Source: Oligoflexia bacterium
Lineage (GTDB): Bacteria > Bdellovibrionota > Bacteriovoracia > Bacteriovoracales > Bacteriovoracaceae
Assembly (NCBI GenBank): GCA_015231955.1
Contig: JADGAN010000011.1
Coordinates: 62,001 to 126,000 of the forward strand
DNA length: 64,000 nt
Reading direction: 5' to 3'
Position numbers and translations under genes: made by a program. The notes beneath the pieces are model-generated. The model was not told the origin of the DNA and did no database searches. It saw only the letters and a list, made by a program, of their open reading frames with translations. Positions 1 through 64,000 of this stretch are shown piece by piece. Every line of letters starts with the position of its first letter. Position 1 is the first letter of the stretch.

Positions 1-1114
1 TAAATAATCCTTCGCTAGAGGTAAAATTGTCTAGGTTGAGCAATAGCTCAGGAATATACGAAATAGATTTCTGTAAAACAATCCCCTCTAAAAGTTGATC
101 CATCTCCTCGTAATACTCTTGCTGCTGCTTTGAAAGCACCGCTACCACACCCTTATAGAGATAAACTTTCACTCCTCCACTAAAGCTGAGTGGCCCCCAC
201 CTTCCTCCACTCGCATTCCTAAGTGCCAGCCAAGTCTTTGTCAGTTGCGAGCGCAGTACTCCTCGCTTACTAAGGGAACTTTCCTTGATAATTTTTGCCA
301 GCTCCTCCTCAAAAAGCAGCGGTTGACTCATTCCCCAAAGGAGTGTCGCTGTGGCCAGATCGAGACGACCACCAGAGGCACTTGCACTTGCACCTATGCT
401 AGCAGACACCCCAAGCTTTAATGCCAAGGAGTTACTGCGATGAACATAGTGCTTAAGGTAAGAAGGAAAGCGTTTAGCAATCGCAGGAATAATTTGTTGC
501 CGTAAAAAATTTCGCTCATATTTTAAATCGCTATTGCTCGCATCAACGGCAAAGGGGATGGATCTCTCTTGTGCGTACACTAAAATTTGCGCCTTTGTCA
601 CCCCCATGAAGGGACGAATGAAAACACCTCGCTTCACGGGAATTCCTAGCGAAGGGATGAGTGTACTGCTCTTAAACCCATGAAGCAGACTCCACTCCAA
701 AGAGTCATCCACATGATGAGCAGTGCAAATCTTTACTTTAGTTGCTCCTGCTTGTGAGAAGTGCTGCTTGGCCTCTTTAAAAAATTGATAGCGATAGCTC
801 CTGGCAGCATGCTCAAAGTTGCCAAGAGCAGTTGGTATTGTCCCTTCCCAATCGATCTTAAAGCTTAAACACTCCACTCCCAGTTTTAAAGCATAGGCCT
901 CCACCAGATGCTGCTCTTTTTGGTTCTCCTCACCACGGGTGTTGTGGTTCACATGCACCACCGCCACTCGATTGCCTGCGACTCTGCAAAGGCAATGCAA
1001 AAGCGCCATCGAATCGATACCACCCGAAACTGCAACCAAGAGCAAATGCTCGTGGTCACAAAGGCGCATCTTCTGCATAAAATTTAAAACCTGTTTTTCA
1101 AAACGCACACTCAT
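1..1114 (-). CDS. tilS: tRNA(Ile)-lysidine synthase TilS, 3' end outside window
   Basis: This enzyme adds lysine to the wobble C34 of tRNA-Ile(CAU) so that it reads AUA codons; the reaction uses ATP in the cytoplasm. I translated the minus strand from the ATG at 1112-1114: residues 30-35 are SGGIDS, the PP-loop signature, and a later AHHVDDSLEW corresponds to the family's HHxDDQ segment. About 371 residues are visible with no stop, so the C-terminal part lies before base 1. A run of alternating Ala-Ser (about position 385-400) comes from a GCAAGT hexamer repeat, and is unlike typical TilS. The gene is transcribed divergently from the FabK-like gene. The family call is firm; the exact C-terminal domain cannot be judged. 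Confidence 0.9.
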   Translation of the reverse strand, partial: MSVRFEKQVLNFMQKMRLCDHEHLLLVAVSGGIDSMALLHCLCRVAGNRVAVVHVNHNTRGEENQKEQHLVEAYALKLGVECLSFKIDWEGTIPTALGNFEHAARSYRYQFFKEAKQHFSQAGATKVKICTAHHVDDSLEWSLLHGFKSSTLIPSLGIPVKRGVFIRPFMGVTKAQILVYAQERSIPFAVDASNSDLKYERNFLRQQIIPAIAKRFPSYLKHYVHRSNSLALKLGVSASIGASASASGGRLDLATATLLWGMSQPLLFEEELAKIIKESSLSKRGVLRSQLTKTWLALRNASGGRWGPLSFSGGVKVYLYKGVVAVLSKQQQEYYEEMDQLLEGIVLQKSISYIPELLLNLDNFTSSEGLF

Positions 1115-1150
1115 CACTCACCCTCTTTTTACCCTTCTAACACTGTTTGC

Positions 1151-1179
1151 TTGAAAATTAAACAAACTGTAGCTATCTT
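1151..1179 (+). promoter_or_regulatory. possible sigma70-type promoter for the FabK-like gene
   Basis: TTGAAA at 1151-1156 and TATCTT at 1174-1179 are separated by 17 bases, and lie 31 bases before the next start codon. Both hexamers are partial matches to consensus, so this is a suggestion only. Confidence 0.35.
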
Positions 1180-1209
1180 GTTTTTTTACGATATTTCCTT
1201 GAGAAAAAT

Positions 1210-2181
1210 ATGCAAACAACTTCGAGCAACACAAACTCTAACACCAACACCCTTTGTAAACTCTTTGCAATCAACTTTCCCATTATTCAAGCAGGCATGG
1301 TCTGGGCCGCTGGTGGGAAATTAGCGGCAGCTTGCAGTAATGCAGGCATTCTTGGGCTTATTGGTGCAGGCTCCATGTCTCCAGCGTTACTACGAGAGCA
1401 TATCTTAAAAGCAAAGTCCCTCACCTCTGGAAACTTCGGCGTCAACATTCCCCTTCTCTATCAAGGGGCCAAAGAGCAGATTCAAGTGGCACTCTCTTGC
1501 GGGGTAAAAATCTTTTTTACCTCTGCTGGTTCTCCTAAAAATTACACCCCCTATCTAAAAGATAAAGGTGCAACGGTAGTGCATGTCACCTCTACGCCAG
1601 AGCTGGCCATCAAATGCCAAGAGGCGGGCGTGGATGCTGTCGTTGCCGAAGGCTTCGAAGCGGGTGGGCATAATGGCCGTGATGAGATTACAACTATGGT
1701 GCTTATTCCACAAGTGGTGCAAGCAGTGAAGATCCCCGTGATTGCGGCCGGTGGAGTGGTTAATGGTGCTGGGATAGCAGCGGCATTTGCTTTAGGAGCG
1801 CAGGCCGTGCAAATGGGAACCGCCTTTGTGGCCACGATGGAGTCCAGTGCCCACCCCAACTTTAAAAATTTGCTGCTGCAATCGAAAGCAGACTCCACCA
1901 TGCTCGCCCTCAAAAAATTGGTTCCGGTTCGCCTCTTTAAAAACTGTTTTTACCAACAAGTAAAAGAGCTGGAAGAGAGAGGCGCTAGCGCTGAGGAGTT
2001 GCAACAACTTCTTGGCAAGGGCCGCGCAAAATTAGGAATGTTTGAGGGGGATATGGTTCATGGTGAACTGGAGATTGGCCAAGGGTGCGCGCTCTTAAAA
2101 GATACTCCAGCTATTGCAGAGTTAGTCGCTCGCTTAAAACAAGAGTATCAAGATGCCGTTGCTGCTTTACCCTCTTTCTAA
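1210..2181 (+). CDS. FabK / nitronate monooxygenase family flavoprotein
   Basis: This is a 323-residue FMN-dependent TIM-barrel oxidoreductase of the 2-nitropropane dioxygenase superfamily. Members either reduce enoyl-ACP (FabK, last step of fatty acid elongation) or oxidise nitronates. Visible hallmarks are PIIQAGMVWAAGG near the N terminus, FGVNIPLL, AEGFEAGGHNGRDE around residue 147, PVIAAGGVV and QMGTAFVATMES; the length and the order of blocks fit FabK best. The first 15 residues (SNTNSNTNT, bases 1225-1251) are a low-complexity tail. Which of the two activities it has cannot be settled here; a search for another enoyl-ACP reductase (FabI/FabV) elsewhere in the genome would help. It ends directly against the convergent YfhO-type gene with no spacer. 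Confidence 0.85.
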   Translation: MQTTSSNTNSNTNTLCKLFAINFPIIQAGMVWAAGGKLAAACSNAGILGLIGAGSMSPALLREHILKAKSLTSGNFGVNIPLLYQGAKEQIQVALSCGVKIFFTSAGSPKNYTPYLKDKGATVVHVTSTPELAIKCQEAGVDAVVAEGFEAGGHNGRDEITTMVLIPQVVQAVKIPVIAAGGVVNGAGIAAAFALGAQAVQMGTAFVATMESSAHPNFKNLLLQSKADSTMLALKKLVPVRLFKNCFYQQVKELEERGASAEELQQLLGKGRAKLGMFEGDMVHGELEIGQGCALLKDTPAIAELVARLKQEYQDAVAALPSF

Positions 2182-4332
2182 TCACATTTTGTATTTGAAG
2201 CGTACACGATTTTCGCCAGCAGTGAGAGCAACGGTTTTAAAAGTTCCAAACAGTCGCTCTAGTTTGGATTTGCGATCATTGACAAAAACTGACCAACGAG
2301 GATCCCAATTGTCAATGAAGGAGAGGTATCCACCCGCATCTGACTTCACAGTAACTTCTAAAATATCCCCATTATAGCGAGTGGGCACAATGCTTACCTT
2401 GAAGCTTGTTGCTGTTTTATCGTGATCGTTTAAAAAGTCAGCAACCTCTTGGTAATCTGCTCTTTGTGTAAAAAAGAGGCGACTGCCATCAACCATTCCT
2501 AAGAGTCGCTTCGTTTCAGCAGGAACCTCTATCTTGATATTATTCTCATGCATCCCAATATTATCGATTTTGGTTTGAATCGATAAGAAACCAGTATAGT
2601 TGGAAAAATACCAATTAGCTATCCGGCCAACATTAAAGTTGGATCCTATTTGCAAGGTATCGTAGGTGAAGATTCTGGGAGTGCTAAGCGCAGTAAAGTT
2701 GACACCTTTGGGTCTACTTTGTCTTTGTGAGATTTGAGATTTTGCATCAACCCAACTTCCCCACTGTAACAATCCTACGCGACCAACATCAATCATATTG
2801 AGTGGCAGTAAGAGCAATAAGGTCACAAGGGTGAGTCCACGATAGCGATCACGCCCTTTATCCAGCATAACCATAAAAAAGTAGCAGGCCAAAATGAAAA
2901 CGCTGACAGCACCGAGGGTAAGATACCACTCTCTAGGAAAGGGAGGATTGTTGAAATAACCAAAGTAGCGTGAATGGTAACCGCTATCGTATAAAAAGCG
3001 TTGTGTGGCCAATACAAAAGCATAGGCAACACCTAAGGCCGCAAGAGAGAAAAGAGTCGCTGAAAGTTTATAAACAGCTTGTAAGCGAGTTAAGGCGCGA
3101 GCAAGGAGGAGCGCAAGCAGCGGCAGTAAAATAATGCTCATTCTTGGCCACACCCGCAGCCCAGAAAAAGCGGGCCAATGTTTCCACATGGGTTTGAAAA
3201 AGAGTTTTGAGGCCGCACCCATGGTGATATCGCTAATAAACCAAAACCAAAGAGCAATAATGGCGATAAAGAAGAGATCGGAAAAATTTTTACGCAAAGT
3301 CAGAGCATTAATTATAGATCGTAAAAAATAGGTCAGGATCAATAGGCAAGAACAGAGACCAAAATAGTACCAACCCTCTGCCATCGCAGCTGGTGGGTAG
3401 ATCCAAGAGCCTACGATATCGTGCCAATCCCACTCGCTTCCGATGATGGCAAAATTAAAGTCACCACCACCACGATCTTGAGTCATCGCCATCAGTGCGC
3501 TTATTTTCCAAAGATAGGGACCGCAGCTCAGCAAAAAAATTCCCAGGACGATTAATAAACGAAAAGTACCATTTTTAAAATCGATAAATTGTGTTTGTGA
3601 ATCACCCCACTCTTTCTTTTCCGTAAAGAGCAGCGATCTTGTTGGAGGAAATAGCATCAAGAGCACATAGGGGACAATGAGGAATTGTGAATAGTATAAA
3701 TAGTAAGGATAGCCAGCAGTCGCAAGACAGATAGAAGCAAAGGAGGCAAGTGCAACCCCTTTTCTCCCTTGAAGCTTTTCTTTTTGTAAGAGCAGGTTAA
3801 TGCCTACCATAATCCAGGGCAGCCAGGCAGCGGCATGAATCGCATTGGGAAAACGCATAAGCTCTGTCATTTTAAAACTTGTGCCAACGGCCATTGAGGC
3901 AAAGAGAGCAATGGTCAAAGAAACGGATAAGCTCCTGAGCCACACAAACAATCCCAAGGCAAAGAGAAAAATTCCAAACGCAGCAAAACTCTGGTGATCT
4001 AACATGGAGTAACCACCAAAAATTTTATAAAAAATAACCAGCAGTAAATTTAAAGGGTAAAAGACAGCATTAAAAGGGTTGCTATAAAAAGGGTAACCTG
4101 CTGCCTCTGAAGGCGACCATAGAGGTAGTCGATACTCATTGGCCAAGACATCCAAAAGGTAGAGTTTGTTCCTATAGTAGAGCAGATCAAAGTCATTCCC
4201 TAGTGCATAGACAGGCCCACAAAAGGAGAAGGAGCACCAATACCTTGATAGATAAATCGCACACCCGATAAAAAGAAAGAGTACAGCACAACTATTTGGA
4301 TGTCGCTTGATAAAGTCAATAACACTTTTCAT
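2182..4332 (-). CDS. YfhO-type multispanning membrane protein
   Basis: The product is a large integral membrane protein (716 residues from the chosen ATG at 4332; 729 if the ATG at 4371 is used). It has a dozen or more hydrophobic helices, then a soluble C-terminal domain of about 190 residues ending in a beta-rich module (GGYLSFIDNWDPRWSVFVND) that is typical of YfhO proteins. YfhO members are GT-C-fold glycosyltransferase-like proteins; in Gram-positives one glycosylates lipoteichoic acid, while the substrate here is unknown. I prefer 4332 because the MKSVIDFIKRHPNS segment leads directly into the first helix and the extra 13 residues look unlike a signal sequence. Probable role: lipid-linked sugar transfer to an envelope polymer. 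Confidence 0.75.
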   Translation of the reverse strand: MKSVIDFIKRHPNSCAVLFLFIGCAIYLSRYWCSFSFCGPVYALGNDFDLLYYRNKLYLLDVLANEYRLPLWSPSEAAGYPFYSNPFNAVFYPLNLLLVIFYKIFGGYSMLDHQSFAAFGIFLFALGLFVWLRSLSVSLTIALFASMAVGTSFKMTELMRFPNAIHAAAWLPWIMVGINLLLQKEKLQGRKGVALASFASICLATAGYPYYLYYSQFLIVPYVLLMLFPPTRSLLFTEKKEWGDSQTQFIDFKNGTFRLLIVLGIFLLSCGPYLWKISALMAMTQDRGGGDFNFAIIGSEWDWHDIVGSWIYPPAAMAEGWYYFGLCSCLLILTYFLRSIINALTLRKNFSDLFFIAIIALWFWFISDITMGAASKLFFKPMWKHWPAFSGLRVWPRMSIILLPLLALLLARALTRLQAVYKLSATLFSLAALGVAYAFVLATQRFLYDSGYHSRYFGYFNNPPFPREWYLTLGAVSVFILACYFFMVMLDKGRDRYRGLTLVTLLLLLPLNMIDVGRVGLLQWGSWVDAKSQISQRQSRPKGVNFTALSTPRIFTYDTLQIGSNFNVGRIANWYFSNYTGFLSIQTKIDNIGMHENNIKIEVPAETKRLLGMVDGSRLFFTQRADYQEVADFLNDHDKTATSFKVSIVPTRYNGDILEVTVKSDAGGYLSFIDNWDPRWSVFVNDRKSKLERLFGTFKTVALTAGENRVRFKYKM

Positions 4333-4433
4333 CGATAAAATTTCCCGTTGCAATTGACAATAAGATACCATGTTTTATTCAAAAGAAAATAAAAAGGTAA
4401 AAAGGTGCCTGCCGACTTTTGAGACTTACTGTG

Positions 4434-4655
4434 CTAATCGCGCTTTAGGATTTCGGAAAGCACTCTACCCTCATTCATTGCAAGAGGAAGGTTTCCTAGT
4501 AAAAAAGCTATCGTTGGTGCTAGATCAATCACTTTTGCTCCAGTATACACACCAGCACGAATACTGGGAAGAAGTAACTCTAAACACCAATTGCTAAAAA
4601 GGTAAATTCTCAAAGATGGCCTAGCAATTGCAACCTTCTCAATTTTATTGGCCCT
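4434..4655 (-). pseudogene. C-terminal remnant of an alkaline-phosphatase-superfamily phosphodiesterase
   Basis: Reading the minus strand toward the TAG at 4434-4436 gives about 70 open residues that end in AGVYTGAKVIDLAPTIAFLL and then NEGRVLSEILKRD. This resembles the C terminus of nucleotide pyrophosphatase / phosphoglyceromutase-like members of the alkaline phosphatase superfamily, where a DLAPT block and a GRVL.EI. ending are common. The metal-binding and nucleophile segments are absent: upstream sequence runs into the opposite-strand gene starting at 4692. I therefore treat it as a truncated relic in the 320-base space between two genes. A 75-residue open frame on the plus strand over the same bases is best explained as its shadow. 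Confidence 0.55.
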
Positions 4656-4691
4656 CTCTTTTAATCTGCAACTTTTTTCAAGGAGAAAAGC

Positions 4692-5525
4692 ATGAGAGAT
4701 AAAATCATATTGCCCTTTTTGGCACTTATTGCGCTAATAGTGACATTCTCGTCACCAGTATCAAACGCCGATCAAGCTAGGAGTTATGCCATCACCAAAT
4801 GGGATGGTGACTGCTCAGGATCACAACGTGACTGGTGGGACGATATGTGCATGAAATGGCGAAACACGATGAAAAATAAAGGATGGAGTGTTTGGTGGAA
4901 TAACTTTAATCTAGTACGCGTTTCAAAATTTGTGGATCCTGCTATCTCTGCCTGGGGAGTTGATAACGGCAGCAGTGGAATCGATCAAGGAAACGCCTCC
5001 ATGCTCTGTACTCATGGTGGTTATGATGGCAATGGATGGTATGGGAAAATGCATACCAAAGAGAATGGTGAGTGCGCTGTGAATCTTAATCAGATGAAGC
5101 TTGGTACCGCCACTGGTGGGAAGTTACGCTTTTTGCATCTCTCCTCATGCAATAGCATCCGTTGGGATCAAAAAGAGAAGTGGTTTGGTCCGGCCGCTGG
5201 TAAGGTTCATGTGATCACTGGGTTCCACGGCCTCATGTATATTGGCTACTACTACGTTGGTGAGTATGGTGATTTAGCAAACGAAGGCTTTAGCAGAGGT
5301 GTAGGTAAAGTTTGGGTCGATCGTATGCACCATGTAGATCATTGGTACAATGTTTGGAAAACTGTTTGCCCCATCGCGCTTGGCTTTGGTGATACAGAGA
5401 CCGCCTCAGCAGCAGCACTCAATGAACGCTACAACTCCAAATATCCAGATCGTAGTGCTTATTGGATGACTTATCGTTGGAAGAGTGGATGCGATCCTGA
5501 TGGTGCTTCAAAATTACCTAATTAA
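4692..5525 (+). CDS. exported Trp/Cys-rich protein with a possible His-Cys dyad
   Basis: The 277-residue product starts with a Sec signal peptide (hydrophobic residues about 5-22, cleavage likely after SNA). The mature part is rich in Trp, Cys and Gly. CTHGGYDGNGW around H108 and LHLSSCNS around C153 are spaced like the histidine and cysteine of clan CD peptidases (caspase/gingipain type) and of the DUF6345-like exported proteins; this is a resemblance I recognise from memory, not a verified match. An AAGGAG ribosome site precedes the ATG. The next gene begins 59 bases downstream and also encodes an exported protein, so the two probably form an operon and act together outside the inner membrane. 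Confidence 0.6.
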   Translation: MRDKIILPFLALIALIVTFSSPVSNADQARSYAITKWDGDCSGSQRDWWDDMCMKWRNTMKNKGWSVWWNNFNLVRVSKFVDPAISAWGVDNGSSGIDQGNASMLCTHGGYDGNGWYGKMHTKENGECAVNLNQMKLGTATGGKLRFLHLSSCNSIRWDQKEKWFGPAAGKVHVITGFHGLMYIGYYYVGEYGDLANEGFSRGVGKVWVDRMHHVDHWYNVWKTVCPIALGFGDTETASAAALNERYNSKYPDRSAYWMTYRWKSGCDPDGASKLPN

Positions 5526-5544
5526 TTAGTATTAACTGAAATGA

Positions 5545-5571
5545 AATTTAATTTAATTTAATTTAATTTAA
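5545..5571. repeat. AATTT pentamer tandem repeat in the leader of the next gene
   Basis: Five perfect AATTT units plus a partial unit fill the space directly before the ribosome-binding site (AGAGGAGA, 5572-5579) of the gene at 5585. A five-base unit is prone to slippage; here a change of copy number would alter the leader between the two exported-protein genes rather than a reading frame. Confidence 0.9.
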
Positions 5572-5584
5572 AGAGGAGATAAAT

Positions 5585-6592
5585 ATGAAACTAAAGTCTA
5601 TTGTAGCAATGGCCTTGCTATTAGTCTCATCCCATAACAATACTCTCTTGGCAGAGAGTAGCTTAGGCTCACCGGCCGCTAGTGGCAACGCTGTTTCCAC
5701 CGATTACGACTCCTTGATCAAAGGCGCCTTCCCAACTTTCCAAGCAGCAGAGCTTGAAAGCAAACTCACTACCATCATTGCTCGCTCAGCAACCTCTCTT
5801 GTTGGCATTGATAATATTGTCATTAAAGACCTTGAAGGCGGCCTAAAATTTTTTAACCTTGAAAGCAGTGGAGAGCGTCTCAATCCTAATACCTTTATTG
5901 GAACGAACCACGACTTATTCGTAAATCGCTCTCGTGGCGTTGTTCAGATGTTTGATAAGCGGGCCGTCTCCAAGTTACTTACAGATAGTGAACTCTCACT
6001 ACTCATGCCCAAACTTAAGACTCAACATTTGGGTATGTTAAAAAAAGTTGGTGTACGTGATGATGAAGTCCTCTTTCTAGAGACAGCTCCCATGAAAGTG
6101 CAAACCGCCAAGGGGGGACCAAGTGGATTTGAAAAAGTATTACCTGCTGTAGTAGACGAGGTGGCGACTTATGTTATGAGAAAAAGCGGCGATCTCCTAG
6201 TCGAGGATAGTTTTGTTCGTCTTGCTTCAAATAACGAACGGGAGTTGCGTATGCTAGATTTGAGATGGCCTGCACTTAAAACCCACACTGCACTTAAGCA
6301 GATGAGAGTGAAGAGCAAAGATGTGCTGATCCGCGAGATTGCTACTAAAACTCGCCTCAGTGCTGCCGGCCAAAAAATTGGCATTCGCATGGCCGTCGTT
6401 TTAAGACCTGTGCTTGCTGAAGGAAAAGTGGTCTACATTCCGGCGATGAAGGTGGGCGTGATGCCACAAGATGGGGAAACGGGCGAGATCTTCTTTGTCG
6501 ATCTCCACAGTGAAAACTTGGCCTACAGTGAAATCACCCCCCAAGGACGTGACACTGATGTATCACGATTGGTTGGCCCTATTGGGCGATAA
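5585..6592 (+). CDS. exported protein of unknown function
   Basis: The product has 335 residues with a clear signal peptide (MKLKSIVAMALLLVSSH, cleavage likely near residue 23). The mature protein has no motif I recognise; it contains mixed alpha/beta sequence with an IRMAVVLRPVLAEGKVVYIP stretch that looks like beta strands. A strong AGAGGAG site with good spacing supports the ATG at 5585. It lies downstream of the exported His/Cys protein and upstream of, and overlapping by 35 bases, the NDH-2 gene, so all three could share a transcript. The function is probably linked to its exported partner at 4692. Confidence 0.75.
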   Translation: MKLKSIVAMALLLVSSHNNTLLAESSLGSPAASGNAVSTDYDSLIKGAFPTFQAAELESKLTTIIARSATSLVGIDNIVIKDLEGGLKFFNLESSGERLNPNTFIGTNHDLFVNRSRGVVQMFDKRAVSKLLTDSELSLLMPKLKTQHLGMLKKVGVRDDEVLFLETAPMKVQTAKGGPSGFEKVLPAVVDEVATYVMRKSGDLLVEDSFVRLASNNERELRMLDLRWPALKTHTALKQMRVKSKDVLIREIATKTRLSAAGQKIGIRMAVVLRPVLAEGKVVYIPAMKVGVMPQDGETGEIFFVDLHSENLAYSEITPQGRDTDVSRLVGPIGR

Positions 6593-7877
6593 TCTCAAGC
6601 CAAGTAAAACCAGAGTCATCATCATCGGGCAGGGATTTGCAGGCCTTAATGCTGCCAAAACACTCTTGCACTCCTCTGCCTATAAAAACGCGTTGGAAAT
6701 TTTAATTTTTGATAAACGCAACTATCACCTTTTTCAGCCGTTACTTTATCAAGTGGCAACGGCGGCACTCTCGCCTGCAGAGATCACCACTCCTATTCGC
6801 TTTATCTTTCGTGATCATGAGCAAGTGCAGATTTTTTTGAGTGAAGTGCTGGCGATCGATGCCGATCAGCAAATGATCACCACCACCGTGGGAGAGTATA
6901 GTTACGACTATCTCATTTTAGCTGCGGGTGCAGAGATAGGATATTTTGGTAAGGAGGAGTGGAAAAGCTTTGCTCCAGGGCTTAAAACCTTGCCACTCTC
7001 CCTAGAGATTCGCCGGCAGATTTTGCTTGCTTATGAAGAGGCAGAGATGAGGCCGCCCCATACTCCTCCAACCTTTGTGGTGGTAGGAGGAGGACCAACT
7101 GGAGTGGAGATGGCGGGAGCGATTGCCGAGATCTCACGCTTTACCTTGCAAAAAGAGTTTCGAAAATTCAAACCGCAAGCGACCAAAGTGCTGCTGGTGG
7201 AAGCGGGAGAGCGCCTGCTCCCCTCCTTCTCCAAGCGCTCCTCAAAGCGTGCACAGCTTGATTTAGAAAATCTTTGTGTGGAGGTGCTTTTAGGAAAAAA
7301 AGTCAGCGCTATTGATGGCAACAACACCCTACAACTCCAAAGCACCATTGCTAGCACTGCTAGCACCATTATCTGCGCAAGCGTAATCATCTGGTCCGCA
7401 GGGGTACGCGCTTGCAAGCTCACAGAAAAGATAAAATCGCAACACGCTATCAAATTAGACCGCTCTTATCGCATCCCTGTTCAAGAGGATTTAAGTGTTG
7501 CCAATTACCCTAAGCTTTTTGCGATTGGAGACCTTGCAAACAGTAAGGGCCTCCCTGGGATTGCACCAGTGGCCTTGCAGCAGGGGAAGTGGTGTGCAAA
7601 GAATATTCTGTGCGATCTTGCAGGGAAAGCACGACTCCCCTTTACTTATTTTGATAAAGGACAACTGGCAACAGTTGGACGCAGGCGTGCGGTGATGGAG
7701 TATCGAGGGTTTCAAAGCGCTGGAGTGGTAGCATGGTTGATTTGGATCTTCGTGCATATCTACTATCTGATGGGCATGCAAAATCGTTTTCTAGTCTTAA
7801 TGAAGTGGGCGTGGGCCTACGTCAATTTCAAGCGCAGCTCGCGTTTAATCATTGAGCACGGATCAACGCGCAGATAG
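6558..7877 (+). CDS. ndh: type II NADH:quinone oxidoreductase (NDH-2)
   Basis: This single-subunit flavoenzyme oxidises NADH and reduces quinone at the inner membrane without pumping protons. The first Rossmann fold carries IIIGQGFAGL (Gly-x-Gly-x-x-Gly for FAD) and the second carries VVVGGGPTGVEMAGAIAEI for NADH. An FAIGDLA block and a hydrophobic C-terminal segment (WLIWIFVHIYYLMGMQNR) for membrane contact are also typical. I start at the ATG at 6558, inside the end of the previous gene, giving 439 residues; a longer frame from 6471 would add 29 residues with no family similarity. Its 3' end overlaps the convergent glycosyltransferase gene by 29 bases. Confidence 0.9.
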   Translation: MYHDWLALLGDNLKPSKTRVIIIGQGFAGLNAAKTLLHSSAYKNALEILIFDKRNYHLFQPLLYQVATAALSPAEITTPIRFIFRDHEQVQIFLSEVLAIDADQQMITTTVGEYSYDYLILAAGAEIGYFGKEEWKSFAPGLKTLPLSLEIRRQILLAYEEAEMRPPHTPPTFVVVGGGPTGVEMAGAIAEISRFTLQKEFRKFKPQATKVLLVEAGERLLPSFSKRSSKRAQLDLENLCVEVLLGKKVSAIDGNNTLQLQSTIASTASTIICASVIIWSAGVRACKLTEKIKSQHAIKLDRSYRIPVQEDLSVANYPKLFAIGDLANSKGLPGIAPVALQQGKWCAKNILCDLAGKARLPFTYFDKGQLATVGRRRAVMEYRGFQSAGVVAWLIWIFVHIYYLMGMQNRFLVLMKWAWAYVNFKRSSRLIIEHGSTRR

Positions 7878-9405
7878 GAACCCCATCAACAGTAACTGCA
7901 TAAACGATAGGATGGTGGGGCCACCCTAGTGATAGCTGTTCACTACTTTTACCTCGCCTGTAAACCACGCCATACTCTTGCAGCGGAGCTGCTTCTTCAC
8001 GAACAAGCTTGTAGTGAAATTTGCTATCCTTTGCCAAAAAGTAGGTGAGTGAATCGGGGTTACCTTCAAATTTTAGGTGAATCGTGCGCTTGTCTGCCAA
8101 GAGCAACTCTTTGTTTTTTACCATCCACTCTGCAATTTCGCGATAACAGTTACACCAATAATCGCTCTCGAAGCGGGCCGCATTGGATTTGATACCTCCA
8201 GAGAGATCATTAAAGTAGCTGTAGGTGTTGGGATAATTTTTAACCATCCAAAGCAAGCTAGGCATTGCCAACACCACAATCAGCGCGTGGGAAAGCAGAC
8301 GATGGTGCGCTCTTATTTTTTCCATCCAAAAAGCGTAGGCGCCGGCGGCAACAATCACCAGTGGTAAATAGATAAAAAGCATTTGCCGATAATCATCATA
8401 TAAGGTGCTCTTCTTTGCTAACACATAGAAGGCAGGAAAGAGTGTGGTAAAGTGACAAAAAAGGTTCAAGCTAGTTTGGTATTGCTTTTTAACAAGCATA
8501 CCAAGAGAGAGAAGATACCCGAAGAGAATGAGCGGCGGAGTGGAGATAGCAATCCAGGTGGGTAAGTAGCTCCAAGGTAGTGCTCTTCCCTCAACAATTT
8601 TTCCCTTGAATAAAACAGTTCCTGGCCAATCAAAGGAGGACATCAGTGCCAGCGTCTCTTGAAAGGCACCAATAGGCCTTTGATGGGTAAGTGGCCAAAA
8701 GAGAAAACAGAGGGCGTACCCGAGGCCTAGAGCAAGGATGAGGGAGGTGATGATTTTTATTTTATGCTCATTAAAACTTTTAAAATGAAAAATACTCCAG
8801 AGGGTAACAATCATGCCTAAATAAGCAACAAGTAAAAGCCCTCCGATGCGCATGCCTAAACTGATTCCAATTCCCAGTCCTAAAATTACCAGTAGCGACC
8901 ACGAAAGCTGTGGCAACGTTTTCACCACTCTTACCAGCGCATAGACTCCAATAATGTACCCACAGGCAAAAGCAATATCTTTGGGGTTGTTGAAAGAGTG
9001 GCCTACAAATTTAGGAGAGATGAGCAGAAAGAGCGCCGTATAAAAAGCAGCGCGATTACCATAAATCTCTTTAGCGGTGAGTGCAGCGACAGCAAGTGCA
9101 GTTGCTCCAAAAAGGGAGATGTAAATATTTTTAAAAATAAAAAATTCCAGCTGCTGCCATCCCAGCAAGTACAAAAGTTTGTATAAGAGGTGTGCGGAGA
9201 GATCAAGCAGTCCTCCATAATATCTAGCATTGGTAAAATCGAGAAAGGAGAGGTCTGTAAACGCACTAGCATAATACTGGTAAAGCAGCTCTCCATAGCG
9301 AATATGGTGTTGGTAATCGAAGGTCCAACCCGCGCCTTTCGCCCACCAAGGAAAGAGCGTAAAGGCAATAGCAATCAGTGCCCCTGTAGCGCTACGATAA
9401 CTCAT
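7849..9405 (-). CDS. GT39-type membrane glycosyltransferase
   Basis: A 518-residue protein with around ten membrane helices followed by a soluble C-terminal region of about 120 residues. The early loop GWTFDYQHHIRYGELLYQYY and the later GHSFNNPKDIAF are typical of the family 39 (PMT/ArnT-like, GT-C fold) enzymes that transfer sugar from a polyprenyl-phosphate donor to lipids or proteins on the periplasmic side. The FNNPKD motif with its acidic residue probably marks the metal/substrate loop. It follows transaldolase on the same strand after an 8-base gap, so they may be cotranscribed, though no functional link is obvious. Confidence 0.75.
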   Translation of the reverse strand: MSYRSATGALIAIAFTLFPWWAKGAGWTFDYQHHIRYGELLYQYYASAFTDLSFLDFTNARYYGGLLDLSAHLLYKLLYLLGWQQLEFFIFKNIYISLFGATALAVAALTAKEIYGNRAAFYTALFLLISPKFVGHSFNNPKDIAFACGYIIGVYALVRVVKTLPQLSWSLLVILGLGIGISLGMRIGGLLLVAYLGMIVTLWSIFHFKSFNEHKIKIITSLILALGLGYALCFLFWPLTHQRPIGAFQETLALMSSFDWPGTVLFKGKIVEGRALPWSYLPTWIAISTPPLILFGYLLSLGMLVKKQYQTSLNLFCHFTTLFPAFYVLAKKSTLYDDYRQMLFIYLPLVIVAAGAYAFWMEKIRAHHRLLSHALIVVLAMPSLLWMVKNYPNTYSYFNDLSGGIKSNAARFESDYWCNCYREIAEWMVKNKELLLADKRTIHLKFEGNPDSLTYFLAKDSKFHYKLVREEAAPLQEYGVVYRRGKSSEQLSLGWPHHPIVYAVTVDGVPICALIRAQ

Positions 9406-9413
9406 TTTTAAAT

Positions 9414-10139
9414 TTAAAGTTCAATGCTATATTTGGCAGCATTAGCATCGTTGTAAAACATCTTAACCGTTTCCCAAGAAAACTCCTCTAAATTTTTCCC
9501 AACATTTTCAAGCTTCTTCAAGATGTCTGTAGTAGCAGTGATAATATGGCAACCGGCTTCCTCCGCATGAAAAACGTTGAGTAGCTCGCGGGGAGAGGCC
9601 CAGAGGATTTTTAAATGGGGATTAATGGTGCTCGCAATGGCAACCGCCTCTTTCATCAGCGGAATGGGGTCAAGCCCGGTGTCGGCAATTCTTCCTGCAA
9701 AGATGGAGATAATACCATCGTGAGCATTCTCCATGGCACGTGCCACCGCCTCCACTTGATCCAAAGTCATAATTGCGGTGACATTAAGATTTAAGTTTTC
9801 GCTCACCAATTCGCGAATCAAAGAGTAGCTTGTCGCTTTTTTCGTATTCATCACCGGAATTTTTACATTAACATTTTTTCCCCAACTGCCAATTTCCAGT
9901 GCCTGTAGTCTCATCTCGCGAAACTCATCTGCAAAAACTTCAAAGGAGATTGGGCGATCGGGAATAGCAGCAAGTACACTCAAAGCAAACTCTTTGTAAT
10001 TGGAAATGCCTGCCTTACGCATCAGGGTTGGATTGGTGGTAAAACCTTTGATATAATCTCGTTTGTACATCTCTAACATATCAGCAATATTTGCTCCGTC
10101 GGTATAGAGATGGATGTTTAGATCAGAGATCGTCTTCAT
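9414..10139 (-). CDS. transaldolase family protein
   Basis: The 241-residue product belongs to the short transaldolase (TalC/fructose-6-phosphate aldolase-like) group, which moves three-carbon ketol units in the pentose phosphate pathway. Asp14 lies in LYTDGANI, GFTTNPTLM is the family's N-terminal signature, and Lys93 in NVKIPV is the Schiff-base lysine. IFAGRIADTGLDP and ILWASPRE fit later strands of the barrel. The length is slightly above the usual 215-225 residues. Whether it is a true transaldolase or an aldolase cannot be decided from sequence alone. The 206 bases upstream, shared with the protease gene, hold no other gene. Confidence 0.88.
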   Translation of the reverse strand: MKTISDLNIHLYTDGANIADMLEMYKRDYIKGFTTNPTLMRKAGISNYKEFALSVLAAIPDRPISFEVFADEFREMRLQALEIGSWGKNVNVKIPVMNTKKATSYSLIRELVSENLNLNVTAIMTLDQVEAVARAMENAHDGIISIFAGRIADTGLDPIPLMKEAVAIASTINPHLKILWASPRELLNVFHAEEAGCHIITATTDILKKLENVGKNLEEFSWETVKMFYNDANAAKYSIEL

Positions 10140-10345
10140 AGACTCGCCGCCCAGTTAATAGTGGTTATAGTTATTCTGGTAATTAGGTATTTGACACCCC
10201 TTCAATTGTTATTTTTTCTTGCTCAAAAGTCTAGTTGGAAATCTCGCGCCACAATTATTTTTTTGACTTTTTCCACTAATCTTATCAAACTTAAGTACCT
10301 ATAAATGAGCATAAAAACAACTGGTTACCTCTAAAGGAATTCTTC

Positions 10346-12172
10346 ATGAAAAATTTTTTTCTTCTACCCCGCCTCGTACTACTGCTTCTACTCCTGCTTC
10401 CTCTCCTGCTTGCTCATAGCAGCTTTGCAAAAGATAAGATTGTCGGTGGCGAAGATATTAACTCTCCCGGTTACTTTGTCTCACTAGTAGATAGCTACAC
10501 TAACAGCGATAATAAAACAGAGTACTATCCCTTTTGTGGCGGATCCTTAATCTATAATGATGGCGTTTACATCGTAGCAACGGCGGCCCACTGTGTCCCC
10601 GATCTAAGCAAAAAACTATTAGTGGCCATGAGGCCAAGTAACCTTTCTGAAATTAATCAAGAGGGCCTTGTCGAGGTCAAGGCAGTCATAGTGCATCCCC
10701 AATACAATCGCTCGAATATCACCAATGACATTGCCCTCTTGCTCTTGGATGAAACCTCTCCCTTGCTAAAAAATAAAGAGATCACGACGATCCCTATCTA
10801 CGACAATACAGAAGCAATTCGAGATCGCAAGCTTGTCTCCATTGGTTTTGGGAATGTCTCCTCCTATGGCAATCTCTTTCTTACACAAATGCAATCGGTT
10901 ACCCTCTATGAACACCCTTTGAGTGAATGCCAAGCAAGTGGTGACTTTTATCGCAGTGTCAGTGAAAAACAAATTTGCGCCGATAACAATAACCTTGGCA
11001 AGCAAGACTCCTGTTTTGGCGATTCTGGTGGACCACTCATTGTAGAGAGTAGTAAAAAAGTAGCTTACCTCATTGGGCTGGTCAGTTGGGGCATGGATTG
11101 TGCACAAATAGGTAGTCCTGGAGTTTATACCAGACTCGCCTCTTACAAAAATTGGATTGATCAACAAATTCTACTCTTAAAAGATGCTGATCGTGAAAAC
11201 TACTCTAGCGCTGAAATAGGGATCCTCTCTCTTGCGTACTGCTATGCCAATAATCCCAGGCGCAAGGACTTCGCCGTTGAAGATGAGATGAGTAAAATGC
11301 AATCTGAATTTTTTCTCCTAAGCAATGCTAGCTATCAAAGCATCCCCTCACTCCCTGAGAGCGAAGAGATAAAAATCCCTCTAGACACTTGCAGCTTCAC
11401 GCTTCCAAATGGGAGGCCTGTGGAACGTGCTGTATCACTAAAGAGCAATCGTGAACAAACCGGTTATGAATACGAGTATATCTTGCGCGCCGGCGATCAC
11501 CTCTTTCAGGCCATTTCCCCTCTCCTACTCGAGTACAAAATATCCTGTAACAAAAACGATGGCACTGCTGCTTTTATTAGTAATCTTAATCAACAAAATG
11601 CTCTTGAACTCTTTATCTTAGGCCAAGAGAGAAAGTTTCTTCGCTACCACTCTAGTGGAGAGCTCTTAGCAGCACTTCCCCCTGATGCCATTGAAGAACA
11701 AAGTTGTAACTTTCACAATAGCGAGATTAAAATCTACTCGCAAAAGGATAGCAGTGGTCAGAAACTTTTTGCGAAACTCGCAGGCCCCAATTTTTCCTCG
11801 TCTTATAACCACTACTATGAGTTACAAGCGGCCGCGCTTAGTGAACCCGAAAAACTAGAGATGGTAATTAGCATAGACAAAGAAAACCCACTTCAAGGAA
11901 AGATCACACTTAAAAACCATTTAAACGTTGATCTCCACAGCTGGCAACTAAGATGCCTTAACTTACAATTTGCGCTCGCTGCTCAAAGTGAGCTCCGCAA
12001 TTTCAGTGAGCACTTTCTGGTTCTCAAATCACCCTTTGCCTCGATCAACAAGGGAGAGTCACTCACTCTCAATGCCAGTTTTGATCAAAAGCTAAGCAAA
12101 CTGAGTGCGGATGATCTCAGTAAAATCAGTTGTCGCATCAATCAACAAGAGGTTATCCTAAAATATGAATAA
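10346..12172 (+). CDS. trypsin-like serine protease with a long C-terminal extension
   Basis: This is a secreted S1-family protease of 608 residues. A leucine-rich signal peptide ends near [10 protein letters not shown] at 32-35 is the classic activation-cleavage terminus, so it is probably made as a zymogen. The triad is H82 (ATAAHC), D128 (NDIALL) and S227 (GDSGGP). D221 in [10 protein letters not shown] sits at the base of the S1 pocket, predicting cleavage after Lys or Arg. The protease domain ends near residue 275; the remaining 330 residues form an unrecognised region with several Cys. The signal peptide is encoded by a CTN-rich repeat-like stretch. The next gene overlaps its end by 8 bases. 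Such proteases are frequent in predatory bacteria; the role here is inferred to be extracellular protein digestion. Confidence 0.9.
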
Positions 12173-13250
12173 AAATAGCAGTAATCACCTTTTGGAAATT
12201 AGATCGCAAGGGTTAAAACACACTGTTGGCAATACTCCCTTACTTGCCATTCACTTTAAATATAAAAAGTGTGAGCGTGTGATTTATGCTAAGGCCGAGC
12301 ACTTAAACCTTACCGGCAGCATCAAAGATCGCATGGCCTTACACATCCTATTAAAGGCCTATGATCGTGGTGTGCTCCATCCTGGTGACACCATTATAGA
12401 GGCCACCAGTGGAAACACAGGTATCGCTTTCTCTGCCATTGGCAAGGCGCTCGGCCATAGCGTTCGTATCTTTATGCCAGATTGGATGAGTCAAGAGAGA
12501 AAAGATCTTATCAAAAGTTTAGGAGCAACCATCACACTCGTTAGCAAAGAAGAGGGTGGTTTTCTTGGTAGCATCCGCATGAGCGAGGAGCTGGCACAAA
12601 AAGAGAAAAATATTTTTCTACCTCGGCAATTTGCCAACGAGGATAATACTGAAGCACACTACTACAGCACCGGCCCTGAAATTTGGTGGCAAATGGCAAT
12701 TCATAACTTAAAGATTGATGCTTTTGTTGCAGGGGTAGGTACCGGTGGTACCGTCATGGGTGTGGGAAAATTTCTTCAAAGCAAAAATCCTGCAATCAAA
12801 ATCCACCCTTTAGAGCCAGCAAACTCTCCAACCATGTCTACGGGTTACAAGATAGGAAAGCATCGGATTCAAGGCATCTCTGATGAGTTTATTCCCGAGA
12901 TTGTAAAGCTGCCTCACTTAAATGAGATTATTGCGGTTGACGATGGTGATGCTATTATCATGGCGCAAAAACTCTCCCGTGAAGTAGGACTTTCAGTAGG
13001 AATCTCCTCTGGGGCAAACTTTTTAGGTGCTCTTAAAGCACAAGAGCTACTGGGAAAAGATGCTTGCGTGGTTACTGTTTTTTCTGATGACAATAAAAAG
13101 TATCTAAGCACCGACTTAGTGAAAGAGGAAAAAGTCCAAGAGGGTTTTCTCTCCTCGGAGATCTCCTTACTGGGATTTTCGGCCATCAAACGCGCCTGCC
13201 ATCTCTGTTGCAATCCCGATGAGTGCCAAGAAAAAAAGTGCTCTCTATAA
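12165..13250 (+). CDS. cysteine synthase-like PLP enzyme with Cys-rich tail
   Basis: A 361-residue fold-type II PLP enzyme of the O-acetylserine sulfhydrylase / cystathionine beta-synthase family, which replaces the beta-substituent of an activated serine with a thiol. Lys54 in GSIKDR is the PLP lysine, [10 protein letters not shown] binds the substrate carboxylate and GVGTGGT binds the PLP phosphate. ATSGNTG and GISSGAN are intact, so it should be active. Odd: after the core, about 20 residues carry six cysteines (CHLCC, ECQEKKC), not a usual feature of CysK; it may bind a metal or carry sulfur. It starts inside the end of the protease gene (8-base overlap), hinting at translational coupling. 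Confidence 0.85.
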
Positions 13251-13277
13251 TCTGCTATACTTTTCTCTATTTTCGTC

Positions 13278-13322
13278 CTTAACTCATTCTTAACATTACT
13301 TTCCCGACAACTTTGCTATAAT
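13278..13322 (+). promoter_or_regulatory. PHO-box-like repeats and promoter of the pst operon
   Basis: CTTAAC occurs at 13278-13283 and again at 13289-13294, an 11-base period that matches the spacing of PhoB/PhoP half-sites (TTAACA-type as in the Bacillus PhoP box). A perfect TATAAT at 13317-13322 follows, with the second half-site occupying the -35 region and no good -35 hexamer, as expected for a PhoB-activated promoter. Together with the adjacent phoB-phoR genes this predicts autoregulated phosphate-starvation control. Confidence 0.55.
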
Positions 13323-13338
13323 GATTTTGGAGGTTTTT

Positions 13339-14400
13339 ATGAAAATATATTCGCTCTTACTCTTACCATTACTTTCATCACTCCTATTACTCTCTTCAAC
13401 CGTTGCCACTGCTGAGCAAATCATTATCAATGGCGCAGGTGCAACCTTTCCCTATCCCATCTATACCAAGTGGTTTTCAGAGTTTGGAAAATTAAATAGC
13501 ACTATTCAATTTAACTATCAACCCATTGGTAGTGGTGGTGGCGTAAAGCAACTCTTAAAAGAGACTGTAGACTTTGCCGCCTCTGATACTCCCATCAAAG
13601 AGGATGAAAAGAAGAGCGCTCCTTGGCCCATCTTACATATCCCTACTGTAGTGGGTTCGGTGGTGATGGTCTACAACATCCCAGAGCTGGAAAATAGCAA
13701 AAGCAAAGAGAAGTTGCAGCTGGATGGCACTTGCTTGGCGGCGATTTATCTTGGCAAAATCAGCAAGTGGAACGACCCTCTCTTGCAAAAACAAAATCCC
13801 AAACTCGTACTCCCCAATAAAGATATCTTAGTCATTCGCCGCTCTGATGGCAGTGGTACCACTGAAATCTTCACCTCCTATCTCTCCGCAAGCGATACCA
13901 CTTGGAACAGCTCTCCCGGTAGTGGTAAATCGATCGCTTGGCCAACAGGAATTGGTGCCAAAGGCAATGATGGTATCACCACGATGGTGAAGCAATCCCC
14001 TTATTCCATCGGCTACGTTGAGTATGCTTATGCTGTTTCCAATGCTCTTGCCACGGCCTCTCTCAAAAGTGGCGATAACAATTACACTGCTCCCTCCATT
14101 GCATCGATGTCGAGTGCCGCTAGCAGTATTGGCAACATTGATAGTAAAGATTTACAAAGTGGCGATCTAAAAAAACTCTCACTTCTTAGTCAAAAAGGGG
14201 GAAAAGGAGTTGCCGCTTATCCCATGTCCTCCTTCACCTATATCCTTTTGCCACTACCAAAAACTCCAAATGCCAAACTTATCGCGCTCAAGCAGTTTCT
14301 AAAGTGGGCAATAAATGATGGCCAAAGTATGGCGGCAAAACTTGATTATGCGCCAATCCCTAAAGAGCTCGCACAAAAAATTTCCGAACAATTAAAATAG
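13339..14400 (+). CDS. pstS: phosphate-binding periplasmic protein PstS
   Basis: PstS captures inorganic phosphate in the periplasm and delivers it to PstCA. I choose the ATG at 13339 (353 residues), since TGGAGG at 13328-13333 is a well-spaced ribosome site and the frame's earlier ATG at 13321 overlaps the -10 element. A signal peptide ends near TVATAEQ. Phosphate-binding segments are visible: GAGATFPYPIYTKWF, IGSGGGVKQ and RRSDGSGTTEIFTSYLS. It is the first gene of an uninterrupted operon; pstC starts immediately after its stop codon. Confidence 0.95.
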   Translation: MKIYSLLLLPLLSSLLLLSSTVATAEQIIINGAGATFPYPIYTKWFSEFGKLNSTIQFNYQPIGSGGGVKQLLKETVDFAASDTPIKEDEKKSAPWPILHIPTVVGSVVMVYNIPELENSKSKEKLQLDGTCLAAIYLGKISKWNDPLLQKQNPKLVLPNKDILVIRRSDGSGTTEIFTSYLSASDTTWNSSPGSGKSIAWPTGIGAKGNDGITTMVKQSPYSIGYVEYAYAVSNALATASLKSGDNNYTAPSIASMSSAASSIGNIDSKDLQSGDLKKLSLLSQKGGKGVAAYPMSSFTYILLPLPKTPNAKLIALKQFLKWAINDGQSMAAKLDYAPIPKELAQKISEQLK

Positions 14401-15318
14401 ATGAATAAAATTTTATTTTGGAATGAAGAAAAAATTGGCATCTCTTTAATCAAGATTGTAGTGGTCTTGCTCATCCTTTTTATCTGCACCATGATCCTTC
14501 TCCTTGTGCATATGTCCTTACCTGCAATCAAAGTGTTTGGACTCAGCTTTATTACCAATAGCGAATGGAATCCGGTTGAAGAGGTTTTTGGAGCGTGGCC
14601 TTTTATTTATGGAACTCTCGTCACCTCTTTTTTAGCGCTCTTGCTGGCAACCCCCTTTGGGGTCTTTTCCGCCCTCTTTATCAGTGATATCTGCCCTCTA
14701 CGATTTAAAGGCATCCTTAGCACCTTGGTGGATCTCATCGCCTCCATCCCCAGCATTGTTTTTGGCATGTGGGGACTCTTTTTTTTGGCACCCTTTGTAC
14801 GCGATCACCTTGCTCCACTGTTGCGAGAGATCCCACTCTCAGGGCCACTCTTTAGTGGTCCCTGTTTTGGTATCAGCATACTTTCTGCCTCTATGATTCT
14901 TGCGATTATGATTCTTCCTACTATCTCCTCACTTACTCGTGAGATCTTTAACGCTGTCCCCACAACCTATAAAGAGGCCGCACTCGCCATTGGCGCTACC
15001 AACTTTGAAAAGATCAAACTCTCCCTTTTAAGGCCCTCTCTGGTGGGAATTATCGGCGCCTTAGGATTGGCGCTTGCACGCGCAATCGGAGAGACGATGG
15101 CGGTGGTGATGTTGATTGGTAACACTCCACAAGTTGTACTCTCTCTCTTGGCCCCGGGAGCAACCATGGCCTCTATTTTGGCAAATGAGTATGCGGAGGC
15201 CAGTAGCACCCTCCACCTCGCCTCTCTTTGTTATATTGCGGTGATCTTGTTTGCAATCACCATGATTGTCAATTTTTTAGCAAGAATACTTATTAGAGTG
15301 CTTTCTCCAAAATGGTAA
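14401..15318 (+). CDS. pstC: phosphate ABC transporter permease PstC
   Basis: One of two inner-membrane permeases of the PstSCAB phosphate importer. The 305-residue protein has six predicted helices and a binding-protein-dependent permease domain with the EAALAIGATNFEKIKLSLLRP coupling segment that contacts PstB, and the ARAIGETMAVVMLIG block typical of PstC. The ATG follows the pstS stop codon directly (TAG-ATG), so translation is probably coupled. Confidence 0.95.
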   Translation: MNKILFWNEEKIGISLIKIVVVLLILFICTMILLLVHMSLPAIKVFGLSFITNSEWNPVEEVFGAWPFIYGTLVTSFLALLLATPFGVFSALFISDICPLRFKGILSTLVDLIASIPSIVFGMWGLFFLAPFVRDHLAPLLREIPLSGPLFSGPCFGISILSASMILAIMILPTISSLTREIFNAVPTTYKEAALAIGATNFEKIKLSLLRPSLVGIIGALGLALARAIGETMAVVMLIGNTPQVVLSLLAPGATMASILANEYAEASSTLHLASLCYIAVILFAITMIVNFLARILIRVLSPKW

Positions 15319-15322
15319 CAAA

Positions 15323-16165
15323 GTGGTAAAAACTATGCTTGCAAGAAAAATTAAAAATCAGCTTTTCCTCCTCTTTGTTAGCACGATTATGCTCCTCACC
15401 TGTATTCCACTGCTTCTCATTATCAAGCACATCTTAACCATGGGTGCGAGCGCCTTCTCTTTAGAGCTAATCTTAAACACCCCTAAAGCGGTTGGAGAGC
15501 TTGGTGGTGGAATCGCTCACGCTATTGCCGGATCACTCTTGATTGTGGCACTCGCTTCTCTTTATGCTGTTCCCATTGGCATCATTGCGGGAGTTTTTTT
15601 ATCAGAGTTTAGAAACTCCAAACTTACTTTTCCACTACGAACTGCTCTAGACACGCTTGCCGGCACCCCCTCCATTGTCATTGGTATCTTTGCCTATGTG
15701 ATTTTAGTGGTTCCACTCAAAAGTTTTTCTGGGCTTGCAGGAAGTGTCGCACTCTCCCTCATCATCATCCCTATTGTGGTTAAATCTACAGAAGAGATTT
15801 TAAAACTCATTCCTATCACTCTTAGAGAAGCAGGACTCGCACTTGGTTTTTCTCGTACCAAAGTGATTTGGCACATCTTGATTAAGTGCCATCGCCAAGC
15901 ACTGCTTACTGGCGTAATGCTGGCACTGGCACGAACCATGGGAGAGACAGCGCCGCTGCTCTTTACCGCCTTTGGAAACTCTAACTTCACGCTCAATCTT
16001 AGAGGGCCAATGGCCTCTTTGCCAGTACAAATTTTCAACTATGCCTCTTCACCTCACAAAGATTGGCAAGAGCAAGCTTGGAGTGGCGCCTTAGTGTTAA
16101 TCATTTTAGTTTTTCTATTAAGTTTGTCGGCAAAGCTCGTGATCTCTGTTAAATTAAAAAAATAA
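15323..16165 (+). CDS. pstA: phosphate ABC transporter permease PstA
   Basis: The second permease of the phosphate importer, 280 residues. Visible are LDTLAGTPSIVIGIFAY, the LREAGLALGFSRTKVIWHI coupling loop and ARTMGETAPLLFTAFG, the PstA counterpart of the PstC block. The start is GTG at 15323, four bases after the pstC stop; an in-frame ATG at 15335 is an alternative. Six or so hydrophobic helices fit the family. Confidence 0.95.
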   Translation: MVKTMLARKIKNQLFLLFVSTIMLLTCIPLLLIIKHILTMGASAFSLELILNTPKAVGELGGGIAHAIAGSLLIVALASLYAVPIGIIAGVFLSEFRNSKLTFPLRTALDTLAGTPSIVIGIFAYVILVVPLKSFSGLAGSVALSLIIIPIVVKSTEEILKLIPITLREAGLALGFSRTKVIWHILIKCHRQALLTGVMLALARTMGETAPLLFTAFGNSNFTLNLRGPMASLPVQIFNYASSPHKDWQEQAWSGALVLIILVFLLSLSAKLVISVKLKK

Positions 16166-16183
16166 CGATTGGTAAAGCAAATA

Positions 16184-16954
16184 ATGAAGACACTTAAATC
16201 CATTCTGACAGTAGACAAATTACACGCTTACTTTGGTGATCACCAGGTTGTTAAAGGGATCTCCAGCGAATACTTTGAAAAAACCATTACCGCCATCATT
16301 GGACCTTCTGGTTGTGGTAAATCCACCTATCTGCGCTGTCTTAACCGCCTTCATGAAACTGTTCCTGACGCCAAAATTTCTGGTGACGTGGTTTTAAATG
16401 GCCAAAATATTTACGCTGCCACTAGTGATCCTGTATTCATTCGCCAAAAAGTGGGAATGGTGTTTCAAAGACCCAACCCCTTCCCCGCGATGAGCATTTT
16501 TGACAATGTAGTGATTGGACTAAAGCTTAGCGCTTCTCTCTCTAAGCAACAGCTGACACAAACTGCAGAGGAGTGCCTTAAAAAGGCAGCGCTTTGGGAT
16601 GAGGTCAAAGATAAACTCCACCGCGAAGGCACCTCCCTCTCAGGAGGACAACAGCAGCGACTTTGTATTGCTCGGGCGATTGCACTGAACCCGCAAGTTC
16701 TGCTGATGGATGAACCCACCTCGGCGCTTGATCCTATTGCTGCCGCCAAAGTAGAAGAGCTGATGAAGGATCTTTGCAAAGAGTTTACGGTAATTTTAGT
16801 AACTCACAATATGGGACAAGCATCACGCGTCTCTGACTATACCACTTTCCTCATGTTGGGAGAGTTGATCGAACACGCTGCCACTGCCGAGCTGTTTACC
16901 AATCCTAAGCACCAATTAACTGAAGATTATATTATGAGAAAATTTGGTTCTTAA
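16184..16954 (+). CDS. pstB: phosphate ABC transporter ATPase PstB
   Basis: The ATPase that drives phosphate import. Walker A is GPSGCGKST, followed by the PstB-specific LRCLNRLHE; the Q-loop is GMVFQRPNPFP, the signature LSGGQQQRLCIARA and Walker B VLLMDEPTSALDP, with the switch His in VTHNM. I use the ATG at 16184 (256 residues) rather than an in-frame TTG at 16169, because the family's N terminus starts close to here; neither has a strong ribosome site. It lies 18 bases after pstA. Confidence 0.95.
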   Translation: MKTLKSILTVDKLHAYFGDHQVVKGISSEYFEKTITAIIGPSGCGKSTYLRCLNRLHETVPDAKISGDVVLNGQNIYAATSDPVFIRQKVGMVFQRPNPFPAMSIFDNVVIGLKLSASLSKQQLTQTAEECLKKAALWDEVKDKLHREGTSLSGGQQQRLCIARAIALNPQVLLMDEPTSALDPIAAAKVEELMKDLCKEFTVILVTHNMGQASRVSDYTTFLMLGELIEHAATAELFTNPKHQLTEDYIMRKFGS

Positions 16955-16995
16955 AAAAATGTTAACGGAAAAACCTACTTTAAGGAGAGATGACT

Positions 16996-17649
16996 ATGGA
17001 CCTTACTACTGCAAAATTAAGAGAAGAGATCATTAATATGGCCACACTTGCAGAAAAGATCCTATCACTTTGCCTGCTAGAAAATCCCGATTTTGAAAAT
17101 GCTGTCTCTTTAGAAAATCAAATAAACAAATATCACACCATTGTTGATGACCTCTGTTTTAAATTTATAGCACTCAAACGTCCAATGGCCAAAGAGCTAC
17201 GCCTGGCACTCTCGATTATAAAAATCAATACCGATTTAGAGCGGATTGGTGATCTGGCATTTAACATTATCCGTTCAAAAAAACGCCTGCAATCCCCCTG
17301 CTCTTTGCTTGCACAAATTGCCAGTGAATCACAGCTAATGCTAAGAGATGCCATTGACTCTTTTTCACAAGCAGATATCAACCTGGCCTCCGATGTTATT
17401 CGCCACGACCAGATCGTTAATGAACTTAACAAGCACATTATCCAAACCTATACCTCTTGCAATTTCAAGCAAGAGGGAAGTGAGATCAATTTTGATCATG
17501 CTTATAATATTGTTTTAATTGCCAATAAATTTGAACGTGTTGGTGATCACTCTACCAACATTGCAGAAGATGTAATCTTTTTAGAGTCAGGACGCGATGT
17601 CCGCCATCAAGTTGCCAAGGAAAAAGAGAAAGAACAAGGAGCACACTAG
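16996..17649 (+). CDS. phoU: phosphate signalling protein PhoU
   Basis: PhoU is an all-helical cytoplasmic protein that links the PstB transporter to PhoR and keeps the phosphate response off when phosphate is plentiful. The product (217 residues from the ATG at 16996) contains two three-helix repeats with the conserved metal-binding ERIGDLAFNI and ERVGDHSTNIAED motifs. The TAAGGAGAG site favours the ATG at 16996 over the one at 16990, which would be too close. It sits between pstB and phoB in the expected order. Confidence 0.93.
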   Translation: MDLTTAKLREEIINMATLAEKILSLCLLENPDFENAVSLENQINKYHTIVDDLCFKFIALKRPMAKELRLALSIIKINTDLERIGDLAFNIIRSKKRLQSPCSLLAQIASESQLMLRDAIDSFSQADINLASDVIRHDQIVNELNKHIIQTYTSCNFKQEGSEINFDHAYNIVLIANKFERVGDHSTNIAEDVIFLESGRDVRHQVAKEKEKEQGAH

Positions 17650-17652
17650 TCC

Positions 17653-18354
17653 ATGAAAACCAGCATAGTCATTATCGAAGATGATCCTGACCTGCGTGAG
17701 ATTATCACTACTCATCTTAAAACTCTTGATTATGAAACGCACACTTTCTCTACTGGTGAAGAGGCCTTAAGCGTTCTACCGAAGCTGCTTCCAAATTTAA
17801 CAATCTTAGATATTATGCTTCCTGGACTTAGTGGAATTGAGATCTGCAAAAAATTACGTTCCCTAACTGCAACTCAAAAAATGCCTATTCTGATGTTAAC
17901 CGCCCTAACTACTCCTCCGCATATCATACAAGGACTGGATGCGGGAGCTGACGACTACGTAACCAAGCCTTTTGATATTATGGTTCTCACCGCTAGAATT
18001 AGGGCCTTACTCCGAAGAAATGAGCATAGAGTAACCATAGAAAAGGCTTCCCCTTCCCCAAAAAGATTAAGCTACAAAAACTTAGAAATTGATCTTCATG
18101 AGTATCGCGTTTTCATTTCTGGAAAAGAGATTACCCTTACCTTGACAGAGTTTAAGCTGCTTGCCGCCTTGGTTGCATCGTGTGGAAAAGTTTTAACCAG
18201 GTCGGCACTTTTAAACACCATCATTGGCGATGGTATCAATGTCACTCCCAGAACCATCGACACCCACTTAGTCTCCTTACGCAAAAAAATTGGAGATCTC
18301 TCCTTGCATATTGAAGCTGTCCGTGGCGTCGGTTATAGGATGATTGATCTATGA
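17653..18354 (+). CDS. phoB: phosphate response regulator PhoB
   Basis: An OmpR/PhoB-type transcription factor of 233 residues. The receiver domain (about 1-120) has the acidic pair ED-D at 10-12, phospho-acceptor D53 in LDIMLPG, and the Lys of DDYVTKPF. A winged-helix domain (about 140-233) ends with RTIDTHLVSLRKKIG and VRGVGYRM, typical of DNA-binding PhoB proteins. It probably binds the 11-base repeat ahead of pstS. It lies three bases after phoU and its stop overlaps the phoR start (ATGA). Confidence 0.93.
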   Translation: MKTSIVIIEDDPDLREIITTHLKTLDYETHTFSTGEEALSVLPKLLPNLTILDIMLPGLSGIEICKKLRSLTATQKMPILMLTALTTPPHIIQGLDAGADDYVTKPFDIMVLTARIRALLRRNEHRVTIEKASPSPKRLSYKNLEIDLHEYRVFISGKEITLTLTEFKLLAALVASCGKVLTRSALLNTIIGDGINVTPRTIDTHLVSLRKKIGDLSLHIEAVRGVGYRMIDL

Positions 18355-20225
18355 ATAACAAACCCCTCTTGCAGCACTTAAAAGCTATCCCCGTCAACAT
18401 TTTTAAAAAAATAACAGTGGCACAACTGCTCATTTTTATTTTTGTCTATATTCTATTAACAACCTTTACCCATTATACTTTAAAAAAAAACATCTTTAAT
18501 CAAGCAGAAAAACAACTCTCCGAAGAGTTACTGCTCTTAAGTAATCTCATTGAAAAAAATCGACTTACCACCAACCTTTGCCAAACTGGAATATTCTCAC
18601 CGGCCTACACCACTTCCAGAATTACGGTCATCGATATTAGCGGTAAAGTGCTTTGTGATTCGGTTAAAGATGCGGCACTAATGGAAAACCACTTGCATCG
18701 CCCTGAAGTCGAACGTGCACTAAAACAAAAAGTAGGCATCTCCATTCGTTATGGACAGACCTTAAACCTCAATATGCTCTACGGTGCCGTAGTGATCCAC
18801 TACCCTGAACCCAACCCCCACCCCTCGATTATTTTAAGAATATCCACTCCCCTTTACGATTTAGATAATGTCATTAAAATTTTTGATCACATCTTTATCT
18901 TACTAGCAATTCCCTTCCTTTTGTTAGGCCCTTGTGTTCTCATCTGGAACTCCTATAAACTCATAAGACCTGTTAAAGCAATTTTACTCAAACTTTTTTC
19001 CATCCAGGAAAAAACGCGACAACTCTTACTCCCACTAGAGAAGTCTCCTCCACAAATTTTCACCAACTCTACCTCCACCTCCTTGAAAGAGACAGATCTT
19101 CCGCTTGTTGAAGATTTACTCTGCGCAACTGAGAACAACTTGGATAAACTGAAAAATCTCTCTCAAATAGAGAAGAATAAACTCTCCATCCTCTTAAACT
19201 GCACCCCTAATAGCATTGTTGCCATTGACAATAATTTTTCCATCTGGTTTGCTAATAAAAAATTTTGTGAAACTTTTTTCCATAACCGCAAATGGTTACC
19301 TAGCAAGGAACATAAACTTTTTGAGCTCTTTAGAGGACCACATCTGACAGCTCTCTTCAAAGAGAGCATCCTCCAAGGCAAAGAGCAGTCTTTACAAGAG
19401 ATTCAACTCGCAACCACCACCAAGGAAGCTACAGAAAAATCTTTTTTTGAAGTAACGATTTCTCCCATTTTCGATATTGAAAAGGCCACAATACTTGGAG
19501 CACTAGCGGTCTTCCACGATATTAGCGCCAGAAAAAAAATTGAACAGGTCAAACTCGATTTTATTAGTAATTTTTCTCATGAGGTAAGAACACCGCTTAG
19601 TAGCGTTAGCGGTTATATCCAGCTCTTAAAAGAGCACCCCCTTCCCTATCTCGATAAAATTGAAAGCAATTTAAAAAAGATGGTTCGCCTGTTTGATAAC
19701 CTACTAGAGCTCTCCTCCATTGAAAGTAAAACACAAATCGCTCATGAAAAGCTATCACTGCACGCACTCACCGAAGAGTCTACTCTAAGTCTCCAAACTA
19801 TTTATAAACATAAGAATATCTCCTTGGCCATCTCCATTGATCCCACTCTTTCAGAAATTGAAGGCGACCCTCTTTTACTAGAACAAGTTATCACCAATCT
19901 TCTCGACAACGCTTATAAGTTCTCTCCTCCCCATACCACCATCACACTTGCTTGGAAAAGTGAACCTCGCTTTATCGTCCTCGAAATCGCCGATCAAGGA
20001 GTGGGGATCCCTTTACACGCACAAGAGAGGATTTTTGAACGCTTCTTTCAAGTAGACTCTTCTCATGGAAAAGATCGTGAGGGCAGCGGTCTAGGACTTG
20101 CGATTGTTAAACACATCTTACAAAAACACCATGCTATCTTAAAACTGCACAGTCTTTTCGGGAAAGGAACAAAAATCACCATCTATTTTAATCGTGAACC
20201 CAAGAGTTTAGGGCCTTTAAGCTAG
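18351..20225 (+). CDS. phoR: phosphate sensor histidine kinase PhoR
   Basis: A membrane sensor kinase of 624 residues. A first helix at about 22-42, an extracytoplasmic domain of about 140 residues, and a second helix near 183-205 are followed by a PAS domain (about 280-395) and the kinase core. H410 in FSHEVRTPLSSVSGY is the phosphorylated histidine; the N box NLLDNAYKF, G1 box DQGVGIP and G2 box GSGLGLAIVKHI are intact. It is longer than Escherichia PhoR (431), because of the periplasmic domain, and so resembles the Gram-positive-style PhoR. Its stop overlaps that of the convergent FecR gene by four bases. Confidence 0.93.
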   Translation: MNNKPLLQHLKAIPVNIFKKITVAQLLIFIFVYILLTTFTHYTLKKNIFNQAEKQLSEELLLLSNLIEKNRLTTNLCQTGIFSPAYTTSRITVIDISGKVLCDSVKDAALMENHLHRPEVERALKQKVGISIRYGQTLNLNMLYGAVVIHYPEPNPHPSIILRISTPLYDLDNVIKIFDHIFILLAIPFLLLGPCVLIWNSYKLIRPVKAILLKLFSIQEKTRQLLLPLEKSPPQIFTNSTSTSLKETDLPLVEDLLCATENNLDKLKNLSQIEKNKLSILLNCTPNSIVAIDNNFSIWFANKKFCETFFHNRKWLPSKEHKLFELFRGPHLTALFKESILQGKEQSLQEIQLATTTKEATEKSFFEVTISPIFDIEKATILGALAVFHDISARKKIEQVKLDFISNFSHEVRTPLSSVSGYIQLLKEHPLPYLDKIESNLKKMVRLFDNLLELSSIESKTQIAHEKLSLHALTEESTLSLQTIYKHKNISLAISIDPTLSEIEGDPLLLEQVITNLLDNAYKFSPPHTTITLAWKSEPRFIVLEIADQGVGIPLHAQERIFERFFQVDSSHGKDREGSGLGLAIVKHILQKHHAILKLHSLFGKGTKITIYFNREPKSLGPLS

Positions 20226-21247
20226 CGATTTTCTTTATCCAATTTATCCAAATCTTCTTCGCGCTGTTTTATTTTTTTATTAATTTCATCAGCATCAATC
20301 TCTAGTTCTAATCCACCAACATTTTTTTTCATTTGCTGAAGATTATCAATGGCATTGCTGCTTTTTATCTGTGCTGCCTGCTGAATATCATTCACCAATA
20401 ATCCCTTTTGTGCTAACACTCCTCGTACTGCTCTTACGCTCTCGCCAACACTTTTAAGCCAAGGTGTCGCTTCGAGCGTTTGTTCTGTGGTAAAATCGGG
20501 ATCACTCTGCAAACTTTCACTGGGGAGTGCGGCCAAATGCTCACTCCACTTAATTTGGGAAACCCACTCATAATTTCCAGGAGGGGCAATCGTATGCTTG
20601 GCATCCACTACGGTTCCTTCACTGGACTTGACCGGTATCAGCGAATGATCCTCATTCTCTAGAAGCACCACTCCTGCATTCACCGCAACCTTCACGCTTT
20701 TTTCCGCCTCTGCAGTCACTGCCACTAAAAATTGTGTCCCCCTTACTCCCATGCTTACATTAGGGGTAGCAACCCTCAGCTTGGGCGCACGTGCAGTATT
20801 GTCCATCCGTCGGTGATTAAAAAACCCGATTCCCTTCTCTAAAGAAAAGAAGTAGCTGCTTTGCTCATACTCTGCTTCATTTGCAATAATATCTTTAATC
20901 ACCACTTTGCTATTGCTAAAAATCTTCATGCACGAATAGTTGCCAAAACATAAAACCAACATGGTGGCCTTATTGGTTTCGATAATGTCATCAACCAGTA
21001 CCTCATCACCCAGATTTAAACTATTCTTAAAATAGCGCCTGGTGACCACTGCAGATCCTACCAGTTTGGCCACCTTCGGTTTGGGAATAGAAATTTTCAC
21101 AATCGCTTTAGCAGCAATGATCTTTCCAAAACGAGAAGAGATCTTCCCTATTTTTTTTTCCAACAGATCCCAGTAGCTGATACTTAAGTATCCTCCAATA
21201 AAAAGCAATACTAGGGTCAACAAAAGGTTCTGTAGCAAACGAATCAT
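20222..21247 (-). CDS. FecR-domain protein with N-terminal membrane anchor
   Basis: The 341-residue product starts with one membrane helix (LLLTLVLLFIGGYLSISY) followed by a FecR domain (about 75-195: LNLGDEVLVDDIIET, LRVATPNVSMGVRGTQFLV). In this family the domain is a periplasmic beta-sheet fold that in some proteins senses ligands and in others only scaffolds. The last 50 residues are charged and form a probable coiled coil (EINKKIKQREEDLDKLDKENR). It overlaps the upstream HD-domain gene by four bases, so the two are translationally coupled. It is not adjacent to a FecI sigma factor, so a classical iron-signalling role is unlikely. Confidence 0.8.
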   Translation of the reverse strand: MIRLLQNLLLTLVLLFIGGYLSISYWDLLEKKIGKISSRFGKIIAAKAIVKISIPKPKVAKLVGSAVVTRRYFKNSLNLGDEVLVDDIIETNKATMLVLCFGNYSCMKIFSNSKVVIKDIIANEAEYEQSSYFFSLEKGIGFFNHRRMDNTARAPKLRVATPNVSMGVRGTQFLVAVTAEAEKSVKVAVNAGVVLLENEDHSLIPVKSSEGTVVDAKHTIAPPGNYEWVSQIKWSEHLAALPSESLQSDPDFTTEQTLEATPWLKSVGESVRAVRGVLAQKGLLVNDIQQAAQIKSSNAIDNLQQMKKNVGGLELEIDADEINKKIKQREEDLDKLDKENR

Positions 21248-22602
21248 GCCGACTTACCACCCTCATTCACCATTGGATGAATCTTCAGTAAGGCCTCGAT
21301 CACACCTTTAAAATTTCCAACATCATATTGTGATTTAATCGCTTCTAAAATTTCTGCATTTTTAGCATAATTAAATTCTGTCAAGTACAACTTCTTAACA
21401 TAACGATGGGCCACAATAAAAATACAACTCATCAGTGGTATCTGTGCTGCATGCATGCGATCAGGAAAGCCATCTCCTTTGGGCCTTTCATGGTGATGGC
21501 GAATAACACTTCGTACCTCTAATGGGACAAAATCCACCTTTTCCAGCATATCGCTAATGGTGATAGGATGATGGAGATAAAGATTAATCTTCTCTTTAGA
21601 AAATTTCTGCAACTCAGGATCATGTTGATCTTCAACTAACGCTAAATCACTATCTTTTAAAGTAATGTCGTGTAAGAGCGCGGCCATACAAAGATTCTCG
21701 GTGTTGCGTTCAGATCCCCACTGCATCTGCTTCACCAGCTCACAACAAACAATGGAGCAAAGATAGCTATGATCATAAATATAATCTTGTTTTGCACGAA
21801 CAGTAGAGATCAGATTTTTTAGAACTTTATGATTTTCTGCAAGCTTGGTAATATGATAAACCGTCTTTTCCGCCAATTGGATCGCTTCTTTAGTAAACCC
21901 CATACTGGAAATGATATCATTAATCACCACATTGGTATAAGAGAGGGCATCTTCAATCTGTTGTTCCGTATACCCACTAGTATCCATCGTAAGAAAGGGG
22001 GTTTTATTTAAGGTAACTCCAAATTTGATAAAATCATTATTTTCAATATACAGGTACTCAATGTTTTTCAAGCGTAGTTTATCAATATCTCCACGAAGAT
22101 AACGATCATTCTTATGGATAATCTTTACATACTTTTGATCGGATAGTTGTAAATAGACATCACAAAGCACATGGTTAAACCGTAAAAATTGAATAACCTT
22201 TACTCGGTGAAAAGCTCTGAAAACTTTTCTAGTAACCGAGGGACGCAAAATCTTAACAATGGCACTCCAAAATTCTCCTGGAGAGATGGGAAGTAAAATG
22301 TGCTCATTACGAGGGTTATCTGTTTTTAGAGTGACCAGCTCCTCAATCATCTCTGGCAAATCACCACTTAAGAGCACAAAAGGAATCGAGGGGTAATGCT
22401 TTCTTGCAAAGGTATAAAAACCACTCTCATCGATATTATTAGCGTATAAGATTAACTCCACTCGGTCTGAAGATTGCAGACGCTCGATCGCCATATTCTT
22501 GCTATTGGCCTCGACTACCTTTACTCCCTCTAAGATATTATCAAGATAGATCGAGTAAATTTGTCTCTCTTTATCATTACCATTTACAAATAATATATTC
22601 AT
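21244..22602 (-). CDS. degenerate receiver plus HD-GYP-like phosphohydrolase
   Basis: The product (452 residues from ATG 22602; GTG or TTG codons upstream at 22611 and 22614 could also serve) has an N-terminal receiver-like domain in which the phospho-acceptor region reads LILYANN, without the expected Asp. The C-terminal domain has LLHD, a later LHHP, RHHHERPKGDGFP: the metal-binding histidines and a GFP variant of GYP of c-di-GMP phosphodiesterases. HDIGK is changed to HDITL, and the Asp of the downstream VxDxFDALT segment is replaced (VAHRYV). It could still bind or slowly cleave c-di-GMP or act as a sensor. It is paired with the FecR protein. Confidence 0.75.
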   Translation of the reverse strand: MNILFVNGNDKERQIYSIYLDNILEGVKVVEANSKNMAIERLQSSDRVELILYANNIDESGFYTFARKHYPSIPFVLLSGDLPEMIEELVTLKTDNPRNEHILLPISPGEFWSAIVKILRPSVTRKVFRAFHRVKVIQFLRFNHVLCDVYLQLSDQKYVKIIHKNDRYLRGDIDKLRLKNIEYLYIENNDFIKFGVTLNKTPFLTMDTSGYTEQQIEDALSYTNVVINDIISSMGFTKEAIQLAEKTVYHITKLAENHKVLKNLISTVRAKQDYIYDHSYLCSIVCCELVKQMQWGSERNTENLCMAALLHDITLKDSDLALVEDQHDPELQKFSKEKINLYLHHPITISDMLEKVDFVPLEVRSVIRHHHERPKGDGFPDRMHAAQIPLMSCIFIVAHRYVKKLYLTEFNYAKNAEILEAIKSQYDVGNFKGVIEALLKIHPMVNEGGKSA

Positions 22603-22626
22603 ATTTTTCACCAATACATTATCGCG

Positions 22627-22656
22627 ATTGTTATTGCTATTGCTGTTGCTGTTGCT
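22627..22656. repeat. period-6 repeat (ATTGYT/GTTGCT) in the leader of the HD gene
   Basis: Five hexamer units run without a break. On the minus strand the sequence reads AGCAAC/AGCAAT and is in frame with, and open into, the HD-domain gene, which would encode a Ser-Asn repeat if translation started farther upstream; no start codon is visible there. The surrounding 213-base gap to the alpha-2-macroglobulin gene holds nothing else I can support. Confidence 0.85.
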
Positions 22657-22827
22657 TCCCTGCCTAAAAGCTTATCGTTCTATTGCAATAAAACCATTAG
22701 TAATAAAAAACAGGGCCAATGACTTTTGCATTTCGGTAACTTATAATCTACACAAATAGATTACTATTGTAGGTAGAAACCAAAAAGACTCCGTGCGAAA
22801 ATATCAAATAAATAAGGAGACACAATT

Positions 22828-25800
22828 ATGTTTCAACTCATAAAGTTTCTGCTTGTGTTGCTTTTAACCCTCTCTTATTCTTGCTCTCTCTCTTTTGCAA
22901 AGAGTACTGCTACTACGACAGATGATCTCTTAAAACAGATAGAGAGTGCTGAAGAGAGTAAGCTTCCAAAGAGAGCGCTAGAGCTAGCACAAAAACTAGA
23001 GCTTGCCGCTAAAGCAGAAGATAAAAAAGGACTTTATGTGCGTGCTATTGCTAAACGCATTTTAAACCAGTGCCACATTCTTGGGAAGATGCCAAAAGAC
23101 AAAATACGCATCCTCCAAGCAGAAATTGCTAAAGTAGACATGGAGTCACTCCCACTAGTAAAACTCATCCTCGCTAAATGGTTTTGGCACTACTACGAGC
23201 AAAATCGTTTTAAATTTGCAGAGCGTACCCAAGTGCAAGCTGGCAGCAGTGACGATAAAGATGACGATTTTACTACCTGGGATTTAAACAAAATCCAAAG
23301 AGAAATTCATCATCTCTATCAGGAGGTATTAAAAGACAAATCTGCATTAAAAAAGATCAAAATTTCCGATTATGAAGGAGTAATCGAAGGTGGGAATATT
23401 TTCAACACCAAGACTACAACTCTTTATGAGTTTGCACTCCTGGAGATGATTCAATTTTTTAAAGCTAGTGATCAACCAGCACTCCCACTCTACCAAGAGT
23501 TAGTCTACTATTATCAACAAAACAATTTCGTAGAGGAACTAATCACTATAAAGGTCGCTCGCCTTAAATACCTCTATGCTGATACCGCTGATCCCGCAAA
23601 AAAAGCAGAGCTTAAAAAAAGTTTAACTTCCCTGATCGCAAAGCATGCTGCTCTTGCCAGCTCTGCACTTGCAAGTCATGAACTAGCACAAGCTTTTTAT
23701 GATGAGCAAGAGTTCAGCAAGGCGGCCCTAGTCTGTGAAAAGGCAATCGAAAAACATGCGAACTCCGATGGAGGAAAACTGTGTGCCAACCTCACTCATC
23801 AAATTAAAAGAGCACACTTTTCCATCAAAACTGAAAGCTCCATTAATGAAGACAATTCCACACTCAGCATAAGCTATAAAAATATCTCTAAAATCTATTT
23901 TCGCCTCATCGCAGATACCACACCTATACCTAAAGCTTTCCCCGATCTCAATACTCTACTGAAGCAGACTACAATCAAAGAGTGGTCTATCGAGCTACAT
24001 CCGACCAGTGATTACAAAGAGGCCTTAGAGATTTTCCCTCTACCAGAGGTGCCTCACGGTTTTTATCACCTCTTCGCCTCCTCTGCTCCCGATTTTAAGC
24101 AAAAAGCAGATTTACATTTGAGCTACACCTCGTTTTGGAGAAGCGATTCCCTCTTGCTCATTAAAGAGGAGAATCAAGCACTCAAAGGTTTTGTGCTTGA
24201 TGCTCACACAGGAGCGCCCTTGTCGGATACCACCCTCGAGGTTTATGAAAATAACCAGCAAGATCACTATCAAAAAGTCGCTACCACCAACACAAATGGT
24301 GATGGCATTTTCAGCTACGAACCTTTGGCCAAGCAAAAATCTTACCTCAACTTAGGCCGATACTTTAAAGTCATCTCTCCCCAAAATGGAGATACGCTTT
24401 TCACCTCTTACTTGCAGCAAAACCCAAGCTTGCAAAAGCATCAAGGGACAAAGGCGTTAATCCTCACCGATCGTGCAATTTATCGCCCCTCACAGCGTAT
24501 CCACTTTAAAGTGATCTGCTACTCTTTTGACCAAGAACGAGAGCAGTATGCAAGCAAACAATGCAAAAACCTCGAAGTAAAACTCTACGATAATAACCAA
24601 CAAGAGCTTGCGAAAATGGTAGGCAATGCTAATGAGTTTGGCTCCTTTGCTGGCGATTTTCTGATTCCCGCCCATACGCTACTTGGCGACCTCTCTTTAC
24701 GAACCTCCTCGCCCACAGGCGAAGCACAGGTCAAGGTGGAGGAGTATCGTCGTCCTAAATTTGAGATCACCCTCACCCCACCAGTGGCCCAGTTTCGCTT
24801 AAATGATAAAGTCTCCATCAGTGGCAAGGCGGTTACCTATGCAGGCGCTCCTCTCCCTGCCACTTCGAGAGTTAAATATCGCATTGTACGCAACGTGGAG
24901 ATGCCCCCCTGGTGGTTCTATTGGAAAATGCTCCTCCCCTCCTCTAAGGCAATGGAGCTAGGTCATGGAGTAACCAGCTTAAATGATCTGGGTGAATTCT
25001 CGCTTAGTTTTGTTGCCACTCCCGACGCTAAAATTGATCCTAAAAGCAAACCGCACTTTACATTTAACCTTGAGGTAGAGGTCACCGATGCCACTGGAGA
25101 GACCCACGCTCAAAGTTTGGAGTTTAAATTAGGGTATACTGCTCTAAGTGCAACCCTTAGTAGCATTGATTGGTTACTAGAGGAGTCTCCTACTGCTATC
25201 ACCATCACCACCACTACGCTTGATGGAAAGGAGTGTGCTGCCAGTGGTACCCTACAAATTTTTGAGCTGCAAGCTCCAGCTAGGCCCAAACGTACGGCCA
25301 CGACCACGACCATGGCCATGGCCAAGCCCCTTGCCAAAGAGATCATTGCTTCTTGGCCCCAAGGAAAATTGCTCGAATCGCAAACTTTTGCCACCTCCCT
25401 CGATGGAAAAAGCACGCACTCCTTTAAACTTAAAAGCGGTGCCTACGTTGCCATCCTCACCAGTAAAGACCAATTTGCACAAGAGGTTATAGAAAAACAC
25501 CACTTCATTGTTTTTAATAAAGAGGAGTTTAAATTACCACTCCCCTCTTTTTTCACCTTAAATAAAACTAGCTTTGCTCCCTCTGAAAAGCTAGAGGCCT
25601 TATGGGCCACTGGTTATGGCAGCGGTCGTGCTTATATCTCATTCTTACAAAATGGCAAAAGCTTTAAATCCTACTGGACAGCAAAGAACAGTGGCCTTCA
25701 CTTTATCAACTTACCCATCACCAAGGAGCACCAAGGTGGATTCACACTGCAAATCTTATTCGTGCAGGAAAACCAAATCTATTTTTACAACCAATTGATC

Positions 25801-28617
25801 ACAGTCACTCGTCCTGAAAAACGCTTAAACCTCTCTCTAGAGACCATTACGAATAAACTAAAACCCAATGAAGAGCAGCTCTTCACTTTAAAAATTTCCG
25901 ATGCACAAAATAGCAGCTCTACGGCAGAGGTGGTGGCCACCATGTACGATGCCTCTCTAGATGCCCTCTTCACTGCACACACCTTTCCTAACTTCTCCTT
26001 CTCCTATTGGAGTGATACTCTTGCTAGTGCCTACTCCTCCACTCTTACAAGCAAAGAGATGAGAACCTATCAAACGCCCCCTCACCACTACACGCATGTC
26101 GAGCGCCGCTATCCTGAGTTTACGGCAGATATCGCTTATCAATTTAATCAACTTTTCCCTCAAGCGTTTTCTCCTCTTGATGGCCACCGCTCCTTTGCGA
26201 AAATGAAAGGGGGCATGGAGATGATGCAGATGAGTGCGAGCACGATGATGGAAGATAGTCCCAGTACTCCTCTTAGTACTCCTCCTAGCACACCCATTCG
26301 GAGTAACTTGCAAGAGAGCGCCTTCTTCTATCCTCAACTCTTAAGCGATGAAAAGGGAGTGGTCAAAATCGCCTTCACCTCCCCGCAAGCGCTGAGCAAA
26401 TGGAACTTCATGGCCTTTGCTCATGGAAAAAAGAGCGAATTTGGAACTCTAACCAAGGAGTTCATCACCCAAAAAGAGTTGATGCTCACCTTGAATACAC
26501 CCCGTTTTGTAAGACAAGGCGACAGCTTTAAGCTTATTGCAAAAATTGATAACTTAAGCAATGAGGATCTAAAGGGCGATGCCTCTCTCGAGCTCTTTGA
26601 TGCCAAGAGTGCGGCCTTGGTAACCTCCAACTTTATTCCCACGGACAAGAGCAAGCAAAAGAGCTTTTCTGTGCCTGCAAAAAAATCGACAACGCTTAGC
26701 TGGCAAGTGCATATCCCCGATGTCACCTATCCCCTTCAATATTTAATCAAGGCCTCGACTAAACAGTTTACCGATGGAGAGGAGGGTGTGATTCCCATTC
26801 TTCCTCGAAAAATTTTTGTTCAAGAATCGATGCCCTTTTGGATTAATGGTAAAGGCAGCAAAGATTTTCTCTTCACAAAATTGGCAAACTCCAAGGCCTC
26901 GCTAGAGCACGAAAAATTAATCGTGCAAATGGTCTCCAATCCCCTTTGGTATGTAGTGCAGTCACTTCCCTACCTTCGTAAATCATCTCTTGAGTGTAGC
27001 GATTACCTCTTTGAACGTTTATTTGCAAACTTGCTGGGTGAAAAAATTGTTGCCTTAAATCCGCTGATTGAAAAAACGTTTGCAAAATGGAAGTTCCCTC
27101 CCACCTCTCCCCTAAAGGCCAAACAAGATTTAAAAAGTGTTACTCTAGAGGAGACCCCTTGGGTTAATGAAGCAAAAGATGAAGAGCAAGCAAGGGCCGA
27201 GATCGCTAAATTTTTTGACAAAAATAACTTACAACAAGAGCTGGCACTTGCTTATCAAGAGCTAGAAGCACGCATGCTACCCTCGGGTGGATTTGCTTGG
27301 TTTGCGGGGGGTGAGATCGACCACTACACCACCCTCTATATTGTGAGCGGTTTTGGAAAACTTAAGCACTTAAATGTTAACACTAACTACACTCTAGCAA
27401 TGCGATCCCTTGCCTCCCTTGATAACTTTATCCAAAAACAATACCAAACAATTACAAACGACGGTCACAAAGAGCAAAACCACTACTCCCATCTCATTGC
27501 CTACTACCTCTATGGCCGCTCCTTCTTCTTAAAAGATGCTCCTCTTAACCAACACCATCAAGAAGCAGTAAACTACTACCTAGAACAAGCAGCAAGGTAT
27601 TGGCCCACACTTAATTCACGCTTAAGTGAGGCCAACACTGCTCTCGCCGCTTACCGCTTTGGCAAAAAAGAGCTCACACGCGCGATCACAAAGTCGCTGC
27701 GCGAGCGCGCTCTTCACGACAAAGAGATGGGAATGTACTGGGGAGATGAGGAGTGGGGATACTCTTGGTATCACGCCCCGATAGAAACTCAAGCACGCAT
27801 CATCGAACTATTTTCAGAGAGCATCTCCCCTCTTCCAAGCAAAGAGCTGGAGGAGATGAATATTTGGGCCTTAAAGCAAAAGCAGACACAAAGTTGGAAA
27901 ACCTCCAAGGCCACCGCTGAAATCATCTACACCATGCTCTACACTAATCCCAAAGGAATTACTCTCCTCGCAAATCAAGCGATCACTAGCGTAAAACTTA
28001 GCAACAAAGAGCTCACGCCGACAGCAGAGGAGGTAAGTGATGGAAGTGGATACTATGAAAAGCGCTTTAGCGCTAAAGAGATCACAGCTTCTATGGGCCA
28101 CCTCTCCCTTGTTAAAAAAGAGGATGGCATCTCTTGGGGAGGCCTCCATTGGCACTACTTTGAAGATCTCTCCAAAATCACTCCTCATAAAACGCCTCTC
28201 TCTCTTAGCAAAACGCTTTGGATTAAGCGCAATAGCAAAAGTGGTCCTACTCTCCATCCCCTAGAGAAATCCACACCAGTACTCGGAGATAAACTGGTAG
28301 TTCGTCTAAAACTTAAAGTCGATCGCGACATGGAGTATGTGTACATGAAGGAGATGCGTGCTTCTGGCACAGAACCGTTAAATGTGCTCTCCAGCTGGAA
28401 ATATCAAGATGGACTCTCCTACTACGAATCCACCAAAGATAGTGCCACCCACTTTTTCTTTCCCTATCTTCCCAAAGGTACTTTTGTCTTTGAGTATGAG
28501 TTATCACTCACCCATACGGGCCACTTTCAAACTGGCATCGCCACCATTGAGTCTCTCTACGCACCCGAATTCTCCTCTCATTCGCAAAGTTATTCCTTAA
28601 AGGTAGGAGCAATCTGA
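22828..28617 (+). CDS. alpha-2-macroglobulin family protein lacking the thioester
   Basis: A 1929-residue exported protein with a signal peptide (cleavage near SFAKS). The first 330 residues are helical and TPR-like. Macroglobulin domains follow, including ILTDRAIYRPSQRIHFK and VKVEEYRRPKFEITL, which are standard family blocks, and a carboxypeptidase-regulatory-like insert (about 450-550). A Met/Ser/Thr/Pro-rich linker at about 1126-1155 precedes the AFFYPQL segment, where the bait region would be. The thioester position reads ECSDY (C1390), so the Cys-x-Glu-Gln motif is degenerate and no thioester can form. Family members trap proteases or bind envelope partners in the periplasm; there is no neighbouring pbpC. 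An AAGGAGA site supports the start. Confidence 0.9.
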   Translation: MFQLIKFLLVLLLTLSYSCSLSFAKSTATTTDDLLKQIESAEESKLPKRALELAQKLELAAKAEDKKGLYVRAIAKRILNQCHILGKMPKDKIRILQAEIAKVDMESLPLVKLILAKWFWHYYEQNRFKFAERTQVQAGSSDDKDDDFTTWDLNKIQREIHHLYQEVLKDKSALKKIKISDYEGVIEGGNIFNTKTTTLYEFALLEMIQFFKASDQPALPLYQELVYYYQQNNFVEELITIKVARLKYLYADTADPAKKAELKKSLTSLIAKHAALASSALASHELAQAFYDEQEFSKAALVCEKAIEKHANSDGGKLCANLTHQIKRAHFSIKTESSINEDNSTLSISYKNISKIYFRLIADTTPIPKAFPDLNTLLKQTTIKEWSIELHPTSDYKEALEIFPLPEVPHGFYHLFASSAPDFKQKADLHLSYTSFWRSDSLLLIKEENQALKGFVLDAHTGAPLSDTTLEVYENNQQDHYQKVATTNTNGDGIFSYEPLAKQKSYLNLGRYFKVISPQNGDTLFTSYLQQNPSLQKHQGTKALILTDRAIYRPSQRIHFKVICYSFDQEREQYASKQCKNLEVKLYDNNQQELAKMVGNANEFGSFAGDFLIPAHTLLGDLSLRTSSPTGEAQVKVEEYRRPKFEITLTPPVAQFRLNDKVSISGKAVTYAGAPLPATSRVKYRIVRNVEMPPWWFYWKMLLPSSKAMELGHGVTSLNDLGEFSLSFVATPDAKIDPKSKPHFTFNLEVEVTDATGETHAQSLEFKLGYTALSATLSSIDWLLEESPTAITITTTTLDGKECAASGTLQIFELQAPARPKRTATTTTMAMAKPLAKEIIASWPQGKLLESQTFATSLDGKSTHSFKLKSGAYVAILTSKDQFAQEVIEKHHFIVFNKEEFKLPLPSFFTLNKTSFAPSEKLEALWATGYGSGRAYISFLQNGKSFKSYWTAKNSGLHFINLPITKEHQGGFTLQILFVQENQIYFYNQLITVTRPEKRLNLSLETITNKLKPNEEQLFTLKISDAQNSSSTAEVVATMYDASLDALFTAHTFPNFSFSYWSDTLASAYSSTLTSKEMRTYQTPPHHYTHVERRYPEFTADIAYQFNQLFPQAFSPLDGHRSFAKMKGGMEMMQMSASTMMEDSPSTPLSTPPSTPIRSNLQESAFFYPQLLSDEKGVVKIAFTSPQALSKWNFMAFAHGKKSEFGTLTKEFITQKELMLTLNTPRFVRQGDSFKLIAKIDNLSNEDLKGDASLELFDAKSAALVTSNFIPTDKSKQKSFSVPAKKSTTLSWQVHIPDVTYPLQYLIKASTKQFTDGEEGVIPILPRKIFVQESMPFWINGKGSKDFLFTKLANSKASLEHEKLIVQMVSNPLWYVVQSLPYLRKSSLECSDYLFERLFANLLGEKIVALNPLIEKTFAKWKFPPTSPLKAKQDLKSVTLEETPWVNEAKDEEQARAEIAKFFDKNNLQQELALAYQELEARMLPSGGFAWFAGGEIDHYTTLYIVSGFGKLKHLNVNTNYTLAMRSLASLDNFIQKQYQTITNDGHKEQNHYSHLIAYYLYGRSFFLKDAPLNQHHQEAVNYYLEQAARYWPTLNSRLSEANTALAAYRFGKKELTRAITKSLRERALHDKEMGMYWGDEEWGYSWYHAPIETQARIIELFSESISPLPSKELEEMNIWALKQKQTQSWKTSKATAEIIYTMLYTNPKGITLLANQAITSVKLSNKELTPTAEEVSDGSGYYEKRFSAKEITASMGHLSLVKKEDGISWGGLHWHYFEDLSKITPHKTPLSLSKTLWIKRNSKSGPTLHPLEKSTPVLGDKLVVRLKLKVDRDMEYVYMKEMRASGTEPLNVLSSWKYQDGLSYYESTKDSATHFFFPYLPKGTFVFEYELSLTHTGHFQTGIATIESLYAPEFSSHSQSYSLKVGAI
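25294..25323. repeat. in-frame period-6 repeat within the macroglobulin gene
   Basis: ACGGCC, two ACGACC, then two ATGGCC units follow each other and encode a short Thr-Ala/Thr-Thr/Met-Ala run. The unit is two codons, so a change in copy number keeps the frame. Confidence 0.8.
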
Positions 28618-28726
28618 TCCAAAATTAAAAAAACGCTTTAAGAGAAAATCGTCCTCTCGTACCATGACAAGAGAGTCTGCTTCTTTATATGATAGTGGCG
28701 TCATAAGTTCCAACAAGGTGGTTTTT

Positions 28727-28948
28727 ATGGCCGACATTCTTTATAAACTCCTCGTAAAATCGACAAACTCTTTTGCTCATGACACCCCCGACTCCTCCCT
28801 CAACCCCTCTCACTATGAGTGTAAGCACATCGTAGGTAAGGCCAGTGAGAAAACTTTTTGTGTTTTAGTCTTTGCACGCCTGCTTGCCTGGGTTGCCCTT
28901 TGGTGCCTGCTTGCCTGGTTGTATCAAACCTCTATCGCCAGCACTTAA
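28727..28948 (+). CDS. small hypothetical protein with C-terminal hydrophobic helix
   Basis: I do not recognise this 73-residue product. An AAGGTGG site at 28715-28721 lies five bases before the ATG at 28727, which argues for real translation; a frame from 28664 lacks one. The C-terminal third (VLVFARLLAWVALWCLLAWL) is a good membrane-helix candidate. It lies alone in the 558 bases between the macroglobulin and sigma-factor genes. The remaining 227 bases (28949-29175) hold nothing I can assign. Confidence 0.4.
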   Translation: MADILYKLLVKSTNSFAHDTPDSSLNPSHYECKHIVGKASEKTFCVLVFARLLAWVALWCLLAWLYQTSIAST

Positions 28949-29175
28949 ATTTTATATCAGACTTTTCGAATACGATAATGCCCAGGGAAGCTTTAAATTG
29001 CTTATATTTTGTAAAAATTGGATGACTAAATTTTTCTGGAACAAAAAACGTCATTGTCAGACGCTTTCAATTCATGAGAGTCAACACCATGAAGTACTTT
29101 TGCTTTTGCACGCTTCTGTTAATCTCTAGAGTCGATCTATTCAGAAACATGATTCTTTAACCTGGATTTATAAGT

Positions 29176-29730
29176 ATGGAAAGAGAAACTGAATTTTTAA
29201 CTCACTGTTTTTCCGATTCCTATTATGAAATACGCAATGAGATGTTGAAATGGGTTCGTAGGCGTTGGCATCTCGATCGAGCTACAATTGAGGATGTGGT
29301 TTCAGAGGGGTTTATGCGAGGTTGGCAGTGGCGTGAACGATTTGAATCAATAGACCACGCTAAAAACTGGATACATAAGAGTATCAATAATCTTATCATC
29401 TCCCATTTTCGCAAACAGCGGCACATTCTATATTTGGGAGAATTAAACTTAAATGAAGAAAGTGATCATGGAAAATATATCGCCTACTATTTCCATATCA
29501 GTGCTAACCATGAGAATCAAAATCATACTCTACAAAGCGAGTATCGCGAATTGGAAAAGTTGTTCGATAATTGCAAAAATCGGCAAAGGGCCAAAGTGGC
29601 GGTGTTGTATTATAAGCAGGGTATGAGTGTAGCAGAGATCGCTTATGCGCTCAAGATGAAACAGAACACAGTGCTCTCACATATTTATCGCTTTAGAAAA
29701 GATGCTAAAGTACTCTTCGCTGACGCATAA
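29176..29730 (+). CDS. ECF-type sigma factor
   Basis: The 184-residue product has the two conserved regions of extracytoplasmic-function sigma factors: region 2 at about 25-80 (TIEDVVSEGFMRGWQWRERF, then WIHKSINNLIISHFRK, where the -10 element is recognised) and region 4 at about 135-180 (SVAEIAYALKMKQNTVLSHI, a helix-turn-helix). No anti-sigma gene is next to it, and no clear ribosome site is visible before the ATG. It is convergent with the operon at 29747-36337 (16-base gap). It may control the neighbouring exported-protein operons, but that is only a guess from position. Confidence 0.8.
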   Translation: MERETEFLTHCFSDSYYEIRNEMLKWVRRRWHLDRATIEDVVSEGFMRGWQWRERFESIDHAKNWIHKSINNLIISHFRKQRHILYLGELNLNEESDHGKYIAYYFHISANHENQNHTLQSEYRELEKLFDNCKNRQRAKVAVLYYKQGMSVAEIAYALKMKQNTVLSHIYRFRKDAKVLFADA

Positions 29731-29746
29731 AATGCATCACTAAAGA

Positions 29747-31288
29747 CTACTCTTTAAAAAATCCAACATAAGACCAGGGGTTTGGATCTCCTTCGAGATA
29801 AATTTGGTAGCGCAATAATGTTGCTTTGGAATCCTCAATGCATGGAAGATTAAGGGGTACTCCCGGTTGATCACACTTTCTTGTTAAAATGTGAGTTAGG
29901 TGATCAAGAATTGTTTCTTGCTTACTCTTGGGTAATGAAAAAAATTCTGAGGCAAAGGGAGTTGGTGGTGTTCCTGCTTTAGGGGTGAGATAGGCCAAAA
30001 TAATCTGCTTAGAATTCTCTTCTTGGGTTAAGGCCACTTTTAAGGCCTCTTCATTAAAGTCTGTTTTCAAGTTTAAAGGCGCGCGCATGGCCCTATCTTG
30101 ATCGATCATCTTTGAAAGAATGCGAGTGCGAACAAGAGAGAGAAGCTCTGTTTGCAAGAGAGATGAAGTGGGGGTGGTGATTGTAGTCGTAAGAAGTTTG
30201 CCAAAACTTTGCGAAGAGGGATTCATCGTCGTCCACGCGGTAGTAAACGATTGCTCAAAGCGCGCCTTTAATCCAATTAAGACTCGCTTAAAAAGAGTTT
30301 CACGACATTTGGCCCCTGCCTTGGTATAAGGGAACTCTTCGCCAAGATCTTGAAGCGATCCAATCCAACCCGCTTCATGCCACGATAAGAGCATGCGAGA
30401 GTCGGTTCCTCCTATCACACCATCATCAAAGGGACAAAGACTTTGGGTAAAGAGGTCTATTTTTTGATGACGTGTAGGGTGAAGCAGACCTTCTCGTGCT
30501 AATTGTGTGTAGCTTTTGCTCATCACTGTAATAGAGATATTACTTAACTCTTTAAAGAGACTTTTCTGGCATCCCGTTTTAATGAGGTCATCGACAGGAC
30601 CTGGAATTGTTAAAGTGCTCTCTCGAAATTCTAGAGCAAAACATTGGGTAAATAATCCACGCAGAAGTGCCACGCGATCTTCGCTAAGCGCGCTGCCGCT
30701 GGTATCTGTTATCTCTAAGGCCGGTAAATTTTTTTCTCTCTCCTTATCGTAAAAGTCGTTAACGCTTAAGTCTTCCCAGCTTTTTTCAAGGAGACTCCAA
30801 TGACGCCAAAAGGGTGGAACCCTTTCTGGTGGCAGCAGTTGCAACTTTCCGGTGTCTGTGCCTGTGTTCGTAGTTGAACGATCTTGGGCGCTGACAATAA
30901 TCTTTCTCGTGCGATCATCCCCACTACTCTCATCTGCAAGAGTAGTGAGCTGTTCGCTCTTTAATGCCTTTAAAACTTCCAGCATTTGAGAATAACCGCT
31001 ATGGTGTTCATCCCAAAGTTTTGCAGAATCGTGGGAAGCCTTAAACGATAGTTCAACGGCCCCAACCGCAATCGTATCGGAGGGAGCGGCCTTAAGCTCA
31101 AGTTTTCCGATCTTTACTGTGGAATCGGGATCATTGATAGCAGGCGCAGGTGTCGGTATAGATCCAAGATTGGGATTGGACCCGGATCCAGACCCGGATC
31201 CAGAATCGGAACCGGAACCGGAACAAGAGAGTAATCCCAATACCAGAGACATGGTCATGATCAGAGCGATAAATCTTTTTTTTCTCAT
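29747..31288 (-). CDS. lipoprotein, paralogue of the protein at 33079-34548
   Basis: The 513-residue product has a lipoprotein signal with the lipobox LLSC (cysteine about residue 22), followed by a Ser-Gly repeat (SGSGSDSGSG) and a Pro-rich linker, so the body is tethered on a flexible stalk. From about residue 75 it is similar along its length to the exported protein at 33079-34548. Shared blocks include LPALEITD, EDRVALLRG, QCFAL, LHPTRHQK, SLCPFDDGVIGGT and KAGAKCRETL. Conserved Cys (in QCFAL, IKTGC, SLCP, AKCRETL) suggest disulfides. I know no family for it. It is the last gene of the leftward operon, 32 bases after its neighbour, with a GAGAGGG ribosome site. Confidence 0.75.
   Translation of the reverse strand: MRKKRFIALIMTMSLVLGLLSCSGSGSDSGSGSGSGSNPNLGSIPTPAPAINDPDSTVKIGKLELKAAPSDTIAVGAVELSFKASHDSAKLWDEHHSGYSQMLEVLKALKSEQLTTLADESSGDDRTRKIIVSAQDRSTTNTGTDTGKLQLLPPERVPPFWRHWSLLEKSWEDLSVNDFYDKEREKNLPALEITDTSGSALSEDRVALLRGLFTQCFALEFRESTLTIPGPVDDLIKTGCQKSLFKELSNISITVMSKSYTQLAREGLLHPTRHQKIDLFTQSLCPFDDGVIGGTDSRMLLSWHEAGWIGSLQDLGEEFPYTKAGAKCRETLFKRVLIGLKARFEQSFTTAWTTMNPSSQSFGKLLTTTITTPTSSLLQTELLSLVRTRILSKMIDQDRAMRAPLNLKTDFNEEALKVALTQEENSKQIILAYLTPKAGTPPTPFASEFFSLPKSKQETILDHLTHILTRKCDQPGVPLNLPCIEDSKATLLRYQIYLEGDPNPWSYVGFFKE
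31176..31223. repeat. in-frame period-6 repeat encoding the Ser-Gly stalk
   Basis: Eight hexamers of the type CCGGAT / CCAGAC / CCGGAA follow in register within the lipoprotein gene and encode, on the minus strand, alternating Ser-Gly (with Ser-Asp). Interruptions show partial decay; copy-number change would alter the stalk length without breaking the frame. Confidence 0.85.
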
Positions 31289-31320
31289 AATCCCTCTCTA
31301 CTAAATTTAAGCAACAAATG

Positions 31321-32403
31321 CTAAAGACAAGGTAAAAAAGCACCATTAGAGCTGCGATGAAAACAAATATTGGTGGCCAAAGGAAAGTCTGTAATAAAAA
31401 TCGCTGAGGTTGAGGTAGCGGCCGCTGTGACCGTTACAAGCGTTCCTGCAATGGAGAACGGAAGATTTAGACGGCCTCGATGCTTTTTGAGTGATCGCAC
31501 TCCATGACTCGTTAGAAGCAATGTTAATGAGGCCTTACCTTGAAGAGAGTCCTCTAAGAGGAAATCGCTCTTGGGTAAGAAAGGAACAACTCCTTCGACG
31601 TCGATATCGCCGGTACTCGCTTGAAGCAGAGAGTGCCCAGCATTTAATTGAAGAAATTTTATAGAGGGATTAGGCATGAACTGTTGATAGCGCTTTAGTG
31701 CCTGAACCGTTATTGCTTCCAATCCAATCTGAATGGGAAGCTGTAAGCGTCCTCCGGGAGAGGCATAAAATTGGAAAAGGGTGATTGGCCACTCAGTAAG
31801 AAATTCTGGCGAGGTCGCAGGAGAGGTTTTGAGTTGATGCTTTTCAAAGATTCGGTGAAAACGATGAAGCTGAGTTAGGCGCGTCTCTAGCGACACTTGC
31901 TCCCCAGCTTTGGCCAATAACGCTTCATAATTTGTTTGGATCTCTCGCCACTTGCGCAGCTGTTCTTCAAAGAATGGCCTTAAAGTGCTTGGTGCTGTTT
32001 GGGCCTGAAATTCCAGCTCTTGAACTCGCTCACTAATCATATCTACGCTCTTGACGTAGTGATTGCCGGCCAAAACTTTAAGCGCATCTCGAACCTCTTG
32101 CTCATCTGCTTGCAACGAGGAGTCGATAGTGAAGATGATCTCTTCACTGCGATCAGAGTCAGAGGCCAAGAAGGCCTTCGGTGTGACGTAAAGAGTGAGA
32201 GGAGTAACTCCGGCGCTCGTATCACTTAAGATATTTAACGTCATCAGCGCTGAGGCCTCACTCAGAGTGAGATCGCCGCTAGTGGTCATCTCATGGAGAC
32301 GAGGCAGCTCTGTAGGAACAATCTCGGCCGTCACGAGTATGGGTGAGAAGAGAAGGGTAAGCGCTAAGAGCGGTAACCCTGCTCTAGAAGGTTTGGGTTT
32401 CAT
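31321..32403 (-). CDS. exported protein sharing a module with the 34592-36337 protein
   Basis: A 360-residue protein with a signal peptide (LPLLALTLLFSPILVTAE). The middle (about 130-200) is helical and charged; the C-terminal part is beta-rich. HGVRSLKKHRGRLNLPFSIA resembles GFNSLKSHARAKKPYNLPIR in the protein at 34592-36337, and the surrounding strands match in pattern, so the two share a domain. Function unknown. GGAGCTAA upstream is its ribosome site, and its ATG directly abuts the stop of the gene before it. It is the fourth gene of the leftward operon. Confidence 0.7.
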   Translation of the reverse strand: MKPKPSRAGLPLLALTLLFSPILVTAEIVPTELPRLHEMTTSGDLTLSEASALMTLNILSDTSAGVTPLTLYVTPKAFLASDSDRSEEIIFTIDSSLQADEQEVRDALKVLAGNHYVKSVDMISERVQELEFQAQTAPSTLRPFFEEQLRKWREIQTNYEALLAKAGEQVSLETRLTQLHRFHRIFEKHQLKTSPATSPEFLTEWPITLFQFYASPGGRLQLPIQIGLEAITVQALKRYQQFMPNPSIKFLQLNAGHSLLQASTGDIDVEGVVPFLPKSDFLLEDSLQGKASLTLLLTSHGVRSLKKHRGRLNLPFSIAGTLVTVTAAATSTSAIFITDFPLATNICFHRSSNGAFLPCL

Positions 32404-33048
32404 TTAATTAGCTCCATTTGTTGTCCGCTTGAGGTAATCGATAACTGCATCGACGGCCGCAATTTGACAAGGTAACTTGGAAAAAAATTGGTGCTCCTCT
32501 TGTAGTAAGGCCTCCCACGCCTCCTTTTTTTGCCCAAACTCCACCATCGCAAAGAGTTGCTCTTTGCGAAGACTACTTAAACCGCTAGGAGGCAAGTTGC
32601 GAATAGCTTCGGCCAAGGAGACCTCTTTTAAGATGGGAAGCACATACTCTTGGCAATACTTCACCCTCTCTCCAAGCGCTCTTCTCATGTTTTCACTTAA
32701 TTGCTGCTCACACTTATCCGAGACTGCGTGAAAGCGTTGGATATAACCAACAAGCCATCCCGACTTATAACCGGCCACATAGTAGTCACCCGGTGGTACT
32801 CGAAAATGAACTGCAGTATGAAAGAAGGTTTGAACTGCAGAGGAGTTGATTGTAAGAAAAGTGCAATCATCGATAAAAAAGTGGTCAAAATAGGAGCGAC
32901 CATCAGCAATTCCTAGCATGAGGCCTTCATTTAAGAGCATGATCATCTCCAATAGAGCGTCGTGATCATCATCCTCCGCGGCCGTTGCTGCTGAAGATGG
33001 AGGAAGCGAAGAGAAAAAAAAGAGTAACAAAAAGAGCAGGAATTTCAT
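32404..33048 (-). CDS. small exported helical protein with Cys residues
   Basis: The 214-residue product has a signal peptide (MKFLLFLLLFFFSSLPPSSAATAA). The mature part is mostly helical with Cys in DDCTF, DKCEQQ, KYCQEY and PCQIAA. A GYKSGWLVGY segment resembles similarly placed GY..G helices in the proteins of the rightward operon (37525 and 40562), a loose pattern and not proof of homology. Not recognised otherwise. An AAGGATG site precedes the ATG; 30 bases separate it from the upstream gene. Confidence 0.65.
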   Translation of the reverse strand: MKFLLFLLLFFFSSLPPSSAATAAEDDDHDALLEMIMLLNEGLMLGIADGRSYFDHFFIDDCTFLTINSSAVQTFFHTAVHFRVPPGDYYVAGYKSGWLVGYIQRFHAVSDKCEQQLSENMRRALGERVKYCQEYVLPILKEVSLAEAIRNLPPSGLSSLRKEQLFAMVEFGQKKEAWEALLQEEHQFFSKLPCQIAAVDAVIDYLKRTTNGAN

Positions 33049-33078
33049 GAGTGCATCCTTGGCCTAATAAATAAACGC

Positions 33079-34548
33079 CTATAAAAGGGCCGCAATATCA
33101 AACCACAAAGTGGAGTCGCTTTGGAGTTTAATTTGAAAGCTATAGATCCCAACTGTGGAGTCTTTAATGCATTTCCCTTTTCCCTCGGTAATAATCGGCC
33201 CTACATTATCGCGTGGACATTTTCTGGTGTAGAGAGAGGTAAACTTTTTCAGTACTAGCTGCTGCTTCTCCGTGGAAAGTTTCTCCAATGCCTTGGCAAA
33301 CTGACTCGGAACAACGACAGTCGAGTTAGGATTGGTCGTAGAGGGAGAGTTTCTAGCGACGAGAAGATACGCTTTAAGCGCTTTAGCTAAATTGGGGCGC
33401 ACCCCTTCACTGACATCTTTTTCAATGCTCATTTCTAAAGCAATACGATTGACGTCTCTGGGGTTAAACGCCTCATTCATCGAAGCCTCGTCTAAAACTT
33501 TAGGCAAGAATTTTCTTTTGGCCAATCTTATCATCGTTTCTAGAGGAAGTAAGGGACGATCAATACCCACCTCTACTAAGTGGTCAACAAAACTCTTTCC
33601 TGTTATATTTAGACTCTCTATCGTCGACGAAAACGATTCTTGAAAACGGGTTTTAAGCCCAATCATGACCTTTTTTAAGAGTGTCTCTCGACATTGCGCT
33701 CCTGCTTTAGAGTAGGGTTGTTCTCCCAGATCTCTTGCAACCCAGTTGGCCTCTTGAAGAGAGAGTAAAAGTTGCGGATTGGTTCCTCCGATCACTCCAT
33801 CATCCAAGGGACATAAGCTTTGAAGAAAGAGGTCGAGCTTCTGATGGCGTCTTGGATGAAGTGTCCCCTCCATGGCCAAATCCCAATAACTCTTATTCAT
33901 TACTTTGATTGAGACATCCTGTAGCTGCTCTAAGAGAGGAGCACGACAACCCTCTTGAATGATCGGTTCATAGTAGCTGGGAATTTTTAATCCTGGTTCT
34001 CTAAAGGCCAGCGCAAAACATTGGGCAAAGACTCCCCGTAATAGTGCTAAGCGATCTTCATCGAGTGCTGCTCCATTGGCATCGGTTATCTCTAAGGCCG
34101 GAAGTTTTTTTTCCAAATTTTTGTCAAAGAAGTGGAGCTGGCTTAGCTTTTGCCACTCCTGTTCGAGTGTACTCCAACTCTTCCAGAAGTTGGGGATTCT
34201 TTCATCGTCTTCATTTAAAAGCTGTAGGTGAGTAACCCACTCTGAGCGAACTGCAAGGAAGTATTCATTAAGATCATTTCCTCGATACCCACGGTAATCG
34301 ATCTTCAAACCCTCTTGTTCAATCGCTTTAAGGAGTTCTCCCATTCTCCCCACGTTACTATGGTTTTGGTACCAGATTTGGGAGTACATGGAGTTTCCTT
34401 TTAAGACGATCTCAATGGTGTTTTCCGCTTGAGTCGATGGCACGGCAGTTATCGAGAGAGTTCCTCCTTCGGGTTCAGCGCAGATAGGAGAAGAAAAAGA
34501 GGAGGAAAGCAGTATTAAACAAGATAGAGTTAAAATTTTTTTTTTCAT
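33079..34548 (-). CDS. exported protein, paralogue of the lipoprotein at 29747-31288
   Basis: The 489-residue product carries an ordinary signal peptide (ILLSSSFSSPICAE) rather than the lipobox-plus-stalk of its paralogue. Identity to the paralogue is highest from about residue 115 to 300 (FWKSWSTLEQEW, LPALEITDANGAAL, RHQKLDLFLQSLCP, DDGVIGGTNPQ, SKAGAQCRETL). Conserved Cys positions suggest a disulfide-stabilised helical domain. One paralogue is membrane-tethered and the other soluble or secreted, which suggests two locations for the same activity. The function is not known. It has a GAGAG ribosome site and lies second in the leftward operon. Confidence 0.75.
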   Translation of the reverse strand: MKKKILTLSCLILLSSSFSSPICAEPEGGTLSITAVPSTQAENTIEIVLKGNSMYSQIWYQNHSNVGRMGELLKAIEQEGLKIDYRGYRGNDLNEYFLAVRSEWVTHLQLLNEDDERIPNFWKSWSTLEQEWQKLSQLHFFDKNLEKKLPALEITDANGAALDEDRLALLRGVFAQCFALAFREPGLKIPSYYEPIIQEGCRAPLLEQLQDVSIKVMNKSYWDLAMEGTLHPRRHQKLDLFLQSLCPLDDGVIGGTNPQLLLSLQEANWVARDLGEQPYSKAGAQCRETLLKKVMIGLKTRFQESFSSTIESLNITGKSFVDHLVEVGIDRPLLPLETMIRLAKRKFLPKVLDEASMNEAFNPRDVNRIALEMSIEKDVSEGVRPNLAKALKAYLLVARNSPSTTNPNSTVVVPSQFAKALEKLSTEKQQLVLKKFTSLYTRKCPRDNVGPIITEGKGKCIKDSTVGIYSFQIKLQSDSTLWFDIAALL

Positions 34549-34591
34549 AATGCTCTCATTTGATATGAAGTGATGATACTATGTATGGTGT

Positions 34592-36337
34592 TTATGAAGG
34601 AGTTAAGTCTCCGCTAGTACTCTCTCTAGTCTCGATTTTAGAGTTACTATTTCCTTGATCATACTCTTCAGAATTTTGGCAAGGTATTCCCGGTCTCTCG
34701 TCATCGTTTGTGAACTTCACACAAATTTGATCAGGGAGATCGACCATCCGATCAAAGTTTTTATCGACGTTATAGGTAAACTCGCGATCGAGTACCACTT
34801 GTTGATCAAACTCTTTCTTACGAATATAGTGGAAGGGCATTTGCGTCTTGTAATATTGAAGTACCAGATGCTCTATTGTACGACACTCTTGATGTTCTCT
34901 AGAAACGCGAGCTAGGCAAGCACCAAAGATTTTGTTCACACAGACGGTGGTAATCACCCTCTTGCACTCATTGGATAGGTGTTTTCCCCAGATTTGGTGC
35001 CACTGCTCTGGCATCACCGATTTATGGTGTCCGGCCTCTTGGTTAATTAACTGCTCTAGCATCTCATCGCGCATCTGTAAGCTTGCCTGCTTAAGTTGCA
35101 TGAATTCACTAACAAATCTCTGTTTTGCATCTTGAATGAGATTTAATTCGGAAGCATCAAATTTACCGTCTTCCCTCAACTTATCATCGTTGCAGCTAAT
35201 ATTATCGGCCGAAAATTGTGGCTTATCGGTGACTGGAAAGTAGAGATCGTCGTTGGCGTACTTCTTAAGCTCTACCTTTAAATCACCAGCAAGGCGTGTA
35301 TCGAAGTGGCACTTAAGAGTGGCACTAATGGTGTTGGGAATAAATACCTTAGTTACTGCACGAATGGGAAGGTTATAAGGCTTTTTCGCCCGTGCATGGC
35401 TTTTTAAGCTATTAAAGCCCACGTTACTCATTTCAAACTCGATGGTTCCACCATTAAGTGAAATCGAAAACCTTCCATTTCTAAAGAGGTCGGCCCCGAA
35501 AATCACACTATCAATAGGCGAGGACTCCACGGTTGTTCCCGTATTATCGGTCACCGCTCTCTGTGAGAGGTTTTGTAAAGTTAAGGTAACAGGCTCAAGC
35601 GAGGAAAGCTTTTGAAAGCGGAGGTGAGGATTTTTTGCTCTAAATTCGTTAAAAAACGCAATCTGCTCCTCTGTAAAACCGCTGACTAAGGAGATCCCAA
35701 ATTTGTGACGCCCAAGGGTTTTGGATCGTCGAACAAGCGTCTTTAGTTGCCCATCATCCACATCAGAGGGCGCAACAAAGCCATTAACAATAAAGGCCTG
35801 GATAATTCCTGTCTTATAAAGATCTTTTTGAGTGGCGTTTAAGTAGGCAAATGCCCTATCTACTGTTTGCCCGGCCACGGCTTCAACTTGATAAGGGAAC
35901 TTCAGTGGGGTAGGGGTAAGGGAGTCTTTCTCTGAAGCGTAGGTGGGTACGGTGGCCGCTGTAAAAGCACTATCGGTATTACCGGAGAACGGACCGGTTT
36001 TAAAGGCCTCATCGGCAAGCGCATCAGTCACATCTTTTACTCTCTTATTCCACTTGCGGGTATCACGAAAGACCTCCATTGCATCCTCCTCTTCAAACAT
36101 GGAGGCGCCATTTCGACCGACTCTAAGTGTCGGTGTCCACCAGAGAAGGTTGGGATCATCAGTGTCTTTATAGAGTACTAATGAGGACATAAAGGATTGG
36201 ACTTTATTACTAAGCCCTTGTGTATTTAGTTCCTCAGGCGGTAGGGCCATCGGAGCTGCAAAGCTTGAATTGATACTAAATCCTATTCCTATCAACGCTA
36301 AAAGCCCTTTGCTAACAAAGGATGACCCGTTTTTCAT
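34592..36337 (-). CDS. exported protein, first gene of the leftward operon
   Basis: I place the start at the ATG at 36337 (581 residues), where GGGAG gives good spacing and a signal peptide follows (LLALIGIGFSINSSFAAP); a longer frame from 36553 would run through the promoter region. The N-terminal half is mixed, the middle is beta-rich with GFNSLKSHARAKK, a module also in the 31321-32403 protein, and the last third is helical with clustered Cys (NECKRV, TTVCVNK, FGACLARV, HQECRT). The tail is Ser/Asn/Glu-rich. No family is recognised. It faces the rightward operon across a 181-base divergent region. Confidence 0.75.
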   Translation of the reverse strand: MKNGSSFVSKGLLALIGIGFSINSSFAAPMALPPEELNTQGLSNKVQSFMSSLVLYKDTDDPNLLWWTPTLRVGRNGASMFEEEDAMEVFRDTRKWNKRVKDVTDALADEAFKTGPFSGNTDSAFTAATVPTYASEKDSLTPTPLKFPYQVEAVAGQTVDRAFAYLNATQKDLYKTGIIQAFIVNGFVAPSDVDDGQLKTLVRRSKTLGRHKFGISLVSGFTEEQIAFFNEFRAKNPHLRFQKLSSLEPVTLTLQNLSQRAVTDNTGTTVESSPIDSVIFGADLFRNGRFSISLNGGTIEFEMSNVGFNSLKSHARAKKPYNLPIRAVTKVFIPNTISATLKCHFDTRLAGDLKVELKKYANDDLYFPVTDKPQFSADNISCNDDKLREDGKFDASELNLIQDAKQRFVSEFMQLKQASLQMRDEMLEQLINQEAGHHKSVMPEQWHQIWGKHLSNECKRVITTVCVNKIFGACLARVSREHQECRTIEHLVLQYYKTQMPFHYIRKKEFDQQVVLDREFTYNVDKNFDRMVDLPDQICVKFTNDDERPGIPCQNSEEYDQGNSNSKIETRESTSGDLTPS

Positions 36338-36440
36338 ATGTATACACTCCCTTTTACAGATAAAAAATTTATTGACTCTCTTGGCAAGCACTTCGTCTTC
36401 AAAGGGTGAATACGTTTGAAGCACAATAGATATTGCAGAA

Positions 36441-36469
36441 ATTGCACAAAAAATAAATTCAAGTGCAAT
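36441..36469. promoter_or_regulatory. inverted repeat between the divergent operons
   Basis: ATTGCAC at 36441-36447 is mirrored by GTGCAAT at 36463-36469, a perfect seven-base inverted repeat with a 15-base spacer. A related TATTGCAG lies just upstream. It sits in the 181-base gap between the two oppositely oriented operons and could bind a dimeric regulator controlling both. No convincing -35/-10 pairs could be assigned. Confidence 0.45.
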
Positions 36470-36518
36470 ATTACAAAATCTTGTGCGTATTAACTTTTGT
36501 ATAAACGAGGATAATAGG

Positions 36519-36959
36519 GTGATAAAAAAATTTTCTATTCTTATCAGTATCATCTTGATCGTGATCGTGATTTTTACGATTGCTGGTTTACTAAGGAGAA
36601 CATCAAATCAAGATTCGGAGGCATCAAATAGTTTGACTGTCGTCAAAGGCAATCTTGCTCCTACACTTATGAATGCGGAACAATCTTTTCCCCTTGTTGG
36701 CAGCAGTAAAAATGAAAGTGAAAGTGAGAGTACTACCGTTACTACGGCCGTTGATGAGATTGATGAGTTACCAGCTGCTCCTCCTAAAGTGACGCCTCAT
36801 AAACCGCCTAAGCGAAAAATTATCAACCATCCTAGACTTGGTAAGGTGGTCGAGATTGTTTATGAGACCGGAGATGTTTTATATGAACCGGCCGATCCGG
36901 TTGTAGAATTTGGTTCTAATGGACCAAGGGTCATTGAAATTGAAGAAGAGGGATCATAA
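36519..36959 (+). CDS. membrane-anchored protein, first gene of the rightward operon
   Basis: The start is taken as GTG at 36519 (146 residues), because GAGG lies eight bases before it; an earlier in-frame GTG at 36483 lacks such a site. One N-terminal helix (ILISIILIVIVIFTIAGLL) anchors a mostly disordered periplasmic part: a Ser/Glu-rich run (ESESEST, encoded by a GAAAGT repeat at about 36714-36731), then a Pro/Lys-rich linker (PPKVTPHKPPKRK) and a short ordered end. The arrangement resembles anchor proteins that reach across the periplasm. Function unknown. Confidence 0.65.
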   Translation: MIKKFSILISIILIVIVIFTIAGLLRRTSNQDSEASNSLTVVKGNLAPTLMNAEQSFPLVGSSKNESESESTTVTTAVDEIDELPAAPPKVTPHKPPKRKIINHPRLGKVVEIVYETGDVLYEPADPVVEFGSNGPRVIEIEEEGS

Positions 36960-36961
36960 CC

Positions 36962-37528
36962 ATGAAACGATTGAAAGTCGCTACTTCTCTGTTTCTGCTG
37001 TTGTTTGCTGTCGAGGTGATAGCATCGGAACTCATCGATTTAAACCTCTGTGTGCGCTATCAGCGCTTAGGAGGAGTAGAAGCGATGGCCTTGGTGAAAA
37101 TGGGTTTTCCATCTCTGGAAGATGGGGCCCGACCAAGTGATGAAGCGTGTGAACGCATTGATACCTTTTTTGAGAATGTGGTTCGCGCGATTTTATTGCA
37201 TTCATCTTCATCAAACGGATCTCTCTCCTCAAACGATTGTTGGCTAATGGGCGCCTTTTCAGGGGCCTATCAACAAAAATTCCTCTTGGAATCGCTCTGT
37301 GGAAAACTTCCTCCCATCGATTTAAATCTTGTAAGAGTAGCGTGCGATCACAAAGCCAGAGAGATTCTGGCGACGGGGTGTGATCGTGAAGGCAGAATCG
37401 ATCGGCAAACTCTCTTAATGCTACAACAGTTGAGTGAGAAGAGTGTGGCTTCATCGGTGTGCCAAAAGGCAATCAATCAGCGGATGATCATCAGTGCAAT
37501 GAATGGAGATTGTGGAGGAGGAAGATGA
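36962..37528 (+). CDS. small exported Cys-containing helical protein
   Basis: A 188-residue protein with a signal peptide (FLLLFAVEVIASE). The mature part is helical and carries paired Cys (LNLCVRY, EACERID, NDCWLMG, ESLCGK, RVACDHK, TGCDREG, SSVCQKA) that look like a disulfide-rich fold. I do not recognise a family. It starts two bases after the preceding gene with GAGGG as ribosome site, and its stop overlaps the next gene's ATG. Probably part of the same envelope machinery as its operon partners. Confidence 0.65.
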   Translation: MKRLKVATSLFLLLFAVEVIASELIDLNLCVRYQRLGGVEAMALVKMGFPSLEDGARPSDEACERIDTFFENVVRAILLHSSSSNGSLSSNDCWLMGAFSGAYQQKFLLESLCGKLPPIDLNLVRVACDHKAREILATGCDREGRIDRQTLLMLQQLSEKSVASSVCQKAINQRMIISAMNGDCGGGR

Positions 37529-38364
37529 GGAAGATGATGAAAATGAAAAGTCGTTTTTTAAGAAAGTTCATACTAGGGTTTAGTCTTGTTCTTGGCTTAA
37601 ACCTTAACCTTATCATGGCCGCTGAACAACAAAATCTTCCCAATACAGTTCTTCAACCTCTATCGCCTTTTGAACAAGGGGTGTGTCGTACTATGCGCCG
37701 AGATGGAGCAAGGAATGCTCTCATCAAGCTCACCCTCTCGGGAAGCGATTGCGAGCAAATTCTCAATACCTTTGATGCTCTTGCGAGTGAGCGTTTAAAA
37801 CAGGTGGCCGATCCGCAAGGAGCAAATCTCTTACAGCGCTGTTTTCTCGCGGGTTATAGAGAAGGGGTAGTGACAGGTTTACAAAACACATTAGAGTTCT
37901 GTTTATCTACGGCCGATCTTGCTGCAAAAGCAGGGTATGTGCTTGGGCGTACCATCTGTTTTCTCCAAACCAAAGCTTATCCGGTTATTATTTTGCAATT
38001 GACTGCAGAAACAGAGCGAGGGGATAGTGGATACGATCCGAAGAAATTTATCTTTACTACCGATCCCACCATCGTTTGGGGAAAAGTTTTAGAGCACTCC
38101 TCATCTTTTGGTTTTGCGGCCGGATGTTTGATGGGAGAGAACGATTATGTCAATGGTAAGAGCTATAGCAATGAGGGCGTCATTGTCGAGGATAAAGATC
38201 TACCGTGCTATGCCGGCGATAAGGTGGGATCTGCTCTCGGAAAAGCGTACGGTGGCAGCTTTACTCCCGATCTACAAGCGATAGCAACAGCAGTTCCACA
38301 AGCAGTGCAGGCAGATTTTTTAAAAGGTTTACAACAAGGATGGAATAGAGGGGAGAGCAGATGA
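37525..38364 (+). CDS. exported Cys-containing protein of unknown function
   Basis: The chosen ATG at 37525 overlaps the previous stop (ATGA) and has GGAGGAGG before it, giving 279 residues; a frame from 37459 would add 22 residues that precede the signal peptide (FILGFSLVLGLNLNLIMAAE). The N-terminal half contains GVCRTM, GSDCEQI and LQRCFLAGYREGVVTG, and a second part has GRTICFLQTK and GFAAGCLMGEN. The CFLAGY..G helix pattern recurs in several neighbours. Function unknown; likely periplasmic. Confidence 0.65.
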   Translation: MRKMMKMKSRFLRKFILGFSLVLGLNLNLIMAAEQQNLPNTVLQPLSPFEQGVCRTMRRDGARNALIKLTLSGSDCEQILNTFDALASERLKQVADPQGANLLQRCFLAGYREGVVTGLQNTLEFCLSTADLAAKAGYVLGRTICFLQTKAYPVIILQLTAETERGDSGYDPKKFIFTTDPTIVWGKVLEHSSSFGFAAGCLMGENDYVNGKSYSNEGVIVEDKDLPCYAGDKVGSALGKAYGGSFTPDLQAIATAVPQAVQADFLKGLQQGWNRGESR

Positions 38365-38855
38365 ATGCACGTCTATTGGCAATAATCACCATCGTGGTGG
38401 TAACCATAGTAACCGTTAGCGTGTTTACCTTATGGCCTGAAAAGCAGCAGGAGCGAGTCGTTTTTAAAGGCCAGGTAGATACAATAAACTCGGACTTGAA
38501 CCCGAACTCGAATTCGAATTCGAACGATGTCTTAAAAATGGCCAAGAAGACACTACAACAGGTACAGCTTGAACTGGCGCGCGCCAAAAAAGAGGAGGCG
38601 CAGATAACCGGTTTACCAGCAGAAACGCTCCAGCATTTGGATGAATTAGATAAAATGAAAGAGAATTTACAAGCATTGGACTTGAAGCTTACCTCTTTTG
38701 CTAAAGAATTAAAGCAGATTAAAGAGCGAGAGAGTGCTTATGTTTTAAACAAGAAGATAAAAGATATAAATATAGAGGAAGAGATTACCCTGGCAGAAAT
38801 GAAGCAGCAATTGATCAGAGATTTATCAGAGTGGACTAAATTAATAACCGATTGA
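38361..38855 (+). CDS. membrane-anchored coiled-coil protein
   Basis: A 164-residue product with one N-terminal helix (LLAIITIVVVTIVTVSVFTL) and a periplasmic part made of a Ser-Asn repeat (NPNSNSNSND) and a long coiled coil (about residues 60-135, heptad-like Leu spacing in ELDKMKENLQALDLKLTSF). The ATG overlaps the preceding stop. The protein looks like a periplasmic strut or adaptor for the exported proteins of this operon. No known family recognised. Confidence 0.65.
   Translation: MNARLLAIITIVVVTIVTVSVFTLWPEKQQERVVFKGQVDTINSDLNPNSNSNSNDVLKMAKKTLQQVQLELARAKKEEAQITGLPAETLQHLDELDKMKENLQALDLKLTSFAKELKQIKERESAYVLNKKIKDINIEEEITLAEMKQQLIRDLSEWTKLITD
38487..38525. repeat. in-frame period-6 repeat encoding a Ser-Asn run
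   Basis: AACTCG/AACCCG/AATTCG hexamers repeat in register and give NSDLNPNSNSNSN in the coiled-coil protein, between its membrane helix and coiled coil. The run contains consecutive AATTCG units. Copy-number changes would lengthen the linker without a frameshift. Confidence 0.85.
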
Positions 38856-38877
38856 TGATTGATCTGGAGATATACTT

Positions 38878-40545
38878 ATGTTTGTTTATAAAATCGCCAA
38901 GATTGCAACCAAGTCTTTGTTAATAGTGTTAGTTGCGCTCTCAATGCAACAGTTTGCGTATGCAGAGATGTTGTTGCCGATGTACAATTATAAACTTCCT
39001 TTTATCAAAGGACTTGGAAATAAACTCTATCCTGGTGTGATGGTCAATACCACTAGTGATGGAAATTTTTACGTTCAACCCACCACTACTATCTTTTATG
39101 AACCCTCCTTAGCGGAGGTGGTGGCCAAAGATAAGGCGGTTTCGGTGGCCGCCAACTGCCCGGTCGTTAAAATTGAGTTGGATAATGAGCTCGCTTTAGC
39201 ACAAGCGATGCAAGGGTTGATCAACATCTTAAAAAGTAGTGAGATAAATTTAGATCAGAAGATTATTAAACAGGCCCAGGCCTCAGGTCAGTGCTCCTAC
39301 TGGAATACCATCGCTGAGACCAAACAAGAGGTCATGAATGTTCGAAGAGAGGCATTAAGCCCGTTGGTGATCAAATTGCAACTGAAAGAGGCCGATTTGC
39401 AAACTTGCAAAATTCTCCATTCAGCTGCTCCGACAGAGTGTGATCCCATACGTAATGAGATCCAGAGCTTAAAATTGGAGATAGTGCAACTAAATGGGAA
39501 GCTACAAGAAGCGATAACAGAGTGGTTGCAGGCCCGACAATCAGGGGCCCCTCACTGCGCTAGTGCCGCCTCCTATTTACGAGAGATCAACGAGATCACG
39601 CAAGCGATTGCTGGAATTAGAGGAACAATTCTGACCATGCAAAATCAGGTGAGTGAGACTATTATTCGCATGGGTGAAGAGTATGGTGGTAGTGCGGGCG
39701 CGGTCATCTCCAATCATGCTCGCAAACAGCAAGAGGAGCTAGAGAGGGCCAATCCAGGTTATATTTTCCGCCCTATCGACGCTAAAAAGGTGTATTTCCA
39801 TTTTCTTCCCGAGGCCCAGGATTGGGATAAAACCATTCGTCGTCGTACGGTGATCGGTGTTGCCGTCCAAGGTGCGACAACCTCTGCAGGTACTTCGCTC
39901 ACCGACTCCTTCGCACGTCAAGTGGTCTCTGGCAATGGAGGTAGTGCCGTTCTCTTAACGCTATCTCGTCTAGGAGCTTGCTCCGATAAGCTGGTGCGAG
40001 CAGCAGGCTTTAACTATGAGTACAATGCTTATAGCTACCTTAAAGGGGCAGCTACCTATAATAAATGGGCCACCTATACTAAGATCGAATCCACCAAGAG
40101 GACAGGGGGCTTCCTTAGCAGTAAGACCGTCCACGATCTTTATGAAGATATGAGAGCAGGACAAGGATTTTCCTTTGCATTAGAGACCGATGACCCCAAT
40201 GTCGATGCGGAAGCGATGAAAGAGGCGATTCGTCAGCGCCTCTTAAATCAGATCTTAACCGATTGGGCGATGGTTGCAGAGATGAGCAATGGTGGTTCGC
40301 TCACGCGACCAGGGAATAGTGCCCATGGAGCACAAGTCTTAGCGGATGGGGTATTAAAAGTGTGTCCTCACATCTACTGTGTGGCCGGGGCCTTAGTCTT
40401 AAAAACCTTGGATGCGATCTTTGGTAGTGATGTCGCTAGAGAAGATGTCAAGAAAATTTGGGACGTCAAGGCGAGCGAACGCTTTGCTTGGAATAAAGTT
40501 TATACCCACCATGGAAGCTCTTCGACACTCGTTACTTGGAGATAA
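38878..40545 (+). CDS. large exported coiled-coil protein
   Basis: The 555-residue product has a signal peptide (LIVLVALSMQQFAYAE). Residues about 125-270 form a long coiled coil (ISLKLEIVQLNGKLQEAITEW-like pattern), followed by a globular part from about 290 that contains GVAVQGATTSAGTSLTDSF and a C-terminal Cys pair (KVCPHIYCVAG). A GGAG site precedes the ATG. It is the largest protein of the rightward operon and, by its length and coiled coil, the likeliest structural core of the system. No family recognised. Confidence 0.7.
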   Translation: MFVYKIAKIATKSLLIVLVALSMQQFAYAEMLLPMYNYKLPFIKGLGNKLYPGVMVNTTSDGNFYVQPTTTIFYEPSLAEVVAKDKAVSVAANCPVVKIELDNELALAQAMQGLINILKSSEINLDQKIIKQAQASGQCSYWNTIAETKQEVMNVRREALSPLVIKLQLKEADLQTCKILHSAAPTECDPIRNEIQSLKLEIVQLNGKLQEAITEWLQARQSGAPHCASAASYLREINEITQAIAGIRGTILTMQNQVSETIIRMGEEYGGSAGAVISNHARKQQEELERANPGYIFRPIDAKKVYFHFLPEAQDWDKTIRRRTVIGVAVQGATTSAGTSLTDSFARQVVSGNGGSAVLLTLSRLGACSDKLVRAAGFNYEYNAYSYLKGAATYNKWATYTKIESTKRTGGFLSSKTVHDLYEDMRAGQGFSFALETDDPNVDAEAMKEAIRQRLLNQILTDWAMVAEMSNGGSLTRPGNSAHGAQVLADGVLKVCPHIYCVAGALVLKTLDAIFGSDVAREDVKKIWDVKASERFAWNKVYTHHGSSSTLVTWR

Positions 40546-40561
40546 TTGGAGATAAAAGAAG

Positions 40562-41344
40562 ATGAAAAAAAATATTTTGTTTATTATGCTTATCTTAATA
40601 GTAGGGGTGGCGATTGTAGAAGGGATAGTGTCTGCGTTTGCTGAGAATAGTGAAGAGAATCCTCTTTATCAAAAGGGTGTCCGCGATGCTCAAAGAAGAG
40701 TGAACCAAGTGGGAATCGATCTTACTTGTGAAACTTTAGGTAAAAAATTTCCGACCGATCTCTCTTATCCCGAGGCCGGCACGGAAGGGGCGATTCCTCC
40801 TTACATCTTAGGTTACTATCGTGCCTACGCCAAAGCGTGGGAGTCTCGTCGGCAGGAGCTCTTAAAAGAGTGCGTGGAGCAAGTGATTATCAATACTCCT
40901 CAAAACTACGATGTCCAACAAAAGGTCAAAGAACGGATGCGCGAGCTCTTACAACTTTTGCGCGCCTCCTTGGATAAGTTGCAAACGCTAGCGAAGTGTG
41001 TGCCCTTATCGGTTCAATACATTCCGCACGGTATGACCTTTTGTACCTATGAAAAGGCGGCCCTGGTGTTGCAAAATAGTAGCGGTAATCAACAGGAGCA
41101 ATATCTTATGTACGCCTTAGTGGAGAGTTTTGATGTCCGTAGTGTTGAGTCTCAAAGAGTGGTGCTTCAAAAAAACCACAAGGCGATTTTAGCGGATCAT
41201 AATCGCGTAGTAACACAAAAGATTTGTACCACACTTAAAAAAGCAAATTTCACTCGTGCCGACCTTCTGGGAGTGCAACGAGATTTGACGAAAATGATGA
41301 CGATCGATGAAGAGGGTGATCTCTTTACACGACCTCTCTACTAA
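40562..41344 (+). CDS. exported helical protein
   Basis: The 260-residue protein has a signal peptide or anchor (FIMLILIVGVAIVEGIVSAFAE). The rest is mainly alpha-helical with Cys in DLTCETL, KECVEQ, AKCVPL and FCTYEK. YILGYYRAYAKAW is another instance of the aromatic, small-residue helix seen in neighbours. A GGAG site lies before the ATG. Not recognised. Confidence 0.65.
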   Translation: MKKNILFIMLILIVGVAIVEGIVSAFAENSEENPLYQKGVRDAQRRVNQVGIDLTCETLGKKFPTDLSYPEAGTEGAIPPYILGYYRAYAKAWESRRQELLKECVEQVIINTPQNYDVQQKVKERMRELLQLLRASLDKLQTLAKCVPLSVQYIPHGMTFCTYEKAALVLQNSSGNQQEQYLMYALVESFDVRSVESQRVVLQKNHKAILADHNRVVTQKICTTLKKANFTRADLLGVQRDLTKMMTIDEEGDLFTRPLY

Positions 41345-41372
41345 TTACTTACATATAATCTCGGAGAAAATA

Positions 41373-42074
41373 ATGGAGAGTTATATCAAACAAATAGTTC
41401 TTGTCGTTGTTCTTACTCTTATTGGCCTACCCGTAAGAGCAAACGGTATTGATCTGAGCGAAATGATTCCAGCAGAGTATAAAAAATTGCCAGTGATGCC
41501 TAATCTTACCTCTTTTACCTCAGCAGATAAGGCACGTTGTAAAGCGGGGCTAAGGATAGGCGATTTTCTGGGACGAGAGTTTATGGCCAAGTTTCCTGTC
41601 GATTGTTCTAACTTGCTCATTCCCCTTGCCGATGAATGGGTGGTTCCCTTAGCAGATTACCGAGAAATCAACCCGCTCAATCTCTGCTTCAACTACGCCT
41701 ACACCAATGCCGTTGCCCAAACGGTATTGAATACGGCCATGCTTTGTGCAGACTTAGTAGATCAGAATTTCAAATTAACAATGCAGATGGAGTACAATCG
41801 TTGTTACTTGCAAGTTGCTAAACACCTAACCACAATCAAACTGGTTTTTAACAGTGTTGATGTCAATCTAGGTGGAAGTTATATCGTAATTCCCAAAGAT
41901 AGTGAGGAGTGGGATAAGTTTATCGACAGTTTGACAATTACTCTCGATGAACGAGGAAGGGCCGACTCCTCTGGAAATTTAAAACAAGCGTGTAGTCTTG
42001 GTATCGCAGACGCAACCATGAAGCGCGATCCGGCCAATATTTTTTTAGGAACAAGAATTCCGTTAGGTAATTAA
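41373..42074 (+). CDS. exported Cys-containing protein
   Basis: I start at the ATG at 41373 (234 residues), preceded by CGGAGAA, because the next residues form a signal peptide (QIVLVVVLTLIGLPVRANG); a frame from 41307 would place 22 extra residues before it and overlap the previous gene. Cys occur in RCKAGLR, VDCSNLL, NLCFNYAYTNA, MLCADLV and NRCYLQV. No family recognised. It is seventh in the rightward operon. Confidence 0.65.
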   Translation: MESYIKQIVLVVVLTLIGLPVRANGIDLSEMIPAEYKKLPVMPNLTSFTSADKARCKAGLRIGDFLGREFMAKFPVDCSNLLIPLADEWVVPLADYREINPLNLCFNYAYTNAVAQTVLNTAMLCADLVDQNFKLTMQMEYNRCYLQVAKHLTTIKLVFNSVDVNLGGSYIVIPKDSEEWDKFIDSLTITLDERGRADSSGNLKQACSLGIADATMKRDPANIFLGTRIPLGN

Positions 42075-42098
42075 ATAAAAAAAAATGAGGAGCAAAAA

Positions 42099-43016
42099 AT
42101 GATCGTACGACTGACATTATTATTAGTTACGACTATTATGATGAATAGTAATCCCTGCTACGGCGAGGATTGTGATGCGGTTTTACTCTCATCCAATGCT
42201 ACTGCGGTCACTTTGCATGAGCGTGGACAAGTGGTCTCTGAGTGTCTTACCTTAGCAAGCGAGATGGCACGTCTAGCGTACACCAATGCCTTTACTCTTT
42301 GTAAAAAGCACGCTGTAACTCGCATCTCTCCCACTGCAATCACCTTTCCTGATGGAGAGGTTGTCACGCCTCCTCCTACCATGATAACTTGGGAAGAGTT
42401 TGCAAAAGTGCTTGGAAGCAAAGGCAATAGCAGTGGTTGTCGTGACGGCATTCTATCCGCTCTCGTGCAAAAAACCTTCTCTAGCGTAGCTAGTGTACAA
42501 AATATTTTCACCAATACAGAGATGTTTTTAAGTGGTCCCTTTAATGGAGATTACGATGTGAAAGTGGGGGCCCCTCCCTTTTTTTCGATCACAGGCACGA
42601 TCCACATTACCGACTCCTCCTTAAGAGGGTACTTAACCGACGTATCGGGAGTTACCAGCAGTGATGATGGTAAAATTGCCATTTTTAATATGCCCTTTGA
42701 AGGAGAAGGGGTGCTTACCGCTAAGGCTCAATTTGCCTTGATCGATCTCGATAATGAGGCCCAATATTACAGCAAAGGGCATATCTCCGGTGAAGTAGAT
42801 GTCCCTACACTAACAGTCACCTTAAGTTATATGGATATCGATCAATTTGAGACCAGCGAGCAGGAGTTAAATGCATTTGGAAATGCCATTATCAATAAAG
42901 TGATCGCTCGTAATGAGTTAAAACATGGGATTTCGTATGAGCTTACTCGTATTCTTCGAAACTCTTATGAGGCCATCGATCCTTTTCACTTTATACAAAC
43001 GCTACCTCGTCAATAG
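42099..43016 (+). CDS. exported protein, last gene of the rightward operon
   Basis: The 305-residue protein has a short signal peptide (LTLLLVTTIMMNSNPCYGE; the cysteine at about 22 could also be read as a weak lipobox). The first half is helical with Cys (SECLTLA, TLCKKH, SGCRDGI); the second half, from about 150, is a run of beta strands (GTIHITDSSLRGYLTDVSG, GEVDVPTLTVTLSY) that resembles a lipid- or partner-binding sheet. A GAGGAG site is strong. Function unknown. Confidence 0.65.
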   Translation: MIVRLTLLLVTTIMMNSNPCYGEDCDAVLLSSNATAVTLHERGQVVSECLTLASEMARLAYTNAFTLCKKHAVTRISPTAITFPDGEVVTPPPTMITWEEFAKVLGSKGNSSGCRDGILSALVQKTFSSVASVQNIFTNTEMFLSGPFNGDYDVKVGAPPFFSITGTIHITDSSLRGYLTDVSGVTSSDDGKIAIFNMPFEGEGVLTAKAQFALIDLDNEAQYYSKGHISGEVDVPTLTVTLSYMDIDQFETSEQELNAFGNAIINKVIARNELKHGISYELTRILRNSYEAIDPFHFIQTLPRQ

Positions 43017-43022
43017 TAGGTT

Positions 43023-43047
43023 GTCTCGTTTTGCTGATCAAAGAGAC
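43023..43047 (+). terminator. possible terminator hairpin after the rightward operon
   Basis: GTCTC then TTT at 43023-43031 can pair with AAA-GAGAC at 43040-43047 around a short loop, seven bases after the last stop codon. There is no T run after it, so it is at best a weak intrinsic terminator. The remaining 200 bases before the next gene hold nothing else evident. Confidence 0.3.
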
Positions 43048-43253
43048 CCCTTCCCTGTCTACTTTTTTGGGCAATATCCTTCACAACCTTTATTGAGCTT
43101 GCTGGGCCAATTGCTATAGGTAATTTTAGTATTTAAAAGCACTTATCGTTATCTTTAAACATAACCACACAATTTTTTAAAATAAAACAACAAGAGCGAA
43201 TACAATAGAAGAAATGCAAAGAAGAACTAAAACCATCCCTCTGGAGGCAGGCA

Positions 43254-44234
43254 ATGTTTACACGGAACCAACTGACACTTTTCCTTTTATTACTCTGTGG
43301 CCACTTGCATTTTCATGCTGTTGCAAAGGCCGAAGATGAAAGACCGCTTTTTAGCTTTGGACTTTTAACTGATATTCAAGTACCCAGTCCAGAAAAAATC
43401 GGTAACAGTGCTTACGAAAAATATTTGAACAAACTAAAAATTGCCGTAGAGGCCTTTAACGCCTCCAATGTTGAGTTTGTGATTCAATTAGGGGATCTGG
43501 TTAATGAAGATATCCATAACCTAGATATAGTTTTAAACGAGTGGAATAAACTTAACAAACCCAACTTTCATGTGCTAGGCAATCACGATTTTTGTGTTGA
43601 AGATCAAGAAAAAACATTGATTGTCCCTAAGCTACAGATGCCTGGGAGGTACTACGATTTCTCCTCACAAGATGGCAGCTACCGCTTTTTGGTTTTAGAT
43701 GGTAATGACTTAAGCATCGGGGCCTATCCAAAGAACTCTCCAGAGCATGCAAAATCACAAGTGGCCTTTGAATATTACATGAAAGAGTTCTTGGACGGCA
43801 AAAGAAAATTTGTACCCAGAATTTATGAGGGAGGAATTGGTGAGACACAAATGAAATGGATCAAACATACACTCGACGATGCTCAAAATAAGGGGCAAAA
43901 AGTGATTCTATTTTGCCATCAGTTACTCTATCCCGTTGATGACCATAATCTTTGGAATGCAGATGATCTCAAACGTATTGTAGATCAATATGATAACATC
44001 GTCGCTTTTATGAATGGACATAAGCATACTGGGCTTCAGGCCAGTGATCAGCGTGGCGTAAATTATATCACCTTTAAATCAACACTTAATTCTAATACCG
44101 ATAGTCGCTTTTATATCATTGATGTTTATCCCGAACATTTTAAAATCAAAAAAGTGTCTGAGAAAGTTATGGACTACAGACAGTACCAGCAACATGCTCA
44201 AGAGCAACAGCAAGCTACACTACTAGAGGAGTAA
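43254..44234 (+). CDS. exported calcineurin-like metallophosphoesterase
   Basis: A 326-residue protein with a signal peptide (cleavage near AVAKAE). It has all metal-binding blocks of calcineurin-like phosphoesterases: GLLTDIQ, QLGDLVNED, VLGNHDF, LFCHQ and NGHKH. The DIQ variant of the usual DxH is typical of Mn-dependent ADP-ribose/CDP-alcohol diphosphatases, so a nucleotide-diphosphate substrate is likely. The C terminus is Gln-rich. CTGGAGG is its ribosome site. It probably works in the periplasm, perhaps in phosphate or nucleotide salvage. Confidence 0.85.
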   Translation: MFTRNQLTLFLLLLCGHLHFHAVAKAEDERPLFSFGLLTDIQVPSPEKIGNSAYEKYLNKLKIAVEAFNASNVEFVIQLGDLVNEDIHNLDIVLNEWNKLNKPNFHVLGNHDFCVEDQEKTLIVPKLQMPGRYYDFSSQDGSYRFLVLDGNDLSIGAYPKNSPEHAKSQVAFEYYMKEFLDGKRKFVPRIYEGGIGETQMKWIKHTLDDAQNKGQKVILFCHQLLYPVDDHNLWNADDLKRIVDQYDNIVAFMNGHKHTGLQASDQRGVNYITFKSTLNSNTDSRFYIIDVYPEHFKIKKVSEKVMDYRQYQQHAQEQQQATLLEE

Positions 44235-44264
44235 TGAGAGGAGCAATGGCCAAATGAAGAAGAT

Positions 44265-45278
44265 TTAAAGCAGTAACTCCGCCACCGCCACCGTCCGCAC
44301 GATAACCTCACTCATTCTTCCAGTTAAGATTACTGCCGCGGAGTGATTGTGCCCACCTCCACCTAACGTTTTCGCGATCTCACTCACATCGACACTACCA
44401 TTAGAACGAAAGCTCACCTTCACTTGTCCCGCTTTTGCCGACTCTCGAAACATCATCACCACCTTTACACGATCAACGTTCAAAAGGTGATTGATAAAAG
44501 GATTGGTGTCCTCCTCGCTGACACGAAAACGCTTAAGTAAGCGCCGAGGAATAGAGATCCAAGCAATGGTGTGATCGCCATTTACCTGCGCCTCCCGCAA
44601 CACCTCTCCTAAGATTTGTAAATGCGAGATCGCCTTGGCACCATAGAGATGCGAGTAGACTTCACTAGGATTAATCTTTTTATCTTCAAGCAGCGTTGCC
44701 ACCAAGTGGTGTGTGGCCGCACTTACGGTGGGGTAACGAAAACTAGAGGTATCCACCACAATAGCAGTGTAGAGAGCACGCGCAATCTCAGGTGAAAATG
44801 GCACCCCCATCAAAGAGATCAGTCTCCCCACCAGCTCACCAGTAGCGGCGGCCTCGCTATCGATACAGTGAATCGCCCGACTATAACGAGAGCAGGGATG
44901 GTGGTCGATAAAAATAAAACGTTCACTCTTTTGCAAAAGCATTTGCATATTACTACCAATGCGTTCAGGAGTATGCGTATCCATCACAATCATTAGATCG
45001 ATCTTAGGTAGTTTCGCTTTACGATTTTTCTGTTTTAAAAACTCTTCAGAACTTAGAAAAAGTTTATTAGGAAGGAAGCGGCCCCAACGCCGCCCCATCT
45101 CTGCCTCATTTACACAAGTCACCTCTTTCCCTAAAGACAACAGCGCATGCGCTAGCGCTAGTTGGCTACCAACTCCATCCGCATCGGGATTGATATGGGT
45201 GGTGATCACTACTCGTTTTGCCGCCAAAATCAGCTTTACAAAACCTTTAAGCGCTAAATGACTTAACTGCTCACCCAT
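44265..45278 (-). CDS. DHH-family phosphoesterase, NrnA-like
   Basis: The 337-residue cytoplasmic protein has the DHH motifs THINPDADGVGS, MDTHTPERIG and IDHHP followed by the DHHA1 signature GGGGHNHSAA. It matches bifunctional oligoribonuclease / 3'-phosphoadenosine-5'-phosphate phosphatase (NrnA), which finishes RNA decay and clears PAP. The length is usual for the family (about 310-340). It converges with the metallophosphoesterase gene (30-base gap) and diverges from the ABC exporter operon. Confidence 0.88.
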   Translation of the reverse strand: MGEQLSHLALKGFVKLILAAKRVVITTHINPDADGVGSQLALAHALLSLGKEVTCVNEAEMGRRWGRFLPNKLFLSSEEFLKQKNRKAKLPKIDLMIVMDTHTPERIGSNMQMLLQKSERFIFIDHHPCSRYSRAIHCIDSEAAATGELVGRLISLMGVPFSPEIARALYTAIVVDTSSFRYPTVSAATHHLVATLLEDKKINPSEVYSHLYGAKAISHLQILGEVLREAQVNGDHTIAWISIPRRLLKRFRVSEEDTNPFINHLLNVDRVKVVMMFRESAKAGQVKVSFRSNGSVDVSEIAKTLGGGGHNHSAAVILTGRMSEVIVRTVAVAELLL

Positions 45279-45436
45279 ACTTTTTCAAACCTCCACTTTT
45301 TAGGCCTTCTCCACTCTCTTCACTTACATGAAAGATTATCGGCAAAAAATAATTTCTCTTCTTTATTTCATCATCGTAAAATGAGATAAATGTAAAATGA
45401 CACGTTTAACCGATACGCTTACTCGGATTTTTTCCT

Positions 45437-46366
45437 ATGCAAGAGTTACAAACTGCGATTACCACTGAAAACCTCTGCAAAGAGTATTATGGAAGAGCAG
45501 CACTTTCCGAATTAAACTTAAAAATCTTAAGCGGAGAAATCCATGCACTTCTTGGCCATAATGGTGCAGGCAAGTCCACTACCATGAAGATTTTGGCCGG
45601 GCTCATGCCCCAAACCTCAGGCAACAGCACCATTTTAGGCCGCATTGGATACCTTCCAGAACAACCACCGCTCTATCTTGATATGCGTGTACGCGACTTT
45701 TTGCGTTTTGTAGGAAAAATCCATAACGTTCCTACGGCCACTCTTCGCTCTAAAATCGAGGAGGTGGTTGCCACACTCTCCTTGGACAAATTTTGTGATC
45801 GCTTAATTGGCAACCTCTCCAAAGGGCAGCGGCAACGCATTGGAGTGGCGATGGTGCTGCTTTACGATCCACAAATCTACATTCTTGATGAACCCACCAT
45901 TGGCCTCGATCCCGCCTCTTTGGTAGAACTTCGTCAAGTGATCAAGCAACTACAACAAAAGCAAAAGACGGTACTCATCTCCACTCATCAACTCTCTGAG
46001 GTGAACCACCTGTGCGACTCACTAACCATCTTACAACAGGGACGAGCGCTCTATTCAGGAGCGATGCAATCGCTGCAAGAGATGTTTAAATTTAATGCTC
46101 CCATCATGCAGCTCACCCTTCGAGAGTATCGTCCAGAGGTACAAAAACAGCTACTCGATAACTTTAAAGAGATCAAAAAAATCTCTTACCATAAAAATGG
46201 AGAGCACACAGAGATTCGTGTGGTCACAAATATTGACCGCCCCAATTTACAAGACGAAATTATGGGCACACTGATGCATTACAATTGTGGTATCCTCTCC
46301 TTTACGCAGGAAAGCTTTACCCTAGAGGATATCTATTTAAAAATGACGAAACAAAATCATCTCTAA
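45437..46366 (+). CDS. ABC exporter ATPase, GldA-like
   Basis: The 309-residue ATPase of an ABC-2 exporter. Walker A (GHNGAGKST, 40-48), a Q-loop region, signature LSKGQRQRIG, Walker B YILDEPTIGLDP and the switch His STHQLSE are intact; the C-terminal 90 residues match the extension of GldA-type ATPases. With the next three genes it forms a Gld-like system, which in Bacteroidetes is needed for gliding; in other phyla the role is open. No strong ribosome site is seen before the ATG. Confidence 0.85.
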   Translation: MQELQTAITTENLCKEYYGRAALSELNLKILSGEIHALLGHNGAGKSTTMKILAGLMPQTSGNSTILGRIGYLPEQPPLYLDMRVRDFLRFVGKIHNVPTATLRSKIEEVVATLSLDKFCDRLIGNLSKGQRQRIGVAMVLLYDPQIYILDEPTIGLDPASLVELRQVIKQLQQKQKTVLISTHQLSEVNHLCDSLTILQQGRALYSGAMQSLQEMFKFNAPIMQLTLREYRPEVQKQLLDNFKEIKKISYHKNGEHTEIRVVTNIDRPNLQDEIMGTLMHYNCGILSFTQESFTLEDIYLKMTKQNHL

Positions 46367-46390
46367 TAAATAGGAAATAGGAAACGGCCC

Positions 46391-47143
46391 ATGTCCATCT
46401 CAAAAATCGGAACACGCACCTACACCCTTTGCATGCGAGAGCTGCTAAGCTACTTCTCCTCTCCTCTTGCCTACATTTTAACGGCGCTATTTATATTTTT
46501 ACTGGGATGGAACTTCTTTAACTCCCTGGTACTCACCAAAGATAATCCCAATATTGAACTCACGGAGTCTCTGATCACTCCTATTTTTGTCAACATCAAT
46601 TTTCTCTTTTTAATCGTGGCCCCACTACTCACCATGCGCTCCTTTGCCGAAGAAAAAAAAGAAAAAACGCTTGATCTCCTCTTTACCTCTTGCTTAAGCG
46701 ACATGGAAATTTTACTAGGGAAATTTCTCTCTGTACTTGGCGTCTCCCTCTTTATGATCTCCCTCTCTTTCATCTTTCCCTTCATGCTCTTTCTCTCCGG
46801 GTACAGCGATTGGAGCATCCTACTCACCTCTTATGCAGGCACCATCTTAAATATTAGTAGTTATCTTATGATCGGCCTCTTCCTCGGCTCACTCACGCAA
46901 AATCAAATCTTAAGCGCCTTGCTCACTTTCTGCGTACTCATCTTTTTGTTACTACTAGCACACTCCGTGAACTTCATCACCAATCCTTATCTGGCCAATT
47001 GGATCTCCTTTATTAGCATTGCCAATCACTTCCAAAGCTTCTCCATTGGCGTGGTCAACACCTCCGATATCTTATACTATCTTTGCACTATTTTATTTTT
47101 TGCTTTTCTCACCCATCGTTCACTAGGGGCCCGCAAATGGTAA
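46391..47143 (+). CDS. ABC-2 exporter permease, GldF-like
   Basis: A 250-residue membrane protein with six predicted helices. RELLSYFSSPLAYILTALFIF and LTMRSFAEEKKEKTLDLLFT are highly typical of GldF-type permeases of the ABC-2 family. It partners the preceding ATPase and the GldG-like protein, whose ATG lies within its end. Confidence 0.88.
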   Translation: MSISKIGTRTYTLCMRELLSYFSSPLAYILTALFIFLLGWNFFNSLVLTKDNPNIELTESLITPIFVNINFLFLIVAPLLTMRSFAEEKKEKTLDLLFTSCLSDMEILLGKFLSVLGVSLFMISLSFIFPFMLFLSGYSDWSILLTSYAGTILNISSYLMIGLFLGSLTQNQILSALLTFCVLIFLLLLAHSVNFITNPYLANWISFISIANHFQSFSIGVVNTSDILYYLCTILFFAFLTHRSLGARKW

Positions 47144-48768
47144 TCCATCGCCTAAGAAAAATCGACACACTGCCTATCTTTCGCTATACGATCTACCTGG
47201 TCACCGTGATTCTCTTTCTCTGCAATTGTGTGACCTGGATCGTAGTTCCAGAGTTTTTCCTCTTTAATCTCATTCTCATACTGCTGATTTTTCTCCTGGT
47301 TGCTGTCATCATCTTTATTCACAGGGTAAAATTAAATATCTACGCTAAAAGCTCACACTTTAAAAATCTTTCGCAAAATACACTCTCCGCCATCCTGCTC
47401 TTTCTCATTTTAGCGCTGATCAATTTTCTAGGTTATCGTTTCGCCAAACAATTCTACTTTGGTTCAGAGGAGAAAAGCAAACTCTCCTCGCAAACCCTAA
47501 AAATCCTCGAGGAAAATAAGAGTGCCCTTAACTTTAAAATCTTCGTTCGTAGGAACGATCAAACCCATATCCGCTACCTCTTTGAGCTCTACCGTATTCA
47601 TGGCCATGGACTCATCACCTACGAGTTTATCGATCCCGATTTAGCACCAACCACTTTACAAAAGTATGATATAAGCGATTACGGCACCATCATTTTGGAA
47701 GCTACCGAGAGTAATACTAATATTAATACTAATAAGCGCAAAATCTCCATTCACGACATAAGCGAAAACAGTTTAACCAAAGGACTCCTGCGCTTCTTCA
47801 AACAAAAAAATAGCATCATCTATTATACGATCGGACACGAGGAGCGCGACTTTCTTGTAGAGAACACCGATGGTTACTCCTATTTAAAATCACTCATCGA
47901 ACGCGAACTCATCGAACTTAGACCACTATCACTCACTAGTACTAAAGATGTTCCCGAGGATGCAAGTGCCCTCATTATCTTTGGACCAAAGCTTGCCTTC
48001 TTTCCCGAAGAGATTGAAAATCTCGATCGCTATTTACGAGGAGGTGGAAGTGTACTTTTGGCCCTCGATCCCAACTTTAAAGCGTGGAAACACCACGATT
48101 TAGTAGCGCTCTTCGAGGAGTGGGGCATCCTCTATAAAAATTATCTGGCCATCGATCTCGCCTCCCACATCGATGGCTCTCAAGGAACAGTTCCTCTGGC
48201 CAAAGTCTACTCTGAAATGCATCCCATCACCGCAAAGTTTCAAGGGCAAAGCTTTTTTCCCGTAAGTGGCATCTTTAAAATCGATTCGCGACCAGAGACC
48301 ATCCAACGCCTCGAGATCACCCCACTTATTTTTACCAGTGATCGCCCCTATAGCTTTGCAGAGAGTAGTTTAGCAGAGATCTTAGCGCTTAAACCAAACT
48401 ACAACACCATCGAAGATGAGGGAGGCCCCTTAAATCTGGCCATGGCGATGCAAGTACGCGACTGGGGCAACCAAGAAAAAGGTGATGCGCCTCCACTCAA
48501 AACCAAAATTGTCGCCTTTGCCTGCTCCACCTTTGCTTCCAACGCCTATAGCAACTTTCGCGCCAACTACAACATCATCTTAAATGCCCTCTCCTGGCTT
48601 ACCGACGATGGACAGAGTATCGCCAGCGACCGCCCCGAGCTTAAAAACCGCCCGATCTTTTTAAGTTCACAACAGCTAGGAATCATCTTTTACTTTTCAC
48701 TGATCATCGCACCCCTTGCGCTGATCTTGATTGCCCTCTACTTTTTTAGAAGGAGGAAAAAGTCGTGA
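47137..48768 (+). CDS. GldG-like auxiliary component of the ABC exporter
   Basis: The ATG at 47137, overlapping the permease stop, gives 544 residues; an earlier frame would start within the permease. Two N-terminal helices and one C-terminal helix flank a large periplasmic domain of the ABC-type uncharacterised transport (GldG) family, with KIFVRRNDQTHIRYLFELY, FIDPDLAP and YYTIGHEERDF. Bases 47710-47733 hold an Asn-Thr hexamer repeat. It may bind the exported substrate. Confidence 0.85.
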   Translation: MVIHRLRKIDTLPIFRYTIYLVTVILFLCNCVTWIVVPEFFLFNLILILLIFLLVAVIIFIHRVKLNIYAKSSHFKNLSQNTLSAILLFLILALINFLGYRFAKQFYFGSEEKSKLSSQTLKILEENKSALNFKIFVRRNDQTHIRYLFELYRIHGHGLITYEFIDPDLAPTTLQKYDISDYGTIILEATESNTNINTNKRKISIHDISENSLTKGLLRFFKQKNSIIYYTIGHEERDFLVENTDGYSYLKSLIERELIELRPLSLTSTKDVPEDASALIIFGPKLAFFPEEIENLDRYLRGGGSVLLALDPNFKAWKHHDLVALFEEWGILYKNYLAIDLASHIDGSQGTVPLAKVYSEMHPITAKFQGQSFFPVSGIFKIDSRPETIQRLEITPLIFTSDRPYSFAESSLAEILALKPNYNTIEDEGGPLNLAMAMQVRDWGNQEKGDAPPLKTKIVAFACSTFASNAYSNFRANYNIILNALSWLTDDGQSIASDRPELKNRPIFLSSQQLGIIFYFSLIIAPLALILIALYFFRRRKKS

Positions 48769-49424
48769 CCGCATCAAAACGCTCTATTCCACTCTACCTT
48801 ATTCTTTTTGGAATCCTGGTGCTACTGCTCTTGCTATGCTACTACCTGATCGAAGTGAAAGAGCTGGGAAAAAAGAGCTTTAACGAAGAGAAATTAAAAC
48901 TTATCTCTAAAGAAGCGCATCACGATACCAGCGACATTGTGGCCATCGAGTGGAATAACCATCTCATCAAACGTGATCCCAATAACCATGCCGCTCCTTT
49001 CATCAATGCCACCTCCAGAAAAAACAAACACCCTATTCCAGAAAAGGCAGTAAAAGAGCTCTTTGACCGCTTGGGAGCACTCGAGGTGGTTCGCGTCTTT
49101 AGCACTAAAGAGATCAAAAACATTGAAAGTAGTGCCAGCGACTTTTTTCCTTCCAGTAGTAATAACTACTTTGCTCTCCACTTTAAAGATGAGGTGGTAC
49201 GTGTGCACATGGGAAAACGCCTCGACTACGACGATAGTTTCTACTTAAAGATCACTCGCAAAATTCACCAAGAGGCCAGCTCCGAAAGTTTCTTTGTGAT
49301 TGCAAGAGATACCACCTCCTACACTGGCGCTTACAGCAGTAAAGATGAATTGCAAAATCAAAACTACCGTTGGTGGCAAAACTGGCAACAAAAATCTCCC
49401 AGTGAACTCGTTATACAACAATAA
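48765..49424 (+). CDS. DUF4340-like membrane-anchored protein
   Basis: A 219-residue protein with one N-terminal helix (LYLILFGILVLLLLLCYYL) and a periplasmic domain like DUF4340, which commonly follows GldG-type genes. The start is GTG at 48765, overlapping the previous stop (GTGA). It probably completes the ABC exporter as an accessory subunit. Confidence 0.7.
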   Translation: MTASKRSIPLYLILFGILVLLLLLCYYLIEVKELGKKSFNEEKLKLISKEAHHDTSDIVAIEWNNHLIKRDPNNHAAPFINATSRKNKHPIPEKAVKELFDRLGALEVVRVFSTKEIKNIESSASDFFPSSSNNYFALHFKDEVVRVHMGKRLDYDDSFYLKITRKIHQEASSESFFVIARDTTSYTGAYSSKDELQNQNYRWWQNWQQKSPSELVIQQ

Positions 49425-49452
49425 ATCAAAATCAAAACCAAAATCAAAAAGA
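49423..49452. repeat. period-6 AAATCA repeat in the leader of the next gene
   Basis: Three AAATCA and one AAACCA units plus a variant AAAAGA run directly after the preceding stop and into the ribosome site (GAGAGGA) of the gene at 49468. Slippage here would change leader length and spacing. Confidence 0.85.
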
Positions 49453-49467
49453 GAGGATACACCCAGC

Positions 49468-50118
49468 ATGAACACCAACATCTTTCAATCCTATCTCTAC
49501 CTCGCCTTGACTCCACTCTCCTCTCACCAAGAGTTACGCCAAAAAAATATTGAAGTAGAAAAACCAAACTTTACCACCTCATCACTGCTGGAGTTTATCT
49601 TCATTGCTTGGTTTTTTCTTTTCCTCTATGAATTTGTCGATCTCTACCTGCTTTCACTCAAAACCCTTAGTGCGCAAGAGAAGAGCGCCATTATCTTTGG
49701 CAAAACTATTTTTCTCATCGTCTTCCCACTCTATGCCTTGTTTGCCGCCTACCTCTTCTCTAAATTTCTCTATTTCATCGGCAGCTACGCCTTTCATCGC
49801 AAAGAGGGGATGCAAAGCGAAGAGTTTTTACACTATGAAGATACACGCCTAAAGCAAGGGGTGGATCAAGTGACCTCCTCCCTCTTTTGCGCCTACCTCT
49901 TTCTTCCTATCCCAGTAATTGGTGTGCTCCTCCATCAGCTGGCCCTGCTCTACTATCTTTTGATCGGTCTAAAAAAGAATCTACAATTCTCTAAAACAGA
50001 AATTGCAAGCGTAGTCCTTATTCCCCTTTTCATTTTCCTCACTTTTATTGTAGTAATATCCTCCATCACCCTTTTTTCTTTTATCACGCTTCAAAAAATT
50101 AACGGAGGTAGTCTCTAG
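49468..50118 (+). CDS. multispanning membrane protein, unknown
   Basis: The ATG at 49468 with GAGAGGA upstream gives 216 residues; a frame from 49300 runs through the preceding gene and the repeat. Four to five hydrophobic helices are visible (LLEFIFIAWFFLFLYEFVDL, IFLIVFPLYALFAAYLF, LFCAYLFLPIPVIGVLL, VLIPLFIFLTFIVVISS). The layout is Yip1-like but I cannot assign it. It lies in the exporter operon and holds the GGAGGT ribosome site of the next gene in its own 3' end. Confidence 0.6.
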   Translation: MNTNIFQSYLYLALTPLSSHQELRQKNIEVEKPNFTTSSLLEFIFIAWFFLFLYEFVDLYLLSLKTLSAQEKSAIIFGKTIFLIVFPLYALFAAYLFSKFLYFIGSYAFHRKEGMQSEEFLHYEDTRLKQGVDQVTSSLFCAYLFLPIPVIGVLLHQLALLYYLLIGLKKNLQFSKTEIASVVLIPLFIFLTFIVVISSITLFSFITLQKINGGSL

Positions 50119-50120
50119 TC

Positions 50121-51401
50121 ATGCGGATCTTCAACGTTAAAATCTCGCTCACCACTTGGATTTTTATTGGCCTCTTTGCAGGATTACTCTTTGGGTATTT
50201 CGCACCACCTGAGTGGGCAATGGCACTTAAACCTATAGGCAAACTCTTCATCCGCTTGATCAAAATGATCGTAGCCCCCTTGGTCTTTGCCTCGCTCGTC
50301 GTAGGGCTTGCAGGTGCAGGTAAGGGACACGTCGGCCGCCTCCTCTTAAAATCGCTCCTCTGGTTTTGGCTTGCCACCAGCGTGGCACTAGTCATTGGTC
50401 TTGCCGCTGCCAACATCGTAAAACCGGGCATCGGTGCCTCCAATGGCAAGAGTACCCAGGGCATTACCGCCACCATTACTACGGCCGCAGCACCGACCCC
50501 TGAACAGAAAAAACCCATTTATGAACAGGTGGTTCCCGATAGCATCTTCCGTGCACTCAGCGAAAACTCCATTTTGCAAATCGTTTTCTTTGCTATGCTC
50601 TTTGGAATGGCCCTCGCCAGCATGCGTGAGGAGGAGGCACGCCCAGTGGTCACCTTCTTAAATACCGTCATGGAGGCGATGTTCAAAGTCACCAACTACG
50701 TCATGGTCTTTGCCCCTATCGGTGTGGGAGCAGCAATGGCAAGCGCGATCGGCCACCATGGCATTGGCGTCTTAGTAAACCTTGGCAAACTAGTGCTCTC
50801 CCTCTATGGAGCGCTCATTATCTGCGCTATCCTGCTCATCGTGGCCGCCAAAATCATCTTTAAAATTCACCTCACCATCTTTTTAAAAGAGTTAAAAGAT
50901 GCCCTCATTCTCGCCTTTTCCACCACCTCCTCGGAGTCGGCGCTACCGCTTGCAATGAAATCGATGGTACGCTTAGGTGTGCCTGCACCCATCGTAGGCT
51001 TTGTTATCCCCGCCGGCTACAGCTTTAACCTTGTAGGTACTACACTCTACCTTTCGCTCGCTTCACTCTTTATTGCTCAGGCCGCAGGCATTCACCTCTC
51101 CGCTTCCCAACAGCTAAGCATGATGCTAATGTTGATTATCACCTCCAAAGGTGTTGCTGCTGTTCCTCGAGCAAGTTTGGTCGTACTCTCTGCCACCTGT
51201 ACTGAATTTGGTCTACCCATCGAGTGGGTGGCGACCATTCTCGGTGTCGATGAGGTGATGGATATGGCAAGAACCACCATCAACGTCTTTGGCAATTGCC
51301 TTGCTTCTGCAGTCATTGCCAAGTGGGAAGGCGTCCTTCCCGACGATGCACCAATCATTACGGGGATACTACCCCCGGAAGATATCAACAAGGAGTTCTA
51401 A
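50121..51401 (+). CDS. dicarboxylate/amino acid:cation symporter (DAACS)
   Basis: A 426-residue secondary transporter of the GltP/DctA family that takes up glutamate, aspartate or C4-dicarboxylates with protons or sodium. Typical segments are present: FIRLIKMIVAPLVFASLVVG, LAFSTTSSESALPLAMKSM (the serine-rich re-entrant hairpin), VIPAGYSFNLVGTTLYLSLA and FGNCLASAVIAKW. Eight or so helices plus two hairpins fit. It has GGAGGT before the ATG and starts two bases after the previous gene. Confidence 0.92.
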   Translation: MRIFNVKISLTTWIFIGLFAGLLFGYFAPPEWAMALKPIGKLFIRLIKMIVAPLVFASLVVGLAGAGKGHVGRLLLKSLLWFWLATSVALVIGLAAANIVKPGIGASNGKSTQGITATITTAAAPTPEQKKPIYEQVVPDSIFRALSENSILQIVFFAMLFGMALASMREEEARPVVTFLNTVMEAMFKVTNYVMVFAPIGVGAAMASAIGHHGIGVLVNLGKLVLSLYGALIICAILLIVAAKIIFKIHLTIFLKELKDALILAFSTTSSESALPLAMKSMVRLGVPAPIVGFVIPAGYSFNLVGTTLYLSLASLFIAQAAGIHLSASQQLSMMLMLIITSKGVAAVPRASLVVLSATCTEFGLPIEWVATILGVDEVMDMARTTINVFGNCLASAVIAKWEGVLPDDAPIITGILPPEDINKEF

Positions 51402-51403
51402 TC

Positions 51404-51910
51404 ATGAAAAGTCTTCCTTTTGTTACCCTTACCCTACTGCTCTTTTCTTCTTTTATTATGGCCGCTGCTGATAGCAATCGCGATAGCGATAGCAACTTTA
51501 GCAAGGCCCCCATCTATGGCAAAGAGTGGAGTCGCTATACTACACTCATCGACCAAGTAAAAACCCACGGTAACGACTCCTACGACCGCTACCAAAAGAT
51601 CAAGCGCCGCCTCGAAGAGGTGATCAAAAGTGGCAACACCACCATTTACAAACCCAAACTCCCTGAAAAAAAATTACTCGCCTATATCTACAATGATGAG
51701 ATCGAACGCCTAAACGAGATTATCACCAAGTCTGAAAAATCCAAAGAGAGTCAAGAAGATATCACTCGCTATCAAGTCATTCGTGGGATTGTTTACGAAC
51801 TGATCGAGCAAGAGATTGCGGCCCGTAAAACCAATACAGACAACAGTGCAAGCAAAACCCACAAAGGCAAATCCCCGAGCAAAATTATCGAGCAATCCTC
51901 CGACAAATAA
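51404..51910 (+). CDS. small exported helical protein
   Basis: The ATG at 51404, right after the symporter stop, has AAGGAG seven bases upstream and gives 168 residues; a longer frame from 51296 overlaps the symporter. A signal peptide (LTLLLFSSFIMAAAD) precedes a Ser-Asp/Asn repeat (DSNRDSDSN, encoded by a GATAGC hexamer) and a charged helical body. Not recognised. A hairpin follows, so it ends the exporter transcript. Confidence 0.6.
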   Translation: MKSLPFVTLTLLLFSSFIMAAADSNRDSDSNFSKAPIYGKEWSRYTTLIDQVKTHGNDSYDRYQKIKRRLEEVIKSGNTTIYKPKLPEKKLLAYIYNDEIERLNEIITKSEKSKESQEDITRYQVIRGIVYELIEQEIAARKTNTDNSASKTHKGKSPSKIIEQSSDK

Positions 51911-51914
51911 ACGG

Positions 51915-51933
51915 AAAAGGAGTCCCTCCTTTT
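51915..51933 (+). terminator. probable terminator after the exporter operon
   Basis: AAAAGGA (51915-51921) pairs perfectly with TCCTTTT (51927-51933) around a five-base loop, five bases after the last stop. The 3' arm ends in four T, so it may act as an intrinsic terminator, although no long T run follows. Confidence 0.45.
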
Positions 51934-52009
51934 AAAAAAAACTAAGCCGTGTCATCCTACTCTTAAATGTAAACATAAACTATGAACCATGAACCATGGA
52001 AGTTTACCT

Positions 52010-54547
52010 ATGACTAAGGCCAAGCAACAAAATTGTCCTCTAACCTCCTCTTACCAGATGACGGCAAACGATCCTAACTTTCAAAAAGCAGTGGATAAGT
52101 TTAAGCAACTCTTTTTAGAGCGTATGGAGAGGTCGGTTGCCGCTTACCTTCCCAAATCCACCACTCGCGATCGCTACCGCGCACTCGCCTATGCGGTTCG
52201 CGATCTTTTGATGTCGAGGTGGCTGCATACACAAACCACTTACTACGATACCAACCCCAAACGCGTCTACTACCTCTCCATGGAATTTTTACTGGGACGA
52301 ACACTGGGAAATGCCATTATCAATATAGGACTAGAAGAGGTGTGCAGGCACGCCCTCAGAGAGATGGGTTACGAGTACGATGAGATCGAAAGCATGGAGT
52401 GGGATGCAGGCCTTGGCAATGGTGGTCTTGGCCGGCTTGCGGCCTGCTTTTTAGATTCGATGGCCACCCTATCCCTCCCCGCGTATGGTTACGGTATCTA
52501 TTACGAATTTGGAATGTTTAAACAAGAGCTCTTAAATGGTCAACAACATGAGACCGCAGACACTTGGCTTCGCTACGGCAACCCCTTCGAAATCGAACGC
52601 AATAACTTTATGTACACCATCAATTTTGGCGGCAATGTAGAGGCCAAGCGCGATTTTCAAGGGCGCACCCACTACGACTGGGTTAACTGCGAGCAGGTGA
52701 TGGCGATGGCCCACGATATTCCCGTCCCTGGATACAACACCAGCAATGTAAATAGTCTACGCCTTTGGAGTGCTAAGGCCACACGCGAATTCAACCTTCG
52801 AAACTTCGATGCCTTTGATTACTTTGGTGCAGTTAATGAAAAGAATCAGACTGAGACTATCTCCAAAGTGCTCTACCCCAACGACAATAACATCCAAGGA
52901 AAAATTTTACGCCTAAAGCAGCAGTACTTTATGGTTTCTGCCACCATTCAAGATATTCTCCGCCGCTTCCACAACTGTGGCGATCCTATTGAAAACTTTC
53001 CAGAAAAAGCGGTCTTACAATTAAACGACACTCATCCCACACTTGCAATCCCGGAGCTGATGCGAATCTTCCTCGACGAATATGAACTCCCTTGGGAGAA
53101 TGCCTGGGGCCTCACCCAAAGAAGTGTCGCTTACACCAACCACACGGTGATGCCGGAAGCACTAGAAAAGTGGCCAATAGAACTCTTTGAAAAAATTCTA
53201 CCTCGTCACCTGCAAATCATCTACGACATCAACGCTCGCTTCCTCGATGAGGTAAAGATCAGCTTTCCTAATGATGAGGCCAAAATTGCTTCTATGTCTA
53301 TTATCGAAGAGCAACCGATCAAAGCGATTCGCATGGCCTATCTAGCAATCGTTGGAAGTTTCTCTGTTAATGGCGTGGCCGCGCTTCACACCCAAATCTT
53401 AAAGGAGAAAGTATTTAAAGATTTTTATCAGATGTATCCCGAAAAGTTTAATAACAAAACGAATGGGGTTACTCCTCGCCGTTGGATCAGAAAGGCCAAC
53501 GAACAACTCTCCTCGCTCATCTCCTCCAAGATTGGAGAAGATTGGATTCACAACCTAAAACACTTAAAACAGTTGGAGGTTCACTCAAATGACGCCGCTT
53601 TCCTCTCCACTTGGCAAGAGGTCAAGCGCAAAAACAAAGAGGTGCTCGCCAAAATAGTCAATGCTGAGTGCCTCTTAAAAATCGATCCTAACTCCCTCTT
53701 TGATATTCAAGTAAAACGCTTTCACGAATACAAGCGCCAACACTTAAACCTGTTGCACGCCATTTACCTTTATCACCACATCAAAGATAATCCCAACGGC
53801 AATCACGTTCCTCGCACCATCATTTTCGGAGGCAAGGCCGCTCCCGGTTACTATATGGCAAAATCGATCATCCACCTTATCAACAGCGTTGCTAGTATCA
53901 TCAACCGTGATGCCACCACCAAAAATTTCCTCAAAATTGTCTTTATTCCCAACTACGGAGTGACCTTGGCCGAAAAAATCATCGCCGGCGCCGACCTCTC
54001 CGAGCAGATCTCCACTGCTGGCATGGAGGCCTCCGGCACTAGCAACATGAAGTTTGCCATGAATGGAGCACTCACCATCGGCACACTCGACGGCGCTAAC
54101 ATCGAGATCATGCAAAATGTAGGACAAGATAACATCTTCATCTTTGGGCATACCGAAGAGTCGTTACATCGCCTCTCTTCCAGCTACAACCCCATGAACT
54201 ACTACGAAAAGGATAACGATTTAAAACGGGTGATCGATGCTATCGCTGACGGTACTTTTAGCAAACACGACAAAGAGCTCTTCGCTAACGTCGTAAACGC
54301 TCTCCTCCGTCATGATCGCTTCTTTGTACTTGCTGACTTCCGCTCCTACATCGAGGCCCAAGCAAAAGTGAGTGAACTCTATACCAACCCCCAAGAGTGG
54401 CACAAAAAGGCCATCATCAATGTGTCCCGCATGAGCTACTTCTCTTCCGATCGCACCATTGAAGAGTATGTAAACGACATCTGGAGAGTTTCTCCCTCCA
54501 AGATTAACCTCTCCGTTGAGCAAACCTCCAAGGGAGGAATTGATTAA
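52010..54547 (+). CDS. glgP: glycogen/starch phosphorylase
   Basis: This PLP enzyme releases glucose-1-phosphate from alpha-1,4-glucans with inorganic phosphate. I use the ATG at 52010 (845 residues) preceded by GGAAG; the ATG at 51989 is possible. RVYYLSMEFLLGRTLGNAI, WDAGLGNGGLGRLAACFLDS, QLNDTHPTLAIPELMR and EASGTSNMKFAMNGALTIG (with the PLP lysine in NMKF) are hallmarks, and the length is the family's usual 810-850. It stands alone among glycogen genes here; the ROK kinase at 62160 could use related sugar pools. Confidence 0.95.
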   Translation: MTKAKQQNCPLTSSYQMTANDPNFQKAVDKFKQLFLERMERSVAAYLPKSTTRDRYRALAYAVRDLLMSRWLHTQTTYYDTNPKRVYYLSMEFLLGRTLGNAIINIGLEEVCRHALREMGYEYDEIESMEWDAGLGNGGLGRLAACFLDSMATLSLPAYGYGIYYEFGMFKQELLNGQQHETADTWLRYGNPFEIERNNFMYTINFGGNVEAKRDFQGRTHYDWVNCEQVMAMAHDIPVPGYNTSNVNSLRLWSAKATREFNLRNFDAFDYFGAVNEKNQTETISKVLYPNDNNIQGKILRLKQQYFMVSATIQDILRRFHNCGDPIENFPEKAVLQLNDTHPTLAIPELMRIFLDEYELPWENAWGLTQRSVAYTNHTVMPEALEKWPIELFEKILPRHLQIIYDINARFLDEVKISFPNDEAKIASMSIIEEQPIKAIRMAYLAIVGSFSVNGVAALHTQILKEKVFKDFYQMYPEKFNNKTNGVTPRRWIRKANEQLSSLISSKIGEDWIHNLKHLKQLEVHSNDAAFLSTWQEVKRKNKEVLAKIVNAECLLKIDPNSLFDIQVKRFHEYKRQHLNLLHAIYLYHHIKDNPNGNHVPRTIIFGGKAAPGYYMAKSIIHLINSVASIINRDATTKNFLKIVFIPNYGVTLAEKIIAGADLSEQISTAGMEASGTSNMKFAMNGALTIGTLDGANIEIMQNVGQDNIFIFGHTEESLHRLSSSYNPMNYYEKDNDLKRVIDAIADGTFSKHDKELFANVVNALLRHDRFFVLADFRSYIEAQAKVSELYTNPQEWHKKAIINVSRMSYFSSDRTIEEYVNDIWRVSPSKINLSVEQTSKGGID

Positions 54548-54552
54548 TCTTC

Positions 54553-55170
54553 ATGCAAACACACCTCCTCTTTTTACTACTGATCTTCTCTCTCTCTCCC
54601 ACCCTAACCAGTGCAAGCATCATCCTAGAACCCTTTGCCTCCATGTCCACCAGTGGCACCGCCACTTCTCAAATTAACACCTCAACTTCTACCAGTTCCA
54701 CCTCCATCTCCGTTGCCACCTTCGATCTCACCTCAAAAAACTATGGAGCACGCTTAGCTTATCTTTTAGAAAACGCCCTCTTCGGTTACGAATACGCTCG
54801 CGGTTCTGTACGACTCACGCTTACCAATCCTAAATTCACCAGCGAGCGCTATTCTGGCAGTTATCAAGCAACTTACAACGCCGTTTACCTCGGTTACTAC
54901 AGTCGCATAAACCTCTTGATGCCATGGATGAGCTACTACCTAAAAGTTCGTTACGACTACGGCGGCAGCCGTGGTAGTGATAGTGGCAAAGGATACGCCC
55001 TCGCCTTAAGCTACATTGGCAGCCGCTACCTCACCATCTATGGCCAATACCGAAAATTCACTCTCACCTCCAAGGGCCTAAACGACTCGCGCACCGACGT
55101 AGGCGATAACAAAATCACCACCAAAGAGTACCTCGTAGGCGTCACCCTTCCTTTATGGCTAGACCTTTAA
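54553..55170 (+). CDS. probable outer-membrane beta-barrel
   Basis: A 205-residue exported protein (signal peptide to TSASI) with a Ser-Thr repeat (NTSTSTSSTSIS) and then alternating aromatic strands: YGARLAYLLENALFGYEYARG, YNAVYLGYYSRINL, SYYLKVRYDYGG, YALALSYIG, YLTIYGQYRKF, ending YLVGVTLPLWLDL. This is the pattern of a small eight-stranded barrel. It begins five bases after glgP. No family is identified. Confidence 0.65.
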   Translation: MQTHLLFLLLIFSLSPTLTSASIILEPFASMSTSGTATSQINTSTSTSSTSISVATFDLTSKNYGARLAYLLENALFGYEYARGSVRLTLTNPKFTSERYSGSYQATYNAVYLGYYSRINLLMPWMSYYLKVRYDYGGSRGSDSGKGYALALSYIGSRYLTIYGQYRKFTLTSKGLNDSRTDVGDNKITTKEYLVGVTLPLWLDL

Positions 55171-55290
55171 CGTTCAAAAATCAAAAATTCATGTGTAATC
55201 TTTCAAAGCTTCACCTCCCCTCACCCTCCTCCGTCTCAAGAACGATTGCAGTCGGGTGATCTGAGATGAAATTTTTTCAATAATCTATTT

Positions 55291-55334
55291 ATTACCAGGG
55301 TAATATTGACACTGCAATTAAACCCGGGTAAAAT
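55291..55334 (+). promoter_or_regulatory. strong promoter with paired operator-like boxes for the DUF2239 gene
   Basis: A consensus TTGACA (55306-55311) and TAAAAT (55329-55334) lie 17 bases apart. Two copies of ACC(A/C)GGGTAA flank it, at 55294-55303 and 55322-55331; the first lies in a perfect palindrome ATTACC-AG-GGTAAT and the second contains ACCCGGGT and overlaps the -10. Binding of a dimeric repressor to both would block transcription. Confidence 0.55.
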
Positions 55335-55368
55335 AATGTTATCGGGCCCCTTGAAATGAGGATCTAGT

Positions 55369-55977
55369 ATGGAAGAACGCACATATACGGTATTTGAAAA
55401 ATTTGAAATAATTGCGAAAGGAAATCTTGAAGAGGTGATTCTTTTTATCAAAAAACGTATTGGAACAAACAATCACTCCTCTGCGCTTATTTTTGATGAT
55501 ACCACTGGACGTAGCATCGATTTTGATTTGAGTGGTACGCTTGACGATGTTAAGCAACGTTTAGCAATTTTTGTTCATCATAAAGCAAAAGAGAGCACTC
55601 AAAACTTAGGTCCTGGCAGACCAAAATTAGGCGTTGTATCCAGAGAAGTTTCTTTACTGCCAAAACACTGGGAATGGCTAGCGCTCCAATCGGGAGGTGC
55701 CTCCCTCTCTTTGAGAAAGTTAGTGGATATGGCGATAAAAGATCAAGCAGGCAATAAAAGTGTGCGCTTCTATCAAGATGCTCTCGCTCACTTTATGAGT
55801 AGCATTGCAGGAGATTGTCCCCATTACGAAGAGGCCACGCGTGCTCTTTATCGTAAAGATAAAGATCTTTTTTTCTCACAAATTGCATCTTGGCCAAAAG
55901 ATCTTAAGACGCATATAAAAAAAATGTCCGTGGCCATTTTTACTGAGTCCACGAAATCGTCAACTAAGTATAAATGA
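55369..55977 (+). CDS. DUF2239 family protein
   Basis: The 202-residue product matches DUF2239 proteins: YTVFEKFEIIAKGNLEEVIL at the start, LIFDDTTGRSIDFDLSGT, GRPKLGVVSREVSLLPKHWE, QSGGASLSLRKLVD, and a last third with FMSSIAGDCPHYEEATRAL and IASWPKDL. The GRPKLGVV...LLPKHW block looks like an AT-hook/DNA-contact plus helix arrangement, and some members are annotated as regulators, but the function is not established. The gene stands alone behind its own promoter. Confidence 0.85.
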   Translation: MEERTYTVFEKFEIIAKGNLEEVILFIKKRIGTNNHSSALIFDDTTGRSIDFDLSGTLDDVKQRLAIFVHHKAKESTQNLGPGRPKLGVVSREVSLLPKHWEWLALQSGGASLSLRKLVDMAIKDQAGNKSVRFYQDALAHFMSSIAGDCPHYEEATRALYRKDKDLFFSQIASWPKDLKTHIKKMSVAIFTESTKSSTKYK

Positions 55978-56115
55978 TTTATCTCTCACGATCAAAATGA
56001 AGAAGGTTCTTTGAATTGGCACTATCTATAAGTGTAGAAACGCATAGGAGGAACCAGCAGGCAACTAATTTTTCTAGGAATGGTCTAGCAATAGTGCAGA
56101 CAAAAGGCCGATATT

Positions 56116-56248
56116 ATGCAGATAAAATTTACTCCTAATTACATTATCACTGCTGAAATTGCTAGCAATCTAGTTCGTATAGAAGCCGCCGCCCCTCACT
56201 CCTACTGTTTTGGCATCTCTACGCGAAACTACCAAACTCTACGAATAA
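56116..56248 (+). pseudogene. Fic family N-terminal remnant with a frameshift
   Basis: From the ATG at 56116, FTPNYIITAEIASNLVRIEA matches the start of Fic-family proteins (xxYTITPEIAxxLxRIEA). The continuation, PLTPTVLASLRETTKLYE, is found one frame over (56192-56248), so the reading frame shifts near 56190 and then stops at 56246-56248. The catalytic HPFxDGNGR core is absent downstream. The remaining sequence up to 56492 is AT-rich and holds no gene; 55978-56115 is likewise empty except for an AAGG ribosome site before the ATG. Confidence 0.65.
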
Positions 56249-56492
56249 TAATTTCTCTTCGCTTATTTTTTTATTTGGTGAAATATTTTTTTTGCAAAAT
56301 TTCAGTAGGAGTAAATGTCCATTGTAGTAGATAAATACCCTTGTCTAAATTAATTTTTTATTATAGGAATGATCCCAGAAAAACTTGATACTCAATGCGG
56401 AAAAATGATTCGAATTAATTTTTTTAGTTAAACCAAAATGTAGATGGAGGAACTTCGTCCTTTCTCACATCACATACGCTCAATTAGGATAA

Positions 56493-57587
56493 ATGATAAT
56501 GAGAAATACTCATATGAAAACTCTTTTCCTTTGTTTGTTTGTTCTCCCTCTTAGCTTTTTGTGTATCGGAGCTAAAGGAAGCGAAAGCATGACCGCTCTT
56601 CACTATGCTGCTCAAAATGAAGGATTACAGAGAGTTAAACTCCTGGTTGAAAATGGTTTCGACGTTAATGAAAAAGATGGCCACGGTCAAACATCTCTTC
56701 ACATGGCGGCTCAACGCTTAAGTTTTTATCCTGAGAACGTAGAGATAGTTAATTATCTTATTGAAAAAGGTGCCCTTATTAATGAAAAGGATAATAACGA
56801 CAAAACGGCCATTATGAATGCAGCTTATTTAGGGAATCTAGACGTTATTAAAATCCTGATTGGAAAAGGTGCAACCATTAATGAGAAAAATAATAAGGGT
56901 AACACTGCCCTTCATTATGCTTCAGGCTCTTATGGGCCTGGAGTAGGAAACGCGCAACTGGTCAAGTTCTTAATTGAGAATGGAGCTCATATAGATGAAA
57001 AAAATAATGAAGGCGAGACAGCTTTTCATTATGCTGCTGATAATGAGAATATTGATATTGTTAAATATTTCGTGGAAAAAGGCTTTCAGGTTAATGACAA
57101 AAATATTCATGGTTGGAGTGCCTTTCATTTTGCCGCTTACAGAGGAAATCTGGCGGTAGTTAAACTTCTCGTTGAAAATGGAGCGAAGGTTAATGAAAAA
57201 AATAATGATGGAGACACTGCTATTGGATATAAATCTGTCCTGGAAAACATTGCACTGGTTAAGTTTCTAGTTGAACATGGTGCCAATGTTAATGAGAAAT
57301 ATGATCTTTTCGATGGTCAAACACCTCTGCATTTCGCAGTTTATCTTAATGATGATACGGTCAAATTTTTGATAGAAAGCGGTGCTCATATTAATGAAAG
57401 AGATAATTTTGGACGTACCCCTCTCCATAGTGCCGCCGAGTCAGGATCACTACGAGCGATTAAACTTTTGGTTGATAATGGCGCTAAAGTCGGTGAGAAA
57501 GATAATCAAGGTTTAACTGCTCTTGATTTCGCAGAAATACGCATGCGTGGACTAGACTTGATCCACTATCTTCGAGAAAATTTATAA
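56493..57587 (+). CDS. exported ankyrin-repeat protein
   Basis: The product has 364 residues (the ATG at 56493 has AGGA five bases before it; an ATG at 56514 also fits) with a signal peptide (FLCLFVLPLSFLCIGAKG). The rest is about ten ankyrin repeats of 33 residues with the usual TALHYAA, VKxLVENGAxVNEKNN pattern and intervening inserts. Such solenoids mediate protein binding; export to the periplasm or outside is inferred. It sits next to the Fic remnant, a combination often seen among effector-like genes, but no effector signal can be shown here. Confidence 0.88.
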   Translation: MIMRNTHMKTLFLCLFVLPLSFLCIGAKGSESMTALHYAAQNEGLQRVKLLVENGFDVNEKDGHGQTSLHMAAQRLSFYPENVEIVNYLIEKGALINEKDNNDKTAIMNAAYLGNLDVIKILIGKGATINEKNNKGNTALHYASGSYGPGVGNAQLVKFLIENGAHIDEKNNEGETAFHYAADNENIDIVKYFVEKGFQVNDKNIHGWSAFHFAAYRGNLAVVKLLVENGAKVNEKNNDGDTAIGYKSVLENIALVKFLVEHGANVNEKYDLFDGQTPLHFAVYLNDDTVKFLIESGAHINERDNFGRTPLHSAAESGSLRAIKLLVDNGAKVGEKDNQGLTALDFAEIRMRGLDLIHYLRENL

Positions 57588-57883
57588 TATCCATTCTTCC
57601 TTTCGATAAGTTTTGTGAGTATGAGTCGCTAGTTTACGAAGGTTGAAAAGCGTTTATTTTCCACGCTCTTTGAACATACAGAGAGTATGAAGAATGTGAG
57701 AAGCGTTTTTTCCAGGATCTGGCCCGCTGGCCCTCCTCTACTGTGGGCGCTTCTCCATCGTAACTTTCTGTGGTGGCAGTTAATTTTTGCGCTTCAATGA
57801 GGTGTTGGCCTGCTCGATGAATAGGGATGCTCTCAAGGTCATCCACTCGCCTTAAAGAGTTTAAAAGGGTGACACCGACTCTC

Positions 57884-60271
57884 CTAATATCGTTTATGCC
57901 ACTCGAGAAAAGTCCAGATATTGGATTTGGCCTCTTCTGGTTCTTTTCGCACTTCAGAGCTGAGAATAAAATTGGATCCCAGTTCTCGTCGGATGCCAAT
58001 AGTTTCTAAACTTCCAGGTTCTGCACCTAAGCTTAATGAAGTCTTACTTCCTAGTTTAATCTTGGCGGAAATTTGCCCTGTTTCTGGATTATAACCAACA
58101 GATTCGATGGGGGTTGATGATAAGATATAAAGAGAAGCAAGGGTTATGGCCCCATTGGCGGCCGCCGCCTTCACACTCATCACTGACGTTCCCTCCTCTT
58201 CCGTCAACTCTTCAATGGGTTTACTAAAGAGGAGCACCGCCATGATTTGGTTCTGTTCTAGTGGCGGATTTGATTCCAACAAGATTTGCGGTCGATCAAT
58301 TGTCCCGACAAATTTGATCATAATTAAATAATCAGTATAGCGAATTAAAACTTCTCCACTTACCGGACTTTGGGAAACCTCCGGTCGCATTGTCACCTTA
58401 AAAAAAGATAATTGAGCATTTTTTCTAAAAAGATTCAAAGCAAAAGGTTGCACCTGAATCTCCCCCGCTTGCACTTGATTGTCTTTGAGATGCATCTTTA
58501 TGCTGATAGGAATGCTTTGTTTGGAGTAGGTAGTGGTCAATTTAATAGCATTTTGATGAACCGTCGAAATATGCAAATCAGTTTTCAAGCGACTAGGATC
58601 GGCCTTTGCTGCTTTTGTAGCTGCTTGCTGACTATAAAAAATTCTTTGATCAGGAAAGAGTCTAAGTGACTTATTTGGTAGAACATCTGGAAGAACCAAA
58701 CGAATGTCACCAAGATAAAGACTCCCATTTATCTCTGGTGAAAAATCATCGCCCTGCTTACGGAGCAGCATGTGGCCTAGAAACATCGCCTTTAAGGCCT
58801 GGCGTTCAGAAAAGAGATCACTCCTCACCATAAAAGAGATATCACCCAATAAATTTTGATAAGGAATATTTCCTTGCAGCTCCAGTTCTAATGGTCCTCG
58901 TAGAACATGCAAAGGAGCAGGAATGAGCAGTTTTTGCTCTCTAAGAATCGTTTGTAACATTTGAAATTCTTGGATCTTCATCGCTAGATTCATCTTTCCT
59001 TGTATTTCTTGCCCTTGACGGAGTTCACTTAAAGTTCCTTTGAATTTAAATTGTCCAGAACCGTTGCCTTTCATCAATCGATTTGCGAAAGGAATAATTC
59101 TAAATTGCAACTGCCCATTCAAAAATTTATTACTATCGTCGTGATCACGGACACTCATCTGTAAGGAAACTTGTGTTTCAATAGTTGGAAGGGCAATCTT
59201 CTCTTCGGTAAACGTAGGTATTTTTGCTAGCATTTTACAATCAAAGCGTATCTCTCCATTAGAACTGATGATAAATTGCAACTGATCATAGCGGTATGAG
59301 AAAGTACATTCACGAAGAGATAATTGATATTTCTGACGAGGATTGATCCAGGCCCTCTTTGAGGCCTCTACTTTTATCACTCCTTTTAATTTACTTTGCT
59401 CAATGCTCACACTTCCCTCACTTTGAAGCGTTTGCTCCTTGGAAACCATACTAACCTTAACCTTCAATTCTAGAGGGACAATACTCGCTTTTAAGGGAGA
59501 GCTCTGTAACAACAGATCAACTTTCTGTCCTTGTGCCAAGACAATATTACTCTTTATATTCACCACAACTGGAAAACGCTTGCTCTCTCCGAGAGAAGCA
59601 GAGTAGATTTTAAGTTCTAACTTATTTTTTTTCCCTTCCAAAGGGGGGCCATACAATTGCTCTCCAGTAAGCAAAAGTTCCAATCGATCTTTGGGCATTT
59701 TCATATCAAGTGAAAGTTGACCACCGTAACTTTTTCCCTTCTCCAACTCTAATAGTTCAATCTTATTGAAGGTTATCTTTAGAGATTTTACAATAGACTT
59801 ATCCAGTAACGATTTGAATTGCTGTATCGTTTTTACTAAAGATTCCGGCCCCTCCTCTTGCTCTTGTGCACTCTCTTGCTTTTGCGCTAATTTATAGATG
59901 AGCTTTCCTTCTAACAACTCTGCATCTCCTACCGTTAAGGCATCAATTTGCATAGAATAAAATTTAATCTCTAGAGGGAGATACACTTTATTAAAACAGA
60001 GTTCAAACACCCCTTTCTCTTGGAAAAAGCAAAAATTTTGAAGTTTAAGCACCATCCTTTTCTTAAAAAAGGAAGGGGTAGATAGCTCCAATTTAAAATC
60101 ATCAAAGTGTGCTTGATATCCTTTCGGTATCAAGGCCTTTGCTAGTTGAGTGGATACAGGTTTTACTCCAATGATTTGAGGGAAATAAAAAATCATCACA
60201 GTCACGAATGCCAGCAAGAAAGTTATCCCAACAAGAGAAATCCCTATCCTCTTTATAATTCTCTTTATCAT
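57884..60271 (-). CDS. tamB: TamB-like inner-membrane translocation and assembly protein
   Basis: A 795-residue protein with an N-terminal membrane anchor (GISLVGITFLLAFVTVMIFYF) and a long stretch of beta-rich repeats, ending in the TamB C-terminal domain (about 640-795: GEVLIRYTDYLIMIKFVGTIDRPQI, LLFSKPIEEL, GQISAKIKLGSKTSLSLG, and an LEWHKRY end). TamB spans the periplasm and with TamA moves lipids and/or inserts outer-membrane proteins. It is shorter than the Escherichia protein (1259), which is common outside gamma-proteobacteria. The tamA-like gene lies upstream at a 36-base gap. The 296 bases to the ankyrin gene hold no gene I can support. Confidence 0.85.
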   Translation of the reverse strand: MIKRIIKRIGISLVGITFLLAFVTVMIFYFPQIIGVKPVSTQLAKALIPKGYQAHFDDFKLELSTPSFFKKRMVLKLQNFCFFQEKGVFELCFNKVYLPLEIKFYSMQIDALTVGDAELLEGKLIYKLAQKQESAQEQEEGPESLVKTIQQFKSLLDKSIVKSLKITFNKIELLELEKGKSYGGQLSLDMKMPKDRLELLLTGEQLYGPPLEGKKNKLELKIYSASLGESKRFPVVVNIKSNIVLAQGQKVDLLLQSSPLKASIVPLELKVKVSMVSKEQTLQSEGSVSIEQSKLKGVIKVEASKRAWINPRQKYQLSLRECTFSYRYDQLQFIISSNGEIRFDCKMLAKIPTFTEEKIALPTIETQVSLQMSVRDHDDSNKFLNGQLQFRIIPFANRLMKGNGSGQFKFKGTLSELRQGQEIQGKMNLAMKIQEFQMLQTILREQKLLIPAPLHVLRGPLELELQGNIPYQNLLGDISFMVRSDLFSERQALKAMFLGHMLLRKQGDDFSPEINGSLYLGDIRLVLPDVLPNKSLRLFPDQRIFYSQQAATKAAKADPSRLKTDLHISTVHQNAIKLTTTYSKQSIPISIKMHLKDNQVQAGEIQVQPFALNLFRKNAQLSFFKVTMRPEVSQSPVSGEVLIRYTDYLIMIKFVGTIDRPQILLESNPPLEQNQIMAVLLFSKPIEELTEEEGTSVMSVKAAAANGAITLASLYILSSTPIESVGYNPETGQISAKIKLGSKTSLSLGAEPGSLETIGIRRELGSNFILSSEVRKEPEEAKSNIWTFLEWHKRY

Positions 60272-60307
60272 TTTCTCTTCCTTGTTTTAAAGTCATTGCT
60301 GATTCTC

Positions 60308-62095
60308 TTAAAACTCTTGCCCATACGTTAGATGGTATTGCATCTTCCCGACACCTCTTTTTTCCTCTTCTGTGCCATTAGAAACACGTCCATAAGCAGC
60401 GGATCCTCGAAAACTGCCAATAGGCGATTCCAAACGAAAACCAATTCCGGGCGACCAATAAAGAGTTTGCTTAAGTTTTAAGGGTTCCATTCCAAGCCAT
60501 CCGCTATCGACAAAGACTAAGGGTTGCAATTTTTCATAAAAAAAGGAGGCGAATCTTGCTTCCCAACCTAAATAGAAAGAGGTCAACGCGCCATTAGGAT
60601 CGTTGGGTAACTGCTTGCGAGAAAATCCTCTTAGATCATCAATTCCCCCTAAAAAGTGGCGAAAGAGCAGAGGAACCTCCTTTTTCTTTTGGCGCTCTTC
60701 CAATTCAGGGATGAGGGTAGAGCTGATTTTTCCCCTCACGCCTAAAACTAAAATAATGGGATCTTTCGCTTTAAAATTGTAAAGGTACTGACCTGATAGA
60801 GAAAAGAAATAAGCGCTCAGAGGGGAAAGCAACTTTTCCTGGGTTACGGTAGTCGCAAAATTTAATAAATACCCATCGCGCGGACTTGTACGATAGTATT
60901 CAAAATCGTGTTCTAAAAGTTCAAGTGAACCATTGGTGGCCAAAAAATTGGAGCTTCTTGGTCCAATTCCTCGGTAAATCACCTGACGATTTAAGAGTGG
61001 ACCAATATTAAAATGTAAGCTTGCATGTGAAAATTCCCAGGAAGTCCCTGTTCCAATTTTTATTTGTTCCGTTAGAGTTCGGTAAAACTTCTCTCTCTCA
61101 CTCCTAATAGCAAGAATGGGTGAAAAGTAGAACCTGGGATGGAAAGAGCTCGGAAACCAAGTGGCAGATCCTTCTAAACTTTGTTCTGTAGAGGACGCTA
61201 ACAACTCTACTTTGGCAGAAGAACCGTGAGAACCTAAACGAATCCGCTTCCAATTGGTGCGTAAAAGAAAATACATCTCATTGCTCGCTCCTACACCAAT
61301 AGAGAGAAGACGAGGTTTCCCTACAGTATAATAGTGCTTCACTACCACGCCCTCATCTTTGCAATCTACAGTGTAACGTGCACTTTGAACAATACCATCT
61401 GCGACCATTCGGCGAGTGGTAAGTTCCATCAAGTCACTTTGAAAAATCTCTCCTACATGAAAAGCATAGTATCGACTCATAACTCCCGCTTCCATTCCGT
61501 CAATGGGAGGAATACCCTCTTCGACAGCAAGAATCTTGCGCTTTTTAATAATCTCTACATTAACAATAACTGTTCCGGTATCCGCATCCGCCATTACTTG
61601 ATAAGAGGCACACGGATAACCTTCTCTCCATAATTGTTGCTGCACATACGCTTGCATTTGGTCAAGTAGTCCAGGGGTAAGCGTTTGCCCAAGCAGTTTT
61701 GTGGAGTGAACCGCAAGCAAACGCTCATAGGAAAAACCATTCACTTGAATCCTCTTCACCGTGGTGGTCGTTCCTGTGTAAACTGTAAGTTGTTCACCAT
61801 TTTCAACGATGCGACTATGACTATGATGATAACCTCGCTTTTGCAATGCACCTTGAAGATGAATCTTCACCTGTTGTAATGGCAGGTTTTGCCACTCTTG
61901 AATCTTAGGATCTCCACAAATCATTTTTCCTTCATCTGCAGTCAAATCGATACGTGAATTAGAGATTAATAGGACACGAGGACAGAGTCGTTGATGAATA
62001 AGATCATCTTGTGCATAGGCCAAAGATGACCTTGTAATGCGACCAAAGCAAAAAAGTTCGATCATCAAAATCCAAACTATCCATTGAAAGGGCAT
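60308..62095 (-). CDS. tamA: TamA/BamA-type outer-membrane protein
   Basis: The start is the ATG at 62095 with a perfect GGAGGACTT upstream (595 residues); a frame from 62245 runs past the signal peptide. POTRA-like domains fill about residues 30-260, and the C-terminal two thirds are beta strands of an Omp85 barrel (FLGGIDDLRGFSRKQLPNDP; VFVDSGWLG; GIGFRLESPIGSFRGSAAYG). It partners the TamB protein in outer-membrane assembly. The operon order tamA-tamB is standard. Confidence 0.88.
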   Translation of the reverse strand: MPFQWIVWILMIELFCFGRITRSSLAYAQDDLIHQRLCPRVLLISNSRIDLTADEGKMICGDPKIQEWQNLPLQQVKIHLQGALQKRGYHHSHSRIVENGEQLTVYTGTTTTVKRIQVNGFSYERLLAVHSTKLLGQTLTPGLLDQMQAYVQQQLWREGYPCASYQVMADADTGTVIVNVEIIKKRKILAVEEGIPPIDGMEAGVMSRYYAFHVGEIFQSDLMELTTRRMVADGIVQSARYTVDCKDEGVVVKHYYTVGKPRLLSIGVGASNEMYFLLRTNWKRIRLGSHGSSAKVELLASSTEQSLEGSATWFPSSFHPRFYFSPILAIRSEREKFYRTLTEQIKIGTGTSWEFSHASLHFNIGPLLNRQVIYRGIGPRSSNFLATNGSLELLEHDFEYYRTSPRDGYLLNFATTVTQEKLLSPLSAYFFSLSGQYLYNFKAKDPIILVLGVRGKISSTLIPELEERQKKKEVPLLFRHFLGGIDDLRGFSRKQLPNDPNGALTSFYLGWEARFASFFYEKLQPLVFVDSGWLGMEPLKLKQTLYWSPGIGFRLESPIGSFRGSAAYGRVSNGTEEEKRGVGKMQYHLTYGQEF

Positions 62096-62159
62096 AAGTC
62101 CTCCATCAAAAGAAGACAGAGGATGGTATACCAATAAAAATTTAAACGATAGAATGTTT

Positions 62160-63071
62160 CTAAAAAATTTTATTATGTGCGAGCACACTTGCTCCGAGAA
62201 CGCCAGAGTGATCACCAAGCATTGGCGGCACAATAAAATCATCAATAGAGTGTTGTAGAAGAGGGTGGACGATGTAGTTTTTTGCCAAGCTCTGTACTTG
62301 CTGGCGAATCATTGTCAGGAGCGGTGGATGTTTCATCACTCCTCCACCCAAGATAATCTTTTTAGGGGACAAGATCATGATGTAGTTTAGGAGAGCGGAA
62401 GCGAGATAGTAGGCCTCGAGTTCCCAACCACGGTGACCGCTAGGAAGTTCGGTTGCAGCAGCGTTCTCCCCAAGCTTCCACCTTGCAATCATCGCAGGCC
62501 CACTAGCAAGCCCTTCCAAGCAATTTTGATGATAGGGACAGACTCCTTCAAAGGGATCGAGCACACGATCGTGAGCAGGATAGAGATGGCCCATCTCTGG
62601 ATGGGTGAGACCGTGGAGTAGTTTTCCCTCTATCATTGCTCCTCCCCCAATACCGGTGCCAACAGTTAAATAGATAAAACTGTCGACACCCTTGGCAGCA
62701 CCAAAGGTGTGCTCTCCCAGAGCAGCAGCATTGACGTCGGTATCGATGGCCACCGCAAGATCGCGACTAAAGGCCAGTCGAACCACCTCTAAAATATTAA
62801 AGTAACTCCAACCTGCTTTGGGAGTGGAGGTGATCGCACCAAAGCGCGAGGATGCGGGATCAAGGTCTAAAGGCCCAAAAGAGCCAATGCCAATGCCTCT
62901 TAAATCTTTATAATAAGAGCTAAAAAAGTCACACACCAAAGAGAGTGTCTCCTTCGGCGTTGTTGTGGGAATATGAATTTTTGCGTGAATGCTTCCCTTT
63001 ATATCCACTACCGCACACACAAATTTGGTGCCTCCCGCCTCAATCCCTCCATAAAGAAGATTTTGCTTCAT
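62160..63071 (-). CDS. ROK family sugar kinase, probably fructokinase
   Basis: The 303-residue kinase has the N-terminal ATP motif GGIEAGGTKF, the sugar-binding DTDVNAAALGEH, the ROK signature GTGIGGGAMI and the zinc site CPYHQNC with THPEMGHL; the HPEMGH...CPYHxxCLEGLASGPA block matches fructokinases (Bacillus YdhR/GmuE type). It phosphorylates a sugar to the 6-phosphate with ATP. It lies 30 bases after the rhamnose-type transporter on the same strand, a plausible uptake-and-kinase pair. Confidence 0.88.
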   Translation of the reverse strand: MKQNLLYGGIEAGGTKFVCAVVDIKGSIHAKIHIPTTTPKETLSLVCDFFSSYYKDLRGIGIGSFGPLDLDPASSRFGAITSTPKAGWSYFNILEVVRLAFSRDLAVAIDTDVNAAALGEHTFGAAKGVDSFIYLTVGTGIGGGAMIEGKLLHGLTHPEMGHLYPAHDRVLDPFEGVCPYHQNCLEGLASGPAMIARWKLGENAAATELPSGHRGWELEAYYLASALLNYIMILSPKKIILGGGVMKHPPLLTMIRQQVQSLAKNYIVHPLLQHSIDDFIVPPMLGDHSGVLGASVLAHNKIF

Positions 63072-63101
63072 AACTCTCTATCCTTTTTTATTTTTATCTT
63101 T

Positions 63102-64000
63102 TTAACTTGCAAGCTGTGAACTCCATCCAAGTAAAATCACCGACAAGAACATTGAACCCAGTCCAATCCACAATATTTTCATGGCATGAGCAGATGCCTC
63201 GTTCCACTCACCCTGCTTTAAACTCCAAAAGGTAGAGCTTAAAATGATTAATACCATGAAGAGTGGCCAACCGATGATGGGACCAAGTTCACCAATCAGT
63301 AGCGAGGCCTGACTGTAGAGGATCAGTGATCCCAACCAAAAGAGTGCCATCACTAAAGAAAAGATCCAGTAGCGGCCACTTCCCTGCTTTTTATAGTTGA
63401 TCCAAGAGTTATTTTTTTGATGAAGCCAGAGCATATAGAGTGCGTAAGGAATAAAGGTAAACAAGAGAAAGCCGGGCCAAAAAACAAAAGCAGTGCCGAA
63501 GGCAGTAGTTCCCGTGTCCATCGCCATTTTTTGTAAGTGAGGTGAGCCAAGGGCAAAAGAGAAGTTTTGTCCGGCCGAGGTAAGCCCTGCAAAAGTTGCT
63601 AGTAAAATTCCTGCGACAAAGGAGCTCCCTGCTCCCTCTTTCCCTTCACCGCGCTTTTGATCCCGAAGCTTTCCTGCATAGGAGGAGATCACAAGTCCCA
63701 GCAAGGCCAAGAGTGTACCAAAAATGGTCAAGGCCCCAAAGGGGGTCGCAATGCGCTCAGGATGCTGAACCAAGAGTGGCAGTAAAAAACCCAGCCCCAT
63801 TGCAAGACCAAGACAAATAACGTATGTAAGTCCTATTCCGATAAGCTTTATGGAAAGGGCAAAGGCCACTTGTCCCGCACCAAACAATACTCCTCCGAGT
63901 ACCATTGCCGAGATGGTAATGGCATCAGAGACGCCATAGATGGTGAGGATATTGGGGATCAACCAGAGGGCCAGCGCTATCGGCATCAGCACAAAAGCGC
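63102..64000 (-). CDS. RhaT-like sugar transporter, 5' end outside window
   Basis: Hydrophobic helices across about 300 residues, with WLIPNILTIYGVSDAI and GVLFGAGQVAFALSIKLIGI, match the L-rhamnose-proton symporter (RhaT, drug/metabolite-transporter superfamily). The frame stays open to the edge of the window and the usual first 50 or so residues are missing, so the true start lies beyond it. It is followed by the ROK kinase. The sugar transported is not known. Confidence 0.8.
   Translation of the reverse strand, partial: AFVLMPIALALWLIPNILTIYGVSDAITISAMVLGGVLFGAGQVAFALSIKLIGIGLTYVICLGLAMGLGFLLPLLVQHPERIATPFGALTIFGTLLALLGLVISSYAGKLRDQKRGEGKEGAGSSFVAGILLATFAGLTSAGQNFSFALGSPHLQKMAMDTGTTAFGTAFVFWPGFLLFTFIPYALYMLWLHQKNNSWINYKKQGSGRYWIFSLVMALFWLGSLILYSQASLLIGELGPIIGWPLFMVLIILSSTFWSLKQGEWNEASAHAMKILWIGLGSMFLSVILLGWSSQLAS

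Follow-up and report, generated by a model that had tools for sequence, protein, structure and literature searches.

h5 and its operon: a possible member of an unnamed exported-protein cassette of Bdellovibrionota

The 64,000-nucleotide stretch analysed here (the window; contig JADGAN010000011.1 of an Oligoflexia bacterium) contains, at 29747-43016, two divergent runs of tightly packed open reading frames (ORFs), five leftward (g1-g5) and eight rightward (h1-h8). Among their thirteen products, h5 is the sole member with a family, which we call F0: its relatives are about 20-25% identical to it, occur in about 42 of 369 Bdellovibrionota genomes, in eight families, and are encoded in compact runs of exported genes. 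The reading that we favour, tentatively and at close to an even chance, sees in the rightward operon a divergent member of a cassette of exported proteins that has no name as yet and was probably exchanged horizontally. The cassette would build an accessory assembly of the envelope or surface, with h5 at its core.

Up to 43% of the lineage-specific gene clusters in predatory bacteria and their relatives, and 37% of those in epibiotic predators, have no functional class (PMC11656739). The F0 cassette joins anonymous exported proteins of predators and relatives into a recurring unit with a clear core protein and motif. As the handle it offers has the size of an operon, and culturable predators (P. 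exovorus and Ca. B. qaytius) are among its carriers, the group is directly testable.

Gene models and export signals

A preliminary description of this locus proposed two divergent operons separated by 181 bases, and the ORFs lie as it placed them, the gap measuring 181 bases when h1 is read from the GTG at 36519. Gaps inside each run range from -4 to 43 bases; h2 and h3 overlap as ATGA if h3 starts at 37525, and h3 and h4 overlap by four bases. For g5, h3, and h7, the mechanically listed starts yield long products (653, 301, and 255 aa, respectively); better candidates are ATGs further inside, which have a ribosome-binding site before them and a signal peptide after them. The resulting features are as follows.

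29747-31288, minus strand: g1, 513 aa, probable lipoprotein (lipobox-like LLSC), paralogue of g4
31321-32403, minus strand: g2, 360 aa, exported
32404-33048, minus strand: g3, 214 aa, exported
33079-34548, minus strand: g4, 489 aa, exported, paralogue of g1
34592-36337, minus strand: g5, 581 aa, exported, without homologue
36338-36518, no strand: divergent intergenic region, 181 bases
about 36519-36959, plus strand: h1, about 146 aa, N-terminal membrane anchor followed by a low-complexity linker, probable GTG start at 36519
36962-37528, plus strand: h2, 188 aa, exported, 8 Cys, probably helical
about 37525-38364, plus strand: h3, about 279 aa, exported, Cys-bearing module common to h7
38361-38855, plus strand: h4, 164 aa, coiled-coil protein with an N-terminal membrane anchor
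38878-40545, plus strand: h5, 555 aa, exported, signal peptide, sole member with a family (F0)
40562-41344, plus strand: h6, 260 aa, exported, 5 Cys, probably helical
about 41373-42074, plus strand: h7, about 233 aa, exported, module common to h3
42099-43016, plus strand: h8, 305 aa, exported, weakly similar to h3 (z 5)

A sigma-70-like promoter was sought in the divergent region and not found.

All thirteen products had been proposed to be exported or anchored, and a strongly hydrophobic N-terminal segment is present in each of them (12-residue Kyte-Doolittle maximum 2.2 to 3.9), h3 reaching merely 1.66 because its mechanically listed start is too far upstream. None of the thirteen carries a second strong hydrophobic segment. 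This test is a loose one that 23 of 38 other window ORFs also pass, so that thirteen in a row are unusual (0.6^13, about 0.001), not astronomically so. The paralogous pair announced in the preliminary description corresponds to g1 and g4 (40% identity over 470 residues), and the module common to two other members to h3 and h7 (BLAST 2e-6, shuffle z 10.5). Two further relationships were noticed by eye and rejected: a module common to g2 and g5 is not significant (shuffle z 0.0), and neither is homology of g2 or g5 to h5, as judged against shuffles and decoys. Similarly, residues ~229-254 of g5 (NPHLRFQKL) line up with the F0 motif NPxYxF in an alignment that is not significant.

The absence of a recognisable family was borne out, as searches of the thirteen proteins against Pfam, NCBIfam, PHROGs, and PADLOC gave nothing above coiled-coil noise. 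In PDB sequence searches, h8 and g5 found nothing, the F0 family profile found coiled coils only, and g4 gave a weak match to designed armadillo repeats, to which we give no credence. The literature searched contains no description of the h5 cassette. For h5, its F1 partner in relatives (see below), and the other twelve proteins, the libraries, structures, and literature searched yielded no described family or system. Such divergence could nevertheless conceal adhesins or secretion accessories that evolve fast.

Homologues were also sought directly in 369 Bdellovibrionota genomes with joined queries of nine proteins, g1 being covered via its paralogue g4 only and the short anchors h1 and h4 being left out. 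No convincing homologue was detected for g2, g3, g4, or g5, nor for h2, h3, h6, h7, or h8, the queries returning just four short marginal matches (E 7e-4 or worse). The expectation of a conserved divergent thirteen-gene layout was therefore not borne out. In its own genome, g4 matches only g1 (44% identity). This host genome (5.6 Mb, 114 contigs) is the sole one of its genus among those searched.

Several other window genes were noted. Just upstream, 22828-28617 (plus strand) encodes a bacterial alpha-2-macroglobulin of 1929 aa (bMG10 and A2M domains), in which, by eye, LECSDYLFERL seems to stand in place of the thioester motif CxEQ. Directly 3' of h8 lies an exported calcineurin-like phosphoesterase gene (43254-44234, plus strand). 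Inspection by eye also points to an exported trypsin-like serine protease with a C-terminal extension (10346-12172, plus strand; IVGG start, GDSGGPL), an exported ankyrin-repeat protein of 364 aa (56493-57587, plus strand), and adjoining genes for TamB-like (795 aa) and TamA/BamA-like (645 aa) proteins (57884-62245, minus strand). Finally, an ECF-like sigma factor gene (29176-29730, plus strand; Sigma70_r2 E 1.6e-10) ends 16 bases from the end of g1. We rejected it as a dedicated regulator, as it is convergent and poorly conserved (one weak homologue in 57 related genomes).

The F0 family and its operons in relatives

A search with the single h5 sequence reached 11 of 96 genomes, counting the one that encodes h5, and at E 1e-3 the F0 profile had matches in 84 of the 369 genomes. 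About half of these 84 (~42) are convincing (E below 1e-17, long matches), the remainder being mostly coiled-coil matches. The membership of h5 itself is clear: it aligns to the type A profile over 509 columns (hhalign 99.9%), and a family model built without h5 recovers it with an hmmsearch E of 5.9e-58. Relatives include a Bacteriovorax stolpii MAG, a Bacteriovoracaceae MAG, and several Bdellovibrionales. Distribution is patchy, with F0 in 2 of 24 Bdellovibrio genomes and in 5 of 14 genomes of the epibiotic genus Pseudobdellovibrio; the latter proportion rules out the cassette as a marker of epibiotic predators.

A clear F0 homologue of 436 aa is also encoded by the Sinorhizobium meliloti conjugative plasmid NZ_CP066360 (E 2e-21, 31% identity with family member L082), and is followed by two further exported proteins. 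No other plasmid record searched contains an F0 homologue, and the phage records searched gave no match. On NZ_CP066360 (9171-33695), the cassette has in its vicinity genes whose annotations read caspase family, restriction endonuclease, and TrlF-family ATPase, and these surroundings resemble a defence-type cargo region.

Three operon forms were distinguished. Form A comprises F0, F1 (about 320 aa, ACDL motif near its centre), an anchored protein of 140 aa, and lipoproteins of 215 and 80 aa. Form B comprises F0a, an F1-like protein of 340 aa, F0b, proteins of 240 and 160 aa, a lipoprotein, and usually a leucine-rich repeat (LRR) protein. Two Bdellovibrio genomes and one relative carry form C. 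Profile comparison relates F0a, F0b, and the single F0 to one another (hhalign 97-100%), and likewise the 320-340 aa partners of forms A and B (hhalign 95-96%). The LRR proteins that end form-B cassettes (L022:7127-7930, L059:12658-13557, and equivalents) match LRR_4 with E 1e-12 to 7e-16 and are internalin-like in NCBIfam; in L082, a gene matching the same LRR profile (F7) divergently adjoins a form-A cassette. An N-terminal hydrophobic segment is present in 118 of 124 operon partners versus 197 of 376 control genes of the same loci (Fisher p 5e-21, a value that ignores the relatedness of the genomes and overstates independence, because the test is loose and the genomes are related).

The genes around h5 share the trait of exported or anchored partners seen in forms A, B, and C, as h1-h8 have N-terminal hydrophobic segments throughout. 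No window protein was recognisable as a member of the F1, anchored-protein, or lipoprotein partner families of relatives, and the F1 profile gave no convincing match to window proteins above decoys. Candidate counterparts of the relatives' partner genes (h1, h4, h6, h7, and h8) were rejected, as their matches cover the signal peptide or anchor only. Apart from h5, the window operon thus resembles those of relatives by layout, without recognisable homology. As its partners are not recognisably homologous, the window would carry a strongly diverged or differently composed form. The earlier proposal of an uncharacterised envelope machine is supported in so far as the h5 family occurs in compact exported operons across the phylum, and falls as regards conservation of the thirteen-gene order.

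Predicted architecture of h5 and alternative readings

F0 proteins have four invariant or near-invariant cysteines, and h5 retains C94, C368, C496, and C501 together with G410, G411, and E423. Among the best conserved motifs is a GG(F/L)(F/L) finger, followed by small and basic residues and present in 19 of 19 sequences compared, one SGLF and one RGFF variant included; it reads GGFL in h5 (410-413) and GGLF in the Sinorhizobium protein. The model of h5, folded with eleven relatives, is weak (pLDDT 65, pTM 0.34), although its helical hairpin at 95-269 is clear; a beta domain is predicted to come next. The L082 model, based on closer sequences, is better (pLDDT 80, pTM 0.50): a small N-terminal beta part precedes a coiled-coil hairpin (73-242) and a beta domain, in which strands 355-391 and 398-419 (37 and 22 residues) flank the finger turn; next comes a helical part holding a Cys pair, and a strand of 33 residues forms the C-terminus. 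For this family member, we thus predict with fair confidence a coiled-coil hairpin that leads into a beta domain, from which a long beta hairpin extends with the finger at its tip. Foldseek found no match of the L082 model in the PDB with E below 0.001. In VIA-align, rows mostly cover residues 75-335, and the hairpin alone aligns, to MacA, HlyD, and many unrelated coiled coils, because any long hairpin gives such matches.

Exported, disulfide-bearing, non-enzymatic in appearance, and always accompanied by exported or anchored partners, F0 looks from its sequence like part of an accessory envelope or surface assembly. In such an assembly, h5 would be exported, form its disulfides, and then present a coiled-coil stalk, each arm of which measures about 85 residues. 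The long hairpin of the beta domain would end in the conserved hydrophobic GG(F/L)(F/L) tip, for which either a membrane or a partner protein may be the docking site. Anchorage to the envelope would come from small partners, either single-span proteins or lipoproteins, and h2, h3, h6, and h7, all exported and rich in Cys, may pack around h5. The leftward operon may or may not be part of this assembly; if it is, it would supply further exported subunits under the same divergent control. The thirteen genes may act as one machine, which may work at the cell surface. As proposed earlier, its function may lie in prey or host contact, with a link to predation; the family does occur in epibiotic predators, but patchily there, in just 2 of 24 Bdellovibrio genomes, and also on the plasmid of a plant symbiont. 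A bolder version, which we consider quite improbable, has the cassette, exchanged by horizontal transfer that also took it to a rhizobial plasmid, build a hitherto undescribed contact organelle that spans the envelope of Bdellovibrionota. The coiled-coil stalk of this organelle would display a membrane-docking GGFF finger, and the window would hold an expanded, thirteen-protein version of it.

The most economical alternative restricts the unit to h1-h8: an h5 cassette would merely share its divergent control region with g1-g5, an unrelated, genus-specific orphan operon of exported proteins. This is a serious possibility, which we put at well under an even chance. It accords with the lack of convincing homologues of g2-g5 in the 369 genomes, with the known operon forms, none of which has a divergent arm of similar proteins, and with the lack of significant similarity between leftward and rightward proteins. 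On the other hand, all thirteen products are exported, and their genes are tightly packed around one common 181-base region; moreover, cassette partners change so rapidly that any homology could escape detection.

Returning to the rightward operon as an envelope or surface cassette, an unlikely alternative is that it is secreted and membrane-active or toxin-like: h5 would be released and oligomerise, its hydrophobic-tipped hairpin would enter a target membrane, and its partners would be chaperones, adaptors, or immunity factors. The long strands with their conserved GGFF-type tip, the LRR partner in form B, and a patchy and once plasmid-borne distribution, typical of accessory conflict genes, all fit this reading. 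However, the sequence flanking the tip is polar and lacks the alternating pattern of a membrane barrel, the structural matches are bare helical hairpins, and family-library searches gave no match to a toxin family. As regards alpha pore-forming or Tc-type toxins, the structural rows showed coiled coil alone, mostly within residues 75-335.

Comparison with known systems

Like the periplasmic adaptors MacA, HlyD, and LipC, F0 is exported and has a long coiled-coil hairpin emerging from beta structure. The hairpins of these adaptors align with residues 86-237 of the L082 model (Z 10.8-11.7, rmsd 1.5-1.9 over 87-90 residues), and small anchored partners are present in the operon, so that an adaptor-like conduit, with a MacA/HlyD-type hairpin bridging inner-membrane anchors to the outer membrane, can be envisaged; we judge it very unlikely, as the hairpin alone matches, in a common arrangement for which unrelated coiled coils score as high, the 12 family members scanned have no lipoyl or HlyD/MFP Pfam match, and the operons lack a transporter or TolC gene. 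F0 also differs from these adaptors in the very long beta strands that follow its hairpin.

The F-type type IV secretion system (T4SS) likewise includes a set of exported, often Cys-bearing accessory proteins (TraF, TraH, TraN, TraU, TraW, and TrbC) from an operon whose products are almost wholly exported, and the operons of the window and of the F0 family have the same composition. However, the window and family proteins have no Pfam match to TraF, TraH, TraN, TraU, TraW, or TrbC, and no conjugation ATPase or pilin was recognised beside F0 cassettes. Finally, predatory bacteria carry coiled-coil surface proteins in the form of the Mosaic adhesive trimer (MAT) fibres of Bdellovibrio, to which the listed matches of the PDB fold search include none. 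F0 differs from these in that its hairpin is predicted to be antiparallel within one chain, and in that it comes with an operon of exported partners.
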